Both the position numbers and the translations under genes were made by a program. Of a DNA stretch of 64,000 bases, positions 1 to 64,000 are shown in pieces. Where the stretch lies: positions 744,001-808,000 of the forward strand of contig NZ_JAHDTI010000003.1 of NCBI RefSeq assembly GCF_018531495.1. The letters are read 5' to 3'. The notes beneath the pieces were generated by a model, which saw nothing but the letters and a program-made list of their open reading frames with translations, did not search any database and had not been told where the DNA came from. Each line of letters starts with the position of its first letter. Position 1 is the first letter of the stretch. Source of the DNA: Nonomuraea sediminis (GTDB lineage Bacteria; Actinomycetota; Actinomycetes; Streptosporangiales; Streptosporangiaceae).

Positions 1-605
1 CCGCCGAGGTGACCGACGCCGCCTACCTGTTCCCCTACCTGGTCACGGGGGTGCGCGCGCACCTGGCGGAAGGCGAGAACGATGCGGCGGCGCGGTGGCT
101 GGACAGCGTGTCGGAGGTGCTGCGGGCGCGCGGGATCCCCGGCACGCTCCCCGCGATCGACCACGGCCGCGGCCTGCTCCTGCTCGCCCAGGGAGATCTG
201 GCCGCCGCGCGCGACGCGCTGGAGACGGCGCGCGCGACCTGGAGCGGCAGGAGGCGGTTCTGGGAGGAGGCATGGGCCAGGATCGACCTGGCCACGCTCG
301 CCCTCAGGAACCGCCGCCGCGGCGAGGCCGCCCGCCTGCTGACCGGTCTGCCCGCCTCCGGCCCGCTGCACGAGGCGGCCGCGCTGCTCGGGCAGCGGAC
401 GGTGGATCCCTGGGATCCGCTGACCGCCAGAGAGTTCGAGGTCGCCGGGCTGGTGGCCGAGGGGCTGACCAACCGCCAGATCGCCGAACGCCTCGTCCTG
501 GCGCCGAAGACGGTCTCCGCGCACGTCGAGCACATCCTGGCCAAGCTGGGCGCCGCCCGCCGTACCGAGATCGCGGCCTGGTACACCACGCGATCACGGG
601 CGTAA
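1..605 (+). CDS. LuxR-family transcriptional regulator, C-terminal part (5' truncated by window)
   Basis: The reading frame is open from position 3 and ends at a TAA at 603-605; the GTG at 9 is probably internal, since no start signal precedes it. The visible N-terminal part is alpha-helical and Ala/Leu/Arg-rich, as in the TPR-like arm of large LuxR (LAL/MalT-like) regulators. The last 65 residues form a canonical LuxR/NarL HTH, with motifs [24 protein letters not shown] and [14 protein letters not shown]. It is therefore a DNA-binding transcription factor. Any ATPase or sensor domain lies outside the window, so its signal is unknown. It converges on the LLM oxidoreductase gene with 11 bp between stop codons. 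Confidence 0.85.
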
Positions 606-616
606 CCGGCCAGGAC

Positions 617-1507
617 TCAGGCCTTGGCGACGGCCTCACGGACCGCGGGGGCGATCTCGCGCGCCCAGCGGCCGAGCGCGTCGTCGACGCCGTGGTCGGG
701 CGGGAAGTACGTGAAGCCCGCCGCGCCGTGCTCGAGCACCGCGCCGGTCAGCTCCTCCACCCACTGCTCGACCGAGCCGCCGATCCACCGGCCGTCGCCG
801 CCGCGGGTGGCGGCCAGCGGACGCGGGGTGATGACGCCCGGGAAGTTGTAGATCGTGGCGACGTCGGCGGGATCGCGGCCGGCCTCGACGGCCGCGGCGT
901 CGATGATCGGGCGTGAGGTGCGGTAGCGCTCGCTCAGCCAGTCGGCCGCGTGCCCGGGGATCCAGCCGTCGGCCAGTCGGCCGGTGACGGCCAGCGACTT
1001 CGGCCCCACCGAACCCGTCCAGATGGGCGGCGCCGTGGTCGGGGCCGGCTCGAGCTCGGTGACCTGGTAGAACTCGCCGTCGAACGTCACCGGCGCGCCG
1101 CCCCCCGACAGGGCCCTGATCACGGTGATCGCCTCCTCGAACGCGCGCACGGCGGCGCCGGGGTCCAGCCGTGGCACGCCCAGCTTGACGATCCCGTCCC
1201 AGTACCCGCCCGCGCCGAGCCCGAGCACGATCCGGCCGCCGGTCAGCTCGGACAGCGAGGTGACGGTCCTGGCCAGCATCGGCGCGGGACGGCTCGGCAG
1301 GTTGGTCACGTTGACCAGCCCCGCGATGCTCCCGGTGGCGCCCAGGGCGGTCCCGACGATGGAGTAGGCGTCCAGCCTGCCGCCGAGGTAGGGATGGTCG
1401 GAGACGGTGAACAGGTCGAGCCCGTCCCTGTCGAGCTGTACGGCATGCCGCAGCGTCTGCCGCGCCTCGCCCACCGCCGTCGAGATCCCCGCACCGAACA
1501 CCACCAT
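617..1507 (-). CDS. LLM-class (luciferase-like, probably F420-dependent) oxidoreductase
   Basis: A 296-residue TIM-barrel protein of the bacterial luciferase-like family. Visible family features are the N-terminal FTVSDHPYLGG segment, the core SLSELTGGRIVLGLGAGG signature and a C-terminal IWTGSVGPKSLAVTGRLADGW motif. Actinobacterial members usually use F420H2 or FMN to reduce or oxidise small organics; the substrate cannot be read from sequence. The ATG at 1507 is preferred over an upstream GTG at 1531 because GGGGAGG lies 7 nt before it. It follows the flavin monooxygenase gene on the same strand, 56 bp away, and two palindromic operator-like sites lie just upstream of its ribosome binding site, so regulated expression is likely. 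Confidence 0.85.
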   Translation of the reverse strand: MVVFGAGISTAVGEARQTLRHAVQLDRDGLDLFTVSDHPYLGGRLDAYSIVGTALGATGSIAGLVNVTNLPSRPAPMLARTVTSLSELTGGRIVLGLGAGGYWDGIVKLGVPRLDPGAAVRAFEEAITVIRALSGGGAPVTFDGEFYQVTELEPAPTTAPPIWTGSVGPKSLAVTGRLADGWIPGHAADWLSERYRTSRPIIDAAAVEAGRDPADVATIYNFPGVITPRPLAATRGGDGRWIGGSVEQWVEELTGAVLEHGAAGFTYFPPDHGVDDALGRWAREIAPAVREAVAKA

Positions 1508-1521
1508 GACAACCTCCCCAG

Positions 1522-1556
1522 TTCGTGACACGAACCATATTGGTTCGTATCACGAA
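1522..1556. promoter_or_regulatory. Two tandem 13-bp palindromes (putative operator pair)
   Basis: TTCGTGACACGAA (1522-1534) and TTCGTATCACGAA (1544-1556) are each palindromic and share the pattern TTCGT-N3-ACGAA. Their centres are 22 bp apart, about two helical turns. Together they also form a 16-bp-arm inverted repeat (one mismatch) around TAT at 1538-1540. They sit 14 bp upstream of the LLM oxidoreductase start and 8 bp past the monooxygenase stop. A pair of dimeric repressors (TetR-like) is the simplest reading; no T-tract follows, so an intrinsic terminator is less likely. Confidence 0.6.
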
Positions 1557-1563
1557 GAGCAAG

Positions 1564-2994
1564 TCAGCCCAGGGAGTAGGCGGGCAGCGGAGGCCGGGCG
1601 GTGAGCCTGCGGTAGAGCGTGGTCGGGCCGGGCCAGTTGTTGGTGACCCGCCCCTCGGCCGTCTTGTACCAGCTCTGGCAGCCGTTCCCCCACACCATCC
1701 GGCCCATCGCCGCGTCGAGCTGCCGCGTCCAGGCCGCCATCGCCTCGGGCCTGACCTCCATCGTCCCGTGCTTCCTGATGTACGGCAGGCAGGACAGCAC
1801 GTGGTTCACCTGGCACTCGATCATGAAGATGATCGAGTTGTGACCCAGGTTGGTGTTGGGCCCGTACAGCAGGAACAGGTTCGGGAAGCGCGGCACCGAG
1901 ATGCCCAGGTACGCCTCGGCCCCGCCGCCCCACTGCCGCGCCAGCGACACCCCGTCGCGCCCCTGCACCTGGATCGGGGACAGGAACTCGGTGCTGCGGA
2001 ACCCGGTCGCGAAGATGATCGTGTCGGCCTCGCGCAGCCCCTCGGCGGTCTCGACGCCCTTGGCCGCCACGCGGACGATCCCGTCGGTGACCACGTCCAC
2101 GTTCGGCCTGGTCAGCGCCGGATAGAAGGTGCTGTCGATCACCACGCGCTTGCAGCCGGGCGGGTAGCCGGGGGTGAGCTTGTCCCGCAGTTCGGGGTCG
2201 GGGACCTGGTCCCTGAGATGGTCCATGGCGCGCTTCTTCAGCAGGCCGGCGCTCCAGCCCTGGGCGAGCGCCGGATACAGGGTGCCCTCGGCGTACCGGT
2301 AGATCCACTCGCGGTAGGCGCGCTGCAGCCCGGGCACGTAGTGGAAGGCCAGCCTGGTCAGCGGGCCGAAGGCGGCGTCGGGCTTCGGGATCACCCAGTT
2401 CGGCGTCCGCTGGAACACGTCCAGGTGCTCGACCCGCTCGGCGATGCGCGGGATGAACTGGGCCGCCGACGACCCGTTGCCGATCACCGCCACGCGGCGG
2501 CCGGCGAGGTCGTGGTCGTGGTTCCAGCGGGCGGAGTGGAAGGAGGTTCCCTCGAAGTCGTCGATGCCTGGGATGTCCGGCATGCGGGGGCGGTTGAGCT
2601 GGCCGACGCCCATGACCAGCACGTCGAAGGTCTCCGTGCCGCCGGCCGTACGGATCCGCCAGGAGGCGTCGGCGAAGGTGGCGGACAGGACCTCGGTGTT
2701 GAAGCGGATCTTCCGCATGACGTCGTACTTGTCGGCGCAGTGCTCGAGGTAGCCGAGGATCTCCGGCTGCTCGGGGTAGCGGCGGGTCCAGCTCGCGTAC
2801 TTCTCGAAGGAGTAGGAGTACAGGTGCGAGGGGATGTCGCAGCCGGCGCCGGGGTAGCTGTTGTCGCGCCAGGTGCCGCCCAGGTCGCCGGCCTTCTCGA
2901 AGACCGTGTAGGAGGACAGGCCCGCCCGTTCGAGCTGGATCGCCATGCAGAGCCCGCCGAAACCCGCACCGGTGATCGCGACCCTGGGTGCCAT
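1564..2994 (-). CDS. FAD-dependent monooxygenase, Baeyer-Villiger (class B flavin) type
   Basis: A 476-residue NADPH/FAD enzyme. The FAD Rossmann motif GAGFGG is at residues 9-14. The Baeyer-Villiger monooxygenase fingerprint FxGxxxHxxxW is present as F147, G149, H153 and W157, followed by a second dinucleotide-binding motif (VAVIGNGSSAAQ, about 168-179). Such enzymes insert oxygen next to a ketone, or oxidise soft heteroatoms, using a C4a-peroxyflavin; the substrate is unknown. A GGAGGA ribosome binding site precedes the ATG. It is divergent from the Nif3-like gene and upstream of, and perhaps cotranscribed with, the LLM oxidoreductase, so the two may act on one catabolic substrate (inference). 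Confidence 0.9.
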   Translation of the reverse strand: MAPRVAITGAGFGGLCMAIQLERAGLSSYTVFEKAGDLGGTWRDNSYPGAGCDIPSHLYSYSFEKYASWTRRYPEQPEILGYLEHCADKYDVMRKIRFNTEVLSATFADASWRIRTAGGTETFDVLVMGVGQLNRPRMPDIPGIDDFEGTSFHSARWNHDHDLAGRRVAVIGNGSSAAQFIPRIAERVEHLDVFQRTPNWVIPKPDAAFGPLTRLAFHYVPGLQRAYREWIYRYAEGTLYPALAQGWSAGLLKKRAMDHLRDQVPDPELRDKLTPGYPPGCKRVVIDSTFYPALTRPNVDVVTDGIVRVAAKGVETAEGLREADTIIFATGFRSTEFLSPIQVQGRDGVSLARQWGGGAEAYLGISVPRFPNLFLLYGPNTNLGHNSIIFMIECQVNHVLSCLPYIRKHGTMEVRPEAMAAWTRQLDAAMGRMVWGNGCQSWYKTAEGRVTNNWPGPTTLYRRLTARPPLPAYSLG

Positions 2995-3072
2995 GCCGTC
3001 CTCCGCGTGTCAGGATTCACTTACATTACGCCGAGCGCCGTTCTGGGGACAGTCCCCCGATAGTCTGCCCAG

Positions 3073-3876
3073 GTGGCTGCATTGACGGATGTGATCGACG
3101 CGCTGGAGAGCGCCTACCCGCCGGCCCGCGCCGAGTCCTGGGACGCGGTGGGCCTGGTCACCGGCGACCTCGGCCAGCCGGTGCGCAAGGTGCTGTTCGC
3201 GGTCGACCCGGTCGTGGTCGTCGTGGAGGAGGCGCTGGAGTGGGGCGCCGACCTGATCGTCACCCATCACCCGCTCTACCTGCGCGGCACCACCACGGTC
3301 GCCACCAACACCCCCAAGGGCCGGGTGGTCCACACGCTGATCAAGAACGACGTCGCCCTCTACACCGCGCACACCAACGCGGACGTGGCCAATCCCGGCG
3401 TCTCCGACGCGCTGGCCCGCGCCGTCGGCCTCACCGGCGACCTGGTGCCGCTGCGGCCCTTCCCCGACGACCCGTGGCGCGGCCTGGGCCGCATCGGCGA
3501 ACTGCCCGCGCCCATGACGCTCGGGGACTTCGCCGAGCAGGCCGCCGCGGGCCTGCCGAAGACCTCCTGGGGCATCCGCGTCGCCGGTGATCCCGGCCGC
3601 CGCGTCTCGCGCGTTGCCGTCAGCGGCGGCGCGGGCGACTCCCTGCTCGGTACGGCCGCCGCCGCGGGCGTGGACGTGTTCCTCACCGCCGACCTACGCC
3701 ACCACCCGGCCAGCGAGTTCGTCGAGGCGGGCGGCCCCGCGCTGATCGACGCCGCGCACTGGGCGACCGAGTGGCCCTGGCTCGACAGCGCCGCGTCAAT
3801 GCTGGCCTCGAGTGGCGTTACCGTTGAGACGCGCGTCTCCGCCACGGTCACCGATGCTTGGACAAGAGGATATTGA
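3073..3876 (+). CDS. Nif3-like dinuclear metal centre protein (GTP cyclohydrolase I type 2 / NIF3 family)
   Basis: A 267-residue NIF3/YbgI family protein. The metal-ligand motif THHPLYLRG (H65, H66), the second motif YTAHTNADVANPGV (H100, D104) and C-terminal DLRHHPASEF and DAAHWATE segments are all in place, so the dinuclear site is complete. Members form hexameric toroids and the physiological reaction remains unsettled. The GTG start follows an AGG-type site. A 13-bp palindrome, GGGGAC-A-GTCCCC, lies at 3045-3057 in the promoter region. It is the first gene of a tightly packed operon; the same three-gene order is known from mycobacteria (Rv2230c-Rv2228c). Confidence 0.9.
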   Translation: MAALTDVIDALESAYPPARAESWDAVGLVTGDLGQPVRKVLFAVDPVVVVVEEALEWGADLIVTHHPLYLRGTTTVATNTPKGRVVHTLIKNDVALYTAHTNADVANPGVSDALARAVGLTGDLVPLRPFPDDPWRGLGRIGELPAPMTLGDFAEQAAAGLPKTSWGIRVAGDPGRRVSRVAVSGGAGDSLLGTAAAAGVDVFLTADLRHHPASEFVEAGGPALIDAAHWATEWPWLDSAASMLASSGVTVETRVSATVTDAWTRGY

Positions 3877-3878
3877 TC

Positions 3879-4619
3879 ATGAAAGCAGCCCCTGAAGCAC
3901 AGAAGCGACTCCTCGATCTGGCCGAGCTCGACTCCACCGCGGACCGGCTGGCCCATCGCCGGCGCACGCTGCCCGAGCTGGCAGAGATCGACGAGCAGTC
4001 CAAGCAGTACGCCAAGCTGGCCACCGAGGTGATCGAGGCCGAGACCGAGGCGGGCGACCTGTCGCGCGAGCAGACCAAGGCGGAGAGCGACGTCGACACC
4101 GTCCGCACCCGCGCCGACCGCGACCAGAAGCGGCTCGACTCCGGCGCCGTCACCTCCCCCAAGGACCTGGCCAGCCTGCAGTCGGAGATCGTCTCCCTGC
4201 ACCGCCGCCAGGGCGACCTGGAGGAGGTCGTGCTGGAGATCATGGAGCGCAAGGAGGCGGCCGACGCCAAGGCCGCGGGCCTGATCGCCAAGCGCGACGA
4301 GATCGCCGCCGTCCGCTCGGTCTCCGAGGAGCGCCGCGACGCCGCGCTCACCGAGATCGACAAGGAGACCGCCGAGGTGCGCGGCAAGCGCGCCCAGATC
4401 GTCGGCGACATCCCCGCCGACCTGCTCGCGCTCTACGACAAGCTCAGGGATCAGTACGGCGTGGGCGCCGCGATGCTGCGGGGCGGCCGCTGCCAGGGCT
4501 GCAAGGTGGCGCTGTCGATCGCGGAGATGAACTCGATCAAGGCCGCGCCGCACGACGAGGTGGTGCGCTGCGAGGAGTGCCGCCGGATCCTGGTGCGCAC
4601 GGCGGAGTCCGGCCTGTGA
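3879..4619 (+). CDS. Coiled-coil protein with C4-type zinc ribbon
   Basis: A 246-residue protein. A long, highly charged heptad-type coiled coil spans roughly residues 10-190. The C-terminal zinc ribbon has two CxxC pairs (CQGC and CEEC) about 30 residues apart. This matches the actinobacterial Rv2229c-type family; the coiled coil plus ribbon suggests nucleic-acid or protein scaffolding, but no biochemical role is established. The start is ATG 3879, two bases after the Nif3-like stop, with AGAGGA upstream. The following RNase H gene starts inside its stop codon (GTGA overlap), so translation is probably coupled. Confidence 0.9.
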   Translation: MKAAPEAQKRLLDLAELDSTADRLAHRRRTLPELAEIDEQSKQYAKLATEVIEAETEAGDLSREQTKAESDVDTVRTRADRDQKRLDSGAVTSPKDLASLQSEIVSLHRRQGDLEEVVLEIMERKEAADAKAAGLIAKRDEIAAVRSVSEERRDAALTEIDKETAEVRGKRAQIVGDIPADLLALYDKLRDQYGVGAAMLRGGRCQGCKVALSIAEMNSIKAAPHDEVVRCEECRRILVRTAESGL

Positions 4620-5824
4620 CATACGTGATCGAGGCCGACGGCGGCTCGCGGGGCAACCCGGGCCCCGCCGGCTACGGCGCGGTCGTCAAGGATTCCGCGG
4701 GCGGGCAGGTCCTGGCCGAGGCCGCCGAGGCGATCGGGGTCGCCACCAACAACGTGGCCGAATACCGCGGGCTCATCGCCGGGCTGCGCGAGGTGCTGCG
4801 GCTGGGCGGCGAGGGCGCCTCGGTGGCGGTCCGGATGGACTCCAAGCTCGTCATCGAGCAGATGGCGGGACGCTGGAAGATCAAGAACGAGGGGTTGCGC
4901 CCCCTCGCGCTCGAGGCGCGCGACCTGGCCAGGCGGCTGCGCGTGACCGAGTGGACGTGGATCCCGCGCGAGCGCAACAAGCACGCCGACCGCCTGGCCA
5001 ACGAGGCCATGGACGCCGCCGCCAAGGGAGAGCCGTGGCGGGCGGGCGGCTCCGCCGTACCGGAGTCCGGGCAGACCGACCTGTTCGAGCAGGCCCCCGG
5101 GGCGGGCCGGTCGCGGCGGCCCGCCGGGGCGGATCTGTCGGCGCCGACCGCGTCCGTGGCCACGGCGCAGGAGCGTTCCACAGGGGGCGGCTGGATGCCG
5201 CCGACGCGGGTGGCGACCTCGCTGCTGCTGCTCAGGCACGGCGAGACGCCGCTGTCGGTGGAGCGGCGCTTCTCCGGCCTCGGCGACGCCGAACTGACCG
5301 CCAACGGGCTCGCGCAGGCCGCGGCGGCCGCCCGGCGCCTGTCGCGGGAGCCGTACCGGATCGACGTGATCGTCAGCTCGCCGCTCAAGCGCGCCAGGCA
5401 GACCGCGGAGGCGGTGGCGGAGCTCACCGGGCTGAGCGTCGAGGTGGACGAGGACCTCAGGGAGGCCGATTTCGGCGCCTGGGAGGGGCACACGTTCACC
5501 GAGATCCAGCGGGAGTGGCCCGACGAGCTGACCGCCTGGCTGGCCGACCCGAACATGGCGCCGCCCGGCGGCGAGAGCTTCGCGCACGCGGCCCGGCGGG
5601 TCGAGCGGGTCAGGGACCGCCTGATCGAGCGGTACGAGGGGCGCACCGTACTGGTCGTCTCGCACGTCACGCCGATCAAGACGCTGCTGCGCCTGGCGCT
5701 GATGGCGCCGCCCGCGGCGCTCTACCGGATGCACCTGGACCTGGCGTGCCTGTCGCTGGTGGAGTACTTCGCCGACGGCCAGGCGCTCGTCAAGGCCTTC
5801 AACGACACGGCCCACCTGCGCTGA
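4616..5824 (+). CDS. Bifunctional RNase H / acid (histidine) phosphatase
   Basis: A 402-residue fusion. Residues 1-140 are a type I RNase H with the acidic residues of the active site visible: D in EADGGSRGNPGPAGYG, E in NNVAEYRGL, D in RMDSKLVIEQM and D in NKHADRLANEAM. After a linker (about 140-195) comes a histidine-phosphatase domain with the RHG motif in LLLRHGETPLSVERRFSG and the second His in VVSHVTPIK. This arrangement equals mycobacterial Rv2228c, where the N-terminal domain removes RNA from RNA/DNA hybrids and the C-terminal domain has phosphatase activity. The GTG start overlaps the preceding stop by 4 nt. It ends the operon; a strong hairpin follows. Confidence 0.92.
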   Translation: MTYVIEADGGSRGNPGPAGYGAVVKDSAGGQVLAEAAEAIGVATNNVAEYRGLIAGLREVLRLGGEGASVAVRMDSKLVIEQMAGRWKIKNEGLRPLALEARDLARRLRVTEWTWIPRERNKHADRLANEAMDAAAKGEPWRAGGSAVPESGQTDLFEQAPGAGRSRRPAGADLSAPTASVATAQERSTGGGWMPPTRVATSLLLLRHGETPLSVERRFSGLGDAELTANGLAQAAAAARRLSREPYRIDVIVSSPLKRARQTAEAVAELTGLSVEVDEDLREADFGAWEGHTFTEIQREWPDELTAWLADPNMAPPGGESFAHAARRVERVRDRLIERYEGRTVLVVSHVTPIKTLLRLALMAPPAALYRMHLDLACLSLVEYFADGQALVKAFNDTAHLR

Positions 5825-5829
5825 TGCGG

Positions 5830-5868
5830 GGGTCGTGCCGGATGCCGCCAGAACACCCGGCACGACCC
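5830..5868 (+). terminator. Hairpin terminator of the RNase H operon
   Basis: GGGTCGTGCCGG (5830-5841) and CCGGCACGACCC (5857-5868) are perfect 12-bp inverted arms with a 15-nt loop, starting 6 nt after the RNase H stop codon. No U-tract follows, as is common for actinobacterial terminators. Confidence 0.75.
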
Positions 5869-5950
5869 GTCGCCACCGCCCCCCTCAGGCGATGACGTAT
5901 CCATTCCACCCGACCGATCTTGTCGGCGGGTTGGAGATCGCTTGATGTTT

Positions 5951-5956
5951 GATAAT
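5951..5956 (+). promoter_or_regulatory. Probable -10 element of rnpB
   Basis: GATAAT in an AT-rich island (TTTGATAATCTTTC) lies 12 bp before the P1 stem of the RNase P RNA, the right distance for a vegetative -10 box. The best -35 candidate, TTGGAG at 5931-5936, has a short 14-bp spacer, so the -35 is uncertain. Confidence 0.55.
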
Positions 5957-5965
5957 CTTTCGAGG

Positions 5966-6366
5966 TAGACGAGCCGGCCGGGCGGCCGCGTCGGGTCCCT
6001 CCGGGGGCCCGCCGAGGAAGGTCCGGGCTCCACAGGGCAGGGTGGTCGGTAACGCCGACCCGGGGTGACCCGCGGGAAAGTGCCACAGAGAGCAGACCGC
6101 CTCCCGCTCCGGCGGGAGGTAAGGGTGAAAGGGTGGTGTAAGAGACCACCAGCGCCCACGGTGACGTGGGCGGCTCGGTAAACCCCACCCGGAGCAAGGT
6201 CAAGAAGGGACGCCCCGCAAGGAGCGTCCCGCGCGCGGCGTTCGAGGACGGCCCGTCCGAGTCGCGCGGGTAGACCGCTCGAGGCCGCCGGCAACGGCGG
6301 CCCTAGATGGATGGCCGCCCCTTCGCACAGAAGGACAGAACCCGGCCTACAGGCCGGCTCGTCTCA
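5966..6366 (+). ncRNA. rnpB: RNase P RNA (class A)
   Basis: The catalytic RNA that removes 5' leaders from tRNA precursors. The terminal P1 helix is visible as GACGAGCCGGCC (5968-5979) pairing with GGCCGGCTCGTC (6352-6363). Conserved core blocks follow in order: GAGGAAGGTCCGGGCTCCAC and CAGGGCAGGGTGGTCGGTAA in the 5' half, GGGTGAAAGGGTGGTGTAAG and CGGTAAACCCCACCCGGAGC in the middle, then TAGATGGATGGCCGCC and ACAGAACCCGGC near the 3' end. Its position after the Nif3/zinc-ribbon/RNase H operon suits high-GC Actinobacteria. Apparent open frames through it are shadows. Confidence 0.97.
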
Positions 6367-6368
6367 CT

Positions 6369-6438
6369 CCCCCTATGACCAGGGGCGAAGCACCCTTCAA
6401 GATCTCCCGTTCCGCGCCTGTCCCCGTGAGCTCGGGGA
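6369..6438 (+). terminator. Hairpins downstream of rnpB
   Basis: Two short hairpins follow the RNA: CCCCT-atgacc-AGGGG (6370-6385) and TCCCCG-tgagct-CGGGGA (6421-6438). One or both probably terminate rnpB transcription. The rest of the stretch up to 6545 holds only the promoter and AGAAAGGA ribosome binding site of the next gene. Confidence 0.4.
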
Positions 6439-6545
6439 GCAGGAGGGCGTTGATGCCGGGATGTGAGGTTGATCACCAAAGGTGGCGGGCCCGGAAGTTT
6501 TCATGGTCGCATGACTGCTCGACAAGATCGAGAGAAAGGACCTGC

Positions 6546-6968
6546 GTGCGTACACGCGGCAAGCTTGCGACCCTCCTGGCCGGCGCGACGCTGACCTCCA
6601 CCGTGCTCGTGGCGGGCGGCTCCCCGGCCGGCGCGGACGGACCCTGCGGCAGCAGCTACTCCCGGGTCGGCGTCTACGCCGTCTCCCGAGGAGACGGGAC
6701 CCGCACGGGCACGCTGGAGGTGTACTACAGCTCCAGCACCGGGAAGAACTGCGCCCTGACCTACGGCTACGGCGCCTACGCCAACACCACGAGCTGGAAG
6801 AGAGTCACGATCTCGAGAGGCGACGGCAGCGGCGAGGACACCGACGCCGGGCATTACAAGTACTACGCCGGGCCGGTGTACGTCTCCGCGGCCGGCAAGT
6901 GCATCGACGTCGCCGCGACGGTACCTGACTGGGTGACCCGCGAGCTCAACAACGTGCACTGCGGCTGA
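6546..6968 (+). CDS. Secreted SapA-like (spore-associated) protein
   Basis: A 140-residue exported protein. GTG 6546 follows a GAAAGGA site and begins a classical signal peptide: positive RTRGK, a hydrophobic core, then a cleavage region SPAGA before the mature start near residue 31. The mature part is rich in Gly, Ser and Tyr. It has Cys residues in GPCGSSYS, KNCALTYG, GKCIDVAA and the C-terminal NVHCG that could form two disulfides. The segments STGKNC, YYAGPVYVSAAGKC and a terminal HCG resemble the small Streptomyces spore-associated protein A family. Function in that family is unclear. It converges on the next gene with a shared terminator. Confidence 0.7.
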   Translation: MRTRGKLATLLAGATLTSTVLVAGGSPAGADGPCGSSYSRVGVYAVSRGDGTRTGTLEVYYSSSTGKNCALTYGYGAYANTTSWKRVTISRGDGSGEDTDAGHYKYYAGPVYVSAAGKCIDVAATVPDWVTRELNNVHCG

Positions 6969-6992
6969 GGATCTTCTCGATACCGGGGGCAT

Positions 6993-7019
6993 GCGGCCGA
7001 ACACCACGTGATCGGCCGC
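6993..7019. terminator. Bidirectional hairpin between convergent genes
   Basis: GCGGCCGA (6993-7000) and TCGGCCGC (7012-7019) are perfect 8-bp arms with an 11-nt loop, located between the stops of the SapA-like gene and the minus-strand exported protein. It can act in both directions. Confidence 0.6.
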
Positions 7020-7065
7020 CGTCTTCTGGCCCGCGGGAACGCGACCGGAAGCACCATTTCCCGCC

Positions 7066-7680
7066 TCAGGGGTGGAGGCGGAAGCCGGGGAGCTTGGAGT
7101 AGGGGATCTTGATGGTCTGCTGGCCGCAGGCGGTGGCGGTGCTGAAGTAGGGGCCGTCGACGGCGACCTCCAGGCGGGCTCCTGTGAGGGCGAACTGGAG
7201 GCCGGGGCCGTTGAGGTCGGCGCGCTTGAGGTGGATGTCGGCGAAGCACGGCTGGCTCGAGGTGAAGAGCTTGGTGAGCTTGCGCATGCTGACACCGGGG
7301 GCGAACAGGTCCGTGCCGCGCAGGGCCCGGCCCGAGCGCAGATCCACCGTGACCGTGCGGGCGCGGGTCCAGGTGGGGTGCCAGAGGACCTTCGAGTGGA
7401 TGGTCATGTCGTAGCGGACCGAGGCGTAGCGGGGGCCGTTGAGTTTGACGGTGGTGTCCACGTAGGCGGTGGCGCGGCTGCCCGAGAGGTTGGCGGCGTA
7501 CTCCTTGGCCCGGGCGTCGATCGGGGCGCGCAGGGCGGCGTTCACCCGCTTGTCCGAGGCCTTGGCGTAGGTGCCCTTGACGGTGAGCTTGCCGAGGGCG
7601 AAGTGCAGCGGCGCCACGGAGACGGCGGGGGTCTGGACCGGCAGGGCCAGCGCGAGAGCGGCGGCGGCGAGAAGATGCAT
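7066..7680 (-). CDS. Exported protein with DUF3298/RsiV-like fold (putative)
   Basis: A 204-residue protein beginning with a short signal peptide (LLAAAALALALPVQ) and processed near residue 15-18. The mature part has alternating beta segments: KLTVKGTYAKAS, ATAYVDTTVKL, ASVRYDMTIHS, a TVTVDLRSGRALRGTDLF segment and C-terminal QTIKIPYSKLPGF. That progression, including 'dLrsGk...tdLF', is typical of the C-terminal DUF3298 domain of anti-sigma factor RsiV-like and mycobacterial MPT64-like secreted proteins; the assignment rests on pattern only. No catalytic residues are apparent. The start at ATG 7680 is chosen to give a proper signal peptide. It is divergent from the M20 peptidase gene. Confidence 0.55.
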   Translation of the reverse strand: MHLLAAAALALALPVQTPAVSVAPLHFALGKLTVKGTYAKASDKRVNAALRAPIDARAKEYAANLSGSRATAYVDTTVKLNGPRYASVRYDMTIHSKVLWHPTWTRARTVTVDLRSGRALRGTDLFAPGVSMRKLTKLFTSSQPCFADIHLKRADLNGPGLQFALTGARLEVAVDGPYFSTATACGQQTIKIPYSKLPGFRLHP

Positions 7681-7775
7681 GACATGCGATCTTAGGCAGG
7701 AAACCCAAACCACACCCACCAGCCTTGTACCGGCCGACATAGGGCGGCCACACCGCGGACGGTAGCGTCGGACGG

Positions 7776-8855
7776 GTGATCGAAGATGTGGAAGAGCTGG
7801 TGGTGTGCGAGTCGTTCTCCAGTGATCTGGAGGCCGTCGCGCGCAGCGCCAAGGTGGTCGCCGCGATGGGCGCCCGATATCTGGGCGCCGAGCCCGAGTT
7901 CCTGGTGATCGACGGCGTCACGCACCTGCGCTGGACGTTCGGTACGCCACGGGTGCTGCTGCTGGGCCATCACGACACGGTCTGGCCGATGGGCTCGCTG
8001 AAGACGCACCCGTGGTCGGTCCAGGACGGAGTCGCGCGCGGGCCGGGCGTCTTCGACATGAAGGCCGGGATCGTGCAGACGTTCCACGCCCTGGCGGGCC
8101 TCGGCTCGCTCGACGGCGTCAGCGTGCTGATCACCGGTGACGAGGAGGTGGGCTCGATCACCTCCTCCCAGCTGATCGAGGACGCGGCGCGCGGGCTGGA
8201 CGCCACGTTCGTCACGGAGGCCAGCGCCGACGGCGGCGCGCTCAAGACCGCGCGCAAGGGCACGTCCCAGTACGACCTCAAGGTGTACGGCAAGGCCGCC
8301 CACGCCGGGCTCGAACCCGAGAAGGGCGCCAACGCCGGGATCGAGCTGGCGCACCAGATCCTGGCGATCTCCCGGATGGGCGCGGGCGCGACCACGGTCA
8401 CGCCGACCGTGCTGCGCGGCGGCACCACGCTGAACACCGTGCCCGCCGAGGCGGAGCTGGGCGTGGACGTGCGCGTGGCCGAGCTGTCGGAGCAGGACAG
8501 GGTGGACGCGCTGATGCGGTCGCTGGCTCCGGTGGTGCCGGGCACGCGCCTGGAGGTGCTCGGCGGGCCGAACCGGCCGCCGCTCGAGGCCTCGATGTCG
8601 GCCGGGCTGTACGCGCTGGCCCAGGAGCTGGCCACCGGGCTCGGGCTCGGGCCGCTGACGTCCGCGTCGGTGGGCGGCGCCTCCGACGGCAACTTCACCG
8701 CCGGCGTGGGCTGCCCGACGCTCGACGGCCTGGGCGGGGTGGGCGGCGGCGCGCACGCCGACCACGAGCACGTGATCGTGGCGGAGATGCCCGGGCGCAC
8801 GGCTTTGCTGCGGGCGCTGGTGGAAGCGGTCCTGGCGGGTAGAACCACCAGGTGA
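7776..8855 (+). CDS. M20-family metallopeptidase (glutamate carboxypeptidase-like)
   Basis: A 359-residue zinc-dependent peptidase/deacylase. Metal and catalytic motifs of family M20 are all present: GHHDTVWPMG (His ligand plus catalytic Asp), GVFDMKAG (bridging Asp), ITGDEEVGS (catalytic Glu-Glu pair) and the C-terminal HADHEHV (His ligand). The dimerisation domain occupies roughly residues 165-275 (KAAHAGLEPEKG). No signal peptide is present, so it should be cytosolic. Carboxypeptidase G2-like members hydrolyse N-acyl-glutamates, but many act on other acyl-amino acids, so the substrate is open. The stop overlaps the start of the acetyltransferase gene by 4 nt, indicating a coupled operon. 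Confidence 0.88.
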   Translation: MIEDVEELVVCESFSSDLEAVARSAKVVAAMGARYLGAEPEFLVIDGVTHLRWTFGTPRVLLLGHHDTVWPMGSLKTHPWSVQDGVARGPGVFDMKAGIVQTFHALAGLGSLDGVSVLITGDEEVGSITSSQLIEDAARGLDATFVTEASADGGALKTARKGTSQYDLKVYGKAAHAGLEPEKGANAGIELAHQILAISRMGAGATTVTPTVLRGGTTLNTVPAEAELGVDVRVAELSEQDRVDALMRSLAPVVPGTRLEVLGGPNRPPLEASMSAGLYALAQELATGLGLGPLTSASVGGASDGNFTAGVGCPTLDGLGGVGGGAHADHEHVIVAEMPGRTALLRALVEAVLAGRTTR

Positions 8856-9643
8856 CCACGTACGAGGCGGCGCTCCACGAGGCGGAGGCCGCGGCGGCCA
8901 AGACCGGGGTGACGATCAGGGAACTGCACGGCATCCCGGAGTTCGAGCAGGTGTTCCGGCTCTTCGACGAGATCTGGCAGCCGGAGCCCGCCAACGTTCC
9001 CGTGCCCGTCGAGCTGATGGTGGGCTTCGCCCACTCGGGCAGCTACGTGGCGGGCGCCTTCGAGGGCGACGCGCTGGTGGGGGCGTCGGTCGGGTTCCTG
9101 GCGCCCGGCCGTACGCTGCACTCGCACGTGACGGGGGCGCTGATCGGGCGGGGCATCGGGACGGCGCTGAAGCTGCACCAGCGCGCGTGGTGCCTGCGGC
9201 GCGGGCTGGAGAAGATCACCTGGACCTTCGATCCGCTGGTGCGCAGGAACGCCCGCTTCAACCTGGCCAAACTGGGGGCGCGGCCCGAGAAGTACCTCGA
9301 GAACTTCTACGGGGTGATGGCCGACGCGATCAACGAGGGCGACTACTCCGACCGGCTGGTGGCCATGTGGCGGCTGACCGAGGAGCCGGGTCCGCTGCCG
9401 CCGGGACCGTACGCCAGGGTGCTGGGCGCGGACGGCGACCTGCCGCGCGTGACGCCCGCGCAGGGGCCGGTGCTGCTGGTGGGGACGCCGCCGGACATCG
9501 AGGAGCTGCGGCGGCGCGACCCGGAGGCGGCACGGGCGTGGCGGCTGGCGATGCGCCGGACGCTGGGCGAGCTGATGGGCGCGGGCGGGTGTGTCGTGGG
9601 TTTCTCGGGAGAGGGCGACTACATAGTCTCGGTGGATGATTAA
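8852..9643 (+). CDS. Predicted GNAT-superfamily acetyltransferase (COG3375-like)
   Basis: A 263-residue protein with a GNAT-like core: VAGAFEGDALVGASVGFL (beta strands 2-4), then LIGRGIGTALKLHQR, matching the acetyl-CoA pyrophosphate loop motif R/QxxGxG/A. LEKITWTFDPLVRRNARFNLAKLGA is the characteristic segment of a large uncharacterised predicted acetyltransferase family. The GTG start overlaps the M20 gene by 4 nt and its own stop overlaps the VOC gene by 8 nt, so the three are likely one operon acting on one N-acyl or amino compound (inference). Confidence 0.75.
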   Translation: MTTYEAALHEAEAAAAKTGVTIRELHGIPEFEQVFRLFDEIWQPEPANVPVPVELMVGFAHSGSYVAGAFEGDALVGASVGFLAPGRTLHSHVTGALIGRGIGTALKLHQRAWCLRRGLEKITWTFDPLVRRNARFNLAKLGARPEKYLENFYGVMADAINEGDYSDRLVAMWRLTEEPGPLPPGPYARVLGADGDLPRVTPAQGPVLLVGTPPDIEELRRRDPEAARAWRLAMRRTLGELMGAGGCVVGFSGEGDYIVSVDD

Positions 9644-9989
9644 CGGCGCACACGTGATCATCTACAGCAGGGACGCGGAGGCTGACCGGGCGTTCCTGCG
9701 CGACGTGCTCGGCTACCCGCACGTCGACGTGGGCGGTGGCTGGCTGATCTTCAAGCTGCCGCCCGCCGAGGTGGCGGTCCATCCCGCCGAGACCGAGACG
9801 CACGAGCTCTACCTGATGTGCGACGACCTGGACGAGACGGTCGCCGAGCTCGCCGCCAAGGGCGTGACCACCTCCCCGCCGGCGGACCAGGGGTGGGGCG
9901 TGCTCACCTCGATCAGGCTGCCCGGCGGCGGAACCCTGGGGCTGTACGAGCCGCGGCATCCCAAGGCGATTGACCTCAACCACGCTTGA
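9636..9989 (+). CDS. VOC-family (glyoxalase/bleomycin-resistance fold) protein
   Basis: A 117-residue single-domain protein with paired beta-alpha-beta-beta-beta modules. Start ATG 9636 gives the usual N-terminal HVIIYSRDAEADRAFLRDVLG. The C-terminal half has the ETHELYLMCDDLDETVAEL and LTSIRLPGGGTLGLYEPRHP patterns. Potential metal ligands are H7 and the Glu of the LGLYEP strand. Members are small lyases, isomerases, dioxygenases or drug-binding proteins, and no substrate can be assigned. It is the last gene of the M20-GNAT-VOC unit, overlapping the preceding gene by 8 nt. Confidence 0.85.
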   Translation: MINGAHVIIYSRDAEADRAFLRDVLGYPHVDVGGGWLIFKLPPAEVAVHPAETETHELYLMCDDLDETVAELAAKGVTTSPPADQGWGVLTSIRLPGGGTLGLYEPRHPKAIDLNHA

Positions 9990-10007
9990 GGTAACAGACT
10001 CGCTGCC

Positions 10008-11795
10008 ATGAGAGTCATCGAGGCAGTGGGTTTCGGCGGTCCCGAGGTGCTGGCGGTGCGCGAGGCGCCCGATCCCGTGCCGGGGCCTGGACAGGTCGTG
10101 GTGGACGTCTCCGTCGTGGACGTCATGTCGCTCGACGCGCAGTTGCGGGCCGGGTGGGGCAGGCAGTGGTTCGGCCACGAGCCGCCCTACGTGCCGGGCA
10201 CCGGCGTGGCCGGGTATGCCGGCGGGCGGCGGGTGGCGGCGCGCGTGAGCGGCGGCGGTTACGCCGAGAAGGTCGTGGCGAGCGAGGTGGCCGCCGTGCC
10301 CGACGGGTTGAGCCTGCCCGCGGCGGCGGCGTTGCTGCAGGTGGGTCCCGCGGCGCTGAGCCTGGTGGACGCGGCGGAGCTCAAGCCCGGCACGCGGGTG
10401 CTGGTGACGGGAGCGGGCGGGGCGCTCGGGCTGGCCCTGGTGCAGCTGGCCGCCGCCGCGGGCGCCGAGGTCACGGGCGCCGCCCGCGGAGAAGGCAAGC
10501 GGTCCGCGGCCGAGGCGGCGGGCGCGGCGCGCGTGGTGGACTACGAGGAGGTCACCGGCGAGTTCGACGTGGTCTTCGACGGGGTCGGCGGCCAGGTGGG
10601 GGCCGAGCTGTTCGAGCGGGTCGCCCCGGGCGGGACGTTCTTCGCCTACGGGGTGACCGGCGGCAACCCCGCCCAGGTGGATCCCGCCGGGCGCCGGGTG
10701 GTCGGGATGGAGCAGGTGCAGTTCGCGCCCGAGGAGTTCGTCCGGCTGGCCGAGCGGGCCTTCGCCGAGGCCGTCGCGGGCCGGCTCCGGCCGCACGTGG
10801 GGCTCGCCGTACCGTTCGACCAGGTCGCGCGGGCGCACGCGGCGCTGGACGCGCGCGAGCTGACCGGCAAGGCGCTGCTGCTGGTCACCTCCCGCGCCGC
10901 GCGCTATTCGGTCTACGGCGGGCCCGAGGTCCTGCGCGTCGACGAGCTGCCGATCCCCGAACCCGGCCCCGGCCAGGTACGGCTGGCCGTCCAGGCGGCC
11001 GGGGTGAACGCGATCGACTGGAAGTTCCGCCAGGGCATGATGGGAGGCCCGCTGGAGGGCCCTGCGGGGACGGGCCTCGAGGTGGCGGGCACGATCGACG
11101 CGCTGGGCCCGGGCGTGGACGGCCCGCGGATCGGGCAGGCCGTGTTCGGGCGGGTATCGGCGGGCGGGGTGGCCGACTTCGTCCTGGCCGACCCGGCGGA
11201 GCTGTTGGAGCGGCCCGGCTGGCTGGCGCCCGAGGAGGCCGCCGCCCTGCCGGTGGCCGCGGGGACGGCCCACCGGGTGCTCGGCCTGCTGGCACCGCGG
11301 CCGGGGCAGACGCTGCTGATCCACGCGGTGGCGGGCGGCGTCGGGCTGGCCGCCGCGCAGCTGGCCATCGCGCGCGGCGCCCGGGTGATCGGCACGGCCA
11401 GCGAACGGCACCACGCCTTCCTGCGCGGCCTGGGCGTCGAACCCGTCGTCTACGGCGACGGGCTGGAGGAGCGGATCACCGAGCCCGTCGACCTGGTCCT
11501 GGACGCCTCGGGGCGGGACGTGCTCGGGCTGTCGGTGCGGCTGACCGGCGACCCGGCCAAGGTGGTCACGATCGCCGACGGGCTGACCGCCGCCGAGCAC
11601 GGGGTGCGCTTCTCCACGGGCGCGCAGGGCGGCGCGCCGCTCGGCGAGGTGTTCGCCGAGGTGCTGCCGCTGGTCGAGCGGGGAGCCCTGCGGATCCCGA
11701 TCGCCGCCGCGTTCCCGCTGGAGCGGATCGCCGACGCGCACAGGATGAGCGAGGACGGGCACTTCCTCGGCAAGATCGTGATCGTCGCGGAATGA
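10008..11795 (+). CDS. Tandem two-domain quinone oxidoreductase (fused MDR zinc-less alcohol dehydrogenases)
   Basis: A 595-residue protein, twice the length of a normal medium-chain dehydrogenase/reductase of the quinone oxidoreductase type. Residues 1-293 contain a GroES-like domain (FGGPEVLAVREAPDPVPGPG) and a Rossmann motif GAGGALGLALVQLAAAAGA. Residues 297-595 repeat this: YGGPEVLRVDELPIPEPGPG and AVAGGVGLAAAQLAIARGA. Neither half shows the catalytic zinc Cys/His set, so both are quinone-reductase-like NADPH enzymes. The join (LLLVTSRAARYSVYGG) looks like an ancestral stop/start between two tandem genes that has been read through. It is separated from the VOC gene by 18 bp and may be cotranscribed. 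Confidence 0.88.
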   Translation: MRVIEAVGFGGPEVLAVREAPDPVPGPGQVVVDVSVVDVMSLDAQLRAGWGRQWFGHEPPYVPGTGVAGYAGGRRVAARVSGGGYAEKVVASEVAAVPDGLSLPAAAALLQVGPAALSLVDAAELKPGTRVLVTGAGGALGLALVQLAAAAGAEVTGAARGEGKRSAAEAAGAARVVDYEEVTGEFDVVFDGVGGQVGAELFERVAPGGTFFAYGVTGGNPAQVDPAGRRVVGMEQVQFAPEEFVRLAERAFAEAVAGRLRPHVGLAVPFDQVARAHAALDARELTGKALLLVTSRAARYSVYGGPEVLRVDELPIPEPGPGQVRLAVQAAGVNAIDWKFRQGMMGGPLEGPAGTGLEVAGTIDALGPGVDGPRIGQAVFGRVSAGGVADFVLADPAELLERPGWLAPEEAAALPVAAGTAHRVLGLLAPRPGQTLLIHAVAGGVGLAAAQLAIARGARVIGTASERHHAFLRGLGVEPVVYGDGLEERITEPVDLVLDASGRDVLGLSVRLTGDPAKVVTIADGLTAAEHGVRFSTGAQGGAPLGEVFAEVLPLVERGALRIPIAAAFPLERIADAHRMSEDGHFLGKIVIVAE

Positions 11796-11826
11796 ACCTT
11801 TCCTCGATGGGCGGCAGACTGGTCGC

Positions 11827-12807
11827 ATGCTGGAAACCTCGGCCCGCCTGCTGAAGCTGCTGTCCCTGCTCCAGGCGCACCGCGAGTGGCCGGGCCCCGA
11901 GCTGGCCACGCGGCTCGGCGTGTCGACCAGGACGGTGCGCAACGACGTGGAGCGGCTGCGCAGCCTCGGCTACCCGGTGCACGCCACGCCCGGCGTCGCC
12001 GGCGGCTACCGCCTGGGCGCCGGGGCCGCGCTGCCGCCGCTGCTGCTCGACGACGAGGAGGCCGTCGCCGTCGCGGTGGGCCTGGGCAGGGCCGCGGGCG
12101 GCGGAGTGGAGGGCATCGAGGAGTCGTCGGTGCGCGCGCTGGCCAAGCTGGAGCAGGTGATGCCGTCACGGTTGCGGCGCAGGGTCAGCGCGCTCAACTC
12201 CTACACCGTGCAGATCCCCGGCCGCTCCTCGCCGGTGCCGCCCGAGCGGCTGACGACGATCGCCAACGCCGCCCGCGACCACGAGCGGCTCCGCTTCGAC
12301 TACACCGGCCACGACGGTACGGCCAGCGTGCGCGACGTGGAGCCGCACCGGCTGGCCCACCTGCGGGGCCGCTGGTACCTGGTGGGCTGGGACGCCGAAC
12401 GGAAGGACTGGCGCACCTACCGGGTGGACAGGATGGCGCCCAGGACGCCGACCGGTCCCCGGTTCACCCCGCGGGAGCTGCCCGCGGACGGCGACGTGGC
12501 CGCGTTCGTGGAGCGCGGCGTCAACACGGCCATGTGGCGCTACCGGGCCACGGTGCTGCTGCACGCGCCCGTCGAGCGGGTGCGGGGGCTGCCGCTCGGG
12601 CTGGAGCCGGAGCCGGTGGACGAGCGGACGTGCCTGCTGCGGTTCGGCGGCGACGACGTGGCGGGGATGGCCGCCTGGGTCGGGTTCCTCGGCCTGGACT
12701 TCGAGGTGCTCGACCCGCCCGAGCTGGCCGAGGCGGTGCTGGTCCAGGCCGACCGCTACCGCCGCGCCGTACCGGGCGGGTCCGTGGCCGCTAGCGCCGG
12801 GCCGTGA
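11827..12807 (+). CDS. YafY-type HTH/WYL-domain transcriptional regulator
   Basis: A 326-residue regulator. Residues 1-60 are a winged HTH (HTH_11) with STRTVRNDVERLRSLGYPV and the wing GVAGGYRLG. A central WYL domain (about 135-215) holds the conserved AHLRGRWYLVGWDAERKDWRTYRVDRM motif, believed to sense nucleotides or small ligands. A WCX-like C-terminal extension ends the protein. The closely packed upstream fused oxidoreductase may be its target. Its 3' end overlaps the response-regulator gene on the other strand by 17 bp. Confidence 0.9.
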   Translation: MLETSARLLKLLSLLQAHREWPGPELATRLGVSTRTVRNDVERLRSLGYPVHATPGVAGGYRLGAGAALPPLLLDDEEAVAVAVGLGRAAGGGVEGIEESSVRALAKLEQVMPSRLRRRVSALNSYTVQIPGRSSPVPPERLTTIANAARDHERLRFDYTGHDGTASVRDVEPHRLAHLRGRWYLVGWDAERKDWRTYRVDRMAPRTPTGPRFTPRELPADGDVAAFVERGVNTAMWRYRATVLLHAPVERVRGLPLGLEPEPVDERTCLLRFGGDDVAGMAAWVGFLGLDFEVLDPPELAEAVLVQADRYRRAVPGGSVAASAGP

Positions 12808-13450
12808 CCAGGCCCGACTCGTAGGCCATGACGACGAGCTGGGCGCGGTCGCGGGCGCCGAGCTTGGTCATGGCGCGGCTGACGTGGGTCTTGGCGGTGA
12901 ACGGGCTCACCACCAGGTGCGCGGCGATCTCCTCGTTGGACAGGCCGCGGCCGACCAGCGCCACGGTCTCCCGCTCGCGCTCGGTCAGCACGTCCAGGTC
13001 CCCGGTCGGCAGTGACAGCTTGGGGCGGGCGACGAACTCGCCGATGAGGCGCCGCGTGATGTCGGGCGACAGCAGCGCGTCCCCGCGCGCGACCACCCGG
13101 ATGCCGTGCAGCAGGTCGTCGGGGTCGCTGTCCTTGAGCAGGAACCCGGCGGCGCCGGCCTTCAGCGCCTGGAAGACGTACTCGTCCACGCCGTAGTTGG
13201 TCAGGATCATCACGTGCACGCCGGCCAGCCGCGGGTCGGCCGCGATGCGCTTGGTGGCCTCGATCCCGTCCATGATCGGCATCTGGATGTCCAGGAGCAC
13301 CACGTCGGGCAGGTGCTCGGCGGCCAGCTCCACGGCCTGCCGCCCGTTGGCGGCCTCGCCGACCACCTCGATGGAGTCCTCGGCCTCGATCAGCGCCCGG
13401 AACCCGGCCCTGATCAGCACCTGGTCGTCGGCCAGCAGCACGCGGATCAT
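12791..13450 (-). CDS. NarL/FixJ-family response regulator
   Basis: A 219-residue protein with an N-terminal receiver domain: acidic pocket DD at residues 8-9, phospho-acceptor Asp in VVLLDIQMPIMDG, Thr in ILTNYG and Lys in FLLKDSD. The C-terminal LuxR-type HTH contains LTERERETVALVGRGLSNEEIAAHL and TVKTHVSR-like FTAKTHVSRAMTKLG. It is the DNA-binding partner of the adjacent histidine kinase, whose stop codon overlaps its start by 4 nt. The pair is divergent from the oxidase/AhpD/C45 operon, a plausible but unproven target. Confidence 0.93.
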   Translation of the reverse strand: MIRVLLADDQVLIRAGFRALIEAEDSIEVVGEAANGRQAVELAAEHLPDVVLLDIQMPIMDGIEATKRIAADPRLAGVHVMILTNYGVDEYVFQALKAGAAGFLLKDSDPDDLLHGIRVVARGDALLSPDITRRLIGEFVARPKLSLPTGDLDVLTERERETVALVGRGLSNEEIAAHLVVSPFTAKTHVSRAMTKLGARDRAQLVVMAYESGLVTARR

Positions 13451-14523
13451 GCCTCACCGCCCACGGGAAGGTCGGCGCGGACGGCGAACCCGCCGGCGGG
13501 ACCGGGACCCGCCACGAGCCTGCCGCCGAGCGCGGTGACCCGCTCGCGCATCCCGATCAGCCCGACCCCCGGCTCGTCGTGCCCGGGGCCGGGGCCCTCG
13601 TCCTCGACGCGGACCACGAGGTCGTGCGGACCGTAGTCGACGACGACCGTGGCGGGCGCGCCGCCCGCGTGCCGGGTCACGTTCGTCAGCGCCTCCTGCA
13701 CGATCCGGTAGGCGGCCTGCTCCACCTCGGCCGACAGCTTCCTCGGCTCGCCGCCGATGGTGAGCGTCGCCTGCTGGCCGGCGGCGCGCGCCCGCTCGAC
13801 CAGGTCGGGCAGCCGCTCCAGCGTGTTGCCCGACGGCTCGCGCAGCACGTCGAGCGTGGCGCGCAGCTCGCGCATGGCCTCGCCGCCCGCCTCCTGGATG
13901 GCCAGCAGCGCGGGCGGGACCTCCTCGCCGCGCTTGCGCGCCAGGTGGATGGCCACGCCCGTCTGCACCTTGATGATCGAGATCGAGTGGGTGAGCGAGT
14001 CGTGCAGCTCCCTGGCGATGCGCAGCCGCTCCTCCCCCGCCCGGCGCAGCGCCGCCTCCTCGCGGGTCCGTTCGGCCTCCAGCGCGCGCTCCTCGACCTG
14101 CCTGAACACCACGCCCATCACGGCCGAGGCGATGTACCAGCCGCCCATCAGCCCCGCGGTCTTCACGGCGGTCACCGTCGGCTGCCCGTCGAGCAGGAGC
14201 GCGGCGACCATGCCGCACTCCAGCACGAACGTCACGACGAGCGCCAGCGGGTTGTGCCCGTTCTTGACCACGCTGAACATCGTGATCAGAGCCGGCAGCG
14301 AGGCGATGACCTCGGGCGACTCCACCAGCGCGTAGGCCAGGGCGCACGCGCCCGTCAGCAGCAGGATGGTCCTGGGCGCCAGGCGGTGGGCGTACAGGGC
14401 CAGCGCCGACACCGCCAGCAACGCGTAGCCGAGCGGGCCGGCCCCGGCCAGCGCCGCGTTGCCGGCCATCACCGCTGCCACCCCCGCCACCAGCGCGACG
14501 TCGGGTAGATGGAGTCTCACCAT
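13447..14523 (-). CDS. NarL-type sensor histidine kinase
   Basis: A 358-residue membrane kinase. The N-terminal half carries several hydrophobic segments (about residues 7-28, 32-45, 52-72, 88-108 and 118-138), forming an integral membrane sensor without an extracellular domain. A short coiled coil leads to the HisKA_3 dimerisation domain with the phospho-His in IARELHDSLTHSISII. A HATPase_c domain follows, with AAYRIVQEALTNVTRHA (N box) and GVGLIGMRERV (G box). It is translated together with the response regulator (4-nt overlap). This class often senses membrane or cell-envelope conditions. Confidence 0.92.
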   Translation of the reverse strand: MVRLHLPDVALVAGVAAVMAGNAALAGAGPLGYALLAVSALALYAHRLAPRTILLLTGACALAYALVESPEVIASLPALITMFSVVKNGHNPLALVVTFVLECGMVAALLLDGQPTVTAVKTAGLMGGWYIASAVMGVVFRQVEERALEAERTREEAALRRAGEERLRIARELHDSLTHSISIIKVQTGVAIHLARKRGEEVPPALLAIQEAGGEAMRELRATLDVLREPSGNTLERLPDLVERARAAGQQATLTIGGEPRKLSAEVEQAAYRIVQEALTNVTRHAGGAPATVVVDYGPHDLVVRVEDEGPGPGHDEPGVGLIGMRERVTALGGRLVAGPGPAGGFAVRADLPVGGEA

Positions 14524-14646
14524 GACCCGAACCCTATGGCGAAACCGGACAGAAGGTCATCATCTGGAGGTGCTACTCCCCCGGGAGTAGGCAGTGCATC
14601 TGGCAGCACGACGACCAGGATCGCGCCGGACAGCAGCATCGCTGCC

Positions 14647-15888
14647 ATGACGTATCGAGCACTCAGGACCGCCGGGTTCCAGGGCCGCGTCCATCTGCCC
14701 GGCGAGGAACGCTACGAGCAGGAACGCCTGCCGTGGAACCGCCGCTTCGACCCCAGGCCCGCGCTCGTCGCCGAGCCCACCTGCCCCGAGGACGTGCGGG
14801 CGGCGGTGACCGTCGCCCGCGACCACGACCTGCAGCTGTCGGTCCAGTCCACCGGCCACGGCGCGGTCACCTCGGACGTGGGCGGGCTGCTGCTGCGCAC
14901 CTCGGCGATGGCCAGGGTGAGCGTGGACCCGCACGCCCGCACCGCCACCGCGGGCCCCGGCGCGCTGTGGTCCGACGTGATCGCCGCGGCCGCGTGGCAC
15001 GGGCTGGCCCCGCTGTCGGGGACGCCGTGGGTCGGGGTGGCCGGTTACACGCTGGGCGGCGGGACGGGCTGGCTGTCGCGCAAGTACGGCTTCGCGGCCG
15101 ACAGCCTGGTGCGCGCCGAGGCCGTCACCGCCGACGCCCGGGTGGTCACGGCCGATCTGGACCACCATCCCGACCTGTTCTGGGCGCTGCGCGGCGGCAG
15201 CGGCAACTTCGCGATCGTGACCGAGCTGACCTTCCGCCTCTACCCGGTCGAACGGGTCTTCGCGGGCATGACGCTGCACCCGTTCGAGCGGGCCGCTGAC
15301 ACGCTGGCCGCCTACCGCGACTGGGCGGCCGACGAGCCCGACGAGTCGAACACGGCCGTGATGGTCATGCGCAGGCCCGACGGCGGCCGGGTCCTGGCGG
15401 TCCGGGCGGTGTGGCTGGGCGCCGACCCCGCGCTGAAGCCGGTGCTGGAAGCGGCGGGCGAGCCGATCGGCGGGGAGATGCGCGAGATGACCTTCGAGGA
15501 GGCGGGACTCGCGCTGGCGGGGCCGCCGCGCCCGCCGATGGCCATGACCCAGCACATCGAGCTGGTCAGGGACCTCCCCGACGACCTCATCGGCGCGCTG
15601 CTCGAGTCGGAGTCCGAGGCGGTCGAGGTGCGCCACTGGGGCGGCGCGATGGCCAGGCCGGACGCCGACGCGGGGCCGGCCGGGCACCGCGACGTGCCCT
15701 TCTCGATCATCTCGGCGGGCGAGCCCGCGGACGTCGGCGAGCACGCCACCGGCGGGACCTTCCTCAACTTCCTGGCCGACCCCGGCCGCACCGCCTCCGC
15801 CTTCACCCCCGAGAACCACGCATGGCTCGTCCAGGTCAAGAAGGCCTGGGACCCGGACCGCGTCATCCGCGCGGCCCACGCGATCTGA
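14647..15888 (+). CDS. FAD-linked oxidase (berberine-bridge-enzyme-like / PCMH-type)
   Basis: A 413-residue flavoprotein. The FAD_binding_4 (PCMH) domain spans residues 45-215. STGHG is the usual site of covalent His-FAD linkage, with VAGYTLGGGTGWLSRKYG as the conserved flavin loop. The second Cys typical of bicovalent enzymes (GxCxxV) is replaced by GTPWVGV, so attachment is probably through His alone. The C-terminal BBE segment is atypical: the ending WAVQVKKAWDP-like stretch is present, but the usual Y/N-x-N-Y motif is not. ATG 14647 is preferred because upstream codons lack domain similarity. It leads an operon with the AhpD-like gene, 12 bp downstream. Confidence 0.85.
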   Translation: MTYRALRTAGFQGRVHLPGEERYEQERLPWNRRFDPRPALVAEPTCPEDVRAAVTVARDHDLQLSVQSTGHGAVTSDVGGLLLRTSAMARVSVDPHARTATAGPGALWSDVIAAAAWHGLAPLSGTPWVGVAGYTLGGGTGWLSRKYGFAADSLVRAEAVTADARVVTADLDHHPDLFWALRGGSGNFAIVTELTFRLYPVERVFAGMTLHPFERAADTLAAYRDWAADEPDESNTAVMVMRRPDGGRVLAVRAVWLGADPALKPVLEAAGEPIGGEMREMTFEEAGLALAGPPRPPMAMTQHIELVRDLPDDLIGALLESESEAVEVRHWGGAMARPDADAGPAGHRDVPFSIISAGEPADVGEHATGGTFLNFLADPGRTASAFTPENHAWLVQVKKAWDPDRVIRAAHAI

Positions 15889-15900
15889 CCGGAGAAGATC

Positions 15901-16920
15901 ATGACTTTTCGCTACATCACGCCTGTCGAGCCGAAGGACGCCACCGGTCTGGCCGCCGACGTCTACCGTCAGCAGGCCGCGGACGTCGGGCTGCGCAGGA
16001 TGCCCGCGCTCATGACGCTGTCGCCCGCGCCCGAGGTGCTGGCCGCCACCTGGGCGATGCTGCGCGAGTCGCTCATCGCGGGACCCGTGTCACGCACCGC
16101 TCGCGAGATCGTCGCGCTGGGCGTGTCGATGGCCAACCGGTGCCCGTTCTGCGTGTCGGCGCACACCATGTTCCTGCACGCCACCGGCGACCACCGGCTG
16201 GCCGAGACGCTGGTGTCCGGCGGGGCGCCGGACGATCCCCACTTCGCCGCGCTGTTCGCCTGGGCGGGGTCGCGGGCGGCCTCGCCGTACGAGGAGCCGG
16301 AGATCGTGGGGACGGCGCTGACGTTCCACTTCATCAACCGGATGGTGTCGGCGCTGCACTCGGAGGACATGCTGCCCGGCGGGCTGCAGCGCTCGCGGAT
16401 CGTGCGCGGGGTGGGCGGGCGGATGGTCGCGAGCAAGGTCCGCGCGGATCTCGAGCCGGGGGCGAGCCTGCCGCTGCTGGCCGATCTGCCGTCCGCGCCC
16501 GCGCCGTCCTGGGCCGGTGATTCGCCGGTCGGTACGGCTGTCGCCACGCTGCTGGCCACCGCCGAGGCGGCCGAGGTCGGGATCGACACCCGGCAGGCCG
16601 TGACCGAGGCGGCGGACCGGTGGGCGGGCAAGCACCCGCCGATGGGGACCGAGTGGCTGACCGAGGCCATCTGGGGCGTCCCTCACGACGAGCTGCCGCA
16701 GGCGCGCCTGGCGGTGCTGGCCGCGGTCGCCGCCTACCGCATCACCGATGCCGACGTCGCCGCCTGGCGCGCCTTTCCCGGAGACCGCTCGGACGCCGGC
16801 CTGGTGCGGGTGCTGGCCTTCGGCGCGGCGGCGGCCGTACGGCGGGCCGAGGCGGACTACACCGGCGGTCAGCGGCCTGTCAGCGCCTGGTCAGCCGAGC
16901 CGCCGACCGTGGTGGCATGA
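15901..16920 (+). CDS. AhpD-like / carboxymuconolactone decarboxylase-family protein
   Basis: A 339-residue, all-helical protein. The diagnostic AhpD motif is visible as MANRCPFCVSAHTMFLHA: redox CxxC followed by a downstream His, preceded by RTAREIVALGVS. AhpD-type proteins use the CxxC as a thiol reductant for peroxiredoxin or adaptor reactions. The second half (about 190-339) appears to be a diverged repeat of the fold without the CxxC. An ATG with GGAGA lies 7 nt upstream. The gene lies between an FAD oxidase and a C45 peptidase gene, with which it shares a 4-nt overlap. H2O2 produced by the flavin oxidase might be its functional link (inference). Confidence 0.82.
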   Translation: MTFRYITPVEPKDATGLAADVYRQQAADVGLRRMPALMTLSPAPEVLAATWAMLRESLIAGPVSRTAREIVALGVSMANRCPFCVSAHTMFLHATGDHRLAETLVSGGAPDDPHFAALFAWAGSRAASPYEEPEIVGTALTFHFINRMVSALHSEDMLPGGLQRSRIVRGVGGRMVASKVRADLEPGASLPLLADLPSAPAPSWAGDSPVGTAVATLLATAEAAEVGIDTRQAVTEAADRWAGKHPPMGTEWLTEAIWGVPHDELPQARLAVLAAVAAYRITDADVAAWRAFPGDRSDAGLVRVLAFGAAAAVRRAEADYTGGQRPVSAWSAEPPTVVA

Positions 16921-18032
16921 CCATCACGCATGTCGCGGGAAGCAGGAACGACTTCCAGCTGGTCCGCCACCTGACCGTCGGCGGATCCCACTACGAGATC
17001 GGCGTGGCGCTCGCCGAGGAGGCTCGCCGCCTCGGCTGGGCGCCGCAACCGGTCGACCCCACGGTGGGCAGGGCCCGCCGTACCTGGTTCGAGCGCGAGT
17101 GGCCACAGCAGCACGCCCGCATGGACGGCGCGGCGGCCGTGCTCGGCCTCGACCCCGACCAGGACGAGCTGGCCCTGGACGCGCTCGGTTACATCCCGAT
17201 GGAGTTCGGCTGCTCGGCGCTGTGGTGCCCGCCGTCGGCGAGCGCGGACGGGCACGGCAGGGTCGGGCGTAACTACGACTTCTTCACCACCACCGAGAGC
17301 GAGCTCAGGGGGCTGCGGGCGCAGCCGGGCGAGCTGCCCCTGACCTCGCGGCCCTACGTGATCACCACGCTGCCCGACGAGGGCCTGGCCAGCACGGTCA
17401 TCACGATGAACACCCTGGACGGCTGCATGGACGGCATCAACGAGGCCGGGCTGGCCGTCATGCTGCTCCTGGCCGACATCGACCGCGCCGAGCCGCCGGA
17501 GGGGCACGCCCCGCAGGTGGGCGTCGACTCCGTGCAGTTGCCCAGGTTCGTCGTGGAGACGTGTGAGAACGTCGAGCAGGCCAAGCAGGCGCTGCTCGGC
17601 GCCAAGCAGTACGACTACGGCATGCCGCTGCACTACCTGGTGGCCGACGCCAGCGGGCAGGCCTTCGTGTGGGAGCGCGGCAGGGACGGCGCCGAGCACA
17701 TCGTCGAGTTCGGCGACGCGCCGCTGTGCGTGACCAACCACCTGCTGCACCGCCACCCCGACCCGATGACCCTGCCGGAGGACACCGAGGGCAGCTTCGA
17801 CACCTACCGGCGGCTGCGCGCGCTCTACGAGGTCAGCAAGGGCGCCACGATGTCGCGGGAGGACCTGCGCGCGGCTATGGACTCAGTCGGGGAGCGCGAC
17901 GATCCGGCCAAGCCCTGGCGGACGACCTGGACCACGATCTTCGACCCGGCGGGCAGGACCCTGTCCACCCGGTTCTTCCTGGGCGACGACCGCTATGCCG
18001 AGGAGCTGGTGTTCTCCGCGAAGCGACCGTGA
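16917..18032 (+). CDS. C45-family peptidase (isopenicillin-N acyltransferase-like Ntn hydrolase)
   Basis: A 371-residue protein. The nucleophile region EFGCSALWC marks an N-terminal-nucleophile hydrolase expected to cleave itself before the Cys. GRNYDFF follows as the conserved motif, then substrate-pocket strands GCMDGINEAGLAVMLLL and the C-terminal TTWTTIFDPAGRTLSTRFF. Related enzymes are acyl-CoA:6-APA acyltransferase and linear amide C-N hydrolases. Its ATG overlaps the AhpD-like stop (ATGA). Amide hydrolysis of a small metabolite is the likely role; the substrate is unknown. A strong hairpin follows the stop. Confidence 0.85.
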   Translation: MTITHVAGSRNDFQLVRHLTVGGSHYEIGVALAEEARRLGWAPQPVDPTVGRARRTWFEREWPQQHARMDGAAAVLGLDPDQDELALDALGYIPMEFGCSALWCPPSASADGHGRVGRNYDFFTTTESELRGLRAQPGELPLTSRPYVITTLPDEGLASTVITMNTLDGCMDGINEAGLAVMLLLADIDRAEPPEGHAPQVGVDSVQLPRFVVETCENVEQAKQALLGAKQYDYGMPLHYLVADASGQAFVWERGRDGAEHIVEFGDAPLCVTNHLLHRHPDPMTLPEDTEGSFDTYRRLRALYEVSKGATMSREDLRAAMDSVGERDDPAKPWRTTWTTIFDPAGRTLSTRFFLGDDRYAEELVFSAKRP

Positions 18033-18041
18033 GACGCACGC

Positions 18042-18076
18042 GCCGGTCCCAGGCCCGCACGCGGGCCGGGACCGGC
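18042..18076. terminator. Bidirectional terminator between convergent C45 peptidase and SDR genes
   Basis: GCCGGTCCC-A-GGCCCGC (18042-18058) pairs with GCGGGCCGGGACCGGC (18061-18076). The stem is 16 bp with a single bulged A and a 2-nt apex, beginning 10 nt after the C45 stop. Confidence 0.7.
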
Positions 18077-18155
18077 ATCTGCGGATTCATCCGCCGGCTC
18101 TGGACGCCAGCCGCCTTCCTATATGACCGATATGTCCGGATTGGGAGGGATGAAA

Positions 18156-18950
18156 CTACCCGCGCAGGCGCCGGGTGGCCAGGCCGGCCACCCGGACCGC
18201 GCCGCCGGGCGAAAGCCTGGCGGCGCGCCAGGCCGCCCGGCCCGAGGCGGGGGCCACGATCACGGCCTGGTTGCGAGCCACCCCGCGCAGGATGTCGGCG
18301 GCCAGCCGGTCGACCGAGTACAGGCGGCCGGTGGTCTTGATCGCCGACTCGCGGGCGCGCGCGGCCACCTCGGTCGACGGCAGGCCGGGGTTGGCGTGGT
18401 CGAGCAGCGGCGTGTCGGTGAAGCCCGGGCAGACCACGCTCACCCGGACGCCGCGCCCCGCGGCCTCGGCGCGCAGCGCGAGCGACAGGCCGACCACGGC
18501 GTGCTTGGTCGTGGTGTAGGGCAGCATGAGCGGCGCGGGGACCAGCCCGGCCAGCGAGGCGGTGTTGACGATATGGCCGTGGCCCTGCTCCAGCATGATC
18601 GGGTAGGCCGCGTGGACGCCGTGCACGACGCCGCGCAGGTTCACATCGATCGTGCGGTTCCAGTGGTCGAGCGTGAGCTCCTCGGTGAAGCCGCCGACCG
18701 CGATGCCCGCGTTGTTGAACACGAAGTCCAGGCGGCCGCGCGCGTCGCGGACGGCGCCGAGCACCGCCGACACGGCGGCCGCGTCGGTCACGTCGAGCGG
18801 GACGAACTCCAGCCCGAACTCCTTGGCCGTGCGCTCCCCCGCCGCCTCGTCGAGGTCGGCGATCGTCACCGCCACGCCCTTGCCCGCCAGGTCCCTGGCG
18901 ACGGCCCGCCCGATGCCGGACGCGCCTCCTGTCACCACTGCGGTTCTCAA
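18156..18950 (-). CDS. Short-chain dehydrogenase/reductase
   Basis: A 264-residue classical SDR. The cofactor motif TGGASGIG is at the N-terminus and NNAGIAVGG follows. The catalytic Ser is in the NTASLAGL region and Tyr-Lys is in PYTTTKHAVVG. A C-terminal extension with arginine-rich residues is also present. The TTG start at 18950 is chosen because it overlaps the stop of the AurF-like gene (TTGA) and brings the Rossmann motif to the usual distance. It is probably cotranslated with the AurF-like oxygenase and may act on its product or substrate; specificity is not predictable. Confidence 0.88.
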   Translation of the reverse strand: MRTAVVTGGASGIGRAVARDLAGKGVAVTIADLDEAAGERTAKEFGLEFVPLDVTDAAAVSAVLGAVRDARGRLDFVFNNAGIAVGGFTEELTLDHWNRTIDVNLRGVVHGVHAAYPIMLEQGHGHIVNTASLAGLVPAPLMLPYTTTKHAVVGLSLALRAEAAGRGVRVSVVCPGFTDTPLLDHANPGLPSTEVAARARESAIKTTGRLYSVDRLAADILRGVARNQAVIVAPASGRAAWRAARLSPGGAVRVAGLATRRLRG

Positions 18951-19906
18951 ATCCCCATGGCCTTCCAGATGCGGCGGGTCAGCGGGTTCATCAGGCCGAT
19001 CTGGTCGCACAGCTCGCGGGTCTTGCCCACCGAGTCGCGGATCTCCTGCTTGGCCGCCTGGTTGTGCAGGTACACCTCGGCCACCACGTTGCGCGGGATC
19101 TTGAAGCGCCTGATCATCGGTCCCGGCGGGGCCAGCATGATCCTGGCCATGATCCCGAGGATGATCGGCGAGATGATCCCGAGCATCAGGCGGCGGTAGC
19201 GGGGCATCCGCGGCACCCGGTTGCGCAGGTAGTGCCGGGCGAAGGAGATGTGCCTGGCCTCCTCCGCGATGTGGATGCGCATGATCGTCTCTTCCAGCGG
19301 GTGGTGGACCTGGCCGTCCTTGAGCACCTTGCGCTGGACGTGGTCGATCGGATCCTCGCCGCCGAGCACGAACACGAAGAACAGCTCGGTGGAGATGAGC
19401 GGGATCCAGGGAGCGACCTGCGCGATGACCGACAGCGGCCCCGGCATGCCGCGCACGGGCATCTTCGTGCGGTTGACGAACTCCTGGAACATCATCCCGT
19501 GATGTCCCTCTTCGATCGTCTCGTGGTAGACGTAGCGGAACTCGGGCGCGCCGTTGGGCAGCCGGTAGGCGTAGTTGAGCAGGCCGCGCTTGAGCAGGTT
19601 CTCGAACTGCAGCCCGATCTTCATGGCGGTCGCCACGCGGAACAGCCCGATCCTGGCCCGCGTCTCCGGCGAGCGGCTGCGGTACCACGGATGGCCGCCG
19701 AGCTTGTCGACCTCGGGCAGCTCCCAGCGCGGATCCGCCGGGTCGACCAGGAACTCCGGGTCGTCCCACGGGATGTCCTTGTAGGGCTCCCAGTGCTTGT
19801 CGACCGAGGCCTTGGACAGGCGGTGGATGACGGCCTCGTAGGCGCTCCGGTCGGCGACCGTCTCGTCGCGTTCCCTGGCGGCGGTAGAGCTCGGTGCGGA
19901 TGCCAT
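18947..19906 (-). CDS. AurF-like diiron oxygenase
   Basis: A 319-residue ferritin-like protein. Two helical iron-binding motifs are visible: HETIEEGHHGMMFQEF (E133-x-x-H136, with E102 upstream in LQFENLL) and IAEEARHISFARHYL. This pattern fits the AurF family of diiron N-oxygenases, which convert aryl-amines to nitro-arenes; other actinobacterial members have unknown substrates. Hydrophobic helices with APWIPLISTELFFVFVL suggest a lipid-contacting or buried channel. The start is ATG 19906 after GAGGAGAGGAG. It sits between TetR (upstream) and SDR (downstream, 4-nt overlap) and is the likely target of that regulator. Confidence 0.8.
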   Translation of the reverse strand: MASAPSSTAARERDETVADRSAYEAVIHRLSKASVDKHWEPYKDIPWDDPEFLVDPADPRWELPEVDKLGGHPWYRSRSPETRARIGLFRVATAMKIGLQFENLLKRGLLNYAYRLPNGAPEFRYVYHETIEEGHHGMMFQEFVNRTKMPVRGMPGPLSVIAQVAPWIPLISTELFFVFVLGGEDPIDHVQRKVLKDGQVHHPLEETIMRIHIAEEARHISFARHYLRNRVPRMPRYRRLMLGIISPIILGIMARIMLAPPGPMIRRFKIPRNVVAEVYLHNQAAKQEIRDSVGKTRELCDQIGLMNPLTRRIWKAMGI

Positions 19907-19974
19907 CGCATGCACTCCTCTCCTCGCCAGGTAATTGTACGGAGCATCCAATAACTGCGGAAGGGTGACCGCGC

Positions 19975-20574
19975 TCACAGCTGTTCCGCGGCCAGGCCCA
20001 GCTCCGCCGCGGCGGCCGTACGGACCAGTTCGGCGACGCGGCGGCGGGTCAGGACCCTGGAGTGCACGTTGACCTGGATGGCCAGCCCGTCGCAGAGCGC
20101 GAACAGCCGCCAGGTGGCGGCGTCCGGATCCGGGCAGGTGAAGACGCCAGAGGCCACGCCGGCCTCGATGATGCCGCGCAGCACCGAGCGGCCCTGCAGG
20201 TCCAGCCGGCGCGAGGTCTCCTCCAGGTCGGGCGTGCGCATGGACTCGGCCCACGCGTCGATCCACAGCCGCCAGCCGTCCGCGCCCGTGGTGGGCGAGC
20301 AGCGCTTGAGGAAGGTGCGCAGCCGGTCGAGCGGCGGCCTGGTGGAGCGTTCGATCTCCGCGAGCACGTCGAGGTGCTGCCTGGCCGCGTAGGCGAAGGC
20401 CTGGGCGAACAGCCGCTCCTTGGTGTCGAAGTGGTAGAACAGCAGCGCCTGGCTGACTCCCGCGGCCCTGGCGATGTCCTGCGCCCTGGTACGCCCGAAC
20501 CCGAGCTCCGCGATCACCTCGCAGGCCGCCTTCAACAGATCCTCACGCCTTAATCGGCCAAATCCCCGCGTCAC
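19975..20574 (-). CDS. TetR-family transcriptional regulator
   Basis: A 199-residue protein. The N-terminal HTH reads FGRTRAQDIARAAGVSQALLFYHFDTKERLFAQAF in pieces matching the TetR signature. The remainder is the helical ligand-binding/dimerisation domain, with a TetR_C-like WRLFALCDGLAIQVN helix. Its stop is 69 bp before the AurF-like gene, and its GTG start is only 11 bp after a histidine-kinase gene on the same strand. It may therefore be read from the kinase promoter as well as its own. The likely target is the AurF-SDR pair. Confidence 0.9.
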   Translation of the reverse strand: MTRGFGRLRREDLLKAACEVIAELGFGRTRAQDIARAAGVSQALLFYHFDTKERLFAQAFAYAARQHLDVLAEIERSTRPPLDRLRTFLKRCSPTTGADGWRLWIDAWAESMRTPDLEETSRRLDLQGRSVLRGIIEAGVASGVFTCPDPDAATWRLFALCDGLAIQVNVHSRVLTRRRVAELVRTAAAAELGLAAEQL

Positions 20575-20585
20575 AGCGGGAAACT

Positions 20586-21923
20586 CTAACTTCCGCTGAT
20601 AGGAATATGCAGGACGAAACGGGCACCGACCTCGGAATCTTCGATCGTGAGCGACCCGCCGTGCGCCCTGGCCACCTCACGCGCGATGGCCAGGCCGAGC
20701 CCGGTGCCGCCCGCGTCCACGTTGCGGGAGGCGTCCAGCCTGGTGAAGCGCCGGAAGACCAGCTCGCGTTGATCGAGCGGGATGCCCGCGCCGTCGTCCT
20801 CGACCTCAAGCACGGCCATCCCGCCCTCACGGAAGACGGACACGGTGATCGTCGCATCGGCGTGGCGTTCGGCGTTGTCGAGCAGGTTCGTCAGCAGCCT
20901 GGCCAGCCGCAGCCGATCCCCCTGGATCGCCACCCCGGGCGCCAGGCCCAGGTTGACCTGCTTGCCGCGCGGGCGCCTGGCCAGCTCCTCCTCCACCAGG
21001 ACGGCCAGGTCGAGCGGCTCGTTCCTGCCCGGCGCGCCCGCGTCCAGCCTGGCCAGGGTCAGCAGGTCGGTGACGATGGCCTGCAACCGGTCCAGGCTCG
21101 TCAGCAGCGCCTGGCCCGTGCCCTGCCAGTCGGCGTCCTCCGGGTGCATCAGCGCGTCCTCGACCTGGGCGCGCATGGCGGTGATGGGGCTGCGCAGGTC
21201 GTGCGAGGCGTCGGAGGCGAAGCGCCGCTGCTGCTCCACTGCGCCCTCCAGCCGGTCGAGCGTATCGTTGATGGTCTTGGCCAGGTCGTCGAGCTCGTCC
21301 TGGTGCGCGGTGGGCGGGACCCGGCGGCCCAGGTCCGTCTCGGTGATCTCGGCCAGCTCGTTCTTCATCGTCTTGACGGGTTCGAGCGCCTTGCGGACCA
21401 CCATCCAGCACACCGCCGCGATGATCGCGGACATGAGCACGCTGCCGGCCAGGACGCCGATGATGTAGCGGATGCTGATGTACCACGGGATCTCGGGCAC
21501 GTAGGTGTAGACCATCCAGTTGGCGGACCCCACGCCCACCCGGTAGCCGACGACGATCAGGCACGTGCCGCCGGTGCACACCCGGCTGTCGACGCGGCTG
21601 TCGGCGTCGCGGGGCAGCACCCGGGTCAGCGGCGGCTTCCCGAGCAGACGTATGCTGGCCTGCCGTACCGCTCCCTGGTTGTCGACCACCTGGACCAGGT
21701 CGACCTCCTCGGTCGCGACGACCGGCTTGAGGTTGTCGGGGGCGTACCGCTGGACGCCGTAGGAGACGCGCCGGGCCGCGGTGGCGGCCTGGTCGGTCAC
21801 GTAGGAGGTGACCAGCGCGTGCACCAGCGGCGTCACCACGAGCGCGATGAGCAGGAATCCGGCCAGCGTGGTGAGCAGCGTGACCAGTGTGAGCCTGCGC
21901 CTGACCGACCACCGGGTGAACAC
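20586..21923 (-). CDS. Sensor histidine kinase (HAMP-containing, second of tandem pair)
   Basis: A 445-residue transmembrane kinase. TM1 (about residues 14-36) and TM2 (about 155-175) enclose an extracytoplasmic sensor of about 120 residues with a CTGGTC pair that could form a disulfide. A HAMP domain follows (VRKALEPVKTMKNELAEI and DELDDLAKTIN). The HisKA domain carries the phospho-His in SDASHDLRSPITAMRAQ. HATPase_c has LLDNAERHAD (N box), EDDGAGIP and GGTGLGLAIAREV. No response regulator adjoins it. The GTG start is 3 nt after the upstream paralogous kinase gene, implying cotranscription. Confidence 0.93.
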   Translation of the reverse strand: MFTRWSVRRRLTLVTLLTTLAGFLLIALVVTPLVHALVTSYVTDQAATAARRVSYGVQRYAPDNLKPVVATEEVDLVQVVDNQGAVRQASIRLLGKPPLTRVLPRDADSRVDSRVCTGGTCLIVVGYRVGVGSANWMVYTYVPEIPWYISIRYIIGVLAGSVLMSAIIAAVCWMVVRKALEPVKTMKNELAEITETDLGRRVPPTAHQDELDDLAKTINDTLDRLEGAVEQQRRFASDASHDLRSPITAMRAQVEDALMHPEDADWQGTGQALLTSLDRLQAIVTDLLTLARLDAGAPGRNEPLDLAVLVEEELARRPRGKQVNLGLAPGVAIQGDRLRLARLLTNLLDNAERHADATITVSVFREGGMAVLEVEDDGAGIPLDQRELVFRRFTRLDASRNVDAGGTGLGLAIAREVARAHGGSLTIEDSEVGARFVLHIPISGS

Positions 21924-21926
21924 GGC

Positions 21927-23138
21927 TCATCCCGCCCTCATCGGCAGCCGCACCACGAAGCGGGCGCCTCGGTCAGAGTCCTCGATGACCAGGTTGCCGC
22001 CGTGGGCCAGGGCCACCTCGCGCGCGATGGGCAGGCCGAGGCCGGTGCCGCCCGCGTCGCGGTTGCGCGAGGCGTCCAGGCGGGCGAAGCGCTGGAAGAC
22101 GACCTCGCGGTGCTCGGGCGCGATGCCCGCGCCGTCGTCCTGGACCTCCAGTACGGCATGGCCGTCCCGCTTGGCCACCGAGACCGTGATCGTGTCCTCG
22201 GCGTGCCGTTCCGCGTTGTCGAGCAGGTTGGTCAGCAGGCGGGCCAGGCGCAGCCGGTCGCCCTCCACCACCACGTCGTGCTGGAGCCGGGCCACGACCT
22301 GCTTCGAGCGTTGCCTGTCGGTCTCGGAGGTGACCAGCTCGCCCAGGTCGACGGGCTCGCGGCGGCCGGGGGCGCCGGCGTCCAGGCGGGCCAGGGTCAG
22401 CAGGTCGGTGACGATGGCCTGCAGGCGGTCCAGACTGTCGAGCAGGGCGCGTCCCGTCTCCTGCCAGTCGGCGTCCTGCGGGTGCAGCATCACGCCCTCG
22501 ACCTGGGCGCGCATGGCGGTGATGGGGCTGCGCAGGTCGTGCGAGGCGTCGGAGGCGAAGCGCCGCTGCTTCTCCACCGCGCTCTCCAGGGCGAGTTTCT
22601 TGGCCACGGCCCGGGAGGTGACGAACCCGGTCATGGTCACCGCCACCAGCGACACCACGACCAGGAAGGCGATCACCCGGGGGTCGACGTACCACGGCGG
22701 CATCCGCCCGGCGGCGTAGACGAGCCAGTCGCCGTCCGGCTCGTAGACGCGCAGGATCACCATGATCACGCACTGCTCGGGGAAGGCCGGCACGTCGCAC
22801 ATCACCTGGGTGCGGTTGGCGTTGTCGGGGTCGGGGACGACCGTGGTGATGGGCGGGTTGCCCGCCAGCTCGGGCGAGGAGGCCACCACCCTGCCGCCGG
22901 CGTTCAGCACCTGGACGCCTTCCAGGGTGGTCGGGACGACGGTGGGCAGGTTTCCCCGCTTGACCTGGTGGACCACCTTGAGCGCCCCGGTCAGCACCTG
23001 GTTGGTGCGGAAGTCCACGGCGGTGTTGTGCAGGCCGTACAGGACGAAGCCGCTACCCACCACGCACAGGAACGCCATGGCTACGCTGGCGAACGACGTC
23101 AGCCGTGCGCGTACCGAGCCCCCGAACCTTGCGATCAC
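21927..23138 (-). CDS. Sensor histidine kinase lacking a recognisable HAMP domain (first of tandem pair)
   Basis: A 403-residue kinase closely similar to its downstream neighbour through HisKA/HATPase (for example RFASDASHDLRSPITAMRAQ, LTLARLDAGAPGR, LLDNAERHAE). It differs in input: TM1 at about 15-36, an external domain of about 120 residues with two Cys (VMCDVPAF, EQCVIMV), TM2 at about 160-180, then only about 15 residues before the phospho-His region. There is no HAMP-sized linker. Signal transmission must therefore bypass HAMP, or depend on the paired kinase. It is the first gene of the minus-strand run kinase-kinase-TetR-AurF-SDR. Confidence 0.92.
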   Translation of the reverse strand: MIARFGGSVRARLTSFASVAMAFLCVVGSGFVLYGLHNTAVDFRTNQVLTGALKVVHQVKRGNLPTVVPTTLEGVQVLNAGGRVVASSPELAGNPPITTVVPDPDNANRTQVMCDVPAFPEQCVIMVILRVYEPDGDWLVYAAGRMPPWYVDPRVIAFLVVVSLVAVTMTGFVTSRAVAKKLALESAVEKQRRFASDASHDLRSPITAMRAQVEGVMLHPQDADWQETGRALLDSLDRLQAIVTDLLTLARLDAGAPGRREPVDLGELVTSETDRQRSKQVVARLQHDVVVEGDRLRLARLLTNLLDNAERHAEDTITVSVAKRDGHAVLEVQDDGAGIAPEHREVVFQRFARLDASRNRDAGGTGLGLPIAREVALAHGGNLVIEDSDRGARFVVRLPMRAG

Positions 23139-23294
23139 GCCTCCCCCCGGTGATCAGGTGATCACATTAGGTCCCCCTAGCCCTAATTAAAGGAGATTCA
23201 GTGATAAATCCAGACAAAACGCTCCAGAGCAATGCTCTATGCGTTCAGCTTTCCCCTGACTAGAGTAAGTGAGCACTGATGCCAAGGAGTCGAC
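23139..23294. promoter_or_regulatory. AT-rich divergent promoter region with palindromes
   Basis: This low-GC island separates the kinase and acyl-CoA dehydrogenase genes. It contains TGATCA twice (23152 and 23159 area), ATTAGG...CCTAAT arms (about 23165-23186), and the palindrome AGAGC-AAT-GCTCT at 23226-23238. TAGAGT at 23261-23266 is a plausible -10 for the plus-strand operon. The 23226 palindrome lies near the -35 and could be a repressor site. AAGGAG precedes the GTG at 23295. Confidence 0.45.
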
Positions 23295-24461
23295 GTGAAC
23301 CTTGATGAGTATCGGCGTGCCGCCCGGGCCTGGTTGCTCGAGAACACCCCCACCGAGGATCCTCCCGAGGGCGAGGCCGTGGCCCGCGCCAAGCAGTTCA
23401 TGGCCAGGCTCCACGACGCCGGATACTCCGGCATCACCTGGCCGAGGCAATGGGGAGGTCAGGGGCTGACGCAGGCGGAGGAGCGCGCCTTCGCCGCCGA
23501 GGCGCGGGCCTTCTCGCTGCCCACCTACATCTTCTCGATCGGGCTCGGCATGACCGGCCCGACGATCCTCGACCGGGGCGACGACGAGCAGCGCGCCCGC
23601 TGGCTGCGGCCGCTGCTGCGCGGCGAGGAGGTCTGGTGCCAGCTGTTCTCCGAGCCGGGCGCGGGTAGCGACGTGGCCAGCCTGCAGACCAGGGCGGTGC
23701 GCGACGGCGACCACTGGGTCGTCAACGGGCAGAAGGTGTGGACCACCAACGCCCAGTATGCCGACTGGGGCCTGCTGCTGGCCCGCACCGACGTGGACGT
23801 GCCCAAGCACAAGGGCATGACCATGTTCGTGATCGACATGCGCCAGCAGGGCGTGACGGTCAAGCCGCTGAAGGACATGAGCGGCAGGTCCGGCTTCAAC
23901 GAGATCTTCTTCGACGACGCCGTCATCCCCGACACCGACCGGGTCGGCGAGGTCAACGACGGCTGGGGCGTCGCGGTCACGACGCTGCTGCACGAGCGGC
24001 TGTCGATCTCCGCGGGCGTGGGCATGAGCGGCCAGCGTGACAACCCCGCCTCGCTGGAGGCGCTGCGCAAGGTGGTCGACACCGGCGATCCGCTGGTCCG
24101 CGACGAACTGGTCGAGCTGCACATCCGCTCGCGCGCGCTGGCCCTGTTCAACCAGCGCCTGGCCCAGGAGACCAACGCGGGCATCTTCCCCGGCGCCAGG
24201 GGCAGCGCGGCCAAGCTGCTGCTCGCCGAGCTGACGCTGTTCCAGACCGACCTGGCCACCCGGCTGGTCGGGCCCGAGTCGGTGGTCGACGGCAACCCGC
24301 TGGGGTTCGCGGTGTCGCTGGCGCCGGCGATGGCGCTGGGCGGCGGCACCAACGAGATCATGCGCAACATCGTGGGCGAGCGCGTGCTCGGCCTGCCGCC
24401 GGGTCCGCGCGTGGACAAGACCGTGCCCTTCAAGGAGCTGAAGGTGGGGACCCAGACGTGA
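23295..24461 (+). CDS. Acyl-CoA dehydrogenase (FadE-type, first subunit)
   Basis: A 388-residue flavoprotein. The ACAD signatures WCQLFSEPGAGSDVASLQTRA (middle domain, shown in part) and the C-terminal ALGGGTNEIMRNIVGERVLGLP are intact; the latter is the usual FAD/CoA-contact block. YPDWGLLLARTD-like and KGMTMFVIDM segments form the beta domain. It oxidises an acyl-CoA to the enoyl-CoA. In Actinobacteria, paired ACAD genes commonly give alpha2beta2 enzymes for bulky acyl-CoAs. Its stop overlaps the second ACAD start (GTGA), favouring stoichiometric synthesis. Confidence 0.92.
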   Translation: MNLDEYRRAARAWLLENTPTEDPPEGEAVARAKQFMARLHDAGYSGITWPRQWGGQGLTQAEERAFAAEARAFSLPTYIFSIGLGMTGPTILDRGDDEQRARWLRPLLRGEEVWCQLFSEPGAGSDVASLQTRAVRDGDHWVVNGQKVWTTNAQYADWGLLLARTDVDVPKHKGMTMFVIDMRQQGVTVKPLKDMSGRSGFNEIFFDDAVIPDTDRVGEVNDGWGVAVTTLLHERLSISAGVGMSGQRDNPASLEALRKVVDTGDPLVRDELVELHIRSRALALFNQRLAQETNAGIFPGARGSAAKLLLAELTLFQTDLATRLVGPESVVDGNPLGFAVSLAPAMALGGGTNEIMRNIVGERVLGLPPGPRVDKTVPFKELKVGTQT

Positions 24462-25480
24462 AACTGGTACTGAGCCAGGAGCAGCAGGAGCTGCGCGAGG
24501 CGGTCAGGTCCTTCCTCACTTCCGCCTCCCCCGCCGCCAAGGCCCGCGACGGCTACGACCCGGCCGTTTACGCGCGGCTCAACGGCGAGCTCGGCCTGTC
24601 CGGCCTGATCATCCCCGAGGAGTACGGCGGGGCCGGCGCGGGGTACGCCGAGCTGGCGGTCGCGCTGGAGGAGACCGGCGCTGTGCTGCTGCCCGGCCCC
24701 TTCCTGGCGACGGTGTTCGCGACGGTCGCGCTGGCCGCCACGCCCGACAAGGAGCTGCTCACCGGCATCGCCGAGGGCGGGATCTCGGCCACGCTGTCGG
24801 AGTCCGAGGTGCGGCTCGCCGACAGGAAGGTGTCCGGCGAGCTGACCCGGGTGCTGTCCGGCATGGAGGCCGACGTCCTGGTGCTGCCCGCCCGCGGCGC
24901 GGACGGCGTCGTCATGGCGGCCGTCGAGCTGTCCGGGCCCGGCGTGAGCAGGCGGGCGCTCGACACGCTGGACCTGACGCGCGGCCAGGCGGCGGTGACC
25001 CTCGACGGCGCCCCCGCCCGCGTCCTCGGCCCCCAGCCGGCGGGCGGCATCCTCGACCGGCTGGCCGTCGTGCTGGCGGCCGAGCAACTGGGCGTGATGC
25101 GCGCCGCGCTCGACGCGATCGTGGCCTACGCCAAGATCAGGGTGGCGTTCGGCCGCTTCATCGGCTCCTACCAGGGCGTCAAGCACAAGCTGGCCGACAT
25201 GCACGCCAAGCTGGAGCAGGCCGAGTCGATCGTGCGCTACGCGGCCTGGGCGGCCGACGAGTCACCCGGCGACCTGCCGGAGGCGGCCATGCTCGCGCAG
25301 GCCTTCGTCGGCCGGGCCTGCTTCGAGGTGGCCCGCGACCACCTGCTGCTGCACGGCGGCATCGGCTTCACCTGGGAGCACGACGCCCACCTGTACTACA
25401 AGCGGGCCAAGAGCGACGAGGTGCTGCTCGGCCCGCCCAGGATGTACCGAGCCCGCCTCGCGGAACTGCTGGAGCTGTGA
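24458..25480 (+). CDS. Acyl-CoA dehydrogenase (FadE-type, second subunit)
   Basis: A 340-residue, shorter ACAD homologue. N-terminal MKLVLSQEQQELREAVRSFL, the loop LIIPEEYGGAGAGYAELAV, RVAFGRFIGSYQGVKHKLADM and C-terminal HGGIGFTWEHDAHLYYKRA are typical of the beta-like partner in heteromeric actinobacterial ACADs. The middle beta domain is reduced and lacks the SEPxAGSD loop of the first subunit, as expected when FAD sites are shared across subunits. It overlaps both neighbours by 4 nt or less, so FadE-FadE-FadD form one coupled operon. Confidence 0.9.
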   Translation: MKLVLSQEQQELREAVRSFLTSASPAAKARDGYDPAVYARLNGELGLSGLIIPEEYGGAGAGYAELAVALEETGAVLLPGPFLATVFATVALAATPDKELLTGIAEGGISATLSESEVRLADRKVSGELTRVLSGMEADVLVLPARGADGVVMAAVELSGPGVSRRALDTLDLTRGQAAVTLDGAPARVLGPQPAGGILDRLAVVLAAEQLGVMRAALDAIVAYAKIRVAFGRFIGSYQGVKHKLADMHAKLEQAESIVRYAAWAADESPGDLPEAAMLAQAFVGRACFEVARDHLLLHGGIGFTWEHDAHLYYKRAKSDEVLLGPPRMYRARLAELLEL

Positions 25481-26973
25481 TGGACATCGGCCAGTTGCCC
25501 GGTTTCTACGCCATCGCCGAGGCGGACCCTGACCGCCCCGCCGTGATCGACACCGACGGGACCACGACGTCCTACGGCGAGCTGCTGGCCCTGTCGAACC
25601 GGGTCTCCCACGGTCTGCGGGCGCGCGGGCTGGCCAAGGGCGACGTGGTGGCCGGGGTGCTGCCGAACGGGATCGACGCGGTGGTCATGCTGATGGCCAC
25701 CGGGCAGATCGGGCTGTACTACGTGCCGATCAACTGGCACCTGACGGCCGCGGAGATCGACTACATCCTGGGCGACTGCGACGCCCAGGTCGTGGTGTCA
25801 GGCGAAGCCTACGCAGATAAGACGAAAAATCCGGATATTGGGATAGCCGGTCTCGTCGACGGGCAGCCCGCGACCACGCCCGAGAACCGGTCGGCGGGGG
25901 CGGTCATGTGGTACACCTCGGGCACCACCGGGTTCCCCAAGGGGGTGCAGCGGGCGCTGCCCGACGCGCCGCCGGAGCAGTTGCTGCCGCTGTACACGTG
26001 GTTCCTGGGTGAGGTGTGCGACCTGCGGCCGGGCGACGCGGTGCACCTGGTGACCTCGCCGATGTACCACTCCTCGCCGTGCGCGCACACCCAGTTCGCG
26101 CTGCACCTCGGGCACACCGTGGTGATCACGCCGCGGTTCGAGCCGGTCAACATCCTGGAGCTGGTCGAGCGCCACCGGGTGACCAACGCGATGATGGTGC
26201 CGACCATGTTCCACCGGATGCTGCAGCTGCCGCAGGAGGTCAAGGACCGCTACGACGTCTCCTCGCTCCAGCAGGTCGTCCACACCGGCGCCGCCTGCCC
26301 GGTGGCGGTCAAGCAGGGGATCATGGACTGGTGGGGGCCGGTGCTCTACGAGTACTACGGCTCGACCGAGTCCACGATCGCCTTCGCGGTCAAGCCGCGC
26401 GAGTGGCTGGCCCGCCCGGGCACCGTCGGCAGGCCCGCGCCCACCTTCGAGGCGCGCATCCTCGACGAAGAGGGGACGGAGCTGCCGCCGGGCGAGCCGG
26501 GCATGATCTACGTGCGGTCGGCGACGGCGAACTTCGAGTACCGCAAGGACCCGGCCAAGACCGCGGCCAGCAAGCGGGGCGACTGGTACGCGCCCGGCGA
26601 CATCGGCTATCTGGACAAGGACGGGTACCTGTTCCTGTGCGACCGGCGGACCGACCTGATCGTGTCGGGCGGGGTCAACATCTACCCGGCCGAGATCGAG
26701 GCCGCCCTCCTCGAGCACCCGGCCGTCGCCGACGTGGCGGTGATCGGGGTGCCTGACGAGGAGTGGGGGCACAACGTGGTCGCCCTGGTCCAGGTCGCCG
26801 ACGGGCACGCCGCGGGAGAGGCGCTGACGGCCGAGCTCCTCGAGCACTGCGGGCCGCGGATCGCCCGGTTCAAGCATCCCCGGGTGATCGAGTACCGCGA
26901 CGAGCTGCCGCGCACGCCCACCGGGAAGCTGTCGCGGACCAAGGTCAGGGAGGAGTACCTGGCCCGGCTGTGA
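25480..26973 (+). CDS. Acyl-CoA synthetase / AMP-binding ligase (FadD-type)
   Basis: A 497-residue adenylate-forming enzyme. The P-loop is WYTSGTTGFPKGV, the A5 motif is YEYYGSTEST, A7 is GDWYAPGDIGYLDKDGYLFL, and A10 with the catalytic Lys is RTPTGKLSRTKVREEYL. It activates a carboxylic acid as acyl-AMP and transfers it to CoA, supplying substrate to the two preceding dehydrogenases. ATG 25480 (TGATG coupling) is preferred to GTG 25477. Codons at about 25800-25850 are noticeably AT-rich compared with the rest. Its 3' end overlaps the convergent SARP-type gene by 29 bp. Confidence 0.92.
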   Translation: MDIGQLPGFYAIAEADPDRPAVIDTDGTTTSYGELLALSNRVSHGLRARGLAKGDVVAGVLPNGIDAVVMLMATGQIGLYYVPINWHLTAAEIDYILGDCDAQVVVSGEAYADKTKNPDIGIAGLVDGQPATTPENRSAGAVMWYTSGTTGFPKGVQRALPDAPPEQLLPLYTWFLGEVCDLRPGDAVHLVTSPMYHSSPCAHTQFALHLGHTVVITPRFEPVNILELVERHRVTNAMMVPTMFHRMLQLPQEVKDRYDVSSLQQVVHTGAACPVAVKQGIMDWWGPVLYEYYGSTESTIAFAVKPREWLARPGTVGRPAPTFEARILDEEGTELPPGEPGMIYVRSATANFEYRKDPAKTAASKRGDWYAPGDIGYLDKDGYLFLCDRRTDLIVSGGVNIYPAEIEAALLEHPAVADVAVIGVPDEEWGHNVVALVQVADGHAAGEALTAELLEHCGPRIARFKHPRVIEYRDELPRTPTGKLSRTKVREEYLARL

Positions 26974-29854
26974 CCAGCGCGATCGCGGCCTGCCTGGTGA
27001 GCGCGGCGCCCCGGTCGTAGGCCGGGCCGCCGCGGGCCGCCCGCAGGACGAGCTCGTCGACCCCACCGCGCTCGTCCGCGCCGCGCACCGCGGCCGCGAC
27101 GCCGAGCAGGTAGGAGGCGGCGTCGGAGTCCTGCTCCAGCGCTGCCGACAGGCGCACCGCGGTCGCCAGCGCCATCAGGTCCGGCCCGGCCAGCCCGATC
27201 GCGCTCGTCACCCGCTCGCGCGCGCGGGCCGTGTCCTCCTCGAGCAGGGCCGCCGCCGCTTCCAGGCACGCCACCCGCGCCCCCACCCAGGGCTGGTCGG
27301 AGACCGCCAGCGCGGCCTCGGCCTGGACGCGGAAGGCCGCGCGGTCGCCCGCCCTGAGCATGACCTCGGCCAGGGACAGGTGGACGATGGCGAAGTCCGC
27401 GTGCGCGTGCATCCGCTCCAGCCCGGCCAGCGCGGAGCTCGCCAGGGTCCGCGCCCTGTCGAGCTCGCCCTGCCGCGCGTGCGCGACCGCGAGCTCCCCC
27501 TCGATGCTGGTCACGTCGGGGGGCACGCCCAGCTCGGCCGCCAGCCGCAGCGCCCGCGACAGCGCGGGGACCACGGCGTCAGCCTCGCCCCGCAGCACGT
27601 GGTGGTAGGCCAGCATCCGCAGCGTCACGGACATGGCCCAGCGCTCACCGAGCGGCTCCAGGATCTCGCGCGCCTCCCGCAGCAGCGCGAAGGCCTCGGG
27701 GACCGAACCCTCGCCGTCCAGCTCGAGTGCCAGGAAGCACAGCGTCAGCGTCCGCTCCCACCCGGTCAGCTCCGCCAGCCTGTCCTCGGCCGCCGCCCTG
27801 TCCTGCAGCAGCACCGGCGCCACGAGCAGCACGAACGCCTGCCCGTCAGGGATGGGCGCGAGCTCGCTCGCCTGCCCGAACTCCAGGCCACGGGCCACGC
27901 TGCGCAGCACCAGCCGTACGGCGTGCGGCTCGCCCGCCAGCTCGTCCGGCAGTTCCAGCACGTTGCGGGACCAGTGGATGCCCTCGGTGTACCTGCCCTG
28001 CAGGCGCCAGAACCACCACAGCCCGGCCACCAGCCGCACTCCCAGCTCGGCCTCGCCCGCGTCGGCGGCGTAGCGCAGCGCCGCCAGCAGGTTGTCGTGC
28101 TCGGCCTGCAGCCGGTCGAGCCACTGGAGCTGCCCGGGGCCGCGCAGCTCGGGGTCGGCCTGCTCGACCAGGCGCAGGAAGTGCCGCGCGTGCTCGCCGC
28201 GGACCTCCAGGTCGCGTCCCGACTCGGCCAGCCTGGCCATGCCGTAGGCGCGCACGGTCTCCTGCATGCGGTAGCGGTCGCCGGACAGCTCGACCAGCGA
28301 CTTGTCCACCAGGCCCGCCAGCGCGTCCACGTCGGGGAACAGGTCGAGCGTCGCGCCGCCGGGCAGGGCCGCCAGCCGCATCGCCAGGTCGCGCTCGGGC
28401 TCCGACAGCGGCTCCCAGCTCCAGTCGACGACCGCCTCCAGCGTGCGGTGCTGCGGCAGCGCCGTACGGCTGCCGCCGCTGAGCAGGCGGAAACGGTCGT
28501 CGAGGCGGGCGGCGATCTGCTCGGCGGTCATGGCGCGCATCCGGGCGGCGGCGAGCTCGATCGCCAGCGGCATCCCGTCCAGCCGGCGGCAGATCTCGGC
28601 GACGGCCCCGGCGTTCGCCTCCTCCAGCGCGAAACCGGGCCTCAACGCGGCGGCCCTGTCGGCGAACAGCCGCGCCGCCGCGGCCTGCTCGAGCGCGGGG
28701 ATCGGGTAGAGGATCTCGCCGGGGATGGCCAGCGACTCGCGGCTGGTGGCCAGGACGCGCAGTTCGGGGCAGGCGCCCAGGAGCCGGTCGGCCAGCTCGG
28801 CGGCGGCCTCCACCACGTGCTCGCAGTTGTCCAGTACCAGCAGCGCGCGCTTGCCTGCCAGCACCTCGGCCACGCTTCCCGTCACGTCGGACTCCAGCCA
28901 CCCGCTGTCGCGCGCCCCGATCGCGGCCAGTACGGCATGCGGCACGTCCCCCGCGTCCGCCACCGCCGCCAGCTCCACCAGCCACACAGGCATGGGCCCG
29001 TCGCCGGAGCCGGCGAGGTGGGCGGCCGTCTCGACGGCCAGGCGGGTCTTGCCCGCGCCGCCGGGGCCGACGACCGTGACGAGGCGGGAGGCCTGCAGGG
29101 CGGCGGTGAGCTGGGCGAGCTCCCGCTGCCGGCCGACGAACGTGGTGACCTGGGCGCGCAGCGGGCGGGGCGCCTGGCGCTGCTCGTGGCGGAGGATCGC
29201 GAGGTGGATCTCCGCCAGCTCCTCCGAGGGGTCGACGCCGAGCTCGTCGGCGAGCGTGCGCCGGGTCCGCTCGTAGGCCTCCAGCGCCTCCGCCTGCCGC
29301 CCGGACCGGTACAGCGCCTGGATCAGCAGCCCCTGCAGCCGCTCGCGCAGCGGGTGGGCGGCCGCCAGATTCCGCAGTTCGGGCAGCACCTCGGCGCCCG
29401 CGGCGAGTTCGAGGGCGAGGCGGTCCTCCGCGGCCGACAGGCGCAGCTCCGCCAGCCGTACCGCCGCACTGGCCGGAGAGAGGTGCGCGGGCCCGCGCCA
29501 CAGCCGCTCGGCCTCGCGCAGCGCCTCGAGGCCGCCCTCGGCCACCAGGCGCTCGAAGCGGATCGCGTCCACGTCGCCGGGGTCGACGGCCAGGCGGTAT
29601 CCGGCCGGGTGCGACTCGATCGTGGCCGCGCCGACCAGCCGCCGGGCGCGGGAGACCAGTGACTGCAGGGCGTTGCCGCTGCCGGCGGGCGGGTCCTCGC
29701 CCCAGACGGCCTCGGTGAGCGCCTCCACGGGGACGACCCGGCCCGGGTCGAGGGCGAGCCTGGTCAGGAGCGCGTGGAGCCTGGCTCCCGGGATGTCGAT
29801 CGGCTCGCCGTCGTCGTCACGCACCTCGAAGGGGCCAAGCAGCAGCACTCGCAC
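26945..29854 (-). CDS. SARP/AfsR-like transcriptional regulator with STAND ATPase domain
   Basis: A 969-residue multidomain regulator. Residues 1-90 are an OmpR-type winged HTH (VLLLGPFEVRDDDGEPI). Residues 90-235 are a bacterial transcriptional activator domain (ELGVDPSEELAEIH). Residues 245-560 are an NB-ARC/AAA module with Walker A GPGGAGKTRLAVE and Walker B RALLVLDNCEHV, plus the LATSRESLAIPGEI sensor motif. The rest is TPR-like helical repeats. AfsR-type proteins activate secondary metabolism after ATP-dependent oligomerisation. It lies directly downstream of an MFS exporter gene on the same strand, 28 bp apart, so exporter and regulator may be coexpressed. Confidence 0.9.
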   Translation of the reverse strand: MRVLLLGPFEVRDDDGEPIDIPGARLHALLTRLALDPGRVVPVEALTEAVWGEDPPAGSGNALQSLVSRARRLVGAATIESHPAGYRLAVDPGDVDAIRFERLVAEGGLEALREAERLWRGPAHLSPASAAVRLAELRLSAAEDRLALELAAGAEVLPELRNLAAAHPLRERLQGLLIQALYRSGRQAEALEAYERTRRTLADELGVDPSEELAEIHLAILRHEQRQAPRPLRAQVTTFVGRQRELAQLTAALQASRLVTVVGPGGAGKTRLAVETAAHLAGSGDGPMPVWLVELAAVADAGDVPHAVLAAIGARDSGWLESDVTGSVAEVLAGKRALLVLDNCEHVVEAAAELADRLLGACPELRVLATSRESLAIPGEILYPIPALEQAAAARLFADRAAALRPGFALEEANAGAVAEICRRLDGMPLAIELAAARMRAMTAEQIAARLDDRFRLLSGGSRTALPQHRTLEAVVDWSWEPLSEPERDLAMRLAALPGGATLDLFPDVDALAGLVDKSLVELSGDRYRMQETVRAYGMARLAESGRDLEVRGEHARHFLRLVEQADPELRGPGQLQWLDRLQAEHDNLLAALRYAADAGEAELGVRLVAGLWWFWRLQGRYTEGIHWSRNVLELPDELAGEPHAVRLVLRSVARGLEFGQASELAPIPDGQAFVLLVAPVLLQDRAAAEDRLAELTGWERTLTLCFLALELDGEGSVPEAFALLREAREILEPLGERWAMSVTLRMLAYHHVLRGEADAVVPALSRALRLAAELGVPPDVTSIEGELAVAHARQGELDRARTLASSALAGLERMHAHADFAIVHLSLAEVMLRAGDRAAFRVQAEAALAVSDQPWVGARVACLEAAAALLEEDTARARERVTSAIGLAGPDLMALATAVRLSAALEQDSDAASYLLGVAAAVRGADERGGVDELVLRAARGGPAYDRGAALTRQAAIALVTAGPGTPP

Positions 29855-29882
29855 GGCCCCAAGCCTGCCAGCTCCGAGATGT

Positions 29883-31118
29883 TCACGGGACCGACTTGAT
29901 GCGCCACACCAGGCCCGCGCCGAGCAGGGCCAGCACGGTGGCGGTCAGGAACAGGACCGGGTACCCGCCGAGACCCGACACGATCGGGCCCGCGATGACG
30001 GGGGCGATGACCTGAGGGCCCGAGTTGGCGATGTTGATGATCCCGAGGTCCTTGGCGCGGCCTTCAGCGGTGGGCAGGACCTGGGTGACCAGCGCGTTGT
30101 CGACCGCGTTGTAGACGCCGAAGCCGACGCCGAGCACGGCCGCGGCGACCATCGCGACCGGCCACAGCGGCCAGAACGCCAGCATCACGGTCGGCACCGT
30201 GGAGATGATCCCCGACACCGTGACCAGCAGCTTGCGGCGCCCGACCCGGTCGGAGATCACTCCGCCCACCACGGTGGTGAGCACGACGAACACCGTGTAG
30301 ATCAGGATCAGGATGAGCAGCCCGTCGCTGGCCTTCTGCCCGGGGAACAGCCGCTCGTACCCGACGGCGTCGGTCAGGAAGTACAGCAGGTAGAGCGTGG
30401 CCACGGAGTTGCCCAGCTGCATGAGGAAGCGGGTGATCCAGGCCCAGAAGAAGTCGGGGTGCCGCCGCGGGCTGATCCAGAAGGAACTCAGCCTGAACGG
30501 CGGGCGTTCCGCGAGCCGGAGATCGGGGGTGGTCAGCACGAACGGCAGCACGCAGAGCGGGATCACCACCGCGAGCAGCAGGTAGCCGGACCTGGTGGTG
30601 GTCGCGACCATGGTCACCAGCACGACCGCGAGGACCACCCCGACCGACTGCGGGACGCCGATCCACCCCGACACCTCGCCCCGCTGGCGGACCGGCACGT
30701 GGTCGGGCACCCCCGCGGTGAGGGAGGCCTGCATCGAGTTGAGCGCCGCCTGCGCCAGGCACCAGCCCACCGCGATCCCGACGACCGTGCTCTGGAAGGC
30801 CAGGAACGCCAGCGCGGCCCCGCCGGTCAGCGCCCCGGCCAGCGTCCACGGGTGGCGGCGCCCCCACCTGCCGATCGTGCGATCCGACAGCGCGCCCGCG
30901 ATCGGGTTGCCCAGCATCGCCACCAGCGCGCCGACGCCGGTCACCCAGGCCAGCGCGCCCTCCTTGCCGGTCGGCGCGACGGCGGCGACCTGCTCGGGTA
31001 ACAGCACCTGCAGCGGCCCGAAGTAGCCGAGGTAGAGCGCCAGGTTCCCGAGCGAGATCGTGGCGATCCACCACGGCCCGACGCGGCGGACCGGTTCCGC
31101 GAGTGCGCTACTTGTCAT
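29883..31118 (-). CDS. MFS transporter
   Basis: An integral membrane protein of 411 residues with about 12 hydrophobic helices. Loop 2-3 has the MFS signature NPIAGALSDRTIGRWGRRHP, and the equivalent second-half loop GGVISDRVGRRKLLV is also clear. Glycoside/pentoside-type or drug exporters share this length; the substrate is unknown. The start is uncertain: ATG 31133 gives five extra residues, while ATG 31118 has GAGGCGGG upstream and is preferred. It precedes the SARP-type regulator and follows a methyltransferase gene on the same strand. Confidence 0.88.
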   Translation of the reverse strand: MTSSALAEPVRRVGPWWIATISLGNLALYLGYFGPLQVLLPEQVAAVAPTGKEGALAWVTGVGALVAMLGNPIAGALSDRTIGRWGRRHPWTLAGALTGGAALAFLAFQSTVVGIAVGWCLAQAALNSMQASLTAGVPDHVPVRQRGEVSGWIGVPQSVGVVLAVVLVTMVATTTRSGYLLLAVVIPLCVLPFVLTTPDLRLAERPPFRLSSFWISPRRHPDFFWAWITRFLMQLGNSVATLYLLYFLTDAVGYERLFPGQKASDGLLILILIYTVFVVLTTVVGGVISDRVGRRKLLVTVSGIISTVPTVMLAFWPLWPVAMVAAAVLGVGFGVYNAVDNALVTQVLPTAEGRAKDLGIINIANSGPQVIAPVIAGPIVSGLGGYPVLFLTATVLALLGAGLVWRIKSVP

Positions 31119-31172
31119 CCGAGCCCGCCTCATGATCGGCTGTTGCGGGGATGCTACGCCTCTCCCCCGCCG

Positions 31173-31928
31173 TCAGGAAGACCCGTATCGCCGCGCCATC
31201 AGTACCTCGGTGACCACGCGCTCCACCCACAGGCCCGACGGGTTGTCCGCGAGCAGCGCCTCCCGCAGGGCCACCATGAAGGCGGGCAGGCGGTCGCCTA
31301 GCTTGGCGGGGGAGCTGAAGGAGTACGACAGCTGCAGCCCGATCACCGACTCCACGTCCCTGGTCAGGCTCGTCTCGAAGGTGGCGATGTCCAGGTCGGG
31401 GAAGGCGGAGACGGCCAGCAGGTCATGGGGGTGCAGACCGGTCGCCTGGAAGGAGCCTCGCGCCGCGAGCTCCCCCAGGCCGAACCGCTCGCGCAGGCGC
31501 TGCGTCACCTCGCCCCATGGCTCCGGCTCGGGGTTGCGGCCCGGACCGATCAGGGCGACCGCGCCGCCGGGCGGGAGCAGGTCGTCCAGCTCCTCGAGCA
31601 GGCGGACGCGGTCCATCCAGTGGAAGGAGCGGCCCATCACCACGTGGTCGAACGGCGGCAGCGCCCTGATCCGCGTGGAGTCGCCCAGAAGCCAGCGGAC
31701 GTTGCCCGGCGAGCGGCTCCTGCCCTCGGCGAGCATCTCCTCGTCGGGGTCGACGGCGATCACCTCGCGCACGTGCGCGGCCAGCGGGATCGCCACCGTG
31801 CCCGGGCCGCAGCCCAGGTCGAGCACGGTGCCGTCGAGCGCGCGCCCTAGGTGGTCGATCGCCTCCTCGCCATGATCGGTGCGGTAACGGACGTAGTAGG
31901 GGGCCGCGCCGCCGAAAAGATCAGTCAT
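31173..31928 (-). CDS. Class I SAM-dependent methyltransferase
   Basis: A 251-residue methyltransferase. Motif I is VLDLGCGPGTVAIPLA, the acidic residue after strand 2 is in VIAVDPDEEML, and motif post-III includes FDHVVMGRSFHWMD. The latter HWMD is seen in small-molecule and biotin/menaquinone-like methyltransferases. The substrate is unknown. Its ATG is only 16 bp from the start codon of the divergent GNAT gene, so the two promoters must overlap or lie inside the opposing coding sequences. Confidence 0.9.
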   Translation of the reverse strand: MTDLFGGAAPYYVRYRTDHGEEAIDHLGRALDGTVLDLGCGPGTVAIPLAAHVREVIAVDPDEEMLAEGRSRSPGNVRWLLGDSTRIRALPPFDHVVMGRSFHWMDRVRLLEELDDLLPPGGAVALIGPGRNPEPEPWGEVTQRLRERFGLGELAARGSFQATGLHPHDLLAVSAFPDLDIATFETSLTRDVESVIGLQLSYSFSSPAKLGDRLPAFMVALREALLADNPSGLWVERVVTEVLMARRYGSS

Positions 31929-31944
31929 AGGCCATCATCGTCAC

Positions 31945-32445
31945 ATGTCGCCATTCGAGATCCGCCCCGCGTCGCCCGCCGATTCCCAGGAGATCGAGGA
32001 CGTGCGGATCACCACGTGGAAGACGGCCTACCGGGGCGTCATGACCGACTCCTTCCTCGAGGAGTTGTCCGTCTCCCCCGCAATGGTGGACCGCCGCTCC
32101 TCGTTGCTCAGCGACGGCAGCACCCGCGGTTTCGTGGCCGTCCGCGACGGCCGGGTGCGCGGCTTCACGCTGTACGGCAAGGCCAGGGACGACGGGCACG
32201 ACGGCATGGAGGTGTACGCCATCTACGTGCTGCCGGAGGAGTTCTCCACCGGGATGGGCCGGGCCCTGATGGCCGCCTCGCTGGAGGACCTTCATGGCCA
32301 GGAGGTCGGGCTGTGGGTTCTGGCCGGCAACCCGCGGGCCAGGCGGTTCTACGAGCGGTGCGGGTTCACGGCGTCGGGGCTGGTGAAGACGGAGTCGGAT
32401 CCGCCGCTCGAGCAGGTGCACTACCGGCGCGCAGCGAGTACATGA
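31945..32445 (+). CDS. GNAT-family N-acetyltransferase
   Basis: A 166-residue single-domain GNAT. It has FEIRPASPADSQEIEDVRI at the N-terminus (strand 1/helix 1), GFTLYGKARDD on strand 4, the EVYAIYVLPEEFSTGMGRALM acetyl-CoA loop (atypical 'STGMGRA' instead of Q/RxxGxG/A), and VLAGNPRARRFYERCGFTASG at the C-terminus. Substrates may be proteins, polyamines or drugs. Its last 80 bp overlap the convergent methyltransferase gene. Confidence 0.87.
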   Translation: MSPFEIRPASPADSQEIEDVRITTWKTAYRGVMTDSFLEELSVSPAMVDRRSSLLSDGSTRGFVAVRDGRVRGFTLYGKARDDGHDGMEVYAIYVLPEEFSTGMGRALMAASLEDLHGQEVGLWVLAGNPRARRFYERCGFTASGLVKTESDPPLEQVHYRRAAST

Positions 32446-33205
32446 GCGGGATGCGCGGCCTGCCTTCCGGCATCCGGTAGCGGCCGCCGTCGGCCTCCAT
32501 CGCCCGGAAACGCTGGAAGAGCGTGAAGTCGCGCTCGTGCAGGAACTCGATCCGCAGCCCGGCCGCGCCCACGGCCGAGACCACCTCCCCCAGCCGATGG
32601 GTGAACTGCACGCTGACGGTGTGCTCCAGCGGCTCGTCACCGGTGTAGGTGTAGGGGTGGTCGTAGACCTCCGGGCCGCCCGCGAAGTAGTCGTGGGCGA
32701 CCACGCTTCCCGTCTCGTCGTCCAGCATGTCCTGGAACGGATGGAATTCGGTCAGGTACAGGAACCCGCCCGGGTTCAGCAGGGCGGCGACCGTCTCGGC
32801 CCAGCGGGTCAGGTCGGGCAGCCAGACCAGGGCGCCGATGCCCGTGTAGACGATGTCGTAGGTCTCCCCCAACGCCTCGACAGCGTCGTAGACGTCCGCG
32901 GCCACGAACCGGGCCTCCAGCTCGCAGTCGGCGGCGATCCGGCGGGCGGCGTCGACGGCCTTGCCTGAGAAGTCCAGCCCGGTGACCCTCGCCCCATGTC
33001 TGGCCCAGGCCAGGGTGTCGAGCCCGAAATGGCACTGGAGGTGGACCAGCGACTTCCCGCGCACGTCCCCCACCTCGTCGAGCTCGAAGCTCCGCAGCGG
33101 ATCCCCGCCCGCCTTGAAGCCCTCGACGTCGTAGTAGTCGCTGGCGACGTGGATCGGCACCCGGCCGTCCCAGTTGGCTCGGTTGACGGTCAGGTAGTCG
33201 TTCAT
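32366..33205 (-). CDS. Class I SAM-dependent methyltransferase
   Basis: A 279-residue protein. N-terminal NDYLTVNRANWDGRVPIH, motif I KSLVHLQCHFGLDTLAWAR, motif II VTGLDFSGKAV and YDIVYTGIGALVWLPDL define a known actinobacterial methyltransferase family. The canonical GxGxG is replaced by LQCHFGLDT, as in that family. The C-terminal tail (GSAPARAADPTPSSPAPTP) is low-complexity and lies in the region overlapping the GNAT gene. Loss of a more upstream stop may have extended the tail. The neighbouring P450 is on the same strand, 4 bp upstream. Confidence 0.87.
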   Translation of the reverse strand: MNDYLTVNRANWDGRVPIHVASDYYDVEGFKAGGDPLRSFELDEVGDVRGKSLVHLQCHFGLDTLAWARHGARVTGLDFSGKAVDAARRIAADCELEARFVAADVYDAVEALGETYDIVYTGIGALVWLPDLTRWAETVAALLNPGGFLYLTEFHPFQDMLDDETGSVVAHDYFAGGPEVYDHPYTYTGDEPLEHTVSVQFTHRLGEVVSAVGAAGLRIEFLHERDFTLFQRFRAMEADGGRYRMPEGRPRIPLMYSLRAGSAPARAADPTPSSPAPTP

Positions 33206-33209
33206 CAGG

Positions 33210-34457
33210 TCAGCCTAGGCGGCGCAGCCGTACGGGCAGGTGTTTGAGGCCGTTCTGGAAGTTGGAGGTGAGCCGGACCGGATCGCCGGTCAGCTCGACG
33301 TCCCACGCCAGCAGCTCGCGGAACACGGCGCGCAGCTGGACTCTGGCCAGGTGGGCGCCCAGGCAGAAGTGCGGGCCGAAACCGAAGCTGACGTGGTCGT
33401 TCGGGGTGCGCGCGAGATCGAACCTGTCGGGGGCGTCGAACACCTCGGGATCCCGGTTGGCGGAGGCGTGGTAGACGACCACCTTGTCGCCCCGCTCGAT
33501 CTTCTGGCCGCCCAGGGTGAGGTCCCGCGTCGCCGTACGCCTGAAGTCCATGACGGGCGGCCAGAAGCGCAGCATCTCCTCCACCGCGGAGTCGAGCAAC
33601 TCGGGGTGGGCCCGCAGCCTGGCGTGCTCGTCCGGGTGCTGGAGCAGCGTCAGCAGGCCGCCGGGGATCCCGTTGCGCAGCGTCTCGTTGCCGGCCACGG
33701 CGAACAGGAAGAACATGTTCTCGAACTCGGGCCCGGTCAGCTCGCCCATCGCCTCCATGATCGAACCCTCGCGTGGTGAGAGGGCGTGGGCGTAGGCGAA
33801 CATGTCGGTCAGCGCCGCCTTCGACCGGGGGTTCACTCCCGGGCCGAGCTCCGGCCGCGCGGCGACGGCCAGGCGACCGGCCGGGCTGAGCCGCTCGGCG
33901 TCGGCCGTCGACAGGCCCGCGTAGTCGGCGTCCTGGTAGCCGATCACGCGCGAGGCCCAGTCGTACAGCAACCGCCTGTCCTCGTCAGGCACGCCCATCA
34001 CGTGAGCCAGCGTCCAGACGGGCAGGTCGGCCACCACCTCGACGAAGTCGCACTCCCCCGCGCCGAACAGCCCGCGGGCCCTGGCCACGATCGTCTCCTC
34101 CAGCGCCCTGACGGCGCGCGGGGTGAACGCGGCCGCCACGATCCTGCGCAGCCGGGAATGCCCGGGCGGGTCGGTGTTGAGCATCATCGCCCGGACGAAC
34201 TCCAGGTCCTGCGCGGTCTCCGGGTCGCGGATCTGCGTGGCGCCCAGGTGGGAGGAGAAGTCCTCGCTGGCGCGCAGCACGTGCTTGACGTCGCGGTGAC
34301 GGAACACCGCCCAGAAGCCCGTCCCCGCCGGCCACGGGCCGACGGCCGGTTCGGGCACCCGGCACACGGGGCTGTCCCTGCGCAGGGTCGCGAACAGCTC
34401 GTACGGCACGGCCTTCGCATACGTGGACGGCAGGAACACCGCCTCCGTGTTCTCCAT
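33210..34457 (-). CDS. Cytochrome P450
   Basis: A 415-residue soluble bacterial P450. The I-helix oxygen-activation motif is FAVAGNETLRN (A254-G-N-E-T259). The K-helix ExxR is E294-R297 and the heme ligand loop FGFGPHFCLGAHLAR has Cys365. NTDPPGHSRLRRIV is the conserved C-helix region. NAD(P)H:ferredoxin partners are not nearby. ATG 34457 fits the family N-terminus; a longer frame upstream has no similarity. The start codons of this gene and the divergent thioesterase are 25 bp apart. The start of the methyltransferase follows 4 bp after its stop, so the pair is likely an operon. Confidence 0.93.
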   Translation of the reverse strand: MENTEAVFLPSTYAKAVPYELFATLRRDSPVCRVPEPAVGPWPAGTGFWAVFRHRDVKHVLRASEDFSSHLGATQIRDPETAQDLEFVRAMMLNTDPPGHSRLRRIVAAAFTPRAVRALEETIVARARGLFGAGECDFVEVVADLPVWTLAHVMGVPDEDRRLLYDWASRVIGYQDADYAGLSTADAERLSPAGRLAVAARPELGPGVNPRSKAALTDMFAYAHALSPREGSIMEAMGELTGPEFENMFFLFAVAGNETLRNGIPGGLLTLLQHPDEHARLRAHPELLDSAVEEMLRFWPPVMDFRRTATRDLTLGGQKIERGDKVVVYHASANRDPEVFDAPDRFDLARTPNDHVSFGFGPHFCLGAHLARVQLRAVFRELLAWDVELTGDPVRLTSNFQNGLKHLPVRLRRLG

Positions 34458-34482
34458 GGGGTCCAGCGTGCATGATGAGCCG

Positions 34483-34881
34483 GTGACTCCTGAAGAGATC
34501 CTCCGCGACAACTTCGCCCCCTGGGTTCTCGCCCTCGGCCTCCAGGTGGAATCGGTCGGCTCCCGCGAGGCGGTGCTGCGGCTGCCGTGGTCCTCGTCCC
34601 TGGCCAGGGAGGGCGGCGGGCTGTCGGGGCAGGCCATGATGGCCGCGGCCGACACGGCCACGGTCATCGCCATCTCCTCGGCGCGCGGCGGCTTCGTCCC
34701 GATGACGACCGTGCAGCAGTCGACGACCTTCCAGCGGCCGGTCATCGACACGGACCTGCTCGTCCACGCGCGCATCACCAAGCTCGGGCGCACGCTGGCC
34801 TTCTGCGACATCACCCTCACGCCCGCCGACGCCCCCGACCCCGCCGCCCACGCGACGACTGTTTACGCCCTTCTGTCCTAG
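34483..34881 (+). CDS. PaaI-like hotdog-fold thioesterase
   Basis: A 132-residue hotdog protein. The catalytic-loop region SLAREGGGLSGQAMMAAADTATVIA corresponds to the PaaI 'HGG...D' motif, with Gly/Ser in place of the usual His, so activity needs checking. FVPMTTVQQSTTFQRPV and LVHARITKLGRTLAFCDITL are the central strands. It would hydrolyse an acyl-CoA thioester. GTG 34483 is the only in-frame start consistent with domain length, and no clear ribosome binding site precedes it (possible leaderless mRNA). It is divergent from the P450 gene with 25 bp between the starts. Confidence 0.82.
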   Translation: MTPEEILRDNFAPWVLALGLQVESVGSREAVLRLPWSSSLAREGGGLSGQAMMAAADTATVIAISSARGGFVPMTTVQQSTTFQRPVIDTDLLVHARITKLGRTLAFCDITLTPADAPDPAAHATTVYALLS

Positions 34882-34884
34882 AGG

Positions 34885-34983
34885 TGTACGGCAAGGCCGC
34901 CGCCACCGGCCGCCCGCCGCACTCCGGCTGAGGGCCCGCGACCGGCGCTCGCGGCGAGTCGGTAGTGGTCGCCCGCCGCCACG
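34885..34983 (-). repeat. Left copy of a diverged ~95-bp inverted repeat
   Basis: The reverse complement of 34910-34982 matches 38508-38580 at 65 of 73 positions by hand alignment. Similarity continues with small gaps to CCGTAC (34886-34890 side). The repeat lies between the thioesterase stop and the hydrolase-ABC fusion gene. No transposase or target-site duplication is evident. Confidence 0.75.
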
Positions 34984-35062
34984 GCGCTCCTGATCGTGGC
35001 GCCACGGCGCTTCTGACCCTGGCGCCATGACGCTTCTGACCCCTGGCGCCACCGTGTCCTGG
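34977..35062 (+). repeat. Imperfect 23-24-bp tandem repeats
   Basis: Three full units start at 34977, 35000 and 35023, each beginning CGCCA and ending with (C)TGG, with the shared core CGCTTCTGACCC/CGCTCCTGATCG. A partial fourth unit starts at 35047. GGCGCC palindromes occur at each junction. They lie in the upstream region of the hydrolase-ABC fusion gene. Confidence 0.7.
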
Positions 35063-35081
35063 CCTGCCGTACACCCCGTGG

Positions 35082-35108
35082 TCTCAGGGTGCTCTCAGGT
35101 CGGATAAG
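35082..35108 (+). promoter_or_regulatory. Direct-repeat promoter of the hydrolase-ABC operon
   Basis: TCTCAGG occurs at 35082-35088 and 35093-35099, exactly 11 bp apart, followed 4 bp later by GATAAG (35103-35108, a -10-like box). The start codon is at 35121. Tandem 7-bp sites with one-turn spacing in the -35 position are typical of OmpR/PhoB-family activator binding; no such regulator gene lies nearby. Confidence 0.55.
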
Positions 35109-35120
35109 TAGGGTCGGGGC

Positions 35121-37637
35121 ATGAGACGTGTGGCCGCGCTGGTCGCGGTGCTGGCCCTGGTGGGGCTGGGGGCGTGGCTGGTGTGGCCGTCGGGCGGCGA
35201 CGTCCGGGGGCAGGACCAGACGATCACGGTGGTCGACGGGCCCCGCGACGACCAGCGGGTCGAGCTGGACGCCACGTACTACCCGCCGAAGGGCGGCGGG
35301 AAGGCGCCCGCCGTGCTGCTCGCCCACGGCTTCGGCGGGAGCAAGCAGAGCGTGCGCGAGCCTGCCGAGCGCCTGGCCGAGGACGGGTACGCGGTGCTGA
35401 CCTGGTCGGCGCGCGGCTTCGGCAGGTCGACGGGGCAGATCGCGCTGAACTCCCCCGACTACGAGGTCAAGGACGTCAAACAGCTGATCGACTGGCTGGC
35501 CAGGCGCCCCGAGGTCCGCCTGGACAAGGCCGGCGACCCGCGGGTGGGGATCGCGGGCGGCTCGTACGGCGGCGCCATCGCGCTGATGACGGCGGCCGCC
35601 GATCCCCGCGTGGACGCCATCGTCCCGCAGATCACCTGGTACGACCTGGCCGACGCGCTGTTCCCCGACGCGTCGGGCCAGGGACCGGCCAACGGCGTGT
35701 TCAAACGCATGTGGGCGGGCTTCTTCTTCGGCCGCGGCGGCGGCCTCGGCCAGGCCTCCGCGCAGGACCTGCTGGCGCCGCGCGCCGCCGTCCCGCTCAC
35801 CCCCGAGCAGGCCAGGTGCGGCCGCTTCCTGCCGGAGATCTGCGACATGTACCAGCAGGTGGCAAAAACGGGCAGGGCCACGCCCGAGGCGGTGGCGCTG
35901 CTGCGCGAGTCGAGCCCGAGCTCGCAGGCCGGCCGGATCAAGGCGCCCACCCTGCTCATCCAGGGACAGCGCGACTCGCTGTTCCCGCTGGCCCAGGCCG
36001 ACGCCAACGCCAGGGCCCTGGCCCCGGGGACCCCGGTGAGCATCGCCTGGTTCGACGGCGGCCACGACGGCGGCACCGGCGAGCCCGACTGGCTCTACGA
36101 CCAGACCACCGCCTGGTTCGCCCGCTACCTGAAGAACGCCCCGCAGGCGACGACCGCGAAGTTCACGGTCACCAGGGACGGCGGCCGCGACCCCGGCACC
36201 CGCCAGCGCATCCTGCTGCACCCGGAGACCGGCGCGTACCCCGGCATCGAGGGCACCGCCACCACCGACGTCACCCTCAGCGGCCCCGAGCAGAACGTGG
36301 TGAACCCGCCGGGCGGCGCGCCCGCCGCGATCTCCACCGTGCCCGGCGTCGGCGGCCTGATCGCCGGCGCGACCGCGACGGGCCCGAGCGTGGCGCTGGA
36401 CATGCCAGGCCAGAGCGCCTCGTTCGAGTCGGCCCCGCTGAAGGCTCCGCTCCAGCTCACCGGCGGCCCCGGCGTCAAGCTCAGGGTGTACGGCACGGGC
36501 GAGGTGACCCTGTTCGCCAAGCTCTACGACGTGGCCGACGCGCTGCAGCCGCCCACGCTGCCCGCCGGGCTGGTGGCGCCGTTCAGGGTGACCATCCCGC
36601 AGGGCGCCCAGTCGGCCGACGTGACTGTGCGGCTGCCGGTGGTGGACCACACCTTCCCCGCTGGGCATCGGCTGCGGCTCACGGTGGCCACGACGGACAT
36701 GGGGTACGCCACCCCGGCGGAGCCCGCCTCCTACCGCGTCGGCCTGGCCTCGCCGGCGCTCGCCGTACCGACCGTGGCGGCCATGGAGGCGCCCGCAGCC
36801 GGGCCGGCCTGGTGGGTGTGGGCGATGCCGCTGGTGGCGATCGCGGTCGCGGCCGGGATCGTGGTCACCGGGCGGACCAGGAAGTCCGATCCCGCGCCCG
36901 CGGGGACGGAGGTGCCGCTGGAGATCGCCGGGCTGACCAAGGCCTACCGCAACGGCGAGAAGGCCGTGGACGACCTGTCGTTCCGGGTCGAGCAGGGCCA
37001 GGTCCTGGGCCTGCTGGGGCCGAACGGGGCGGGCAAGACGACCACGATGCGGATGATGATGGGCCTCATCCACCCGGACGCCGGAGAGATCCGGATCTTC
37101 GGGCAGAAGGTCACGCCGGGGGCGCCGGTGCTGTCCAGGCTCGGGTCGTTCGTGGAGGGACCCGGGTTCCTGCCGCACCTGTCGGGCCGGGAGAACCTGG
37201 AGCTGTACTGGGCCGCGACCGGCCGTCCGCTGGACGAGGCGCACCTGGAGGAGGCGCTGGAGATCGCCGGGCTCGGCAAGGCGCTCGAGCGTGCCGTACG
37301 CACCTACTCCCAGGGCATGCGGCAGCGCCTGGCGATCGCGCAGGCCATGCTGGGCCTGCCCGACCTGCTCGTGCTCGACGAGCCCACCAACGGGCTCGAC
37401 CCACCCCAGATCAGGGAGATGCGCGAGGTGCTCAAGCGGTACGCCCGCGACGGCCGCACCGTGATCGTCTCCAGCCACCTGCTGGCCGAGGTCGAGCAGA
37501 CCTGCAGCCACGTGGTCGTCATGCACAGGGGCCGGCTGGTCTCGGCGGGCCCGGTGTCCAGGCTGCTGGCCTCGTCGAACGGCCACGGGCCACGCCTCGA
37601 GGACGTCTTCCTCGACCTGATCGGGGAGCAGTCATGA
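35121..37637 (+). CDS. Membrane-tethered alpha/beta hydrolase (S15/CocE-like) fused to ABC ATPase
   Basis: An 838-residue fusion. Residues 4-21 are an uncleaved signal anchor. Residues 35-340 are an alpha/beta hydrolase with oxyanion LLAHGFGG, nucleophile GGSYGG (S148), acid D285 (LLIQGQRDSL) and H315 (FDGGHDGG). About 370-545 is a jelly-roll domain like the X-Pro dipeptidyl-peptidase C-terminal domain. TM2 is at 563-583. Residues 598-838 are an ABC ATPase: Walker A GPNGAGKT (633-640), signature YSQGM (729-733), Walker B LLVLDEP (749-755). The two TM helices place the hydrolase outside and the ATPase inside. Its stop overlaps the ABC-2 permease start (ATGA). It is probably an exporter that processes or releases its cargo at the outer face; the substrate is unknown. 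Confidence 0.88.
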   Translation: MRRVAALVAVLALVGLGAWLVWPSGGDVRGQDQTITVVDGPRDDQRVELDATYYPPKGGGKAPAVLLAHGFGGSKQSVREPAERLAEDGYAVLTWSARGFGRSTGQIALNSPDYEVKDVKQLIDWLARRPEVRLDKAGDPRVGIAGGSYGGAIALMTAAADPRVDAIVPQITWYDLADALFPDASGQGPANGVFKRMWAGFFFGRGGGLGQASAQDLLAPRAAVPLTPEQARCGRFLPEICDMYQQVAKTGRATPEAVALLRESSPSSQAGRIKAPTLLIQGQRDSLFPLAQADANARALAPGTPVSIAWFDGGHDGGTGEPDWLYDQTTAWFARYLKNAPQATTAKFTVTRDGGRDPGTRQRILLHPETGAYPGIEGTATTDVTLSGPEQNVVNPPGGAPAAISTVPGVGGLIAGATATGPSVALDMPGQSASFESAPLKAPLQLTGGPGVKLRVYGTGEVTLFAKLYDVADALQPPTLPAGLVAPFRVTIPQGAQSADVTVRLPVVDHTFPAGHRLRLTVATTDMGYATPAEPASYRVGLASPALAVPTVAAMEAPAAGPAWWVWAMPLVAIAVAAGIVVTGRTRKSDPAPAGTEVPLEIAGLTKAYRNGEKAVDDLSFRVEQGQVLGLLGPNGAGKTTTMRMMMGLIHPDAGEIRIFGQKVTPGAPVLSRLGSFVEGPGFLPHLSGRENLELYWAATGRPLDEAHLEEALEIAGLGKALERAVRTYSQGMRQRLAIAQAMLGLPDLLVLDEPTNGLDPPQIREMREVLKRYARDGRTVIVSSHLLAEVEQTCSHVVVMHRGRLVSAGPVSRLLASSNGHGPRLEDVFLDLIGEQS

Positions 37638-38470
37638 CGTACGTGGCCAGTCGTACTCTGCCGCTGCGGGTGGAGATCGTCAGGCAGTTCAAGCGGCGCA
37701 GGACGCTGGTGATGTTCGGGCTGCTGCTCCTGCTGCCGTGGATCCTGGTGGTGGCCTTCCAGTTCGGGCCGCAGTCCAGCGGGCAGCAGCGCTCGGCGCT
37801 GCGGCTGTCGGACCTGGCGACCGCGGGCGGGCTGAACTTCGCGGCGTTCACGCTGTCGGTGTCGGCCACGTTCCTGCTGGTCGTGGCCGTGGCGCTGTTC
37901 TGCGGCGACACGGTGGCCAGCGAGGCGAACTGGTCGTCGCTGCGCTACCTGCTGGCCGCGCCGGTGCCGCGCGACCGGCTGCTGCGGCAGAAGCTGATCG
38001 TGGCGCTCGGCTACGCGGCCGCGGCCGTGATCAGCGTGCCGCTGATGGCGCTGCTGGCGGGCACGGTCGCCTTCGGCTGGCACGACATCCAGGTGCCCGG
38101 CACCGGCGAGCTGATCCCGGCACTCGACGTGCTGCCCAGGTTCGGCATCGTGATCGGCTACGCGCTGGTCAGCCAGTTGGTGGTGGCCGGGCTGGCGTTC
38201 CTGATCTCCACGATGACCGACTCGCCGCTGGGCGCGGTGGGCGGCGCGGTGGGGCTGTGGATCGTCAGCAACATCCTGCAGGCGGTGGAGGCGCTGGGGT
38301 CGCTGCGGGAGTTCCTGCCGACGTTCTGGAACACGGCCTGGCTGGACGCGCTGGCGCCCGAGCTGGACTGGAGCGGCATGGCCAAGGGCGCCTCGGTGTC
38401 GATCACCTACGCGGCCGTCCTGATCGCCATCGCCTTCCGCCGTTTCCGCCGCAAGGACGTGGTCTCCTGA
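37634..38470 (+). CDS. ABC-2 type transporter permease
   Basis: A 278-residue membrane protein with six predicted hydrophobic segments (roughly residues 28-48, 72-95, 120-145, 165-190, 200-220 and 250-268). The N-terminal cytoplasmic LRVEIVRQFKRRRTL and the SEANWSSLRYLLAAPVPRDRLLRQKL coupling region are typical of ABC-2 exporters. It supplies the membrane channel for the ATPase domain of the preceding fusion protein, with which it overlaps by 4 nt. The predicted complex would hold two fusion chains and two permeases. No separate substrate-binding protein is present, in keeping with export. Confidence 0.9.
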   Translation: MTYVASRTLPLRVEIVRQFKRRRTLVMFGLLLLLPWILVVAFQFGPQSSGQQRSALRLSDLATAGGLNFAAFTLSVSATFLLVVAVALFCGDTVASEANWSSLRYLLAAPVPRDRLLRQKLIVALGYAAAAVISVPLMALLAGTVAFGWHDIQVPGTGELIPALDVLPRFGIVIGYALVSQLVVAGLAFLISTMTDSPLGAVGGAVGLWIVSNILQAVEALGSLREFLPTFWNTAWLDALAPELDWSGMAKGASVSITYAAVLIAIAFRRFRRKDVVS

Positions 38471-38507
38471 GGGCTCCCCGACCACCTGGGCGGCCCACCG
38501 CGGAGTC

Positions 38508-38602
38508 GTGACGGCGGGCGACCGTCACCGACTCGCCGCAAGCGCCGGGCGCGGGTCCTCAGCCGGAGTACGGCGGGCGGGCGGTGGGGCGGCCTGCCGT
38601 AC
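38508..38602 (+). repeat. Right copy of the ~95-bp inverted repeat
   Basis: This is the inverted partner of 34885-34983, starting 37 bp after the permease stop. It contains a perfect hairpin, GTGACGG (38508-38514) / CCGTCAC (38522-38528). Several differences between the two copies fall in this stem, one as a paired change (G-C in the left copy, A-T here). It could serve as terminator of the exporter operon. The remainder up to 38639 shows no gene. Confidence 0.7.
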
Positions 38603-38639
38603 GGGGCAGCCTTGCCTGCCGGACAGACAGGTGTGCTGG

Positions 38640-38756
38640 TCAGTCCCAGTGGGGCGGGCGGTTGTCGAGGTAGAAGGCGTCGGAGTCGTCCTGGCGCCAT
38701 TCACCCCAGCCCAGGTCGGTGTCCTCGCTGGTCTGCTCAGGGAGATATTCGCTCAC
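38640..38756 (-). CDS. Small acidic conserved protein (38 residues)
   Basis: A GTG at 38756 starts a 38-codon frame ending with TGA at 38642-38640. The product begins MSEYLPEQTSEDTDLGWG and ends NRPPHWD, with a central EWRQDDSDAF. This layout (SexLPEQTxxDTDxGWGExxxD...KPPHxD) recurs as a tiny hypothetical protein in many actinomycetes as I recall it; no function is known. Composition is acidic, with no membrane segment. It is divergent from the STAND ATPase gene, and an ATG eight bases upstream is out of frame. Confidence 0.72.
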   Translation of the reverse strand: MSEYLPEQTSEDTDLGWGEWRQDDSDAFYLDNRPPHWD

Positions 38757-38876
38757 GAAGACATGCTACCGAGGCGAACAATCCTGACTCCGCCGCACTT
38801 GTGCCAGCAAGGACAGGCGGTTTGGCGCGGGGTACCATGCGAAGGCAGGTGTCGCCTATCCCCCGTGAGGCTGCCC

Positions 38877-40979
38877 ATGGCCACCCCGACAGGCTGGCGG
38901 CGAGAAGGCAATCTACCGGCGGAGCTCACCAGCTTCGTCGGCCGGACCCGGCTACTCGCCAACCTGAAGCGCCATCTGAACGAGTCACGTCTGGTGACGG
39001 TCACAGGCATCGGGGGTGTCGGCAAGTCGCGCACCGTCCTGCGCCTGGCTCACCAGGTCCGCTCGCAGTACGAGGACGGCGTGTGGTTCGCCGACCTGGC
39101 CCGGCTGCAGGACGCGGGCATGGTCAAGCACACCATCGCCTCCGCGCTCGGCATCGCCGACCAGTCCTCGCGCACGGAGTCCGAGTCGCTGTCGGAGTGG
39201 GTGGGCGAGCGGCAGATGCTGCTCATCATCGACACCTGCGAGCATCTCGTGCAGGGCTGCGCCGAGCTGGTCGAGGAACTGCTGGAGAGCAACCCCAACC
39301 TGAAGGTGCTCGCCACCAGCCGCCAGTCGCTGCACCTGCCCTACGAGCACGTCGTGCCGGTGCCGCCGCTGCTGGTGCCGGGCGACGACCCGTCGGAGAA
39401 CCTGTTCACCAACGAGTCGGTGCAGCTGTTCGCGGCACGCGCCGGGGCCGTGATGCCGGACTTCGTGCTGGACGAGGAGAACATCGTCTCGGTGGCCGAG
39501 CTGTGCCGCCGTCTGGACGGCATCCCGCTGGCGATCGAGCTGGCCGCGGTCCGGCTGCGGGCGCTGTCGGTGGAGCAGATCCTCGGGCTGCTGGCCGACC
39601 GGTTCAGCCTGCTGGCCGGCGCCAGCCGTACGGCGCTGCCCAGGCACCAGACGCTGCGCGCGGCCATCGGCTGGAGTCACGAGCTGTGCGAGCCCGCCGA
39701 GCGGCTGCTGTGGGCACGGCTGTCGGTGTTCGCCGGCGACTTCGAGCTGGACGCGGCGCGCTTCGTCTGCGCCGACGACCGGCTGCCGCAGGAGGACATC
39801 ACCGACCTGGTCACCGGGCTGGTGGAGAAGTCGATCCTGCTGATCAGGAGCAACCACGCCGGCGTGCGCTACAAGCTGATCGACACGCTGGCCGAGTACG
39901 GCGAGGAGTGGCTGGACAAGCTCGGCGAGACCGAGCGGATGCGCCACCGCCACCTGGACTACTACCTGAGCCTGGCCCAGCGTGGCGAGGACGCCTGGTC
40001 GGGGCCGCGGCAGATCTACTGGTTCGTGCGCATGCGCCAGGAGCACGACAACGTGCGCGTCGCGCTGGAGCACGCGCTGCGCACGCCGGGCAAGACCGTG
40101 CTCGCGCTGAAGCTGCTGTCGTCGCTGTGGTTCATGTGGATCTGCTGCGGCTTCACCCGTGAGGGCCGCCTGTACCTGGAGCGGGCGCTGCAGGCCAACC
40201 CGGGCGTGAGCAAGGAGCGGTGCAAGGCGCTGTGGGTGCTGTCGTACGTACGCAGCGCCCAGGGCGACAGCGCGGGCGCGCTGTCCGCCTCCGAGCAGTG
40301 CAGCACCGAGGCCGTCAGGGTCGGCGACTCCAAGGCGGTGATCCTGGCCTCGAAGATGCAGGGCACGGCCGCCCTCCTGCAGGGCGACCTGCAGAAGGCC
40401 AGCGCGCTGCTCGGCGTGGCGATCGAGTTCAACACCGACAATAAGGAGCTCAACCCCGGCCTGCTGCCCGCCATCGTGGAGCTTTCGCTCGTGCTGAACT
40501 CCCAGGGTGAGATGTACGAGGCCGAGTCTCTGCTCGCCGACTGTCTCCAGGTGTGCAAGGAGCGCGGCGAGCTGTGGGTAGCCTCCTACGCGAACTGGGC
40601 ACTGTCCATCGTCTGCCTGGCCACGGGCAGGCCGGCCGACGCGCTCCGCAGCGCTCAGGAGGCCCTGCGGATCAAACGGCACTTCCACGACACCCTCGGC
40701 ACCCTGCTGGTACTCGAGACGACCGCCCGGATCCACACCGCCCAGGACCAGATGCCCCTGGCGGCCAGGCTGCTCGGCGCGCTGCACCAGAACTGGAAGA
40801 GCGCGGGCCTGCCCATGCTCGGCGCGCCGTTCTTGACGACCGACCACGATCAGGTGGTCAAGGAGTGCAAGAAGTCGCTGGGTGAGCAGGCCTACGAGGA
40901 GTACTTCGCGGAGGGCGCCCGCCTCGACCTCGACGAGGCTTCCGCGAGCGCACTCGGTGAGCTGGACGCCATCGAATGA
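38877..40979 (+). CDS. STAND ATPase with TPR-like repeats, lacking the usual LuxR HTH
   Basis: A 700-residue protein. Residues 10-40 hold the GNLPAELTSFVGR lead-in that normally opens LuxR/AfsR-type ATPase regulators. Walker A is GIGGVGKS (44-51), Walker B is MLLIIDTCEHLV, and LATSRQSLHLP and CRRLDGIPLAIELAAVRLRALS are the NB-ARC/ARC motifs. Residues 380-690 are helical TPR-like repeats. The C-terminus ends in DEASASALGELDAIE, with no HTH, and there is none at the N-terminus. It may act as a signalling partner rather than a DNA-binding factor. ATG 38877 is preferred; GTG 38865 is an alternative. Its stop abuts the terpene synthase stop. Confidence 0.88.
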   Translation: MATPTGWRREGNLPAELTSFVGRTRLLANLKRHLNESRLVTVTGIGGVGKSRTVLRLAHQVRSQYEDGVWFADLARLQDAGMVKHTIASALGIADQSSRTESESLSEWVGERQMLLIIDTCEHLVQGCAELVEELLESNPNLKVLATSRQSLHLPYEHVVPVPPLLVPGDDPSENLFTNESVQLFAARAGAVMPDFVLDEENIVSVAELCRRLDGIPLAIELAAVRLRALSVEQILGLLADRFSLLAGASRTALPRHQTLRAAIGWSHELCEPAERLLWARLSVFAGDFELDAARFVCADDRLPQEDITDLVTGLVEKSILLIRSNHAGVRYKLIDTLAEYGEEWLDKLGETERMRHRHLDYYLSLAQRGEDAWSGPRQIYWFVRMRQEHDNVRVALEHALRTPGKTVLALKLLSSLWFMWICCGFTREGRLYLERALQANPGVSKERCKALWVLSYVRSAQGDSAGALSASEQCSTEAVRVGDSKAVILASKMQGTAALLQGDLQKASALLGVAIEFNTDNKELNPGLLPAIVELSLVLNSQGEMYEAESLLADCLQVCKERGELWVASYANWALSIVCLATGRPADALRSAQEALRIKRHFHDTLGTLLVLETTARIHTAQDQMPLAARLLGALHQNWKSAGLPMLGAPFLTTDHDQVVKECKKSLGEQAYEEYFAEGARLDLDEASASALGELDAIE

Positions 40980-41981
40980 TCAAACGGCCTCCGGCCATCG
41001 GGTGTCACGCGGCCAGGCGTGCATGTAGCGCGCGCTCCCCAGTGAGAAGGCGATGTGGCCGCGTACCCAATGCTCGAGCCCGCGAACGTACCTGCACACC
41101 GGCAGCGGGGCCCACTGGTCGACGGCCTCACGCCGCTCCAGGAAAGCCGTGATCGCGTCTTCGTGCATGCGCGAGACCTCTTCCAGCGCTTGCTGCAGGC
41201 TGTAGGAGCGGTGCGTGGCGAGAACGGTGACCAGGTTGTGCCGCGCCTTGTCGTTGGAGCGTTCCTTGGCGTAGGAGAGCATGTCGTTGTCCCACCCGAT
41301 CAGATCGCACGCCAGGTCGGACAGTAACCGCACGTCCGGGTGGTGCAACTCCTCGGCCTCGAGACAGTATCCCCCACCGACGTCGATGAGCGCGAAGCAG
41401 GTGTAGGTGGCGCCCGTGATGCGGCGCATGGCGATGTAGTCCTCGGGCGTGGGGATCCGGTCCACCTCGCGGTTGGCAGCCTCCCAGATCTGGGCGAACA
41501 GGTACTCCTTGACCGTGGTCCGCCACCGGTCGACCTGGGCGGAGCTGGCGACCTCCGAGATGCGTCCGAGAATCTCGTGGAGGGTGATCTCGAAGGCGTT
41601 GGACGGATCGGGGCGACCGCGGCCGTCGATGATCTCCAGCAGCGGCGGCAGGGCCTGGGCGACGGCGGAGGCGCGATGCCCCATCAACTCGCTCTCGCAG
41701 AACGCGTCGTCGAAGGCGAACAGCCAGTTGTACCAGTCGTTGATCAGCCGCAGGCTGTCGCGCGGCACGAGCGGGTTGGTGCGAGCGGCCAGATAGCCGA
41801 TCTTCGAGCGCTGGAAATGCTCGATGGCGTCACTTCCGGAGAGCATGTGCGATGCGGCGAGCCAGGCATGGCTCTCGGCGTCGACCTCTGCGGCATGGGT
41901 GTTGATCTCGCTGGGGAACGGGCAGGGCAGCGAGGGGATGCGGATGGGTGTGGGTGTGGCTTGCGCAGCTTTTCTAGCCAT
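40980..41981 (-). CDS. Class I terpene synthase (bacterial sesquiterpene/diterpene cyclase)
   Basis: A 333-residue cyclase. The metal-binding motifs are an acidic DDxxxE at D91-D92-E96 (FAFDDAFCE) and the NSE triad N231-D232-S235-E239 (NDMLSYAKE). Conserved RY-type C-terminal residues occur in SARYMHAWP. These bind three Mg2+ and the diphosphate of farnesyl or geranylgeranyl diphosphate, producing a cyclic terpene. The product cannot be inferred from sequence. No prenyltransferase or tailoring enzyme is adjacent; the nearest P450 and methyltransferase are about 7-9 kb away. The AT-rich upstream stretch (41990-42060, CTATATAG) is its probable promoter. Confidence 0.93.
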   Translation of the reverse strand: MARKAAQATPTPIRIPSLPCPFPSEINTHAAEVDAESHAWLAASHMLSGSDAIEHFQRSKIGYLAARTNPLVPRDSLRLINDWYNWLFAFDDAFCESELMGHRASAVAQALPPLLEIIDGRGRPDPSNAFEITLHEILGRISEVASSAQVDRWRTTVKEYLFAQIWEAANREVDRIPTPEDYIAMRRITGATYTCFALIDVGGGYCLEAEELHHPDVRLLSDLACDLIGWDNDMLSYAKERSNDKARHNLVTVLATHRSYSLQQALEEVSRMHEDAITAFLERREAVDQWAPLPVCRYVRGLEHWVRGHIAFSLGSARYMHAWPRDTRWPEAV

Positions 41982-41984
41982 GCC

Positions 41985-42051
41985 CTGATGATCGCAACGT
42001 TACAGAAACATAGCTATATAGCGCTAATAGCCTCTTTTCTCCCTTCCCCGG
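41985..42051 (-). promoter_or_regulatory. AT-rich upstream region of the terpene synthase gene
   Basis: This stretch is strikingly AT-rich for this genome, with the palindrome CTATATAG (42013 area) and TAGC...GCTA arms around it. It is the most likely promoter/operator region for the minus-strand terpene synthase. No exact -10/-35 pair can be fixed. Confidence 0.35.
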
Positions 42052-42411
42052 CTATACAAACCAGTCCTCAGTCCTGAACATGCGTGCCGCGTCGATCGCG
42101 AACGGTGTGCCTTCACATGGATCGGCACCCGCCTCCAGCAGCGCGTTCACCACATCGCGCTCCTTGTTGAACACTGCACCCCTGGCGGCCTCTGGCCCCC
42201 TGAAGTCAGCCCGGCCCGGTCGGCGCCGGGGCCGAGGTGGCGAGCCGCCGGTATCAGCAAACTGTCACCTTTGCCGTCGGCGAGGTCCTGGGCCTCGAGC
42301 GGTTCCGTGTCACCCGCCCTGGCCAGGTCGGACATCCGGGTCCCCGGCCATGCGTCCCATTCCTCATCGATAAAGTGCGCTGCACGGAATCGTTCCGGCT
42401 CGCCGTAGGTT
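42052..42411 (-). pseudogene. Decayed ankyrin-repeat protein gene
   Basis: Two frames of the minus strand keep parts of an ankyrin protein. Upstream (about 42405-42235) reads IDEEWDAWPG, then MSDLARAGDTEPLEAQDLAD and GKGDSLLIPAARHL, the usual first repeat of bacterial ankyrin proteins. Downstream, in another frame, is GAVFNKERDVVNALLEAGAD followed by PCEGTPFAIDAARMF and a TAG at 42054-42052. The middle repeat is missing or scrambled and the frames do not join, so it is broken by at least one deletion and a frameshift. No intact start was found. Confidence 0.7.
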
Positions 42412-42446
42412 CAGGAGAGAGTACCTAAGGGAAAGGCTGTCCAACC

Positions 42447-43349
42447 GTGTTCGACCCGACGGACCTCTATAAGCTCGCCGACGACGTGCCGTCGCTCGCC
42501 GAGCCGGTGCTGCTTTACCACTTCGACGGTTTCGTCGACGCGGGCGGCGCCGGGCGGCTCGCGCTCGGCCACCTGCTCGCCGAGCTGGAGCACCGGGTTG
42601 TCGCGACCTTTGACGTGGACCGGCTCCTCGACTATCGCTCCCGGCGGCCGATCATGACCTTCGACACCGACCGGTGGGTCGAGATCGAGAGTCCGGAACT
42701 AGCGGTCCACGCGACCCAGGACGCGACCGGCACCCCGTTCCTGATCATGACTGGGCCGGAGCCCGACCGTGAGTGGGAGGTGTTCACTCAGGCCGTGGGC
42801 GCGATGGTCGACTATTTCGGGGTGAGCAAGCTGGTCACCGTGCACGGCATCCCGATGGCGGTGCCGCACACGCGGCCGCTCGGCCTCACCATGCACGCCA
42901 GCCGCCCTGAGCTGATCAACGCCCAGACCAGCTCCTTCGGCCGGGTCCAGGTGCCGGGCAGCGCGGCCGCGCTGCTCGAGTTCCGTCTGGGCGCCCAGGG
43001 CCACGACGCGCTCGGCTACGCGGTCCACGTGCCGCACTACCTGTCGCAGGCCGAGTACCCGACCGCCGCGGTCACGGCCCTGGAGGCGGTCACGCGCGGG
43101 ACGGGGCTGGTCTTCCCGATGGACACGCTGCGCGACGCCGCCGAGCGGACGCTGACGGAGATCGAGGAGCAGATCCAGGCCTCCTCCGAGCTGTCGACCG
43201 CGATCAGCGGGCTGGAGCAGCAGTACGACGCGTTCGCGGCGGGCTCCGACCGCGAGAACCTGATGGCCGAGCCCATCCCCATGCCCACGGGCGACGAGCT
43301 CGCCGCCCAGTTCGAGGCCTTCCTCGCCGACAGGGAGGAAGACCTCTAG
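42447..43349 (+). CDS. PAC2-family protein (proteasome assembly chaperone-like)
   Basis: A 300-residue protein of the PAC2 family, common in Actinobacteria. Typical segments are VLLYHFDGFVDAGGAGRLAL near the N-terminus, VATFDVDRLLDYRSRRPIMTF, and FLIMTGPEPDREWEVFTQAV. The central VTVHGIPMAVPHTRPLGLTMHA and the C-terminal helical tail with EIEEQIQASSELSTAI also fit. Relatives of eukaryotic PAC2 assist 20S proteasome assembly, and actinobacteria do have proteasomes, but the bacterial role is unproven. GTG 42447 follows AAGGGAAAGG. Its stop shares CTAG with the convergent SDR gene. Confidence 0.9.
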   Translation: MFDPTDLYKLADDVPSLAEPVLLYHFDGFVDAGGAGRLALGHLLAELEHRVVATFDVDRLLDYRSRRPIMTFDTDRWVEIESPELAVHATQDATGTPFLIMTGPEPDREWEVFTQAVGAMVDYFGVSKLVTVHGIPMAVPHTRPLGLTMHASRPELINAQTSSFGRVQVPGSAAALLEFRLGAQGHDALGYAVHVPHYLSQAEYPTAAVTALEAVTRGTGLVFPMDTLRDAAERTLTEIEEQIQASSELSTAISGLEQQYDAFAAGSDRENLMAEPIPMPTGDELAAQFEAFLADREEDL

Positions 43350-44107
43350 AGCCGGGGTCCGAGGAAGCAGCCGCCGGAGGCGTCGATGACCTGGCCGGTC
43401 ACCCAGCGCCCGGCCTCGGAGGCCAGGAAGCCGACCACGTCGGCGATGTCGGCGGGCTGCCCGGCCCTGGGGATGGCGTTGCCGCTGCCGACCATCTGCT
43501 GGACCTGCGGGTTGTCCTGCATCCACGGGTTCATGTCCGTGACGGTCGGGCCGGGCGAAACGGCGTTGACCGTGATGCCGCGCGGGCCGACCACGTTGGC
43601 CAGGCTCAGCGCCAGCACCTCCGCGGGCGCCTTGCTCATCGAGTAGCCGAGCTCGGGCATCGCGATGCGGGTGGCGCCCGTGGAGATGTTGACGATGCGG
43701 CCGCCGTCGTTGAGCAGGGGCAGCGCCCGCTGGGTGATGAACAGCGGCGCCTTGGCGTTGACGGCGATCAGCCGGTCGAACACCTCGGGCGTGATCTCGT
43801 CGATCGACGAGGGCGCGTTGATCGCCGCGTTGTTCACCAGGACGTCCAGCCGTACCTGTCCCGTGCGCTGGCGCAGCCCGGCCTCGAGCCCGGCGAACAG
43901 CGTGTCGACGTCGCCGGGTGCGCCGAGCAGCGCGCGGACGGGGAAGGCCTGCCCGCCCTGCTTCTCGATCAGCGTGATCGTCTCGTGGGCGGCCGCCTCG
44001 TTCTCGCCGTAGTGCACGGCCACCAGCGCGCCGTCGGCCGCCAGCCGCTGCGCGATGGCCCGGCCGATTCCCCGCGAAGCACCCGTCACCAGAGCGGTCC
44101 TGATCAT
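43346..44107 (-). CDS. Short-chain dehydrogenase/reductase
   Basis: A 253-residue SDR. Cofactor motif TGASRGIG is at the N-terminus, followed by NNAAINAPSS (NNAG variant). The catalytic Ser is in IVNISTGAT and Tyr-Lys is in GYSMSKAPAEV. PGPTVTDM is the usual loop and the C-terminus ends GGCFLGP(R). Basic residues after the glycine motif (HYGENEAAA region) suggest NADPH use. ATG 44107 is chosen over 44119, since GGAGAAGG lies just ahead of it. The gene is divergent from the Gfo/Idh oxidoreductase and converges on PAC2, sharing the stop-codon CTAG. Confidence 0.9.
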   Translation of the reverse strand: MIRTALVTGASRGIGRAIAQRLAADGALVAVHYGENEAAAHETITLIEKQGGQAFPVRALLGAPGDVDTLFAGLEAGLRQRTGQVRLDVLVNNAAINAPSSIDEITPEVFDRLIAVNAKAPLFITQRALPLLNDGGRIVNISTGATRIAMPELGYSMSKAPAEVLALSLANVVGPRGITVNAVSPGPTVTDMNPWMQDNPQVQQMVGSGNAIPRAGQPADIADVVGFLASEAGRWVTGQVIDASGGCFLGPRL

Positions 44108-44195
44108 GTCCTTCTCCATTCGTCGTGGTTGACGGAACAGAGATTCCCCGGTGCCGCTGACCGCCCGCTGACAACCTGCTGACTACGCTGGGCCG

Positions 44196-45236
44196 ATGGA
44201 CGACATCAGGGTGGGACTGGTCGGGTACGGCGTGGCCGGGGCGTACTTCCACGCCCCGCTGATCCACGCGACCCCGGGCCTGCGCCTGGCCGCCGTGGTG
44301 ACGCGGAACCCGGAGCGGGCCGCCGAGGTGACGGCCAGGTACGGCGCGACCCCGGTCGGCGACGTCGAGGCGCTGGCGGGCGCCTGCGACCTGGTCGTGG
44401 TGGCCTCGCCGAACAGGACGCACGTCACGACCGCGAACTGGGCGCTGAGCCAGGGCCTGCCCGTGGTCGTGGACAAGCCGCTGGCCAGGACCGCCGAGGA
44501 GGCACGCCTGCTGGTGCGGACGGCGCGCGAGCGGGGCCTGATGCTGACCGTGTTCCAGAACCGGCGCTGGGACGGAGACTTCCTGACGCTCGCCAAGCTG
44601 GTCGAGGCGGGCACTCTGGGCGAGGTCTACCGCATGGAGTCCCGCTTCGACAGATGGCGGCCGCGGCCGAAGGGCGGCTGGCGGGAGACGGGCGGGACGG
44701 AGGAGATGGCGGGCCTGCTGTACGACCTCGGCAGCCACCTGGTCGACCAGGCGCTGCGGCTGTTCGGCCCGGCCGTACGCGTCTACGCCGAGACCGACGT
44801 GCGCAGGCAGGGCGTGAAGGCCGACGACGACACGTTCGTCGCGCTGACGCACGCCGACGGGGTCCGGTCACACCTGTGGGCGAGCGCGCTGGCCGCCCAG
44901 CTCGGGCCGCGCTTCCGCGTCCTGGGGTCGCAGGGCGCCTACGTCAAGTACGGCCTGGACGTCCAGGAGGCCCGCCTGCGGGCGGGCCTGTCGCCGCTCC
45001 AGCCGGAATTCGGCGCGGAGCCCGAGGACTACTGGGGCCTGGCGGGCACCGACGACGTCAAGCAGCGCATCCCGACGGAGGAGGGGCGCTACCTGGACTT
45101 CTACCGCGGCGTCGAGGCGGCCGTGCGGCACGGCGGGCCGCCGCCGGTCGACCCGGAGGAGGTGATCCGCGGCCTGACGGTGCTGGAGGCGGCGCACCTG
45201 TCGGCCACGCAGGGCATCGAGGTGCACCTGTCCTAG
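44196..45236 (+). CDS. Gfo/Idh/MocA-family oxidoreductase
   Basis: A 346-residue NAD(P)-dependent dehydrogenase. N-terminal VGLVGYGVAGAYFHAPLI carries the GxGxxG-like Rossmann motif. VVVASPNRTHVTTANWALSQ and PVVVDKPLARTAEEA contain the family's conserved EKP-type motif (here DKP). The C-terminal half is the alpha/beta substrate domain with YDLGSHLVDQALRLFG. Substrates in this family are sugars, inositols or bilins. It is similar to YdgJ-like oxidoreductases. Its TAG stop lies on the CTAG shared with the convergent phosphatase gene. Confidence 0.92.
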   Translation: MDDIRVGLVGYGVAGAYFHAPLIHATPGLRLAAVVTRNPERAAEVTARYGATPVGDVEALAGACDLVVVASPNRTHVTTANWALSQGLPVVVDKPLARTAEEARLLVRTARERGLMLTVFQNRRWDGDFLTLAKLVEAGTLGEVYRMESRFDRWRPRPKGGWRETGGTEEMAGLLYDLGSHLVDQALRLFGPAVRVYAETDVRRQGVKADDDTFVALTHADGVRSHLWASALAAQLGPRFRVLGSQGAYVKYGLDVQEARLRAGLSPLQPEFGAEPEDYWGLAGTDDVKQRIPTEEGRYLDFYRGVEAAVRHGGPPPVDPEEVIRGLTVLEAAHLSATQGIEVHLS

Positions 45237-46024
45237 TCGCGCAGCCTGGCCCGCATCGCGGCGCTGTCCTCGGCGGTCCAGCCGTAGGACTCCAGCCAGG
45301 CCATCGGCCCGCCGAAGCGCTCCTCGAGCACGTTGAAGAACTGCAGGATGTAGCGTGGCCGCGGCATGTGGTCGTCGGCGGGTCGCGAGTCCAGGTCGTC
45401 GCGGTAGGTGGTGCTGCCGCGCAGCCGGGCCAGCACCCGCTCGAGCCGCTCGCCGGTGGCCGTGTAGTCCTCGACGATCGCCTCCCTGGTGGCGCCCGCC
45501 ACCTCGAGCGCGAGCGCCGACAGCACGCCGGTGCGGTCCTTGCCCGCCGCGCAGTGCACGACGGCCGCGCCGTCGTTGAGCGCCATGGCACGCAGCGCCG
45601 CCACGACCGCGTCGGGCCGGTCGCGCAGGTAGCCGAAGTAGAACCCGGTCACCCGCAGGTCGTCGTCGAGATCACGTTCCTGCCAGGGCAGGACCTTGTC
45701 CGCGTCGATGCCGTCGGCCTCGACGTCGGTGTGGGTGCCGCCCTCGGCGAACAGGCTCAGGTGGTGGTGGGTCACCTCGGGCACCCGGGTCAGCGGGCCC
45801 GGCCCCTCCAGCGACACCTCGGCGTTGGAGCGCAGGTCCACCACGTGCCTGAGCTTGAGCTCACCGACCAGCAGCGACACGTCGCCGGAGGTGAGCCCCT
45901 GAAGATTGTCCGCCCGGAAAATCCGGCCGAAACGGGTGGCGCCGCCATCCGTCGTGGGAAGTCCTCCCAGGTCACGGGCGTTGACGGCGCCTTCGAGCGC
46001 GATCCATCTCGTCTTCTCGTTCAT
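45233..46024 (-). CDS. Tyrosine-specific protein phosphatase (PtpB/DSP-like)
   Basis: A 263-residue phosphatase. N-terminal ALEGAVNARDLGGLPTTDGG and FRADNLQGLT are typical of the mycobacterial PtpB-type family. The P-loop CX5R is HCAAGKDRTGVL with C158 and R164. The acid candidate is Asp in the YFGYLRDRPD region. KDR in the loop is associated with activity on phosphoinositides as well as phosphotyrosine in this family. The start is ATG 46024 with AGGG upstream. It is divergent from the membrane protein gene and converges on the Gfo/Idh gene (shared CTAG). Confidence 0.9.
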   Translation of the reverse strand: MNEKTRWIALEGAVNARDLGGLPTTDGGATRFGRIFRADNLQGLTSGDVSLLVGELKLRHVVDLRSNAEVSLEGPGPLTRVPEVTHHHLSLFAEGGTHTDVEADGIDADKVLPWQERDLDDDLRVTGFYFGYLRDRPDAVVAALRAMALNDGAAVVHCAAGKDRTGVLSALALEVAGATREAIVEDYTATGERLERVLARLRGSTTYRDDLDSRPADDHMPRPRYILQFFNVLEERFGGPMAWLESYGWTAEDSAAMRARLRD

Positions 46025-46088
46025 TGATTCGACCCTATATGTCCGCCAAAGCTGAGCGGATTCGAGGTTCATAACGCAGCATGAACGT

Positions 46089-46961
46089 ATGGGTCCACGC
46101 CTTCTGCCTCCCGCGCTGGTGATCGATCCATCACTGCCGTCCGACGTCGTCTTCGAGCTGCGGGCCGCTCCGCACCTGCTCAGGATGGCCAGGACAGGCA
46201 GAAGGATCGAGCGCACCTACAGCCCCACCCTGCCCTTGGCGGTGCTCGGCTTCATGGTCGTGCTGTGGTTCGCCACCGGCGGGCCGGGCCCCATGGTCAT
46301 CTCGATCGTGGTGGCGCTGTTCATGGCGGGCAGGTGGGCCTCCGTCGACGCGGCCAACCGGTCGGCCAGGCGGCGGCTGAAGCTGGCCTACGACTACGCG
46401 GCCCACTACGTGCTGCCCGAGGATCTGGACCACCCCTGCCAGATGCTGCTGCGCCGGGCGCAGGACGCGGTGGAGATCATCCTGTCCTCGCAGGTGAACA
46501 GGGCGGGTTTCATCGACACGATCAACAACCAGGTGACGCTGCCCGAGGAGGTGTGGCAGATCGCCCAGCGCCTGACGAACCTGTCGCGGATGCACGCCGA
46601 GCACTCCCGGCTCGTCCCGCGCAACGTCCCGTCGGGGATGGAGGAGGCGTTCAGGCCGTACACCTCCGCGCTGGACGCCGCCTGGACGTCGCTGTCGAAG
46701 CGGGTGCGCCAGCTCGAGCGCTACGCCAAGCAGGTGCAGCGGGCCGACCGGGTCTTCCACGCCCACCAGCGGCTGGACGCGCTGGTCGCGCGGACGCCCG
46801 AATACCAGGCGCTGGTCGCCGACACGCTCCGCGACGACCTGGCGCGGGCGCACATCAAGGAGCTGGCCGAGCAGGCGGCCGGCGCCCGCAGGCTGTTCGA
46901 GGAGAGCATCGCGCGGGCCAGGGAGACGGCCGGCGAGCTGCTCAGGAACCCGCTCTCCTGA
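46089..46961 (+). CDS. Conserved membrane protein of unknown function
   Basis: A 290-residue protein not recognised beyond being a likely actinobacterial conserved protein. It has a hydrophilic N-terminus, two hydrophobic helices (about 49-62 and 66-82, LPLAVLGFMVVLWFATGG and PMVISIVVALFMAG), then a long charged helical cytoplasmic part (90-290). The SKRVRQLERYAKQVQRADRV stretch is a probable coiled coil. The topology suggests a membrane-anchored helical scaffold. Its end overlaps the convergent NB-ARC gene by 20 bp; PTP is divergent. Confidence 0.75.
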   Translation: MGPRLLPPALVIDPSLPSDVVFELRAAPHLLRMARTGRRIERTYSPTLPLAVLGFMVVLWFATGGPGPMVISIVVALFMAGRWASVDAANRSARRRLKLAYDYAAHYVLPEDLDHPCQMLLRRAQDAVEIILSSQVNRAGFIDTINNQVTLPEEVWQIAQRLTNLSRMHAEHSRLVPRNVPSGMEEAFRPYTSALDAAWTSLSKRVRQLERYAKQVQRADRVFHAHQRLDALVARTPEYQALVADTLRDDLARAHIKELAEQAAGARRLFEESIARARETAGELLRNPLS

Positions 46962-49470
46962 GCAGCTCCAGGGTGCGCCGCATGCCCGCCTCGTTGCCCA
47001 GGCTGCGGTAGATCTCCCTGGCCTGCTCGAGCGGCTCCACGGCGGCCCCGGAGCCGCCGGTGTCCAGGTGCGCCTCGCCCAGGTAGCGCAGGCTCAGCGC
47101 CATCCACCAGCGGTCGTCCAGCTCCTCGAAGGCCTGTACGGCACGCCGCAGCTCCCGCTCCGACTCCTCGATCCGGCCGAGCCTGGCCAGCGCCCGCCCG
47201 GTCGACAGCGCGGTGCGGGCCACGCCCCACGAGTCGCCCAGGGCCGCCAGGATCTCCTCGGCCCGCCGTACCATCTCCAGCTCGCGCAGGCCGTTGGACG
47301 GATCGCCGACCTCGCCGGCGGCGCGCAGGCAGCGTGCCTCCTCCCACAGCTCGCCACGCTGCCTGAACATCTCGGCGGCGCGGTTGAGGTTGTGGCCCGC
47401 CTTGGCGAAGCCGGCCATGGCCTCCCGGTGGTCGCCCTCGCGGCTCTGCCCGCGCGCCTGGGCGGCGATCACCTCGCCGTAGGCGCGCAGCGTCTGCGCC
47501 TCGGAGTAGCGGTTGCCGTCGCGCTTGAACACCTCCAGGGCGTCCTCGAGCAGCTCGCGCGCCTCCTCCGGGCGGCGCTCGGCCAGGCGCATCTCGGCCA
47601 GGTTGCGCTGCGTGCGGGCCAGCCACCACAGGTCGTCCTCGCCCTTGAACGCGGTGATCGCGCCGATGAGGAACTCCTGCGCCCTGTCCAGGTGCCCGTC
47701 GCTGAACAGGCTCATGCCGACCGTGCGCATCGCCCTGGCCGCCCACCACGACTCGCCCAGCCCGGTGAACAGCTCCAGCGCCCGCTCGGCGTCAGCGCGG
47801 GCCGCCGCGCGCCTGCCCAGCCCGCCCTGTACGGCGGCGCGGTCCATCAGCGAGATGCCCAGGGCACGGCGGTCGCCGGAGCGCTCGGCGGCCTGGCAGC
47901 CCAGCTCGGCGACCGCCGCCCAGTCACTCCAGTAGGCGCGCAGCGAGTGGCACAGCGAGCAGAACGCCCTGGCCAGGCCCCAGGTCAGGTCCCACAGCTG
48001 GAGCTGGCTGGCCAGGGAGACCATCGCGATCAGCGACAGGCGTTCGGCGTTGAGCCAGTCGCCCGCGTGCACCTGGCCGGCGCCGGTCGAGCGGTGGCCG
48101 CCCCTGCTCCAGTCCTGCGGCCAGCGTTCCTGGGCGGCTTCCTCGGCGCGGCGGCGGTAGCCGTACAGGACCCGCTCGATCGCGGCGCGGCGGCGGGGCT
48201 CGTCCTCCTGGGTCAGCTCGGCGGCGAAGACGCGGACCAGGTCGTGCAGGCGGTAGCGGATCGTGCCGGTCTGGTCGGTGCCGGACGACTCGGCAAGCTG
48301 GGCGTCGATGAGCGCCTCGAGCTGGTCGCCGCCGTCCAGGACGGAGATGTCGAGCAGCTCGCCCGCCACCCAGCCGGGCACGTCGGGCGAGGTGAGCGAG
48401 GACAGCAGGCGCAGCAGGCGGCGCTGCATGCCGGTGCAGTCGTCGTAGCTGAGCTGCACCGAGGCGCGCACACTCTTGTCCAGGGTGGGGCCGAGCTCCA
48501 GCTGGTCCAGCCGGCGACGCTCGTCGCTGAGGCGGCCGGCCATCTCGCGCAGTGTCCACTGCTCGCGGGTGGCCAGTCGGCCGCCGCAGATGCTGATCGC
48601 CAGGGGCAGGTTGTCGCACAGCGCCACGATCTGCTTGGCCGAGGCCAGGTCGTCCACGACGCGCTCGCCGCCCGCCAGCCTGGCCAGCAGCTCCACGCCC
48701 TGCGCCTCGCTGAACTGGCCGAGCTGCTTGTCGAAGGTGGCGCCCAGGAACAGCGGCTGGCGCGAGGAGACGAGCACGGCGCAGCCGGGTTCGGCGGGGA
48801 TGAGCGGTTTGACCTGCTGGGCGGTGTGGGCGTTGTCCAGGCCGATGAGGATCCTGCGGCCCTTGGTCCAGGTCAGCCAGAGCTTGCGTAACTCGTCCAG
48901 CCCGCCGGGATCGGTGGTCAGGCGGACGCCGAGCGCCCGCAGGAAGCCGATCAGCACCTCCTCAGGCCGCACCTCGGCGTCGACGCCGCCGCGCAGGTTG
49001 GCGTACAGGCGGCCGTCGGGGAACCACTGCGCGGCCTCCTGGGCGAAGCGGGCCAGCAGCGCCGACTTGCCGATGCCGCCCCTGCCGTACACCGAGACGA
49101 CCAGCGACGGGCCGAGGTCCTTGGCCTTCCTGCGGGCGGTGAACACCTGGCGCAGCTCGGCGAGGTCGTCGACGCGGCCGGTGAAGTGCTCGGGCGCGGG
49201 CGGCCACTGGTCGGGCGGGCGCCACTGCGCCTCGCCCGCGGTGATGGCCGGCTGGTCCTGCTTGCCGGTGGTGGCCCAGGTCGTCAGGCCCACCAGCAGC
49301 GCGGCCCCGGCGGTCAGCCCGACCTTGGCCAGCGGCGGCACGTCCCAGTCGACCAGCGCGGCCAGCACGCTCGCGGCGGCCGCGGCGATCCCCGCGGCGA
49401 CGGGCGCGGCCAGCGGGATCCCCCTCCGCCGGCGCTTCGGTTCCTCCGGCGGTGACAGCGGGCCTGTCAA
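46942..49470 (-). CDS. Membrane-anchored NB-ARC/TPR STAND protein
   Basis: An 842-residue protein. After a basic tail (PKRRRRG) come two hydrophobic helices (about 19-39 and 48-66), then an NB-ARC domain: Walker A GRGGIGKS (129-136), Walker B GRRILIGLDNAHTAQ, the CAVLVSSRQPL sensor and CDNLPLAISICGGRLA. A winged-helix-like ARC part (YRLHDLVRVFAAEL) follows. From about residue 450 it is TPR repeats to the end. No HTH or nuclease effector is visible, so the membrane helices may be the effector or anchor. TTG 49470 with AGAGGGGG ahead is preferred over the longer frame. It follows the M6 protease gene, separated by a terminator. Confidence 0.87.
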   Translation of the reverse strand: MTGPLSPPEEPKRRRRGIPLAAPVAAGIAAAAASVLAALVDWDVPPLAKVGLTAGAALLVGLTTWATTGKQDQPAITAGEAQWRPPDQWPPAPEHFTGRVDDLAELRQVFTARRKAKDLGPSLVVSVYGRGGIGKSALLARFAQEAAQWFPDGRLYANLRGGVDAEVRPEEVLIGFLRALGVRLTTDPGGLDELRKLWLTWTKGRRILIGLDNAHTAQQVKPLIPAEPGCAVLVSSRQPLFLGATFDKQLGQFSEAQGVELLARLAGGERVVDDLASAKQIVALCDNLPLAISICGGRLATREQWTLREMAGRLSDERRRLDQLELGPTLDKSVRASVQLSYDDCTGMQRRLLRLLSSLTSPDVPGWVAGELLDISVLDGGDQLEALIDAQLAESSGTDQTGTIRYRLHDLVRVFAAELTQEDEPRRRAAIERVLYGYRRRAEEAAQERWPQDWSRGGHRSTGAGQVHAGDWLNAERLSLIAMVSLASQLQLWDLTWGLARAFCSLCHSLRAYWSDWAAVAELGCQAAERSGDRRALGISLMDRAAVQGGLGRRAAARADAERALELFTGLGESWWAARAMRTVGMSLFSDGHLDRAQEFLIGAITAFKGEDDLWWLARTQRNLAEMRLAERRPEEARELLEDALEVFKRDGNRYSEAQTLRAYGEVIAAQARGQSREGDHREAMAGFAKAGHNLNRAAEMFRQRGELWEEARCLRAAGEVGDPSNGLRELEMVRRAEEILAALGDSWGVARTALSTGRALARLGRIEESERELRRAVQAFEELDDRWWMALSLRYLGEAHLDTGGSGAAVEPLEQAREIYRSLGNEAGMRRTLELLRRAGS

Positions 49471-49500
49471 TGAACACCCCCTCTGGGGTGATTCAACGCG

Positions 49501-49532
49501 ATGGGGTACGGCTCGCGCCAGCCGTACCCCAT
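49501..49532 (-). terminator. Perfect 13-bp hairpin after the M6 metalloprotease gene
   Basis: ATGGGGTACGGCT (49501-49513) and AGCCGTACCCCAT (49520-49532) are perfect inverted arms with a 6-nt loop, beginning 8 nt beyond the protease stop codon in the minus direction and ending 31 nt before the NB-ARC start. No U-tract follows, as in many high-GC terminators. Confidence 0.75.
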
Positions 49533-49539
49533 CATTCAC

Positions 49540-51618
49540 CTAAAGGCCGATCACCTGACAGGTGGCGGTGGCCGTCCTGGTGGGGTCGCTCTCCGAGGTG
49601 GCGGTGAGCTTGACCTTGGCCAGGCGGTCGCCACCCGCGGCGCGGATCGCGTTCACCGTGACGAGCGACTGGTCGCCCGCTTGGATCGCCGACAGCTCGT
49701 TGGGCAGCTGAGTCGTCCAGCCGTTGCCCTGGACCTCGGTCTTGAGGCGGTAGACATCACCGCTGGCCCGCGGATCCGACACCTTCTGTCCGGTGTTGAA
49801 GACCGGGAACTTGCAGGTCGAGACCCCGTTCCCGGCAGGGATCCCGACCCCCGGCAGGACGCGGACGCCGCGGCGCTGCGTGCCCGCGCCGTCCAGGGAG
49901 CGGACCGCGACCGTGTACGTCAGCGTGCCCTTGCGGTCGCGCTTGACGTCGAGGATGTAGAAGTGCAGGCGGTTGGCCGTGTCCTCGTACTCGTACTGGC
50001 TGCCGGAGCCGGTGCCCGCGTGGAACAGGGCGTCGGACAGCTGCCGGTAGTCGCCGATCGTGATCGGCACCTTGGTGCCGTCGGGCAGGACGTAGTCGGT
50101 CATGTTGATGTTCTGCGGGTTGGCGTCGATCACCCACTCGAACGGGGCGGTGTCCTTGTCCTTGGTCTTGGACAGCAGGACGCCGGAATCGGGGGTGAAG
50201 GAGTCGGTGCCGACCCGGTCCACGACCTCGACCGTGTAGTTCTGGTAGCCGCCGCCGTCGCACATCGGGTCGGTCTTGACGTCACACGCCGGGCTCTTGT
50301 CGCCGCCGTTCATCACGATGTTGATGCCCGACAGGTCCGTGCTGCCCGGCAGCGTCTCGCGGGAGATCACCTTGGCCGTGATCAGGCCCGAGTGGGTCAG
50401 GCCCTCCCTGGTGAGGTTCAGCACGTTCTGCGGGTCGACGATCCCCAGCTTGACCTTGTTGCGCAGCATGTGCTGAGCGCCCATCGACGCGCCCGAGGTG
50501 GGCGGGATGAGCCAGCGCGAGTGCGGGCCGCCGGGGCCGTTGAAGCTGCCTCGGCTGAGCATCTCCCACGGACCGGTGTAGTCGCGTCTGGCGGGGATGG
50601 AGTAGGGGTTGTTGTAGTTGTCCAGGATGCCCACGATGTGGCTGAACTCGTGGGCGTAGACCGCCATGCCTGAGCTCTCGGCCTGGACGGAGTCGACGCC
50701 GATGTTGGCGTTGGGCCAGAAGTTGGATCCGGCCTGCCAGGAGGTCCAGTCGACGTAGCGGGTCTTGACCCAGTTGGGCAGGCTGGGGTCGGGCGGGCCC
50801 CAATCGTCGGTCACGTCCTCCTTGGTGGGGAACTTCATCATCCCGAACTCCTGCCAGGTGGACGACTCGTCCTGGCCCGCGCTCAGGTAGAAGACGAAGT
50901 CGAACTCCTTGAGCTTGTCGGGACCGACCGCGGCCTCCCAGGCGTTGTGCCCGTCGACGCGCAGGTTCTTGTTGCAGGAGTCGCCCGCCGGGCATCCGGT
51001 GCCGCCCTGGAACTCCATGGCGTACTCGTGCCTCTTGCCCGGCACCGTGTACGGGCCGAAGCCGGTCAGCTCGACGCCGAAGCGCCCGCCTGAGTCCTCC
51101 ATCCAGTACTCGTGGATGGTGTGGCCCTTGTTGAGCGCGTTCGGGGTGTTGAGGAAGTCCTGGTAGAACTTGGCCACCTGGTCACGCGGGATGTCGTGGG
51201 CCTCGACGCTGGGGTTCTTGTAGATCGTCGAGCCCTTGGGCTGGGTCGCCACGAACTGCTGGTCCGGGTAGTCGAGCAGGACCAGCGCGCCCTTGAAGGT
51301 GCGCTTGGAACCCTTGGCGCCGGGGTCGTTCCAGGTGGTGCCGGGGACGCGCTTGTAGTCGTCCCACGTCATGTGGTCGGGATTCTCCCAGTTCTGGGGG
51401 TCGATGGGCTTGATGTCGCCCACGGGGCGGGCTCGCAGGGTCTGGGCCTCATCAGGGCCGTCCTGCTGCCACGGCTGGGTCTGCGGCCAGTGGTCCTGCC
51501 GCCAGGGATACTTCGGATCGTCGGGGGATGCTGCGGAAGCGGGGGCTGTCATCAGGCTCGTCGGGATCGCGACGATCGCCGTCAGTAACCCCAAAAGCAG
51601 CTTCTTCGGGGCATTCAC
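49540..51618 (-). CDS. Secreted M6-family (immune inhibitor A-like) metalloprotease
   Basis: A 692-residue exported zinc protease. The signal peptide begins with NAPKKLLLG, has a hydrophobic core LLTAIVAIPTSLM and ends at APASA-A. The catalytic motif is VYAHEFSHIVGILDNYNNP, an HExxH with the downstream third-ligand region, followed by a PWEMLSRGSFNGPGGPHSRW segment typical of InhA/M6 enzymes (MSxG Met-turn). The upstream part is a propeptide-like region (to about residue 110). It should degrade extracellular proteins. GTG 51618 gives the best signal peptide; ATG 51654 is an alternative. It is divergent from the PucR-type regulator. Confidence 0.9.
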   Translation of the reverse strand: MNAPKKLLLGLLTAIVAIPTSLMTAPASAASPDDPKYPWRQDHWPQTQPWQQDGPDEAQTLRARPVGDIKPIDPQNWENPDHMTWDDYKRVPGTTWNDPGAKGSKRTFKGALVLLDYPDQQFVATQPKGSTIYKNPSVEAHDIPRDQVAKFYQDFLNTPNALNKGHTIHEYWMEDSGGRFGVELTGFGPYTVPGKRHEYAMEFQGGTGCPAGDSCNKNLRVDGHNAWEAAVGPDKLKEFDFVFYLSAGQDESSTWQEFGMMKFPTKEDVTDDWGPPDPSLPNWVKTRYVDWTSWQAGSNFWPNANIGVDSVQAESSGMAVYAHEFSHIVGILDNYNNPYSIPARRDYTGPWEMLSRGSFNGPGGPHSRWLIPPTSGASMGAQHMLRNKVKLGIVDPQNVLNLTREGLTHSGLITAKVISRETLPGSTDLSGINIVMNGGDKSPACDVKTDPMCDGGGYQNYTVEVVDRVGTDSFTPDSGVLLSKTKDKDTAPFEWVIDANPQNINMTDYVLPDGTKVPITIGDYRQLSDALFHAGTGSGSQYEYEDTANRLHFYILDVKRDRKGTLTYTVAVRSLDGAGTQRRGVRVLPGVGIPAGNGVSTCKFPVFNTGQKVSDPRASGDVYRLKTEVQGNGWTTQLPNELSAIQAGDQSLVTVNAIRAAGGDRLAKVKLTATSESDPTRTATATCQVIGL

Positions 51619-51718
51619 GCATTGGACGGTATAGACGATGTTGACGGAGATCATCGGGCAGTTGTAGGGAAGAGCTGTGGATTTATTTCCGGCATATGTC
51701 GAAACGTCCAGGTGAGCT

Positions 51719-52870
51719 TTGGCGGATCTTCAGCGGATCGTGGACGAGCTGGCGGCCAGGCTCGACCGGCCGCTGCTGCTGGAGGACCGGCTCCAGCGGG
51801 TCGTGGCCTACAGCGAGCAGAGCGGGGCCATGGACGACATCCGCCGCGACTCGATCCTGCGCAGGCACACCACGCCCGAGGTGCGCGCCTGGCTGCGGGA
51901 CGCCGGCATCCACGACGCCGCCGGGCCGCTGCGCACTCCGGGGGCCGCCCACCTGGGGCTGCTGCCGCGGGTATGCGTGCCGATCCGGCACGACTCGGCG
52001 CTGCTCGGGTTCCTGTGGTTCATCGACACGCCCGTCATGAGCGCGGCGGACGTCGCGACCGCGGCCGAGGCGGTGCCCGCGCTGGCGCTCGCGCTGTTCC
52101 ACGAGAGCCTGGCCGGCAGCCTCGCCTCGCACCGGGAGCTGGAGGCCGTCACCGGGGTCCTGCTGGGCGAGCAGGAGGCGGCACGGCAGCTGATCGAGGC
52201 CGGCGCCTTCCCGCAGGCGCAGCCGGTCACCGTACTGGTGGCGAGGCCCGTGGACGCGCCGGGCGAGCCGGTCAGGATGGCGCTCGAGCAGGGGCTGCTG
52301 GCGTTGCGGCGGCGGCTCAGCGGGCAGCACACGCTGCATCTGGTCCGCTACGACCACGGGGTGCTGCTGGTGGCGGGCGGCGGGATGCCGATGGAGGAGG
52401 TGCATGCCGCCATGGGTGTGCCCGTCGTGGTGGGCGCGGGCCGGTCCAGGCCGTCGCTGGCCGAGGCCGCCGGGTCCTACACCGAGGCGCTGCACGCGGC
52501 GGAGGTGGCCGCGCGCGTGCCGGGGCTCGGGGCCTCGGTGGAGTGGGCGCGGCTCAGCGTCTACCGGCTGCTGACCCGGGTGCCGCACGACGAGCTGCAT
52601 CCCGGGCTCGAGACCCTGCTGGCCAACGAGCAGCACCTGACGCTGCTCGAGACGCTGGAGACCTACCTGGACCTGGCGGGCAGCGCGGTGGCCACCTCGC
52701 GGGCGCTGCGGCTGCACAGGAGCTCGCTGTACTACCGGCTGCAGCGGGTCGAGGAGCTCGCCGCCACCGACCTGAAGGACGGCGGGGAACGGCTCGCGCT
52801 GCACCTGAGCCTGAAACTCGCCCGCCTCTCCGGTCGCTACCGCCCCAGGGACACGCGTGCGGGAGCGTGA
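51719..52870 (+). CDS. PucR-type transcriptional regulator (CdaR-like)
   Basis: A 383-residue regulator. Residues 1-140 form a GAF-like sensor, with GLLPRVCVPIRHDSALLGFLWFID. The middle (165-290) is a GGDEF-like, degenerate CdaR domain. The C-terminal PucR HTH reads LETLETYLDLAGSAVATSRA, then LRLHRSSLYYRLQRVEELAATDL. TTG 51719 follows AGGTGAG. It is divergent from the M6 protease (100 bp between starts) and may control it, or the downstream amidohydrolase 60 bp away. Family members typically sense purines, amino acids or alcohols. Confidence 0.88.
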   Translation: MADLQRIVDELAARLDRPLLLEDRLQRVVAYSEQSGAMDDIRRDSILRRHTTPEVRAWLRDAGIHDAAGPLRTPGAAHLGLLPRVCVPIRHDSALLGFLWFIDTPVMSAADVATAAEAVPALALALFHESLAGSLASHRELEAVTGVLLGEQEAARQLIEAGAFPQAQPVTVLVARPVDAPGEPVRMALEQGLLALRRRLSGQHTLHLVRYDHGVLLVAGGGMPMEEVHAAMGVPVVVGAGRSRPSLAEAAGSYTEALHAAEVAARVPGLGASVEWARLSVYRLLTRVPHDELHPGLETLLANEQHLTLLETLETYLDLAGSAVATSRALRLHRSSLYYRLQRVEELAATDLKDGGERLALHLSLKLARLSGRYRPRDTRAGA

Positions 52871-52930
52871 TTGCGTGGCCGCTCGGGCTCACGTTTAATG
52901 CCGGAAAGGGAAGATCCGACGGGAGATTTG

Positions 52931-54244
52931 ATGCCGTTCGCGACACGTGCCGGGCCGTTCCTGGGCCGGCGCGCGCCCGCGCCCGTCGTGATCCACTCGG
53001 CCCCGCTGGTGCTGCCGATCCGGGGGGAACCGCTGCGTGACGGGGCCGTCGCGGTCAGGGGCGATCGGGTGCTGCGGGTGGGGCCGCGGGCGGAGCTCCT
53101 CGGGCTCTTCGCGGTCACCCGGGAGCGCCGCTGGCCCGGCACCCTCCTGCCCGGCCTGATCGACACCTACGCCACCGGCCGCCACCCGGACGCGCCTGGA
53201 TCCCGCCCCTCGCACGCGCCTTCCAGCGCTGGGCATGACAGCCCTGGGCATGACAGCCCTGGGCATGACAGCCCTGGGCATGACGGCGCTGGGCAGTACG
53301 GCCCTGGGCATGACGGCGCTGGGCAGTACGGCACGCCACCGGCCGGGCCGCGCACCACGTCGGGGGGAACGCCGCACGGCACCTCGGGGCCGGGTACCCG
53401 GTCGCCTCAGCCACCCCGCGGCGCCCCCGAGTTCAGATCGACCACGTCTGGTGCGTCCGGCGATGGCGTCTTCTCGGGCCTTTCCGGGACGGCGGGCGTC
53501 GTCCCGGGATTCGGGGTGACGACTCGGGCGGGGGTCGTCGGGGAGCCAGGAGAGGCCGGGCGGGTGCCGGATTTCGGGTACGTGCCGGTGACCAGTCCTG
53601 GCGTGGACGAGTGGGACGAGCGTGACCGCGACCTGCTGATCACCGCGATCCGGGAGGTCGAGCGGCCCAGCGTGATCGGCGTCGCCGTGCACTCCCGCGA
53701 CCTCCAGGTGCTGGAGGACGTGGCGGTGCTGGCCAGGACGTTCGGGCTGCGGCTCCTGGTGGACCTGGACGCGCACTCCCTGGCGGCGCTCGACGAGGCG
53801 GGCATCCTGGGCGCGCACTGCCATGCCACCTGCTCGCGTTCCCTCGACCCCGGCGAGCGGAAACTGCTGAGGCTGCGCCACACCGCGGTCGCCCTGCGCC
53901 CGCCGCCGCCCGACGATGCGCTGACCCTGCTGGAGGAGGGGAACCTGGTGGCCCTCGGCTCGGGCGGCATCGGCGACCCGCTGGCCCAGGCCCGTACGGT
54001 GCTCGCGCAGGCGCGAGGGCGCACGCCTCGGCCGCGCGGGCTGGACAGGAAGCTCGTCGAGGCGGCCACGCTGGGAGGCGCCAGAGCGCTGGGCCTGGCC
54101 GAGGGGGCCGGGCGGATCGGCACCCTGGGTCCCGGCAGCCGCGCCGACCTGGCCGTCTTCGCCGCCGGCGGCCGCTATCCCTACGCCTCCCTCCTGGACG
54201 ACGCCCCATGCCTGGGCATCGTCATCGGCGGCATCGAGCCGTAG
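52931..54244 (+). CDS. Degenerate amidohydrolase-like protein with repeat-containing insertion
   Basis: A 437-residue protein. Residues 20-80 are an imidazolonepropionase-like composite domain (HSAPLVLPIRGEPLRDGAVA, VRGDRVLRVGPRAEL). The expected 'LPGLIDxHxH' reads LPGLIDTYATG, so both metal-binding His are lost. Residues 95-215 are low-complexity and include seven 15-bp units encoding GHDSP-type pentapeptides (53226-53330). The second half (220-437) has a GAHCHATCSRSL segment, ALGSGGIGDPLAQA where 'GTDS' would be expected, and the usual ending GRIGTLGPGSRADLAVF. It is probably no longer a hydrolase. The start ATG 52931 follows GGGAGA. Confidence 0.72.
   Translation: MPFATRAGPFLGRRAPAPVVIHSAPLVLPIRGEPLRDGAVAVRGDRVLRVGPRAELLGLFAVTRERRWPGTLLPGLIDTYATGRHPDAPGSRPSHAPSSAGHDSPGHDSPGHDSPGHDGAGQYGPGHDGAGQYGTPPAGPRTTSGGTPHGTSGPGTRSPQPPRGAPEFRSTTSGASGDGVFSGLSGTAGVVPGFGVTTRAGVVGEPGEAGRVPDFGYVPVTSPGVDEWDERDRDLLITAIREVERPSVIGVAVHSRDLQVLEDVAVLARTFGLRLLVDLDAHSLAALDEAGILGAHCHATCSRSLDPGERKLLRLRHTAVALRPPPPDDALTLLEEGNLVALGSGGIGDPLAQARTVLAQARGRTPRPRGLDRKLVEAATLGGARALGLAEGAGRIGTLGPGSRADLAVFAAGGRYPYASLLDDAPCLGIVIGGIEP
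53226..53330 (+). repeat. Seven 15-bp tandem repeats (minisatellite in coding sequence)
   Basis: The units are GCSCTGGGCATGACR or GCSCTGGGCAGTACG, contiguous from 53226 in steps of 15 bp with no spacers: four, then alternating forms. They are in frame, encoding repeated GHDSP, GHDGA and GQYG(P/A). Slippage would keep the reading frame, so copy number may vary among strains. Confidence 0.85.
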
Positions 54245-54254
54245 CCACGGCCCC

Positions 54255-54439
54255 GCCGTACAAGGACGGCCCGACGGCGGCCGAGCGGTGGCCCTGGCCC
54301 GCCGTACAAGGACGGCCCGATGGCGGTCGAGCGGTGGCCCTGGCCCGCCTTACAGAGACGGCACCGACGGCGGTCGAGCGGCAGCCCTGGCCCGCCGTAC
54401 AAGGACGGTCCGACGGCGGTCGAGCGGTGGCTCTGGCCT
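54255..54439. repeat. Four-copy 46-bp hairpin repeat array
   Basis: Copies start at 54255, 54301, 54347 and 54394 (periods 46, 46 and 47 bp). Each starts GCCGTACAAGGACGGC (the third is altered to GCCTTACAGAGACGGC), which itself forms a short GCCGT/ACGGC hairpin, and ends CGGTGGCYCTGGCCC or similar. The array fills the gap between the convergent amidohydrolase and MarR genes (54245-54462), which has no gene; a terminator role is plausible. Confidence 0.8.
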
Positions 54440-54462
54440 GCCCGTGCGGGGTCTGTGCGAGG

Positions 54463-54882
54463 TCAGGAGGGCTGGGCGTCGACTGTGCCGAGGAGGTGGG
54501 TGAGGTGGGCGCGCTCCTCGTCGGACAGGACCGCGAACAGCTCCTGGCCGGCGCGGCGGCGGGCCTCGCGGGCGCGCTCGTGCAGCGCCTGCCCTTCCGG
54601 GGTGAGGACCACCAGCGTCGAGCGGCGGTTGGACGGATCGGTCTGGCGGCGCACGAGCCCGGACTCCTCCAGCGCGTCGACCACCGGCGTGAGCGAGCGC
54701 GGCACGATCCGCAGCTGCTCGGCCAGGCGCACCATGCGCAGCGGCCCGTCGGCCTCGGCCAGCGCGCGCAGCGCCCGTGCCTGGCCTGGGTTGAGCCCGA
54801 GCGGCTCCAGGCGCTGCTTGTAGCCGTAGCGCAGCCTGCGGCTGACCCGATGCAGGAGCTCCGACAGCTCCACGTCCTCCAT
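54463..54882 (-). CDS. MarR-family transcriptional regulator
   Basis: A 139-residue winged-helix regulator. Motifs are LELLHRVSRRLRYG-like helix 1, LGLNPGQARALRALAEADGPL, RMVRLAEQLRIVPRSLTPVV (recognition helix) and SNRRSTLVVLTPEGQAL (wing). ATG 54882 is taken as the start since residues upstream do not resemble the family; no ribosome binding site precedes it, so it may be leaderless. It is divergent from an ABC multidrug exporter, the classic arrangement for a repressor controlled by the exporter's substrate. Confidence 0.88.
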   Translation of the reverse strand: MEDVELSELLHRVSRRLRYGYKQRLEPLGLNPGQARALRALAEADGPLRMVRLAEQLRIVPRSLTPVVDALEESGLVRRQTDPSNRRSTLVVLTPEGQALHERAREARRRAGQELFAVLSDEERAHLTHLLGTVDAQPS

Positions 54883-54893
54883 GACCACACAGT

Positions 54894-54917
54894 TTAGCGG
54901 GAACAAATATGAGCTAA
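54894..54917. promoter_or_regulatory. Candidate MarR operator between divergent genes
   Basis: TTAGC (54894-54898) and GCTAA (54913-54917) are 5-bp inverted arms 14 bp apart, in the only AT-rich stretch between the MarR and ABC exporter start codons. GGGAACA occurs at 54899 and 54930 as a direct repeat. This is a likely operator, not a proven one. Confidence 0.45.
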
Positions 54918-54952
54918 CCTCTGTTGGAGGGAACATCTGAAAGGAGCTTTAC

Positions 54953-56686
54953 TTGGCAGAGGAACCCCGCGCGCCGCTCGGGCGCATCATCCGGCTCTTC
55001 CACGCCTACCGCGGCCGCCTGGCCCTGGTGGGCACACTCATCCTGCTGTCGTCGCTGGTCTCGCTCGCCTCGCCGTTCCTGCTGCGCGAGGTGCTCGACG
55101 TGGCGATCCCGACGCACGACGCGCTGCTGCTGACCCTGCTGGCGCTCGGCATGATCGCGGTCGCGGTGACCACGAGCGTGTTCGACGTGCTGCAGACGCT
55201 GATCTCCACCACGGTCGGGCAGCGGGTCATGCACGACCTGCGCACCGCCGTCTACTCCCACCTGCAGCGCATGTCGCTGGCCTTCTTCACCCGCACCAAG
55301 ACCGGCGAGGTGCAGTCGCGCATCGCCAACGACATCGGCGGCATGCAGTCGGTGGTCACCTCCACCGCCACCTCCATCGTCTCGAACCTCACCACCGTCG
55401 TCGCCTCGATCGTGGCCATGGTGGCGCTCGACTGGCGGCTGACCGTGGTGTCGCTGCTCCTGCTGCCGCTGTTCGTGTGGATCAGCAGGAAGGTCGGCAA
55501 GGAGCGCCGCCGGATCACCGCCGAGCGGCAGCGCAAGCTGGCCGGGCTGTCGTCCATGGTGACGGAGTCGCTGTCGATCAGCGGCGTCCTGCTCGGGCGC
55601 ACCATGGGCCGCTCCCCCGAACTCACCGCCCGCTTCGGCACGGCCTCCGACGACCTGGCGGACCTCGAGGTGCGCTCAAGCATGGCCGGGCGGTGGCGGC
55701 AGTCGTCGATCCAGATCATCATGGCCGCGATGCCGGCGCTGATCTACTGGGCGGTCGGCTACACCGGCGCGATCTCGGTCGGCACGCTCGTCGCCTTCAC
55801 CACGCTGCAGGTCTCCCTCTTCCGTCCCGCGGTGTCGCTGCTGCGGCTCGGGGTGGAGGTGCAGAGTTCGCTCGCCCTGTTCGGCCGCATCTTCGAATAC
55901 CTCGACCTGCCCGTCGACATCCGCCCCGGCGCCCGCGCGCTGGAGTCGCCGCGCGGCCACGTCCGCTTCGACCAGGTCGACTTCTCGTACGGCGAGGCCC
56001 CCACGTTGACTGGCATCTCGGTTGACGTACCCGCGGGCACCTCCCTGGCGGTGGTGGGCGAGACCGGGTCCGGCAAGACCACGCTGAGCTACCTGCTCCC
56101 CCGCCTCTACGACGTGACCGGCGGGCGCGTCACCATCGACGGCGCCGACGTGCGGGACCTGACGTTCGAGTCGCTGGCCGACACGGTCGGCGTGGTGTCG
56201 CAGGAGACCTATCTCTTCCACGCCTCGATCGCCGACAACCTCCGCTTCGCCAAGCCGGAGGCCACCGACGACGAACTCGTCGAGGCCGCCAGGGCGGCCC
56301 GCATCCACGACCACATCGTCTCACTGCCCGACGGCTACGACACCCTGGTCGGCGAGCGCGGCTACCGCTTCTCGGGCGGCGAGAAGCAACGCCTGGCCAT
56401 CGCCCGCACCCTCCTGCGCAACCCGCCCGTCCTCATCCTCGACGAGGCCACCAGCGCCCTGGACACCCAGACGGAACGCGCGGTCCAGCAAGCGCTCGAC
56501 ACCCTGGCGCGGGGCCGCACCACGATCACCATCGCCCACCGCCTGTCGACGATCAGGGACGCCGACCAGATCATCGTCCTGGACCACGGCCGCATCGTCG
56601 AACGCGGCACCCACGACACCCTGCTGCCCCTCAACGGCCACTACACCACCCTCACCACCCGCGACCGCCCCCTCGAACTCGTATAG
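54953..56686 (+). CDS. ABC multidrug exporter (half-transporter, TMD-NBD)
   Basis: A 577-residue ABC half-transporter. Six transmembrane helices lie in residues 20-300, with coupling segments SRIANDIGGMQSVVTS and ITAERQRKLAGLSSM. The ATPase domain has Walker A GETGSGKTTLS, a Q loop near VVSQETYLFHASI, signature FSGGEKQRLAIARTLL, Walker B PVLILDEATSALD and H-switch TIAHRLSTIR. It should homodimerise and export lipophilic compounds. TTG 54953 follows AAAGGAG. Regulation by the divergent MarR protein is likely. Confidence 0.95.
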   Translation: MAEEPRAPLGRIIRLFHAYRGRLALVGTLILLSSLVSLASPFLLREVLDVAIPTHDALLLTLLALGMIAVAVTTSVFDVLQTLISTTVGQRVMHDLRTAVYSHLQRMSLAFFTRTKTGEVQSRIANDIGGMQSVVTSTATSIVSNLTTVVASIVAMVALDWRLTVVSLLLLPLFVWISRKVGKERRRITAERQRKLAGLSSMVTESLSISGVLLGRTMGRSPELTARFGTASDDLADLEVRSSMAGRWRQSSIQIIMAAMPALIYWAVGYTGAISVGTLVAFTTLQVSLFRPAVSLLRLGVEVQSSLALFGRIFEYLDLPVDIRPGARALESPRGHVRFDQVDFSYGEAPTLTGISVDVPAGTSLAVVGETGSGKTTLSYLLPRLYDVTGGRVTIDGADVRDLTFESLADTVGVVSQETYLFHASIADNLRFAKPEATDDELVEAARAARIHDHIVSLPDGYDTLVGERGYRFSGGEKQRLAIARTLLRNPPVLILDEATSALDTQTERAVQQALDTLARGRTTITIAHRLSTIRDADQIIVLDHGRIVERGTHDTLLPLNGHYTTLTTRDRPLELV

Positions 56687-56715
56687 AACGCCCTGGTCAG
56701 GGGTAGGGGGCGCGT

Positions 56716-57009
56716 ATGAGTGAGAGGCCGGAACGGTATGGGCTCAGTGATGAGCAGGAGATCGAGGTCGAGGGGTGGAACGACGATCTCGGGCTTGATC
56801 ATGAGATTGCCGCGGACGATCCCGAGCACCGTGACAGCATCGGCGAGCGGCTGTGGCGGGAGGCGCCCGAAAGGGAGCGGGAGCCCCGGGAGGAGCATCG
56901 GCTGACGAGCGACGGCGAGGACTTCGCCGAGGACTGGGGGGATGAGGCCGGGGAGGACCTGTCCGCCGAGGAGCGGGCCGTCCGGGTGGATCCGGACGAG
57001 GAGTACTAG
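56716..57009 (+). CDS. Small acidic protein (DUF5709-like)
   Basis: A 97-residue, strongly acidic and charged protein (pattern IGERLWREAPEREREP, then SDGEDFAEDWGDEAGEDLSA and ERAVRVDPDEEY). Composition and the SIGERLWREAPE block resemble actinobacterial DUF5709 proteins, though this is uncertain. There is no hydrophobic segment, so it is cytosolic and possibly disordered. The start is ATG 56716 with GGGG upstream. Its TAG lies on a CTAG shared with the stop of the convergent HAD gene. Confidence 0.6.
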   Translation: MSERPERYGLSDEQEIEVEGWNDDLGLDHEIAADDPEHRDSIGERLWREAPEREREPREEHRLTSDGEDFAEDWGDEAGEDLSAEERAVRVDPDEEY

Positions 57010-57662
57010 GGGTTCTCGCGCAGGTAGGGCAGCAGGGCGCGCAGGTCGTCGAGGACGACGTCCGCCTTGGCCGCCTCGGGCCGCAGCGCGTGCAGGTAGC
57101 CCCAGGGGCCGCGGCGCAGCATGGCCGTGCGCATGCCCGCTTCCCCGGCGGGAAGGACGTCGTTGTCGAGGCGGTCGCCCACGTAGAGGATCTCCGCGGG
57201 CTCGCGGCCCGCGACCGCCGCCACCTTGGCGAAGAAGCCGGGCTCCGGCTTGGCCACGCCCCAGCCGTCGGAGGTGTGGATCGAGTCCGCGGGCAGGTCC
57301 ATCGCCACCAGCGCGTCGTAGGCCGTGGTGGGCTGGTTGCCGGCCACGATCACCTGGTAGCCGGCCGTACGAAGCTCCTCGAAGGCCGGCCGTACGTCGG
57401 CGTAGAGGTCGTCGGCGTCGAAGTTGTTGCGCAGGCTGCCGGGCTCCTCGCGGGCCCAGAGCTCGATGTCGGCGTCCACGTCGAACCCGGGACGCAGGAT
57501 CTCGAAGGTCTCCCTGTGCGGGCGGTCGAGCGCGGCCATGCCGCCGAGCACGCCGAGGAAGGCCAGCCGTGGCACGCCCAGCCGGTCGGCCCAGCGCGAC
57601 CAGATGCGCGTCTCGTCGATCAGCGTCTCGCCGACGTCGAACACCACGGCTTTGATCGTCAA
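57006..57662 (-). CDS. HAD-superfamily hydrolase (phosphatase-like)
   Basis: A 218-residue HAD protein. Motif I, VVFDVGETLID, has the nucleophile Asp but Gly rather than Asp two residues on: DVGET instead of DxDGT. That is typical of the 'DVGET' subgroup. Motif II is VIVAGNQPTTAYDAL, motif III Lys is in GVAKPEPGFFAKVA and motif IV is ILYVGDRLDNDVLPA. The cap domain is alpha-helical (about 20-95). TTG 57662 with GGAGAG ahead and a TTGA overlap with the DUF1992 gene is preferred; ATG 57674 is possible. It is the last gene of the hrpA operon. Confidence 0.85.
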   Translation of the reverse strand: MTIKAVVFDVGETLIDETRIWSRWADRLGVPRLAFLGVLGGMAALDRPHRETFEILRPGFDVDADIELWAREEPGSLRNNFDADDLYADVRPAFEELRTAGYQVIVAGNQPTTAYDALVAMDLPADSIHTSDGWGVAKPEPGFFAKVAAVAGREPAEILYVGDRLDNDVLPAGEAGMRTAMLRRGPWGYLHALRPEAAKADVVLDDLRALLPYLRENP

Positions 57663-58054
57663 CGATCTCTCCATTCGGCCACGACGCGGTCGACGTCGAA
57701 GGGCATGAGGTTCAGCGGCGGACCGGACAAACCAGTCTTTATCGCCTGACGGATCCTATCGTTGACCTCCTCCACGATCTGCCGCACCTCGGCCTCCGAC
57801 CTGGCCTTACGCGCCAGCTCCAGCGCCTCGTCGGCGTCCTTGCGCAGCTGGAGCGTGGGCGGCAGCGGCATCTTCAGCCCCTCGCCGGCGATCTTCTGCT
57901 TGACCCACCAGTCCTCGTCGTTCAGCTCGCCGCGGTTGGGCAGCGGCTTGCCCGCGCCCGGCAGGTCGTCGAACTCGCCGCGCTCGGTGGCCTCACGGAT
58001 CTGCCTGTCGATCCAGGTCTCGAAGTTCATCCCGAGCGGTTTGCGTTCCGTCAT
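57659..58054 (-). CDS. DUF1992-domain protein (DnaJC28-like)
   Basis: A 131-residue protein with the DUF1992 core: WIDRQIREATERGEFDDLPG, AGKPLPNRGELNDEDWWVKQ and KIAGEGLKMPLPPTLQLRKD. This domain also occurs at the C-terminus of animal DNAJC28. Its function is unknown. The ATG overlaps the HrpA stop (4 nt) and its stop overlaps the HAD start, giving a coupled three-gene operon with hrpA. Confidence 0.88.
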   Translation of the reverse strand: MTERKPLGMNFETWIDRQIREATERGEFDDLPGAGKPLPNRGELNDEDWWVKQKIAGEGLKMPLPPTLQLRKDADEALELARKARSEAEVRQIVEEVNDRIRQAIKTGLSGPPLNLMPFDVDRVVAEWRDR

Positions 58055-61000
58055 GTGAGCCTCTCCATGGCCTTGGCGATCCGCTTCTCGGAGACCGGCG
58101 TCGGCGTGCCGAGCGTCTGGGCGAAGAAGCTCACGCGCAGCTCCTCGATCATCCACCTGACCTCTGTGACGTCGGGATCGGTACGGCGAGCCGGAGCAAG
58201 CCGGTCGAGCAGGTCGAGGTAGGCGTCCTCCACGGCGTGCACGCGGTCCATCCACTCCACGTCCCGCCACGGCTCCTCGGGGAGCTTGGCGAGGCGCCGG
58301 TCGATGGCCCGCAGGTAGCGGGAGACGTCGGGCAGCCGCCGGGCGCCCGTCGCGGCGACGAAGCCCGGGTAGACCAGCTTGCCCAGCTGGTCGCGCACGT
58401 CATCGGTGGAGGCGCCGGGCCGCAGCCCATCGAGCCGGGTGCCGATCGTGTGCCAGACGGACAGGATCTGCTCCACCTTGCCCAGCACGTCGCGCGCGGT
58501 GTCGTACAGCTCGGCGCGCACGTGCTGGTAGAGCCGGTCGAAGGAGACCGGGTCCCAGGCGGGGCCGCCCACATCGGCCATCAGCTTGTCGGCCGAGGCG
58601 TTCACCACGTCGTCGAACAGCGCCACGGCGCCGCCGTGCGGGCTGCGCGACAGGGCCAGCTTGGCCTGGTTGGACAGGCCGCCGAGCAGCGACTTGGCCG
58701 GGTTGGTGACGTTCAGCAGGAGCAGGCGGCGGGTGCCGGGCCAGTGCGCGCGCCGCTGCTCGGCCGCCGTCTCGAAGATCTTCACGCCGACGCTGGAGCC
58801 CTCGTCGACCAGCGCCGGGTAGCCCTTCATCCGCCCCTGCTCGAACACCTTGGGCAACGTGCCGAAGCTCCAGGTGTGCAGGCCCGACTGCTCCAGGTCG
58901 TCCCCGGCGGCCGACAGGGTCTTACGCAGGCGCGGGGCCAGGCGGCGCTTGAGCGCGGCCAGGTCCTTGTCCTCGGCGACCGTCCGCTTCTTCTCGTCGA
59001 TCACCCGGTAGGTGATGCGCAGGTGGTCGGGGATCTGGTCGACCTGCCAGGCGTCGTGCGGGACGCGCACCCCGGTCAGGCGCAGCAGTTCGCGCTCGAC
59101 GGTCTCGAGCAGCGGGCCGTCGGGGTTGCCCACGTTCTGCAGCACCTGGCGGGCGAAGTTGGGGGCGGGCACGAAGTTGCGCCGCAGGTTCTTGGGCAGC
59201 GACCTGATCAGCGCGGTGACCAGTTCCTCGCGCAGGCCGGGGATCTGCCAGTCGAAGCCGTCGGCGCCGACCTGGTTGAGCACCTGCAGCGGCACGTGCA
59301 CGGTCACGCCGTCGGCGTCGGTGCCGGGCTCGAACTGGTAGGTGAGCTTCATCCGCTGGCCGAGCTGGCGCCAGGTGTCGGGGTAGTCCTGGGTGCTGAC
59401 GTCCGCGTTCTCGTTGACGAGCATCTCGGGGGTGAAGGTCAGCAGGGCCTTGTCCTGCTCCTTCTTCCACCACGCGTCGAAGTGGCGGGCGGAGACCACG
59501 TCGGCGGGCACGCGCTGGTCGTAGAAGTCGAACAGGGCCTCGTCGTCGACCATGATGTCGCGGCGGCGGGCCCGGTTCTCCAGCTCCTCGACCTGCTCGA
59601 GGAGCTTGCGGTTGTCCTTGAGGAAGGCGTGGTGGCTGTCCCAGTCGCCCTCGACGAGCGCGTGCCGGATGAACAGCTCGCGCGACAGGTCCGGGTCGAT
59701 CCTGCCGTAGTTGACCTTCCTGCCGACCACGAGCGGCACGCCGTACAGGGTGACCTTCTCCAAGGCGATGACGGCGCCCTGGTTCTTCTCCCAGTGCGGC
59801 TCGGAGTAGGTGCGTTTGATCAGGTGCTGGGCCAGCGGCTCGACCCAGTCGGGCTCGATCTTGGCGTTGACGCGGGCCCAGAGGCGGGAGGTCTCGACCA
59901 GCTCGGCGGACATGACCCACTGGGGCTGCTTCTTGGCCAGGGACGAGCCGGGGAAGATCGCGAAGCGGGCGTTGCGGGCGCCGATGTACTCCTGGATCGG
60001 GCGGCGGCCGTCACCGGAGCGTTTCTCCATGACGTCCTTGACGCCCAGGTGCGACAGCAGGCCGACGAGCAGCGAGGTGTGCACGGCGAGCGGCGCGGCA
60101 GGGGTGCTGTTCGGCTGGACGCCCAGGGTCTGCCGGATCTGGCTGTAGATGTCCTGCCATTCGCGGACGCGCAGGTAGTTGAGGAACTCGGCCTTGCACA
60201 GGCGGCGGAAGGCGCTCGAGGACAGCTCCTGCTGCTTGTCGCGCAGGTAGTTCCACAGGTTGAGGTAGGCCAGGAAGTCCGACTCGGGGTCGGCGAAGCG
60301 GCGGTGCTTCTCGTCGGCCTGCTGCTGCTTGTCGGCGGGGCGCTCGCGCGGGTCCTGGATCGACAGGGCGGCGGCGATCACCATGACCTCGCGCAGGCAG
60401 CCGTTGTGCTCGGCCTCCAGCACCATCCGGCCCAGCCGGGGGTCGACCGGCAGGCCCGCGAGCTTGCGGCCGATCGGGGTGAGCTTGCCGTGGGCGTCGA
60501 AGGCGCCCAGCTCGTGCAGCAGGTTGACGCCGTCGCGGACCTGGCGCCTGTCCGGCGGCTCGACGAACGGGAACGCCTCGATGTCGCCCAGCCCGATCGA
60601 GGTCATCTGCAGGATGACGCTGGCCAGGTTGGTGCGCAGGATCTCCGGGTCGGTGAACTCCGGCCTGCTGAGGAAGTCCTCCTCCTCGTACAGGCGGATG
60701 CAGACGCCGTCGGAGGTACGGCCTGAGCGGCCCTTGCGCTGGTTGGCGCTGGCCTGCGAGACCGCCTCGATGGGCAGGCGCTGCACCTTGGTGCGGTGGC
60801 TGTAGCGGGAGATGCGCGCGTAGCCGGGGTCGACCACGTACTTGATGCCCGGCACGGTCAGCGACGTCTCGGCCACGTTGGTGGCCAGCACGATGCGGCG
60901 GCCGGTGTGGGTCTGGAAGACGCGGTGCTGCTCGGCGCTGGACAGCCGGGCGTACAGCGGCAGCACCTCGGTGTTGCGGAAGTCGGCCTTGGCCAGCGCG

Positions 61001-61911
61001 TCGGCGGCGTCGCGGATCTCCCGCTCGCCGCTGAGGAACACCAGGATGTCGCCCGGGCCCTCGCCGACGAGCTCGCGGCAGGCGTCCACGATGCCGGCCG
61101 TCTGGTCGTCGTCCTCGTCGAGCGGCCTGTAGCGGACCTCCACGGGGTAGGTCCTGCCGGAGACCTCGACGATCGGGGCGTCGCCGAAGTGGCGTGAGAA
61201 GCGCTCAGGGTCGATCGTGGCGCTGGTGATGATCACCTTGAGGTCGGGGCGCTTCGGCAGGAGCTGCTTGACGTAGCCGAGGATGAAGTCGATGTTGAGG
61301 CTGCGCTCGTGCGCCTCGTCGATGATCAGCGTGTCGTACTGCTCGAGCAGCCGGTCGTTCTGCAGCTCGGCCAGCAGGATGCCGTCGGTCATCAGCTTGA
61401 CCAGCGTGCGGTCGCTGCCCTTGTCGGTGAAGCGGACCTTGTAGCCGACGACCTCGCCCAGCTGGGTGCCGAGCTCCTCGGCGATGCGCTCGGCCACGGT
61501 GCGGGCGGCGATGCGGCGCGGCTGGGTGTGGCCGATGAGGCCGCGGACCCCGCGGCCCAGCTCCAGGCAGATCTTGGGGATCTGGGTGGTCTTGCCGGAC
61601 CCGGTCTCGCCCGCGATGATCACGACCTGGTTGTCGCGGATGGCCTCGAGCAGGTCGTCCTTGCGCTGCGAGACCGGCAGGTTCTCCGGATACGTCACCG
61701 CCGGCACGGCCGCGCGGCGGCTCTCCAGGCGCCGCTCGGCACGCTCCACGTCGGCAAGGATCTCGGCGGCGATCTTGTCACGGGCCTCGCGGGAGCGGAC
61801 CCGGCGCACGCCGTCGAGCCTGCGCCGCAGCCGCCGCTGGTCGCGCGGCATCAGCTCGGGCAGGCGTGATTGGAGGTCGGCGAGAGGAGAGGACAACGCA
61901 GAGCTTCCCAT
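58051..61911 (-). CDS. hrpA: ATP-dependent RNA helicase HrpA
   Basis: A 1286-residue DEAH-box helicase. Motif I is IAGETGSGKTTQIPK, motif II is IIDEAHERSLNIDF, motif III is ITSATIDPERF and motif VI is ASANQRKGRSGRTSDG. The helicase-associated and OB-type domains follow, with the long DUF3418 C-terminal region (about 700-1286). Full length and all motifs are intact. HrpA resolves stalled or collided ribosomes in well-studied bacteria. ATG 61911 is preferred; upstream codons lack similarity. A large structured leader lies 100-175 bp upstream. It heads an operon with DUF1992 and HAD genes. Confidence 0.96.
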   Translation of the reverse strand: MGSSALSSPLADLQSRLPELMPRDQRRLRRRLDGVRRVRSREARDKIAAEILADVERAERRLESRRAAVPAVTYPENLPVSQRKDDLLEAIRDNQVVIIAGETGSGKTTQIPKICLELGRGVRGLIGHTQPRRIAARTVAERIAEELGTQLGEVVGYKVRFTDKGSDRTLVKLMTDGILLAELQNDRLLEQYDTLIIDEAHERSLNIDFILGYVKQLLPKRPDLKVIITSATIDPERFSRHFGDAPIVEVSGRTYPVEVRYRPLDEDDDQTAGIVDACRELVGEGPGDILVFLSGEREIRDAADALAKADFRNTEVLPLYARLSSAEQHRVFQTHTGRRIVLATNVAETSLTVPGIKYVVDPGYARISRYSHRTKVQRLPIEAVSQASANQRKGRSGRTSDGVCIRLYEEEDFLSRPEFTDPEILRTNLASVILQMTSIGLGDIEAFPFVEPPDRRQVRDGVNLLHELGAFDAHGKLTPIGRKLAGLPVDPRLGRMVLEAEHNGCLREVMVIAAALSIQDPRERPADKQQQADEKHRRFADPESDFLAYLNLWNYLRDKQQELSSSAFRRLCKAEFLNYLRVREWQDIYSQIRQTLGVQPNSTPAAPLAVHTSLLVGLLSHLGVKDVMEKRSGDGRRPIQEYIGARNARFAIFPGSSLAKKQPQWVMSAELVETSRLWARVNAKIEPDWVEPLAQHLIKRTYSEPHWEKNQGAVIALEKVTLYGVPLVVGRKVNYGRIDPDLSRELFIRHALVEGDWDSHHAFLKDNRKLLEQVEELENRARRRDIMVDDEALFDFYDQRVPADVVSARHFDAWWKKEQDKALLTFTPEMLVNENADVSTQDYPDTWRQLGQRMKLTYQFEPGTDADGVTVHVPLQVLNQVGADGFDWQIPGLREELVTALIRSLPKNLRRNFVPAPNFARQVLQNVGNPDGPLLETVERELLRLTGVRVPHDAWQVDQIPDHLRITYRVIDEKKRTVAEDKDLAALKRRLAPRLRKTLSAAGDDLEQSGLHTWSFGTLPKVFEQGRMKGYPALVDEGSSVGVKIFETAAEQRRAHWPGTRRLLLLNVTNPAKSLLGGLSNQAKLALSRSPHGGAVALFDDVVNASADKLMADVGGPAWDPVSFDRLYQHVRAELYDTARDVLGKVEQILSVWHTIGTRLDGLRPGASTDDVRDQLGKLVYPGFVAATGARRLPDVSRYLRAIDRRLAKLPEEPWRDVEWMDRVHAVEDAYLDLLDRLAPARRTDPDVTEVRWMIEELRVSFFAQTLGTPTPVSEKRIAKAMERLT

Positions 61912-62009
61912 ACTGCTTTCAAGGATATTTGAGCCCCGCGCACCCGGAGCCAACGGCCCATCGTGCCTCAGCGGCCCGCGGCTTCGCATCTCAATATCGC
62001 CGCGAGCAG

Positions 62010-62085
62010 GAGACCGTGATCGCCCACAGCCGGCCCACTCTCCCCAGAGTTACGCCATGGGCGATCACGGTCTCGCTAGTGAGAC
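62010..62085. promoter_or_regulatory. 17-bp perfect inverted repeat with overlapping alternative hairpin, upstream of hrpA
   Basis: GAGACCGTGATCGCCCA (62010-62026) and TGGGCGATCACGGTCTC (62058-62074) are perfect inverted arms around a 31-nt loop. GTCTC (62070-62074, inside the right arm) can instead pair with GAGAC (62081-62085) across 6 nt, so the two hairpins exclude each other. It lies between ppgK stop (62150) and hrpA start (61911), both on the minus strand. Either a terminator/attenuator or an operator is possible. Confidence 0.65.
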
Positions 62086-62149
62086 TCCTACAGGGCCCGG
62101 GAGGTTGCATCCCGAACCCCGAATTTCCCGGATTTCCCAGGCGTGAAGG

Positions 62150-62863
62150 TCAGGCGGCGACGAGGGCGGCGCCGATGATGCCGGCCTCGTTCTGCAGGGC
62201 GGCGGGGACGACGCGGGTGTCGACCTTGACGTGCGGCAGGAACTTGTCCGCCTTCTTGCTCACGCCTCCCCCGATGATGATCAGCGAGGGCGACAGGAGC
62301 ATGTCGACGTGGCGCAGGTACTCCTCCACCTTTTCGGCCCACTTGTCCCAGCTCAGGCCGCGCTCCTCGCGGACGCGGTCGGACGCGCGGTGCTCGGCCT
62401 CCTTGCCGCGCAGCTCCAGGTGGCCGAACTCGGTGTTGGGCACAAGCGTGCCGTCGATGAACAGGGCGCTGCCGATCCCGGTGCCGAACGTCAGCATCAG
62501 CACCGTGCCGCGCTCACCCTGCCCCTTGCCGAAGGCGACCTCGGCGATGCCCGCCGCGTCGGCGTCGTTGAGCACGCGGGCCCCGTCGAAGAGCTTGCCC
62601 GCGTCCACGCCCACCCAGGCGGCGTGCAGGTTGGGTGCCGTGCGGACCACGCCGTCCATGACCACCCCGGGGAAGGTCACCCCGACGGGACCGCTCCAGG
62701 AGAAGTGCTTGACGATCTTCGCGACCACTTCGGCGACGGGTTCAGGCTTGGCGGGCTGAGGCGTCGGAATGCGCAGCCGCTCCTGGGTGAGCTCCCCCGA
62801 CGCGACGTCCACGGGAGCGCCCTTGATCCCGGAACCGCCGATATCGATGCCCAGAACTTCCAT
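62150..62863 (-). CDS. ppgK: Polyphosphate glucokinase
   Basis: A 237-residue ROK/hexokinase-type kinase using polyphosphate (or ATP) to phosphorylate glucose. N-terminal [17 protein letters not shown] is the phosphate-1 motif. [14 protein letters not shown] and HAAWVGVDA hold glucose contacts. [13 protein letters not shown] has the catalytic Asp, [16 protein letters not shown] is the phosphate-2 motif and [15 protein letters not shown] is the adenosine motif. [13 protein letters not shown] is diagnostic of PpgK. ATG 62863 follows GGGGAGG. It is divergent from the TIGR03118-like gene. Confidence 0.93.
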
Positions 62864-62954
62864 ATTCGGACACCTCCCCAGTTCCTCGCCGGGCTGAACC
62901 TCCCACGCGCACCACGCGTATCTCGCGTCACAAGCGCATACCAAGGAGGCTCGG

Positions 62955-64000
62955 ATGCGGGCACGCATCATTACGTTCTGCGCTGTCGCGGCCGTTACGG
63001 GAGCCATTCTCACCGATCCCGCGGAGGCCGCCACCAGACCCCGATTCGACGTGGTCAACCTCGTCTCCGACGTCAAGGGCAAGGCCGCCGTCACCGATCC
63101 CAAGCTGGTCAACCCGTGGGGGCTGGCCATGGGCAAGACCCTGTGGGTCTCCGACACCGGCACGGGCACCGCCACGGTCTACTCGGGCCAGGGCAAGAAG
63201 GAGCAGGCCGAGGTCGCCATCCCCGGCGGCTCCCCGACCGGGCAGGTGTTCAACCCCGGCGAGGGCTTCACCGTCAAGGGCAAGCCCGCAACGTTCATCT
63301 TCTCCAGCCCCAGCGGCGCGATCACCGGCTGGAACGCCGAGGCCGACCCCAAGAACGCGATCATCGCCGCGTTCACCAGAGGCGCCGACTACAAGGGCCT
63401 GGCCATGGTGCAGACCGACGACGGCGACTTCCTGCTCGCCGCCGACTTCGCGGGCGGCCGGGTGCACGCCTTCAACGAGGACTTCCAGCGCATCCGCCTG
63501 TCGCGCTGGCAGTTCAGGGACCCCGCGGTGCCGGAGCACTTCCACCCGTTCAACGTGGCGGTGGCCAACGGCTCGATCTGGGTCGCCTACGCCAAGCACG
63601 ACCCCGCCACCGGCAAGGCGGTGCCCGGCACGGGTGTCGTCAGCCGCTTCAACGCCGACGGCCAGCTGACCGGGCGCATCACGGGCGGGCTGAACGCCCC
63701 GTGGGCGATCACGACGGCGCCTCGCGGCTTCGGCCTGTGGCGCGGGGCGCTGCTGATCGGCAACTTCGGCGACGGCACGATCCACGCCTACCGCCACGGC
63801 CGCCACCTCGGCCCGCTGCGCGGCGCCGACGGCCGCCCGATCATGCTGCCCGGGCTGTGGGACCTCGAGCCCGGCACGGCCGCCAACGGCGGCGACAACG
63901 CCCTGTGGTACGCCGCCGGCATCGAGGGCGGCCAGCACGGCCTCCTCGGCCTCATCCGCCCCGCCGGCGCCACCTCCACGGGCACCCCCACGCCCACGTC
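62955..64000 (+). CDS. Secreted TIGR03118-like beta-propeller protein (3' truncated by window)
   Basis: At least 348 residues, open to the end of the window. ATG 62955 after AAGGAGG begins a signal peptide ([20 protein letters not shown], cleavage after PAEAA). The mature part has repeated beta-strand/Gly-Asp turns: [40 protein letters not shown] and [20 protein letters not shown] and [14 protein letters not shown] fit the TIGR03118 family of uncharacterised extracytoplasmic proteins, probably NHL/propeller-like. Any C-terminal anchor lies beyond 64000. Ser/Thr/Pro-rich residues near the end hint at a tail. Confidence 0.82.

Follow-up and report, generated by a model that had tools for sequence, protein, structure and literature searches.

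A hydrolase-ABC ATPase fusion and its permease gene

We analysed a 64,000-nt stretch of the Nonomuraea sediminis genome (GCF_018531495.1, NZ_JAHDTI010000003.1, positions 744,001-808,000, forward strand), hereafter the window, within which all feature coordinates are given. A two-gene unit occupying exactly 35121-38470 encodes a fusion protein and a permease (Table 1). The fusion frame opens with an ATG and contains no internal stops, as an earlier note made from the sequence had described for its single uninterrupted 838-codon frame, and Pfam assigned Peptidase_S15 to residues 47-288 (91 bits, cut-off 23), PepX_C to 429-535 (41 bits, cut-off 22.5) and ABC_tran to 617-757 (107 bits, cut-off 25). 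These matches and an AF2 model agree with the order proposed in that note, from an anchor through hydrolase, beta domain and transmembrane (TM) helix to an ABC ATPase, and the order is conserved. Since the permease ATG lies at 37634 and the fusion stop ends at 37637, the 4-nt overlap between the genes is real. The permease scored 48.5 bits with ABC2_membrane_2 (cut-off 27.2) and likewise exceeded the cut-off of ABC2_membrane_4; its six segments follow a positive-inside pattern, and no solved structure matched its profile at E ≤ 1. Judging from the ATPase motifs and this six-TM permease, the unit belongs with the ABC-2 transporters, transport itself being predicted.

Table 1 Features of the two-gene unit, in window positions
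Feature	Position	Strand	Basis
Fusion gene: TM1, S15-like hydrolase, beta domain, TM2, ABC ATPase	35121..37637	+	838 aa, open frame, Pfam
TM1, N-terminal signal anchor; residues ~4-22	35130..35186	+	Hydropathy 2.44 over 19 residues
Alpha/beta hydrolase, S15/CocE-like, predicted outside; residues ~45-340	35253..36140	+	Peptidase_S15, AF2 pLDDT
Catalytic Ser148 (GxSYGG)	35562..35564	+	131/131 distinct sequences
Cys233 to Cys241, probable disulfide of outer domain	35817..35843	+	Each Cys in 130/132 sequences
Catalytic Asp285	35973..35975	+	131/131 distinct sequences
Catalytic His315	36063..36065	+	131/131 distinct sequences
PepX_C-like beta domain; residues ~345-552	36153..36776	+	PepX_C 429-535; mostly beta in AF2 model
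TM2; residues 564-583, then GRTRK	36810..36869	+	Hydropathy, charge pattern, AF2 model
ABC ATPase, predicted cytoplasmic; residues ~600-834	36918..37622	+	ABC_tran; K639, D753, E754, H786 in 131/131
ABC-2 permease, six hydrophobic segments	37634..38470	+	ABC2_membrane_2 and _4; 4-nt overlap with fusion

Domain assignments and predicted topology

Conservation was read from a 132-row alignment that omits ten repeat fetches, one locus at a contig end (L113), one with no hydrolase (L114) and one whose frame is broken in the hydrolase (L159). The complete Ser148/Asp285/His315 triad lies where the earlier note had placed it and is invariant. Among 30 members scanned (E ≤ 0.001), all 30 contained Peptidase_S15 and 29 PepX_C; with the triad, these matches would class the outer part as an S15/CocE-type hydrolase. 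In the AF2 model the hydrolase is covered by pLDDT blocks of 73-96 for residues 31-200 (one of 78 among them) and of 75-93 for residues 241-340, and the cap at 201-240 is poor. Structural relatives were identified from sequence profiles. The top solved match of an ectodomain profile, built from 26 of the 30 rows of alignment A1, was 8yzn/8yzo 'Lipase' (E ~6e-31), which spans the hydrolase and beta domains and keeps the triad residues aligned. This lipase match is a remote one. Because it is nonetheless the best solved match, the S15 label should not be taken to mean an X-Pro dipeptidyl-peptidase, and the outer domain is predicted to be a lipase/esterase-like serine hydrolase.

The ATPase is complete, as had been claimed: Walker A, signature, Walker B and H-loop are present, with G633, K639, S730, G732, D753, E754 and H786 in all 132 sequences. 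Its top solved matches are ABCA phospholipid transporters, whose E-values combine two ATPase regions of each chain; chains with one ATPase, 1vpl and NosF among them, reached E-values of 1e-44 to 1e-43, and ABC-2 ATPases resemble one another generally, so the ABCA matches tell little about lipids. Even the best NCBIfam models (lantibiotic protection, 184 bits; DrrA, 176 bits) scored far under their cut-offs.

TM1 appears in the AF2 model as a low-confidence helix (residues 2-20, pLDDT 57-65) and TM2 as one of moderate confidence (564-583, pLDDT 61-72). TM2 hydropathy exceeds 1.6 in 131 of 132 sequences, and that of TM1 is weak (1.21-1.58) in 22 of 132. Lysine and arginine are more numerous after TM2 than before it in every one of the 132 sequences, and before TM1 than after it in 122, the bias being absent or reversed in 10. 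The ectodomain carries two cysteines in 130 of 132 sequences and none in the other 2; the Cys233-Cys241 pair probably forms a disulfide. From the charge bias and the conserved cysteine pair, a hydrolase outside and an ATPase inside is a well-supported prediction. The placement of enzyme and motor on opposite membrane faces put forward in the earlier note thus agrees with a conserved charge pattern, which does not predict the cytoplasmic hydrolase that it had named as counter-evidence. The ectodomain of one relative (L128) contains a stretch with the hydrophobicity of a TM helix.

Conservation and distribution

A search of genome contigs confirmed at least 573 relatives, and in the best 80, which were examined, the fusion occupied one uninterrupted frame in 80/80. 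Complete fusions were found in 24 of 396 genomes drawn over the phylum Actinomycetota, the window's own included, and the fusion also occurs in genomes of 1.3-1.7 Mb. In plasmid records, the one sample that extended across phyla, tblastn at E ≤ 1e-60 matched two records, both from Actinomycetota. One-chain homologues with a permease neighbour, which the earlier note had proposed to look for, occur in many actinobacteria: in 144/144 other loci the permease lies at most 193 nt downstream of the fusion, with the 4-nt overlap in 124, or in 115 of 132 after removal of 10 repeat fetches and 2 loci without a complete fusion. Separate hydrolase and ATPase genes, which that note had held would count against the fusion, were seen in none of the loci examined. 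A single origin of the fusion is well supported. Within the window's genome no second close copy of the hydrolase was found, the remaining matches scoring no higher than 45 bits, with identities up to 38%.

The lowest identities to the window are 0.42 for the hydrolase core, 0.28 for the beta domain and 0.55 for the ATPase, and still the triad and the ATPase residues stay invariant; Ser148 and the Walker A lysine, whose conservation the earlier note had wished to see compared, are both unchanged in 131/131 distinct sequences. This suggests that the hydrolase and ATPase activities are both under selection.

Gene neighbourhood

Neighbouring genes of 118 loci, including the window slice 27001-47000, were predicted with a simple GC-based rule and grouped into clusters; permeases were counted separately because the rule lost many of them to antisense shadow frames. 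Besides the fusion, the permease alone keeps a constant position from lineage to lineage. The few common families that cross lineages, such as one 9-locus cluster, do so at scattered places. Clusters within single lineages, named from scanning one to three members each, include a CopD-like gene (21 loci), an unassigned ~400-aa protein (23), a STAND/TPR regulator (23), a terpene synthase (15), a P450 (10), an MFS transporter (20) and a TetR gene (11). The neighbourhood offers no firm clue to the substrate. Copper-monooxygenase and CopM-like genes adjoin the fusion in small genomes (CopM 83 bits, cut-off 90), and one member of the CopD cluster scored 70 bits against a cut-off of 195; a copper link, considered on account of these genes, was set aside because the slice 27001-47000 contains no member of the CopD cluster.

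Related motor-permease pairs and known systems

Closest to the motor-permease pair, apparently as its sister group, are bare pairs (3 loci). Beyond them lie three-gene operons with a LolA/MucB-like protein in the hydrolase's place, found for 14 of the 20 weaker permease relatives fetched; these operons and their separate partner protein were out of view for the earlier note. The LolA/MucB match of the partners is remote (best E 0.0017). DUF2092 is described in a passage of PMC4520260 as LolA-like with a hydrophobic cavity. No LolA/MucB/DUF2092-type domain was detected in the fusion, in the permease or in either of the two neighbouring genes that were scanned. These [LolA/MucB-like]-[ABC ATPase]-[ABC-2 permease] operons of Actinomycetota, one of them in the window's own genome (L115), have an ATPase and permease homologous to those of the fusion system and the same gene order, with the partner encoded first. 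Their partner is a separate protein that the hydrolase profile does not match (no match at E ≤ 1e-4 in 20 loci of weaker relatives), whereas here it is an enzyme and is fused.

Exporters of the DrrAB type, in which ATPase and permease are separate, share the ATPase motifs, the ABC-2 permease and adjacent overlapping genes, whereas the ATPase chain here starts with two TM helices and a ~500-residue hydrolase. No DrrA-type C-terminal domain matched in a Pfam scan of the fusion; in the L115 paralogue it falls just under the cut-off (25.6 versus 27.4 bits). ABCA lipid transporters carry their ATPase and their TM domains on a single chain, whereas the permease here is a separate gene, and their likeness to the fusion is ATPase similarity only. 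S15/CocE hydrolases and related lipases (8yzn 'Lipase', cocaine esterase) share the alpha/beta core, the Ser-Asp-His triad and the C-terminal beta domain, but the solved relatives lie outside any ABC ATPase chain, while the hydrolase here is ATPase-fused and predicted to be membrane-tethered. A literature search aimed at the fusion, covering open-licence papers, found no description of one. NosDFY and FtsEX are ABC motors acting on extracytoplasmic partners that are separate proteins; a motor serving an outer protein is also what we propose here, and NosF is among the solved ATPase matches.

Proposed function and alternatives

The reading we favour, to which we give about an even chance, is that of an ABC-2 exporter or a translocator of lipids, with an esterase/lipase on the outer face that acts on the delivered substrate. 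Two fusion chains would probably assemble with two permeases, a stoichiometry general for ABC-2 systems, so that each ATPase subunit would carry its own hydrolase across the membrane, where TM1 and TM2 would keep it at the outer face. Motor and permease would most likely bring a lipophilic substrate with ester bonds to the outer leaflet or expel it from the cell, and the hydrolase heads might cleave it as it emerges or transfer an acyl group from it; cleavage on emergence could make export irreversible or mature the product. The stoichiometry, the lipid-like substrate, the direction and a substrate common to enzyme and pump are, we infer, parts of this picture. A more specific version, which we hold only tentatively, is a lipase-headed lipid translocator in which the hydrolase replaces the LolA/MucB-like partner, ATP turnover and hydrolysis are mechanically linked through TM2, and one machine exports and cleaves or acyl-transfers.

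The main rival, itself on the unlikely side, is an ATP-gated ecto-hydrolase that transports nothing, the ATP cycle switching the outer enzyme through TM2 and the permease much as FtsEX switches cell-wall hydrolases on and off. The TM helix that ties hydrolase to ATPase would be a direct mechanical link and both active sites are invariant, but mechanotransmitters of the FtsEX/MacB kind are marked by an FtsX- or MacB-type permease, and the one here matched neither family at E ≤ 0.001, only ABC2_membrane_2 and _4; the bare pairs, as the apparent sister group, also fit a transporter better than a switch. Defence, with the hydrolase inactivating an ester-bearing antibiotic or lipid at the surface and the pump clearing the membrane, seems improbable. 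The lantibiotic-protection and DrrA models, far under cut-off as they are, lean towards it, as does an 11-locus cluster adjoining the fusion, mostly on Actinomadura contigs and TetR-type in the single member scanned; yet regulators and neighbours vary between lineages, and broad drug defence would be surprising in genomes of 1.3-1.7 Mb, which keep the fusion.

An importer, whose hydrolase would cut an external ester or peptide for uptake of the product by the ABC-2 part, would fit the scavenging role of S15/CocE hydrolases in some bacteria, but most ABC-2 systems export or translocate outward and, with only the permease recurring at a fixed place, no conserved binding protein was seen in the neighbourhoods; we consider it very improbable. 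The idea that the fusion is an error of sequencing or assembly, or arose by chance in a single genome, has nothing in its favour beyond the first sighting in one genome and is refuted by the open frames of the best 80 relatives and the 24 phylum-wide fusions.

If the exporter reading is true, the fusion would be a conserved single chain that links the use of ATP in the cytoplasm to an enzyme reaction on the outside, present in several actinobacterial lineages and even in genomes of ~1.3 Mb, in a phylum noted for its antibiotics and its uncommon envelope lipids; the LolA/MucB-partnered operons hint that a broader range of ABC-2 transporters have modules of their own at the outer face. As both active sites lie in one gene, the coupling is directly testable with the single-residue mutants S148A and K639A. 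One derived chain (L179) retains the TM helix, ATPase and permease with the hydrolase absent, indicating that the pump can exist without the enzyme.

A single chain with two active sites

The 838 residues of the fusion are encoded in one frame without interruption, and the residue positions and permease overlap described in the earlier note proved correct in the translated frames. An AF2 model built from 30 homologues (mean pLDDT 77, pTM 0.63) begins with a helix (residues 2-20) and an alpha/beta domain, continues with a largely beta domain as far as about residue 551 and a second helix (564-583), and ends with the ATPase, with stretches of pLDDT <50 that include 203-226, 400-426, 584-595, 679-687 and 724-728.

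Features of the fusion and its surroundings (window positions unless residues are stated)
Feature	Position	Strand	Remark
Fusion gene	35121-37637	+
Peptidase_S15	residues 47-288		Pfam, above cut-off
PepX_C	residues 429-535		Pfam, above cut-off
ABC_tran	residues 617-757		Pfam, above cut-off
ABC-2 permease gene	37634-38470	+	next after fusion; Pfam
P450-cluster frame	33210-34820	-	clusters with cytochrome P450 (one member scanned, L012)
Hotdog thioesterase gene	34423-34881	+	overlapped by listed start of P450-cluster frame
STAND/TPR regulator	38508-40979		example of the type beside terpene synthase
Terpene synthase	40980-41981	-	closest model 4-epi-cubebol synthase, 331 bits, below cut-off 500
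NB-ARC/TPR protein (865 aa) adjoining M6-peptidase-like protein (704 aa)	46942-51654	-	same strand

A contig search with the fusion gave 573 confirmed relatives, of which the best 80 were retained. Each of these best 80 of 573 carries the fusion as one open frame, so that the one-chain arrangement is genuine, as the earlier note had it, and not an artefact. The permease starts at most 193 nt from the fusion stop in all 80, with the identical 4-nt overlap in 72, and the record names among them include Nonomuraea, Streptosporangium, Planomonospora, Actinomadura, Streptomyces, Kitasatospora and other actinobacteria. Strong matches were found in 100 of 150 genomes drawn from the window's family and 89 of 345 from its class (both E <= 1e-150, some partial or in pieces), versus 26 of 396 from the phylum (E <= 1e-100); the fusion is therefore common within the family and patchy outside it. 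Complete fusions account for 24 of the 26 phylum matches (23, the window's own included, plus that of genome G194); one further match (L113) is truncated by a contig end, and another (L114, genome G220) has ATPase and permease without the hydrolase. The fusion is present in genomes down to 1.3 Mb. The window's genome holds a single copy, the remaining 147 of 148 profile matches being partial and nearly all to the ATPase. One copy elsewhere (L159, genome G416) has a frame change in the hydrolase part near profile positions 214-222, either decay or sequencing error. Another locus (L125) lies on an 11.85 Mb record of Nonomuraea gerenzanensis (NZ_LT559118.1) entered among plasmids as 'plasmid I', which at that size is probably the chromosome.

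Both active sites were compared across 132 aligned sequences (131 distinct), comprising the 80 retained loci (best 80 of 573), 51 others and the window. Ser148, Asp285 and His315 of the hydrolase and Lys639, Asp753, Glu754 and His786 of the ATPase are invariant throughout, the serine and the Walker A lysine being the pair whose comparison had been proposed; the lowest identities to the window are 0.42 (hydrolase core), 0.28 (beta domain) and 0.55 (ATPase). The triad was not used as a filter, and the set was collected by whole-fusion similarity, by which decayed members may be missing. Both sites look to be under selection.

Predicted membrane topology

In the same 132 sequences, mean hydropathy of the second helix (TM2) exceeds 1.6 in 131, and K/R residues are more numerous after it than before it in all 132. 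For the first helix (TM1), analysed within at most 75 residues preceding the hydrolase and with start codons left unfixed, hydropathy exceeds 1.6 in 110 and is 1.21-1.58 in the rest, while K/R residues before it outnumber those after it in 122, equal them in 7 and are fewer in 3. The ectodomain (hydrolase plus beta domain) has two cysteines, Cys233 and Cys241, in 130 sequences and none in 2; in one locus (L128) it includes a stretch of TM-like hydropathy. Taken together, hydropathy, charge bias and cysteine pair argue for a predicted topology with the N-terminus in, the hydrolase out and the ATPase in, which upholds the proposal that enzyme and motor lie on opposite membrane faces. The permease has six hydrophobic segments in a positive-inside pattern, and by analogy with ABC-2 transporters in general, fusion and permease would assemble as 2+2.

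Related operons and origin of the fusion

The permease profile matched 67 of 396 phylum genomes (E <= 1e-18), at 25 places above 300 bits and 56 below. Twenty regions were hand-picked among the weaker places; in none did the hydrolase profile match (E <= 1e-4), and so the separately encoded hydrolase that would have counted against the fusion was not found there. In fourteen, a gene for a protein resembling the anchored one of L115 comes first, followed by those for ATPase and permease; L165, L166 and L180 are ATPase-permease pairs lacking a hydrolase match in the stretch examined (only ~1 kb upstream in L165), and L179, L181 and L182 have other arrangements. With the paralogous L115 of the window's own genome (contig C11, ~748700-752100), where the partner is N-anchored, these make 15 three-gene operons (also L167-L178, L183 and L184) of LolA/MucB-like protein, ABC ATPase and ABC-2 permease. 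Among the 13 partners aligned of these 15, MucB_RseB was matched by 8, DUF2092 by 4, LolA by 2 and a CBM13-like domain by 1 (E <= 0.01); against solved structures (E up to 1), all 14 matches of the partner profile were MucB or LolA entries, individually weak (best E 0.0017). PMC4520260 ties DUF2092 to LolA and its hydrophobic cavity. These operons of Actinomycetota are possibly a little-described ABC-2 class with a lipid-carrier-like outer partner.

A tree was built on ATPase and permease with 40 fusions hand-picked from 131 loci and L181 chosen by us as root. Without L179, the fusions form a single clade (ultrafast bootstrap 90), joined next by the three bare pairs (81), with the LolA/MucB-type operons and L182 apart (100). 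The simplest reading is that the hydrolase was gained once by fusion and then inherited with losses. L179 (5584-7386) encodes a single 600-aa chain in which a hydrophobic helix at the N-terminus is joined to an ABC ATPase and a permease, without a hydrolase. When included, it nests on a long branch in the fusion clade (outer nodes 92 and 100, inner 35-51), which suggests that it lost the hydrolase and had the permease fused on; its helix may be a remnant of TM2.

Possible function

The best solved match of the ectodomain profile is the 505-residue 'Lipase' 8yzn (8yzo alike; E ~6e-31), in two stretches covering both domains with the triad in register; a literature search on the two entries found no relevant paper. 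Cocaine esterase matches via the beta domain (~1e-8). The ATPase best matches ABCA lipid transporters (~1e-58, two ATPase stretches per chain), followed by the single-ATPase chains 1vpl (1e-44) and NosF (1e-43), and we give the ABCA likeness little weight as a pointer to lipids. If the LolA/MucB-like proteins encoded in related operons are taken into account as well, the most economical guess is a substrate that is lipid-like or acylated.

We favour, at about an even chance, a coupled process in which motor and permease would move the substrate outward and the outer-face hydrolase would cleave it. A hydrolase gated by ATP is a less probable but serious competitor to this coupled translocation, a role in defence seems unlikely, and import would be very improbable. 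The components belong to known kinds, and their arrangement is a conserved, testable variation on them. We found no description of the fusion in the open-licence papers searched, which does not prove absence. Databases already hold it labelled by half its nature, since in an annotated Tsukamurella record the homologue is entered as 'alpha/beta fold hydrolase' and the gene after it as 'ABC transporter permease'.

Neighbouring genes

Among 118 loci with clustered gene neighbourhoods, the window's included, the terpene synthase cluster occurs in 15, several times beside a STAND/TPR regulator. The true start of the P450 frame is probably further in than listed, because the listed one overlaps the opposite-strand thioesterase gene. 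Copper-monooxygenase-like and CopM-like genes adjoin the fusion in small genomes (L126:5211-6314, minus; L126:9713-10327, plus; L128:2336-3457, minus), and a CopD-like gene lies near it in 21 loci of another lineage.
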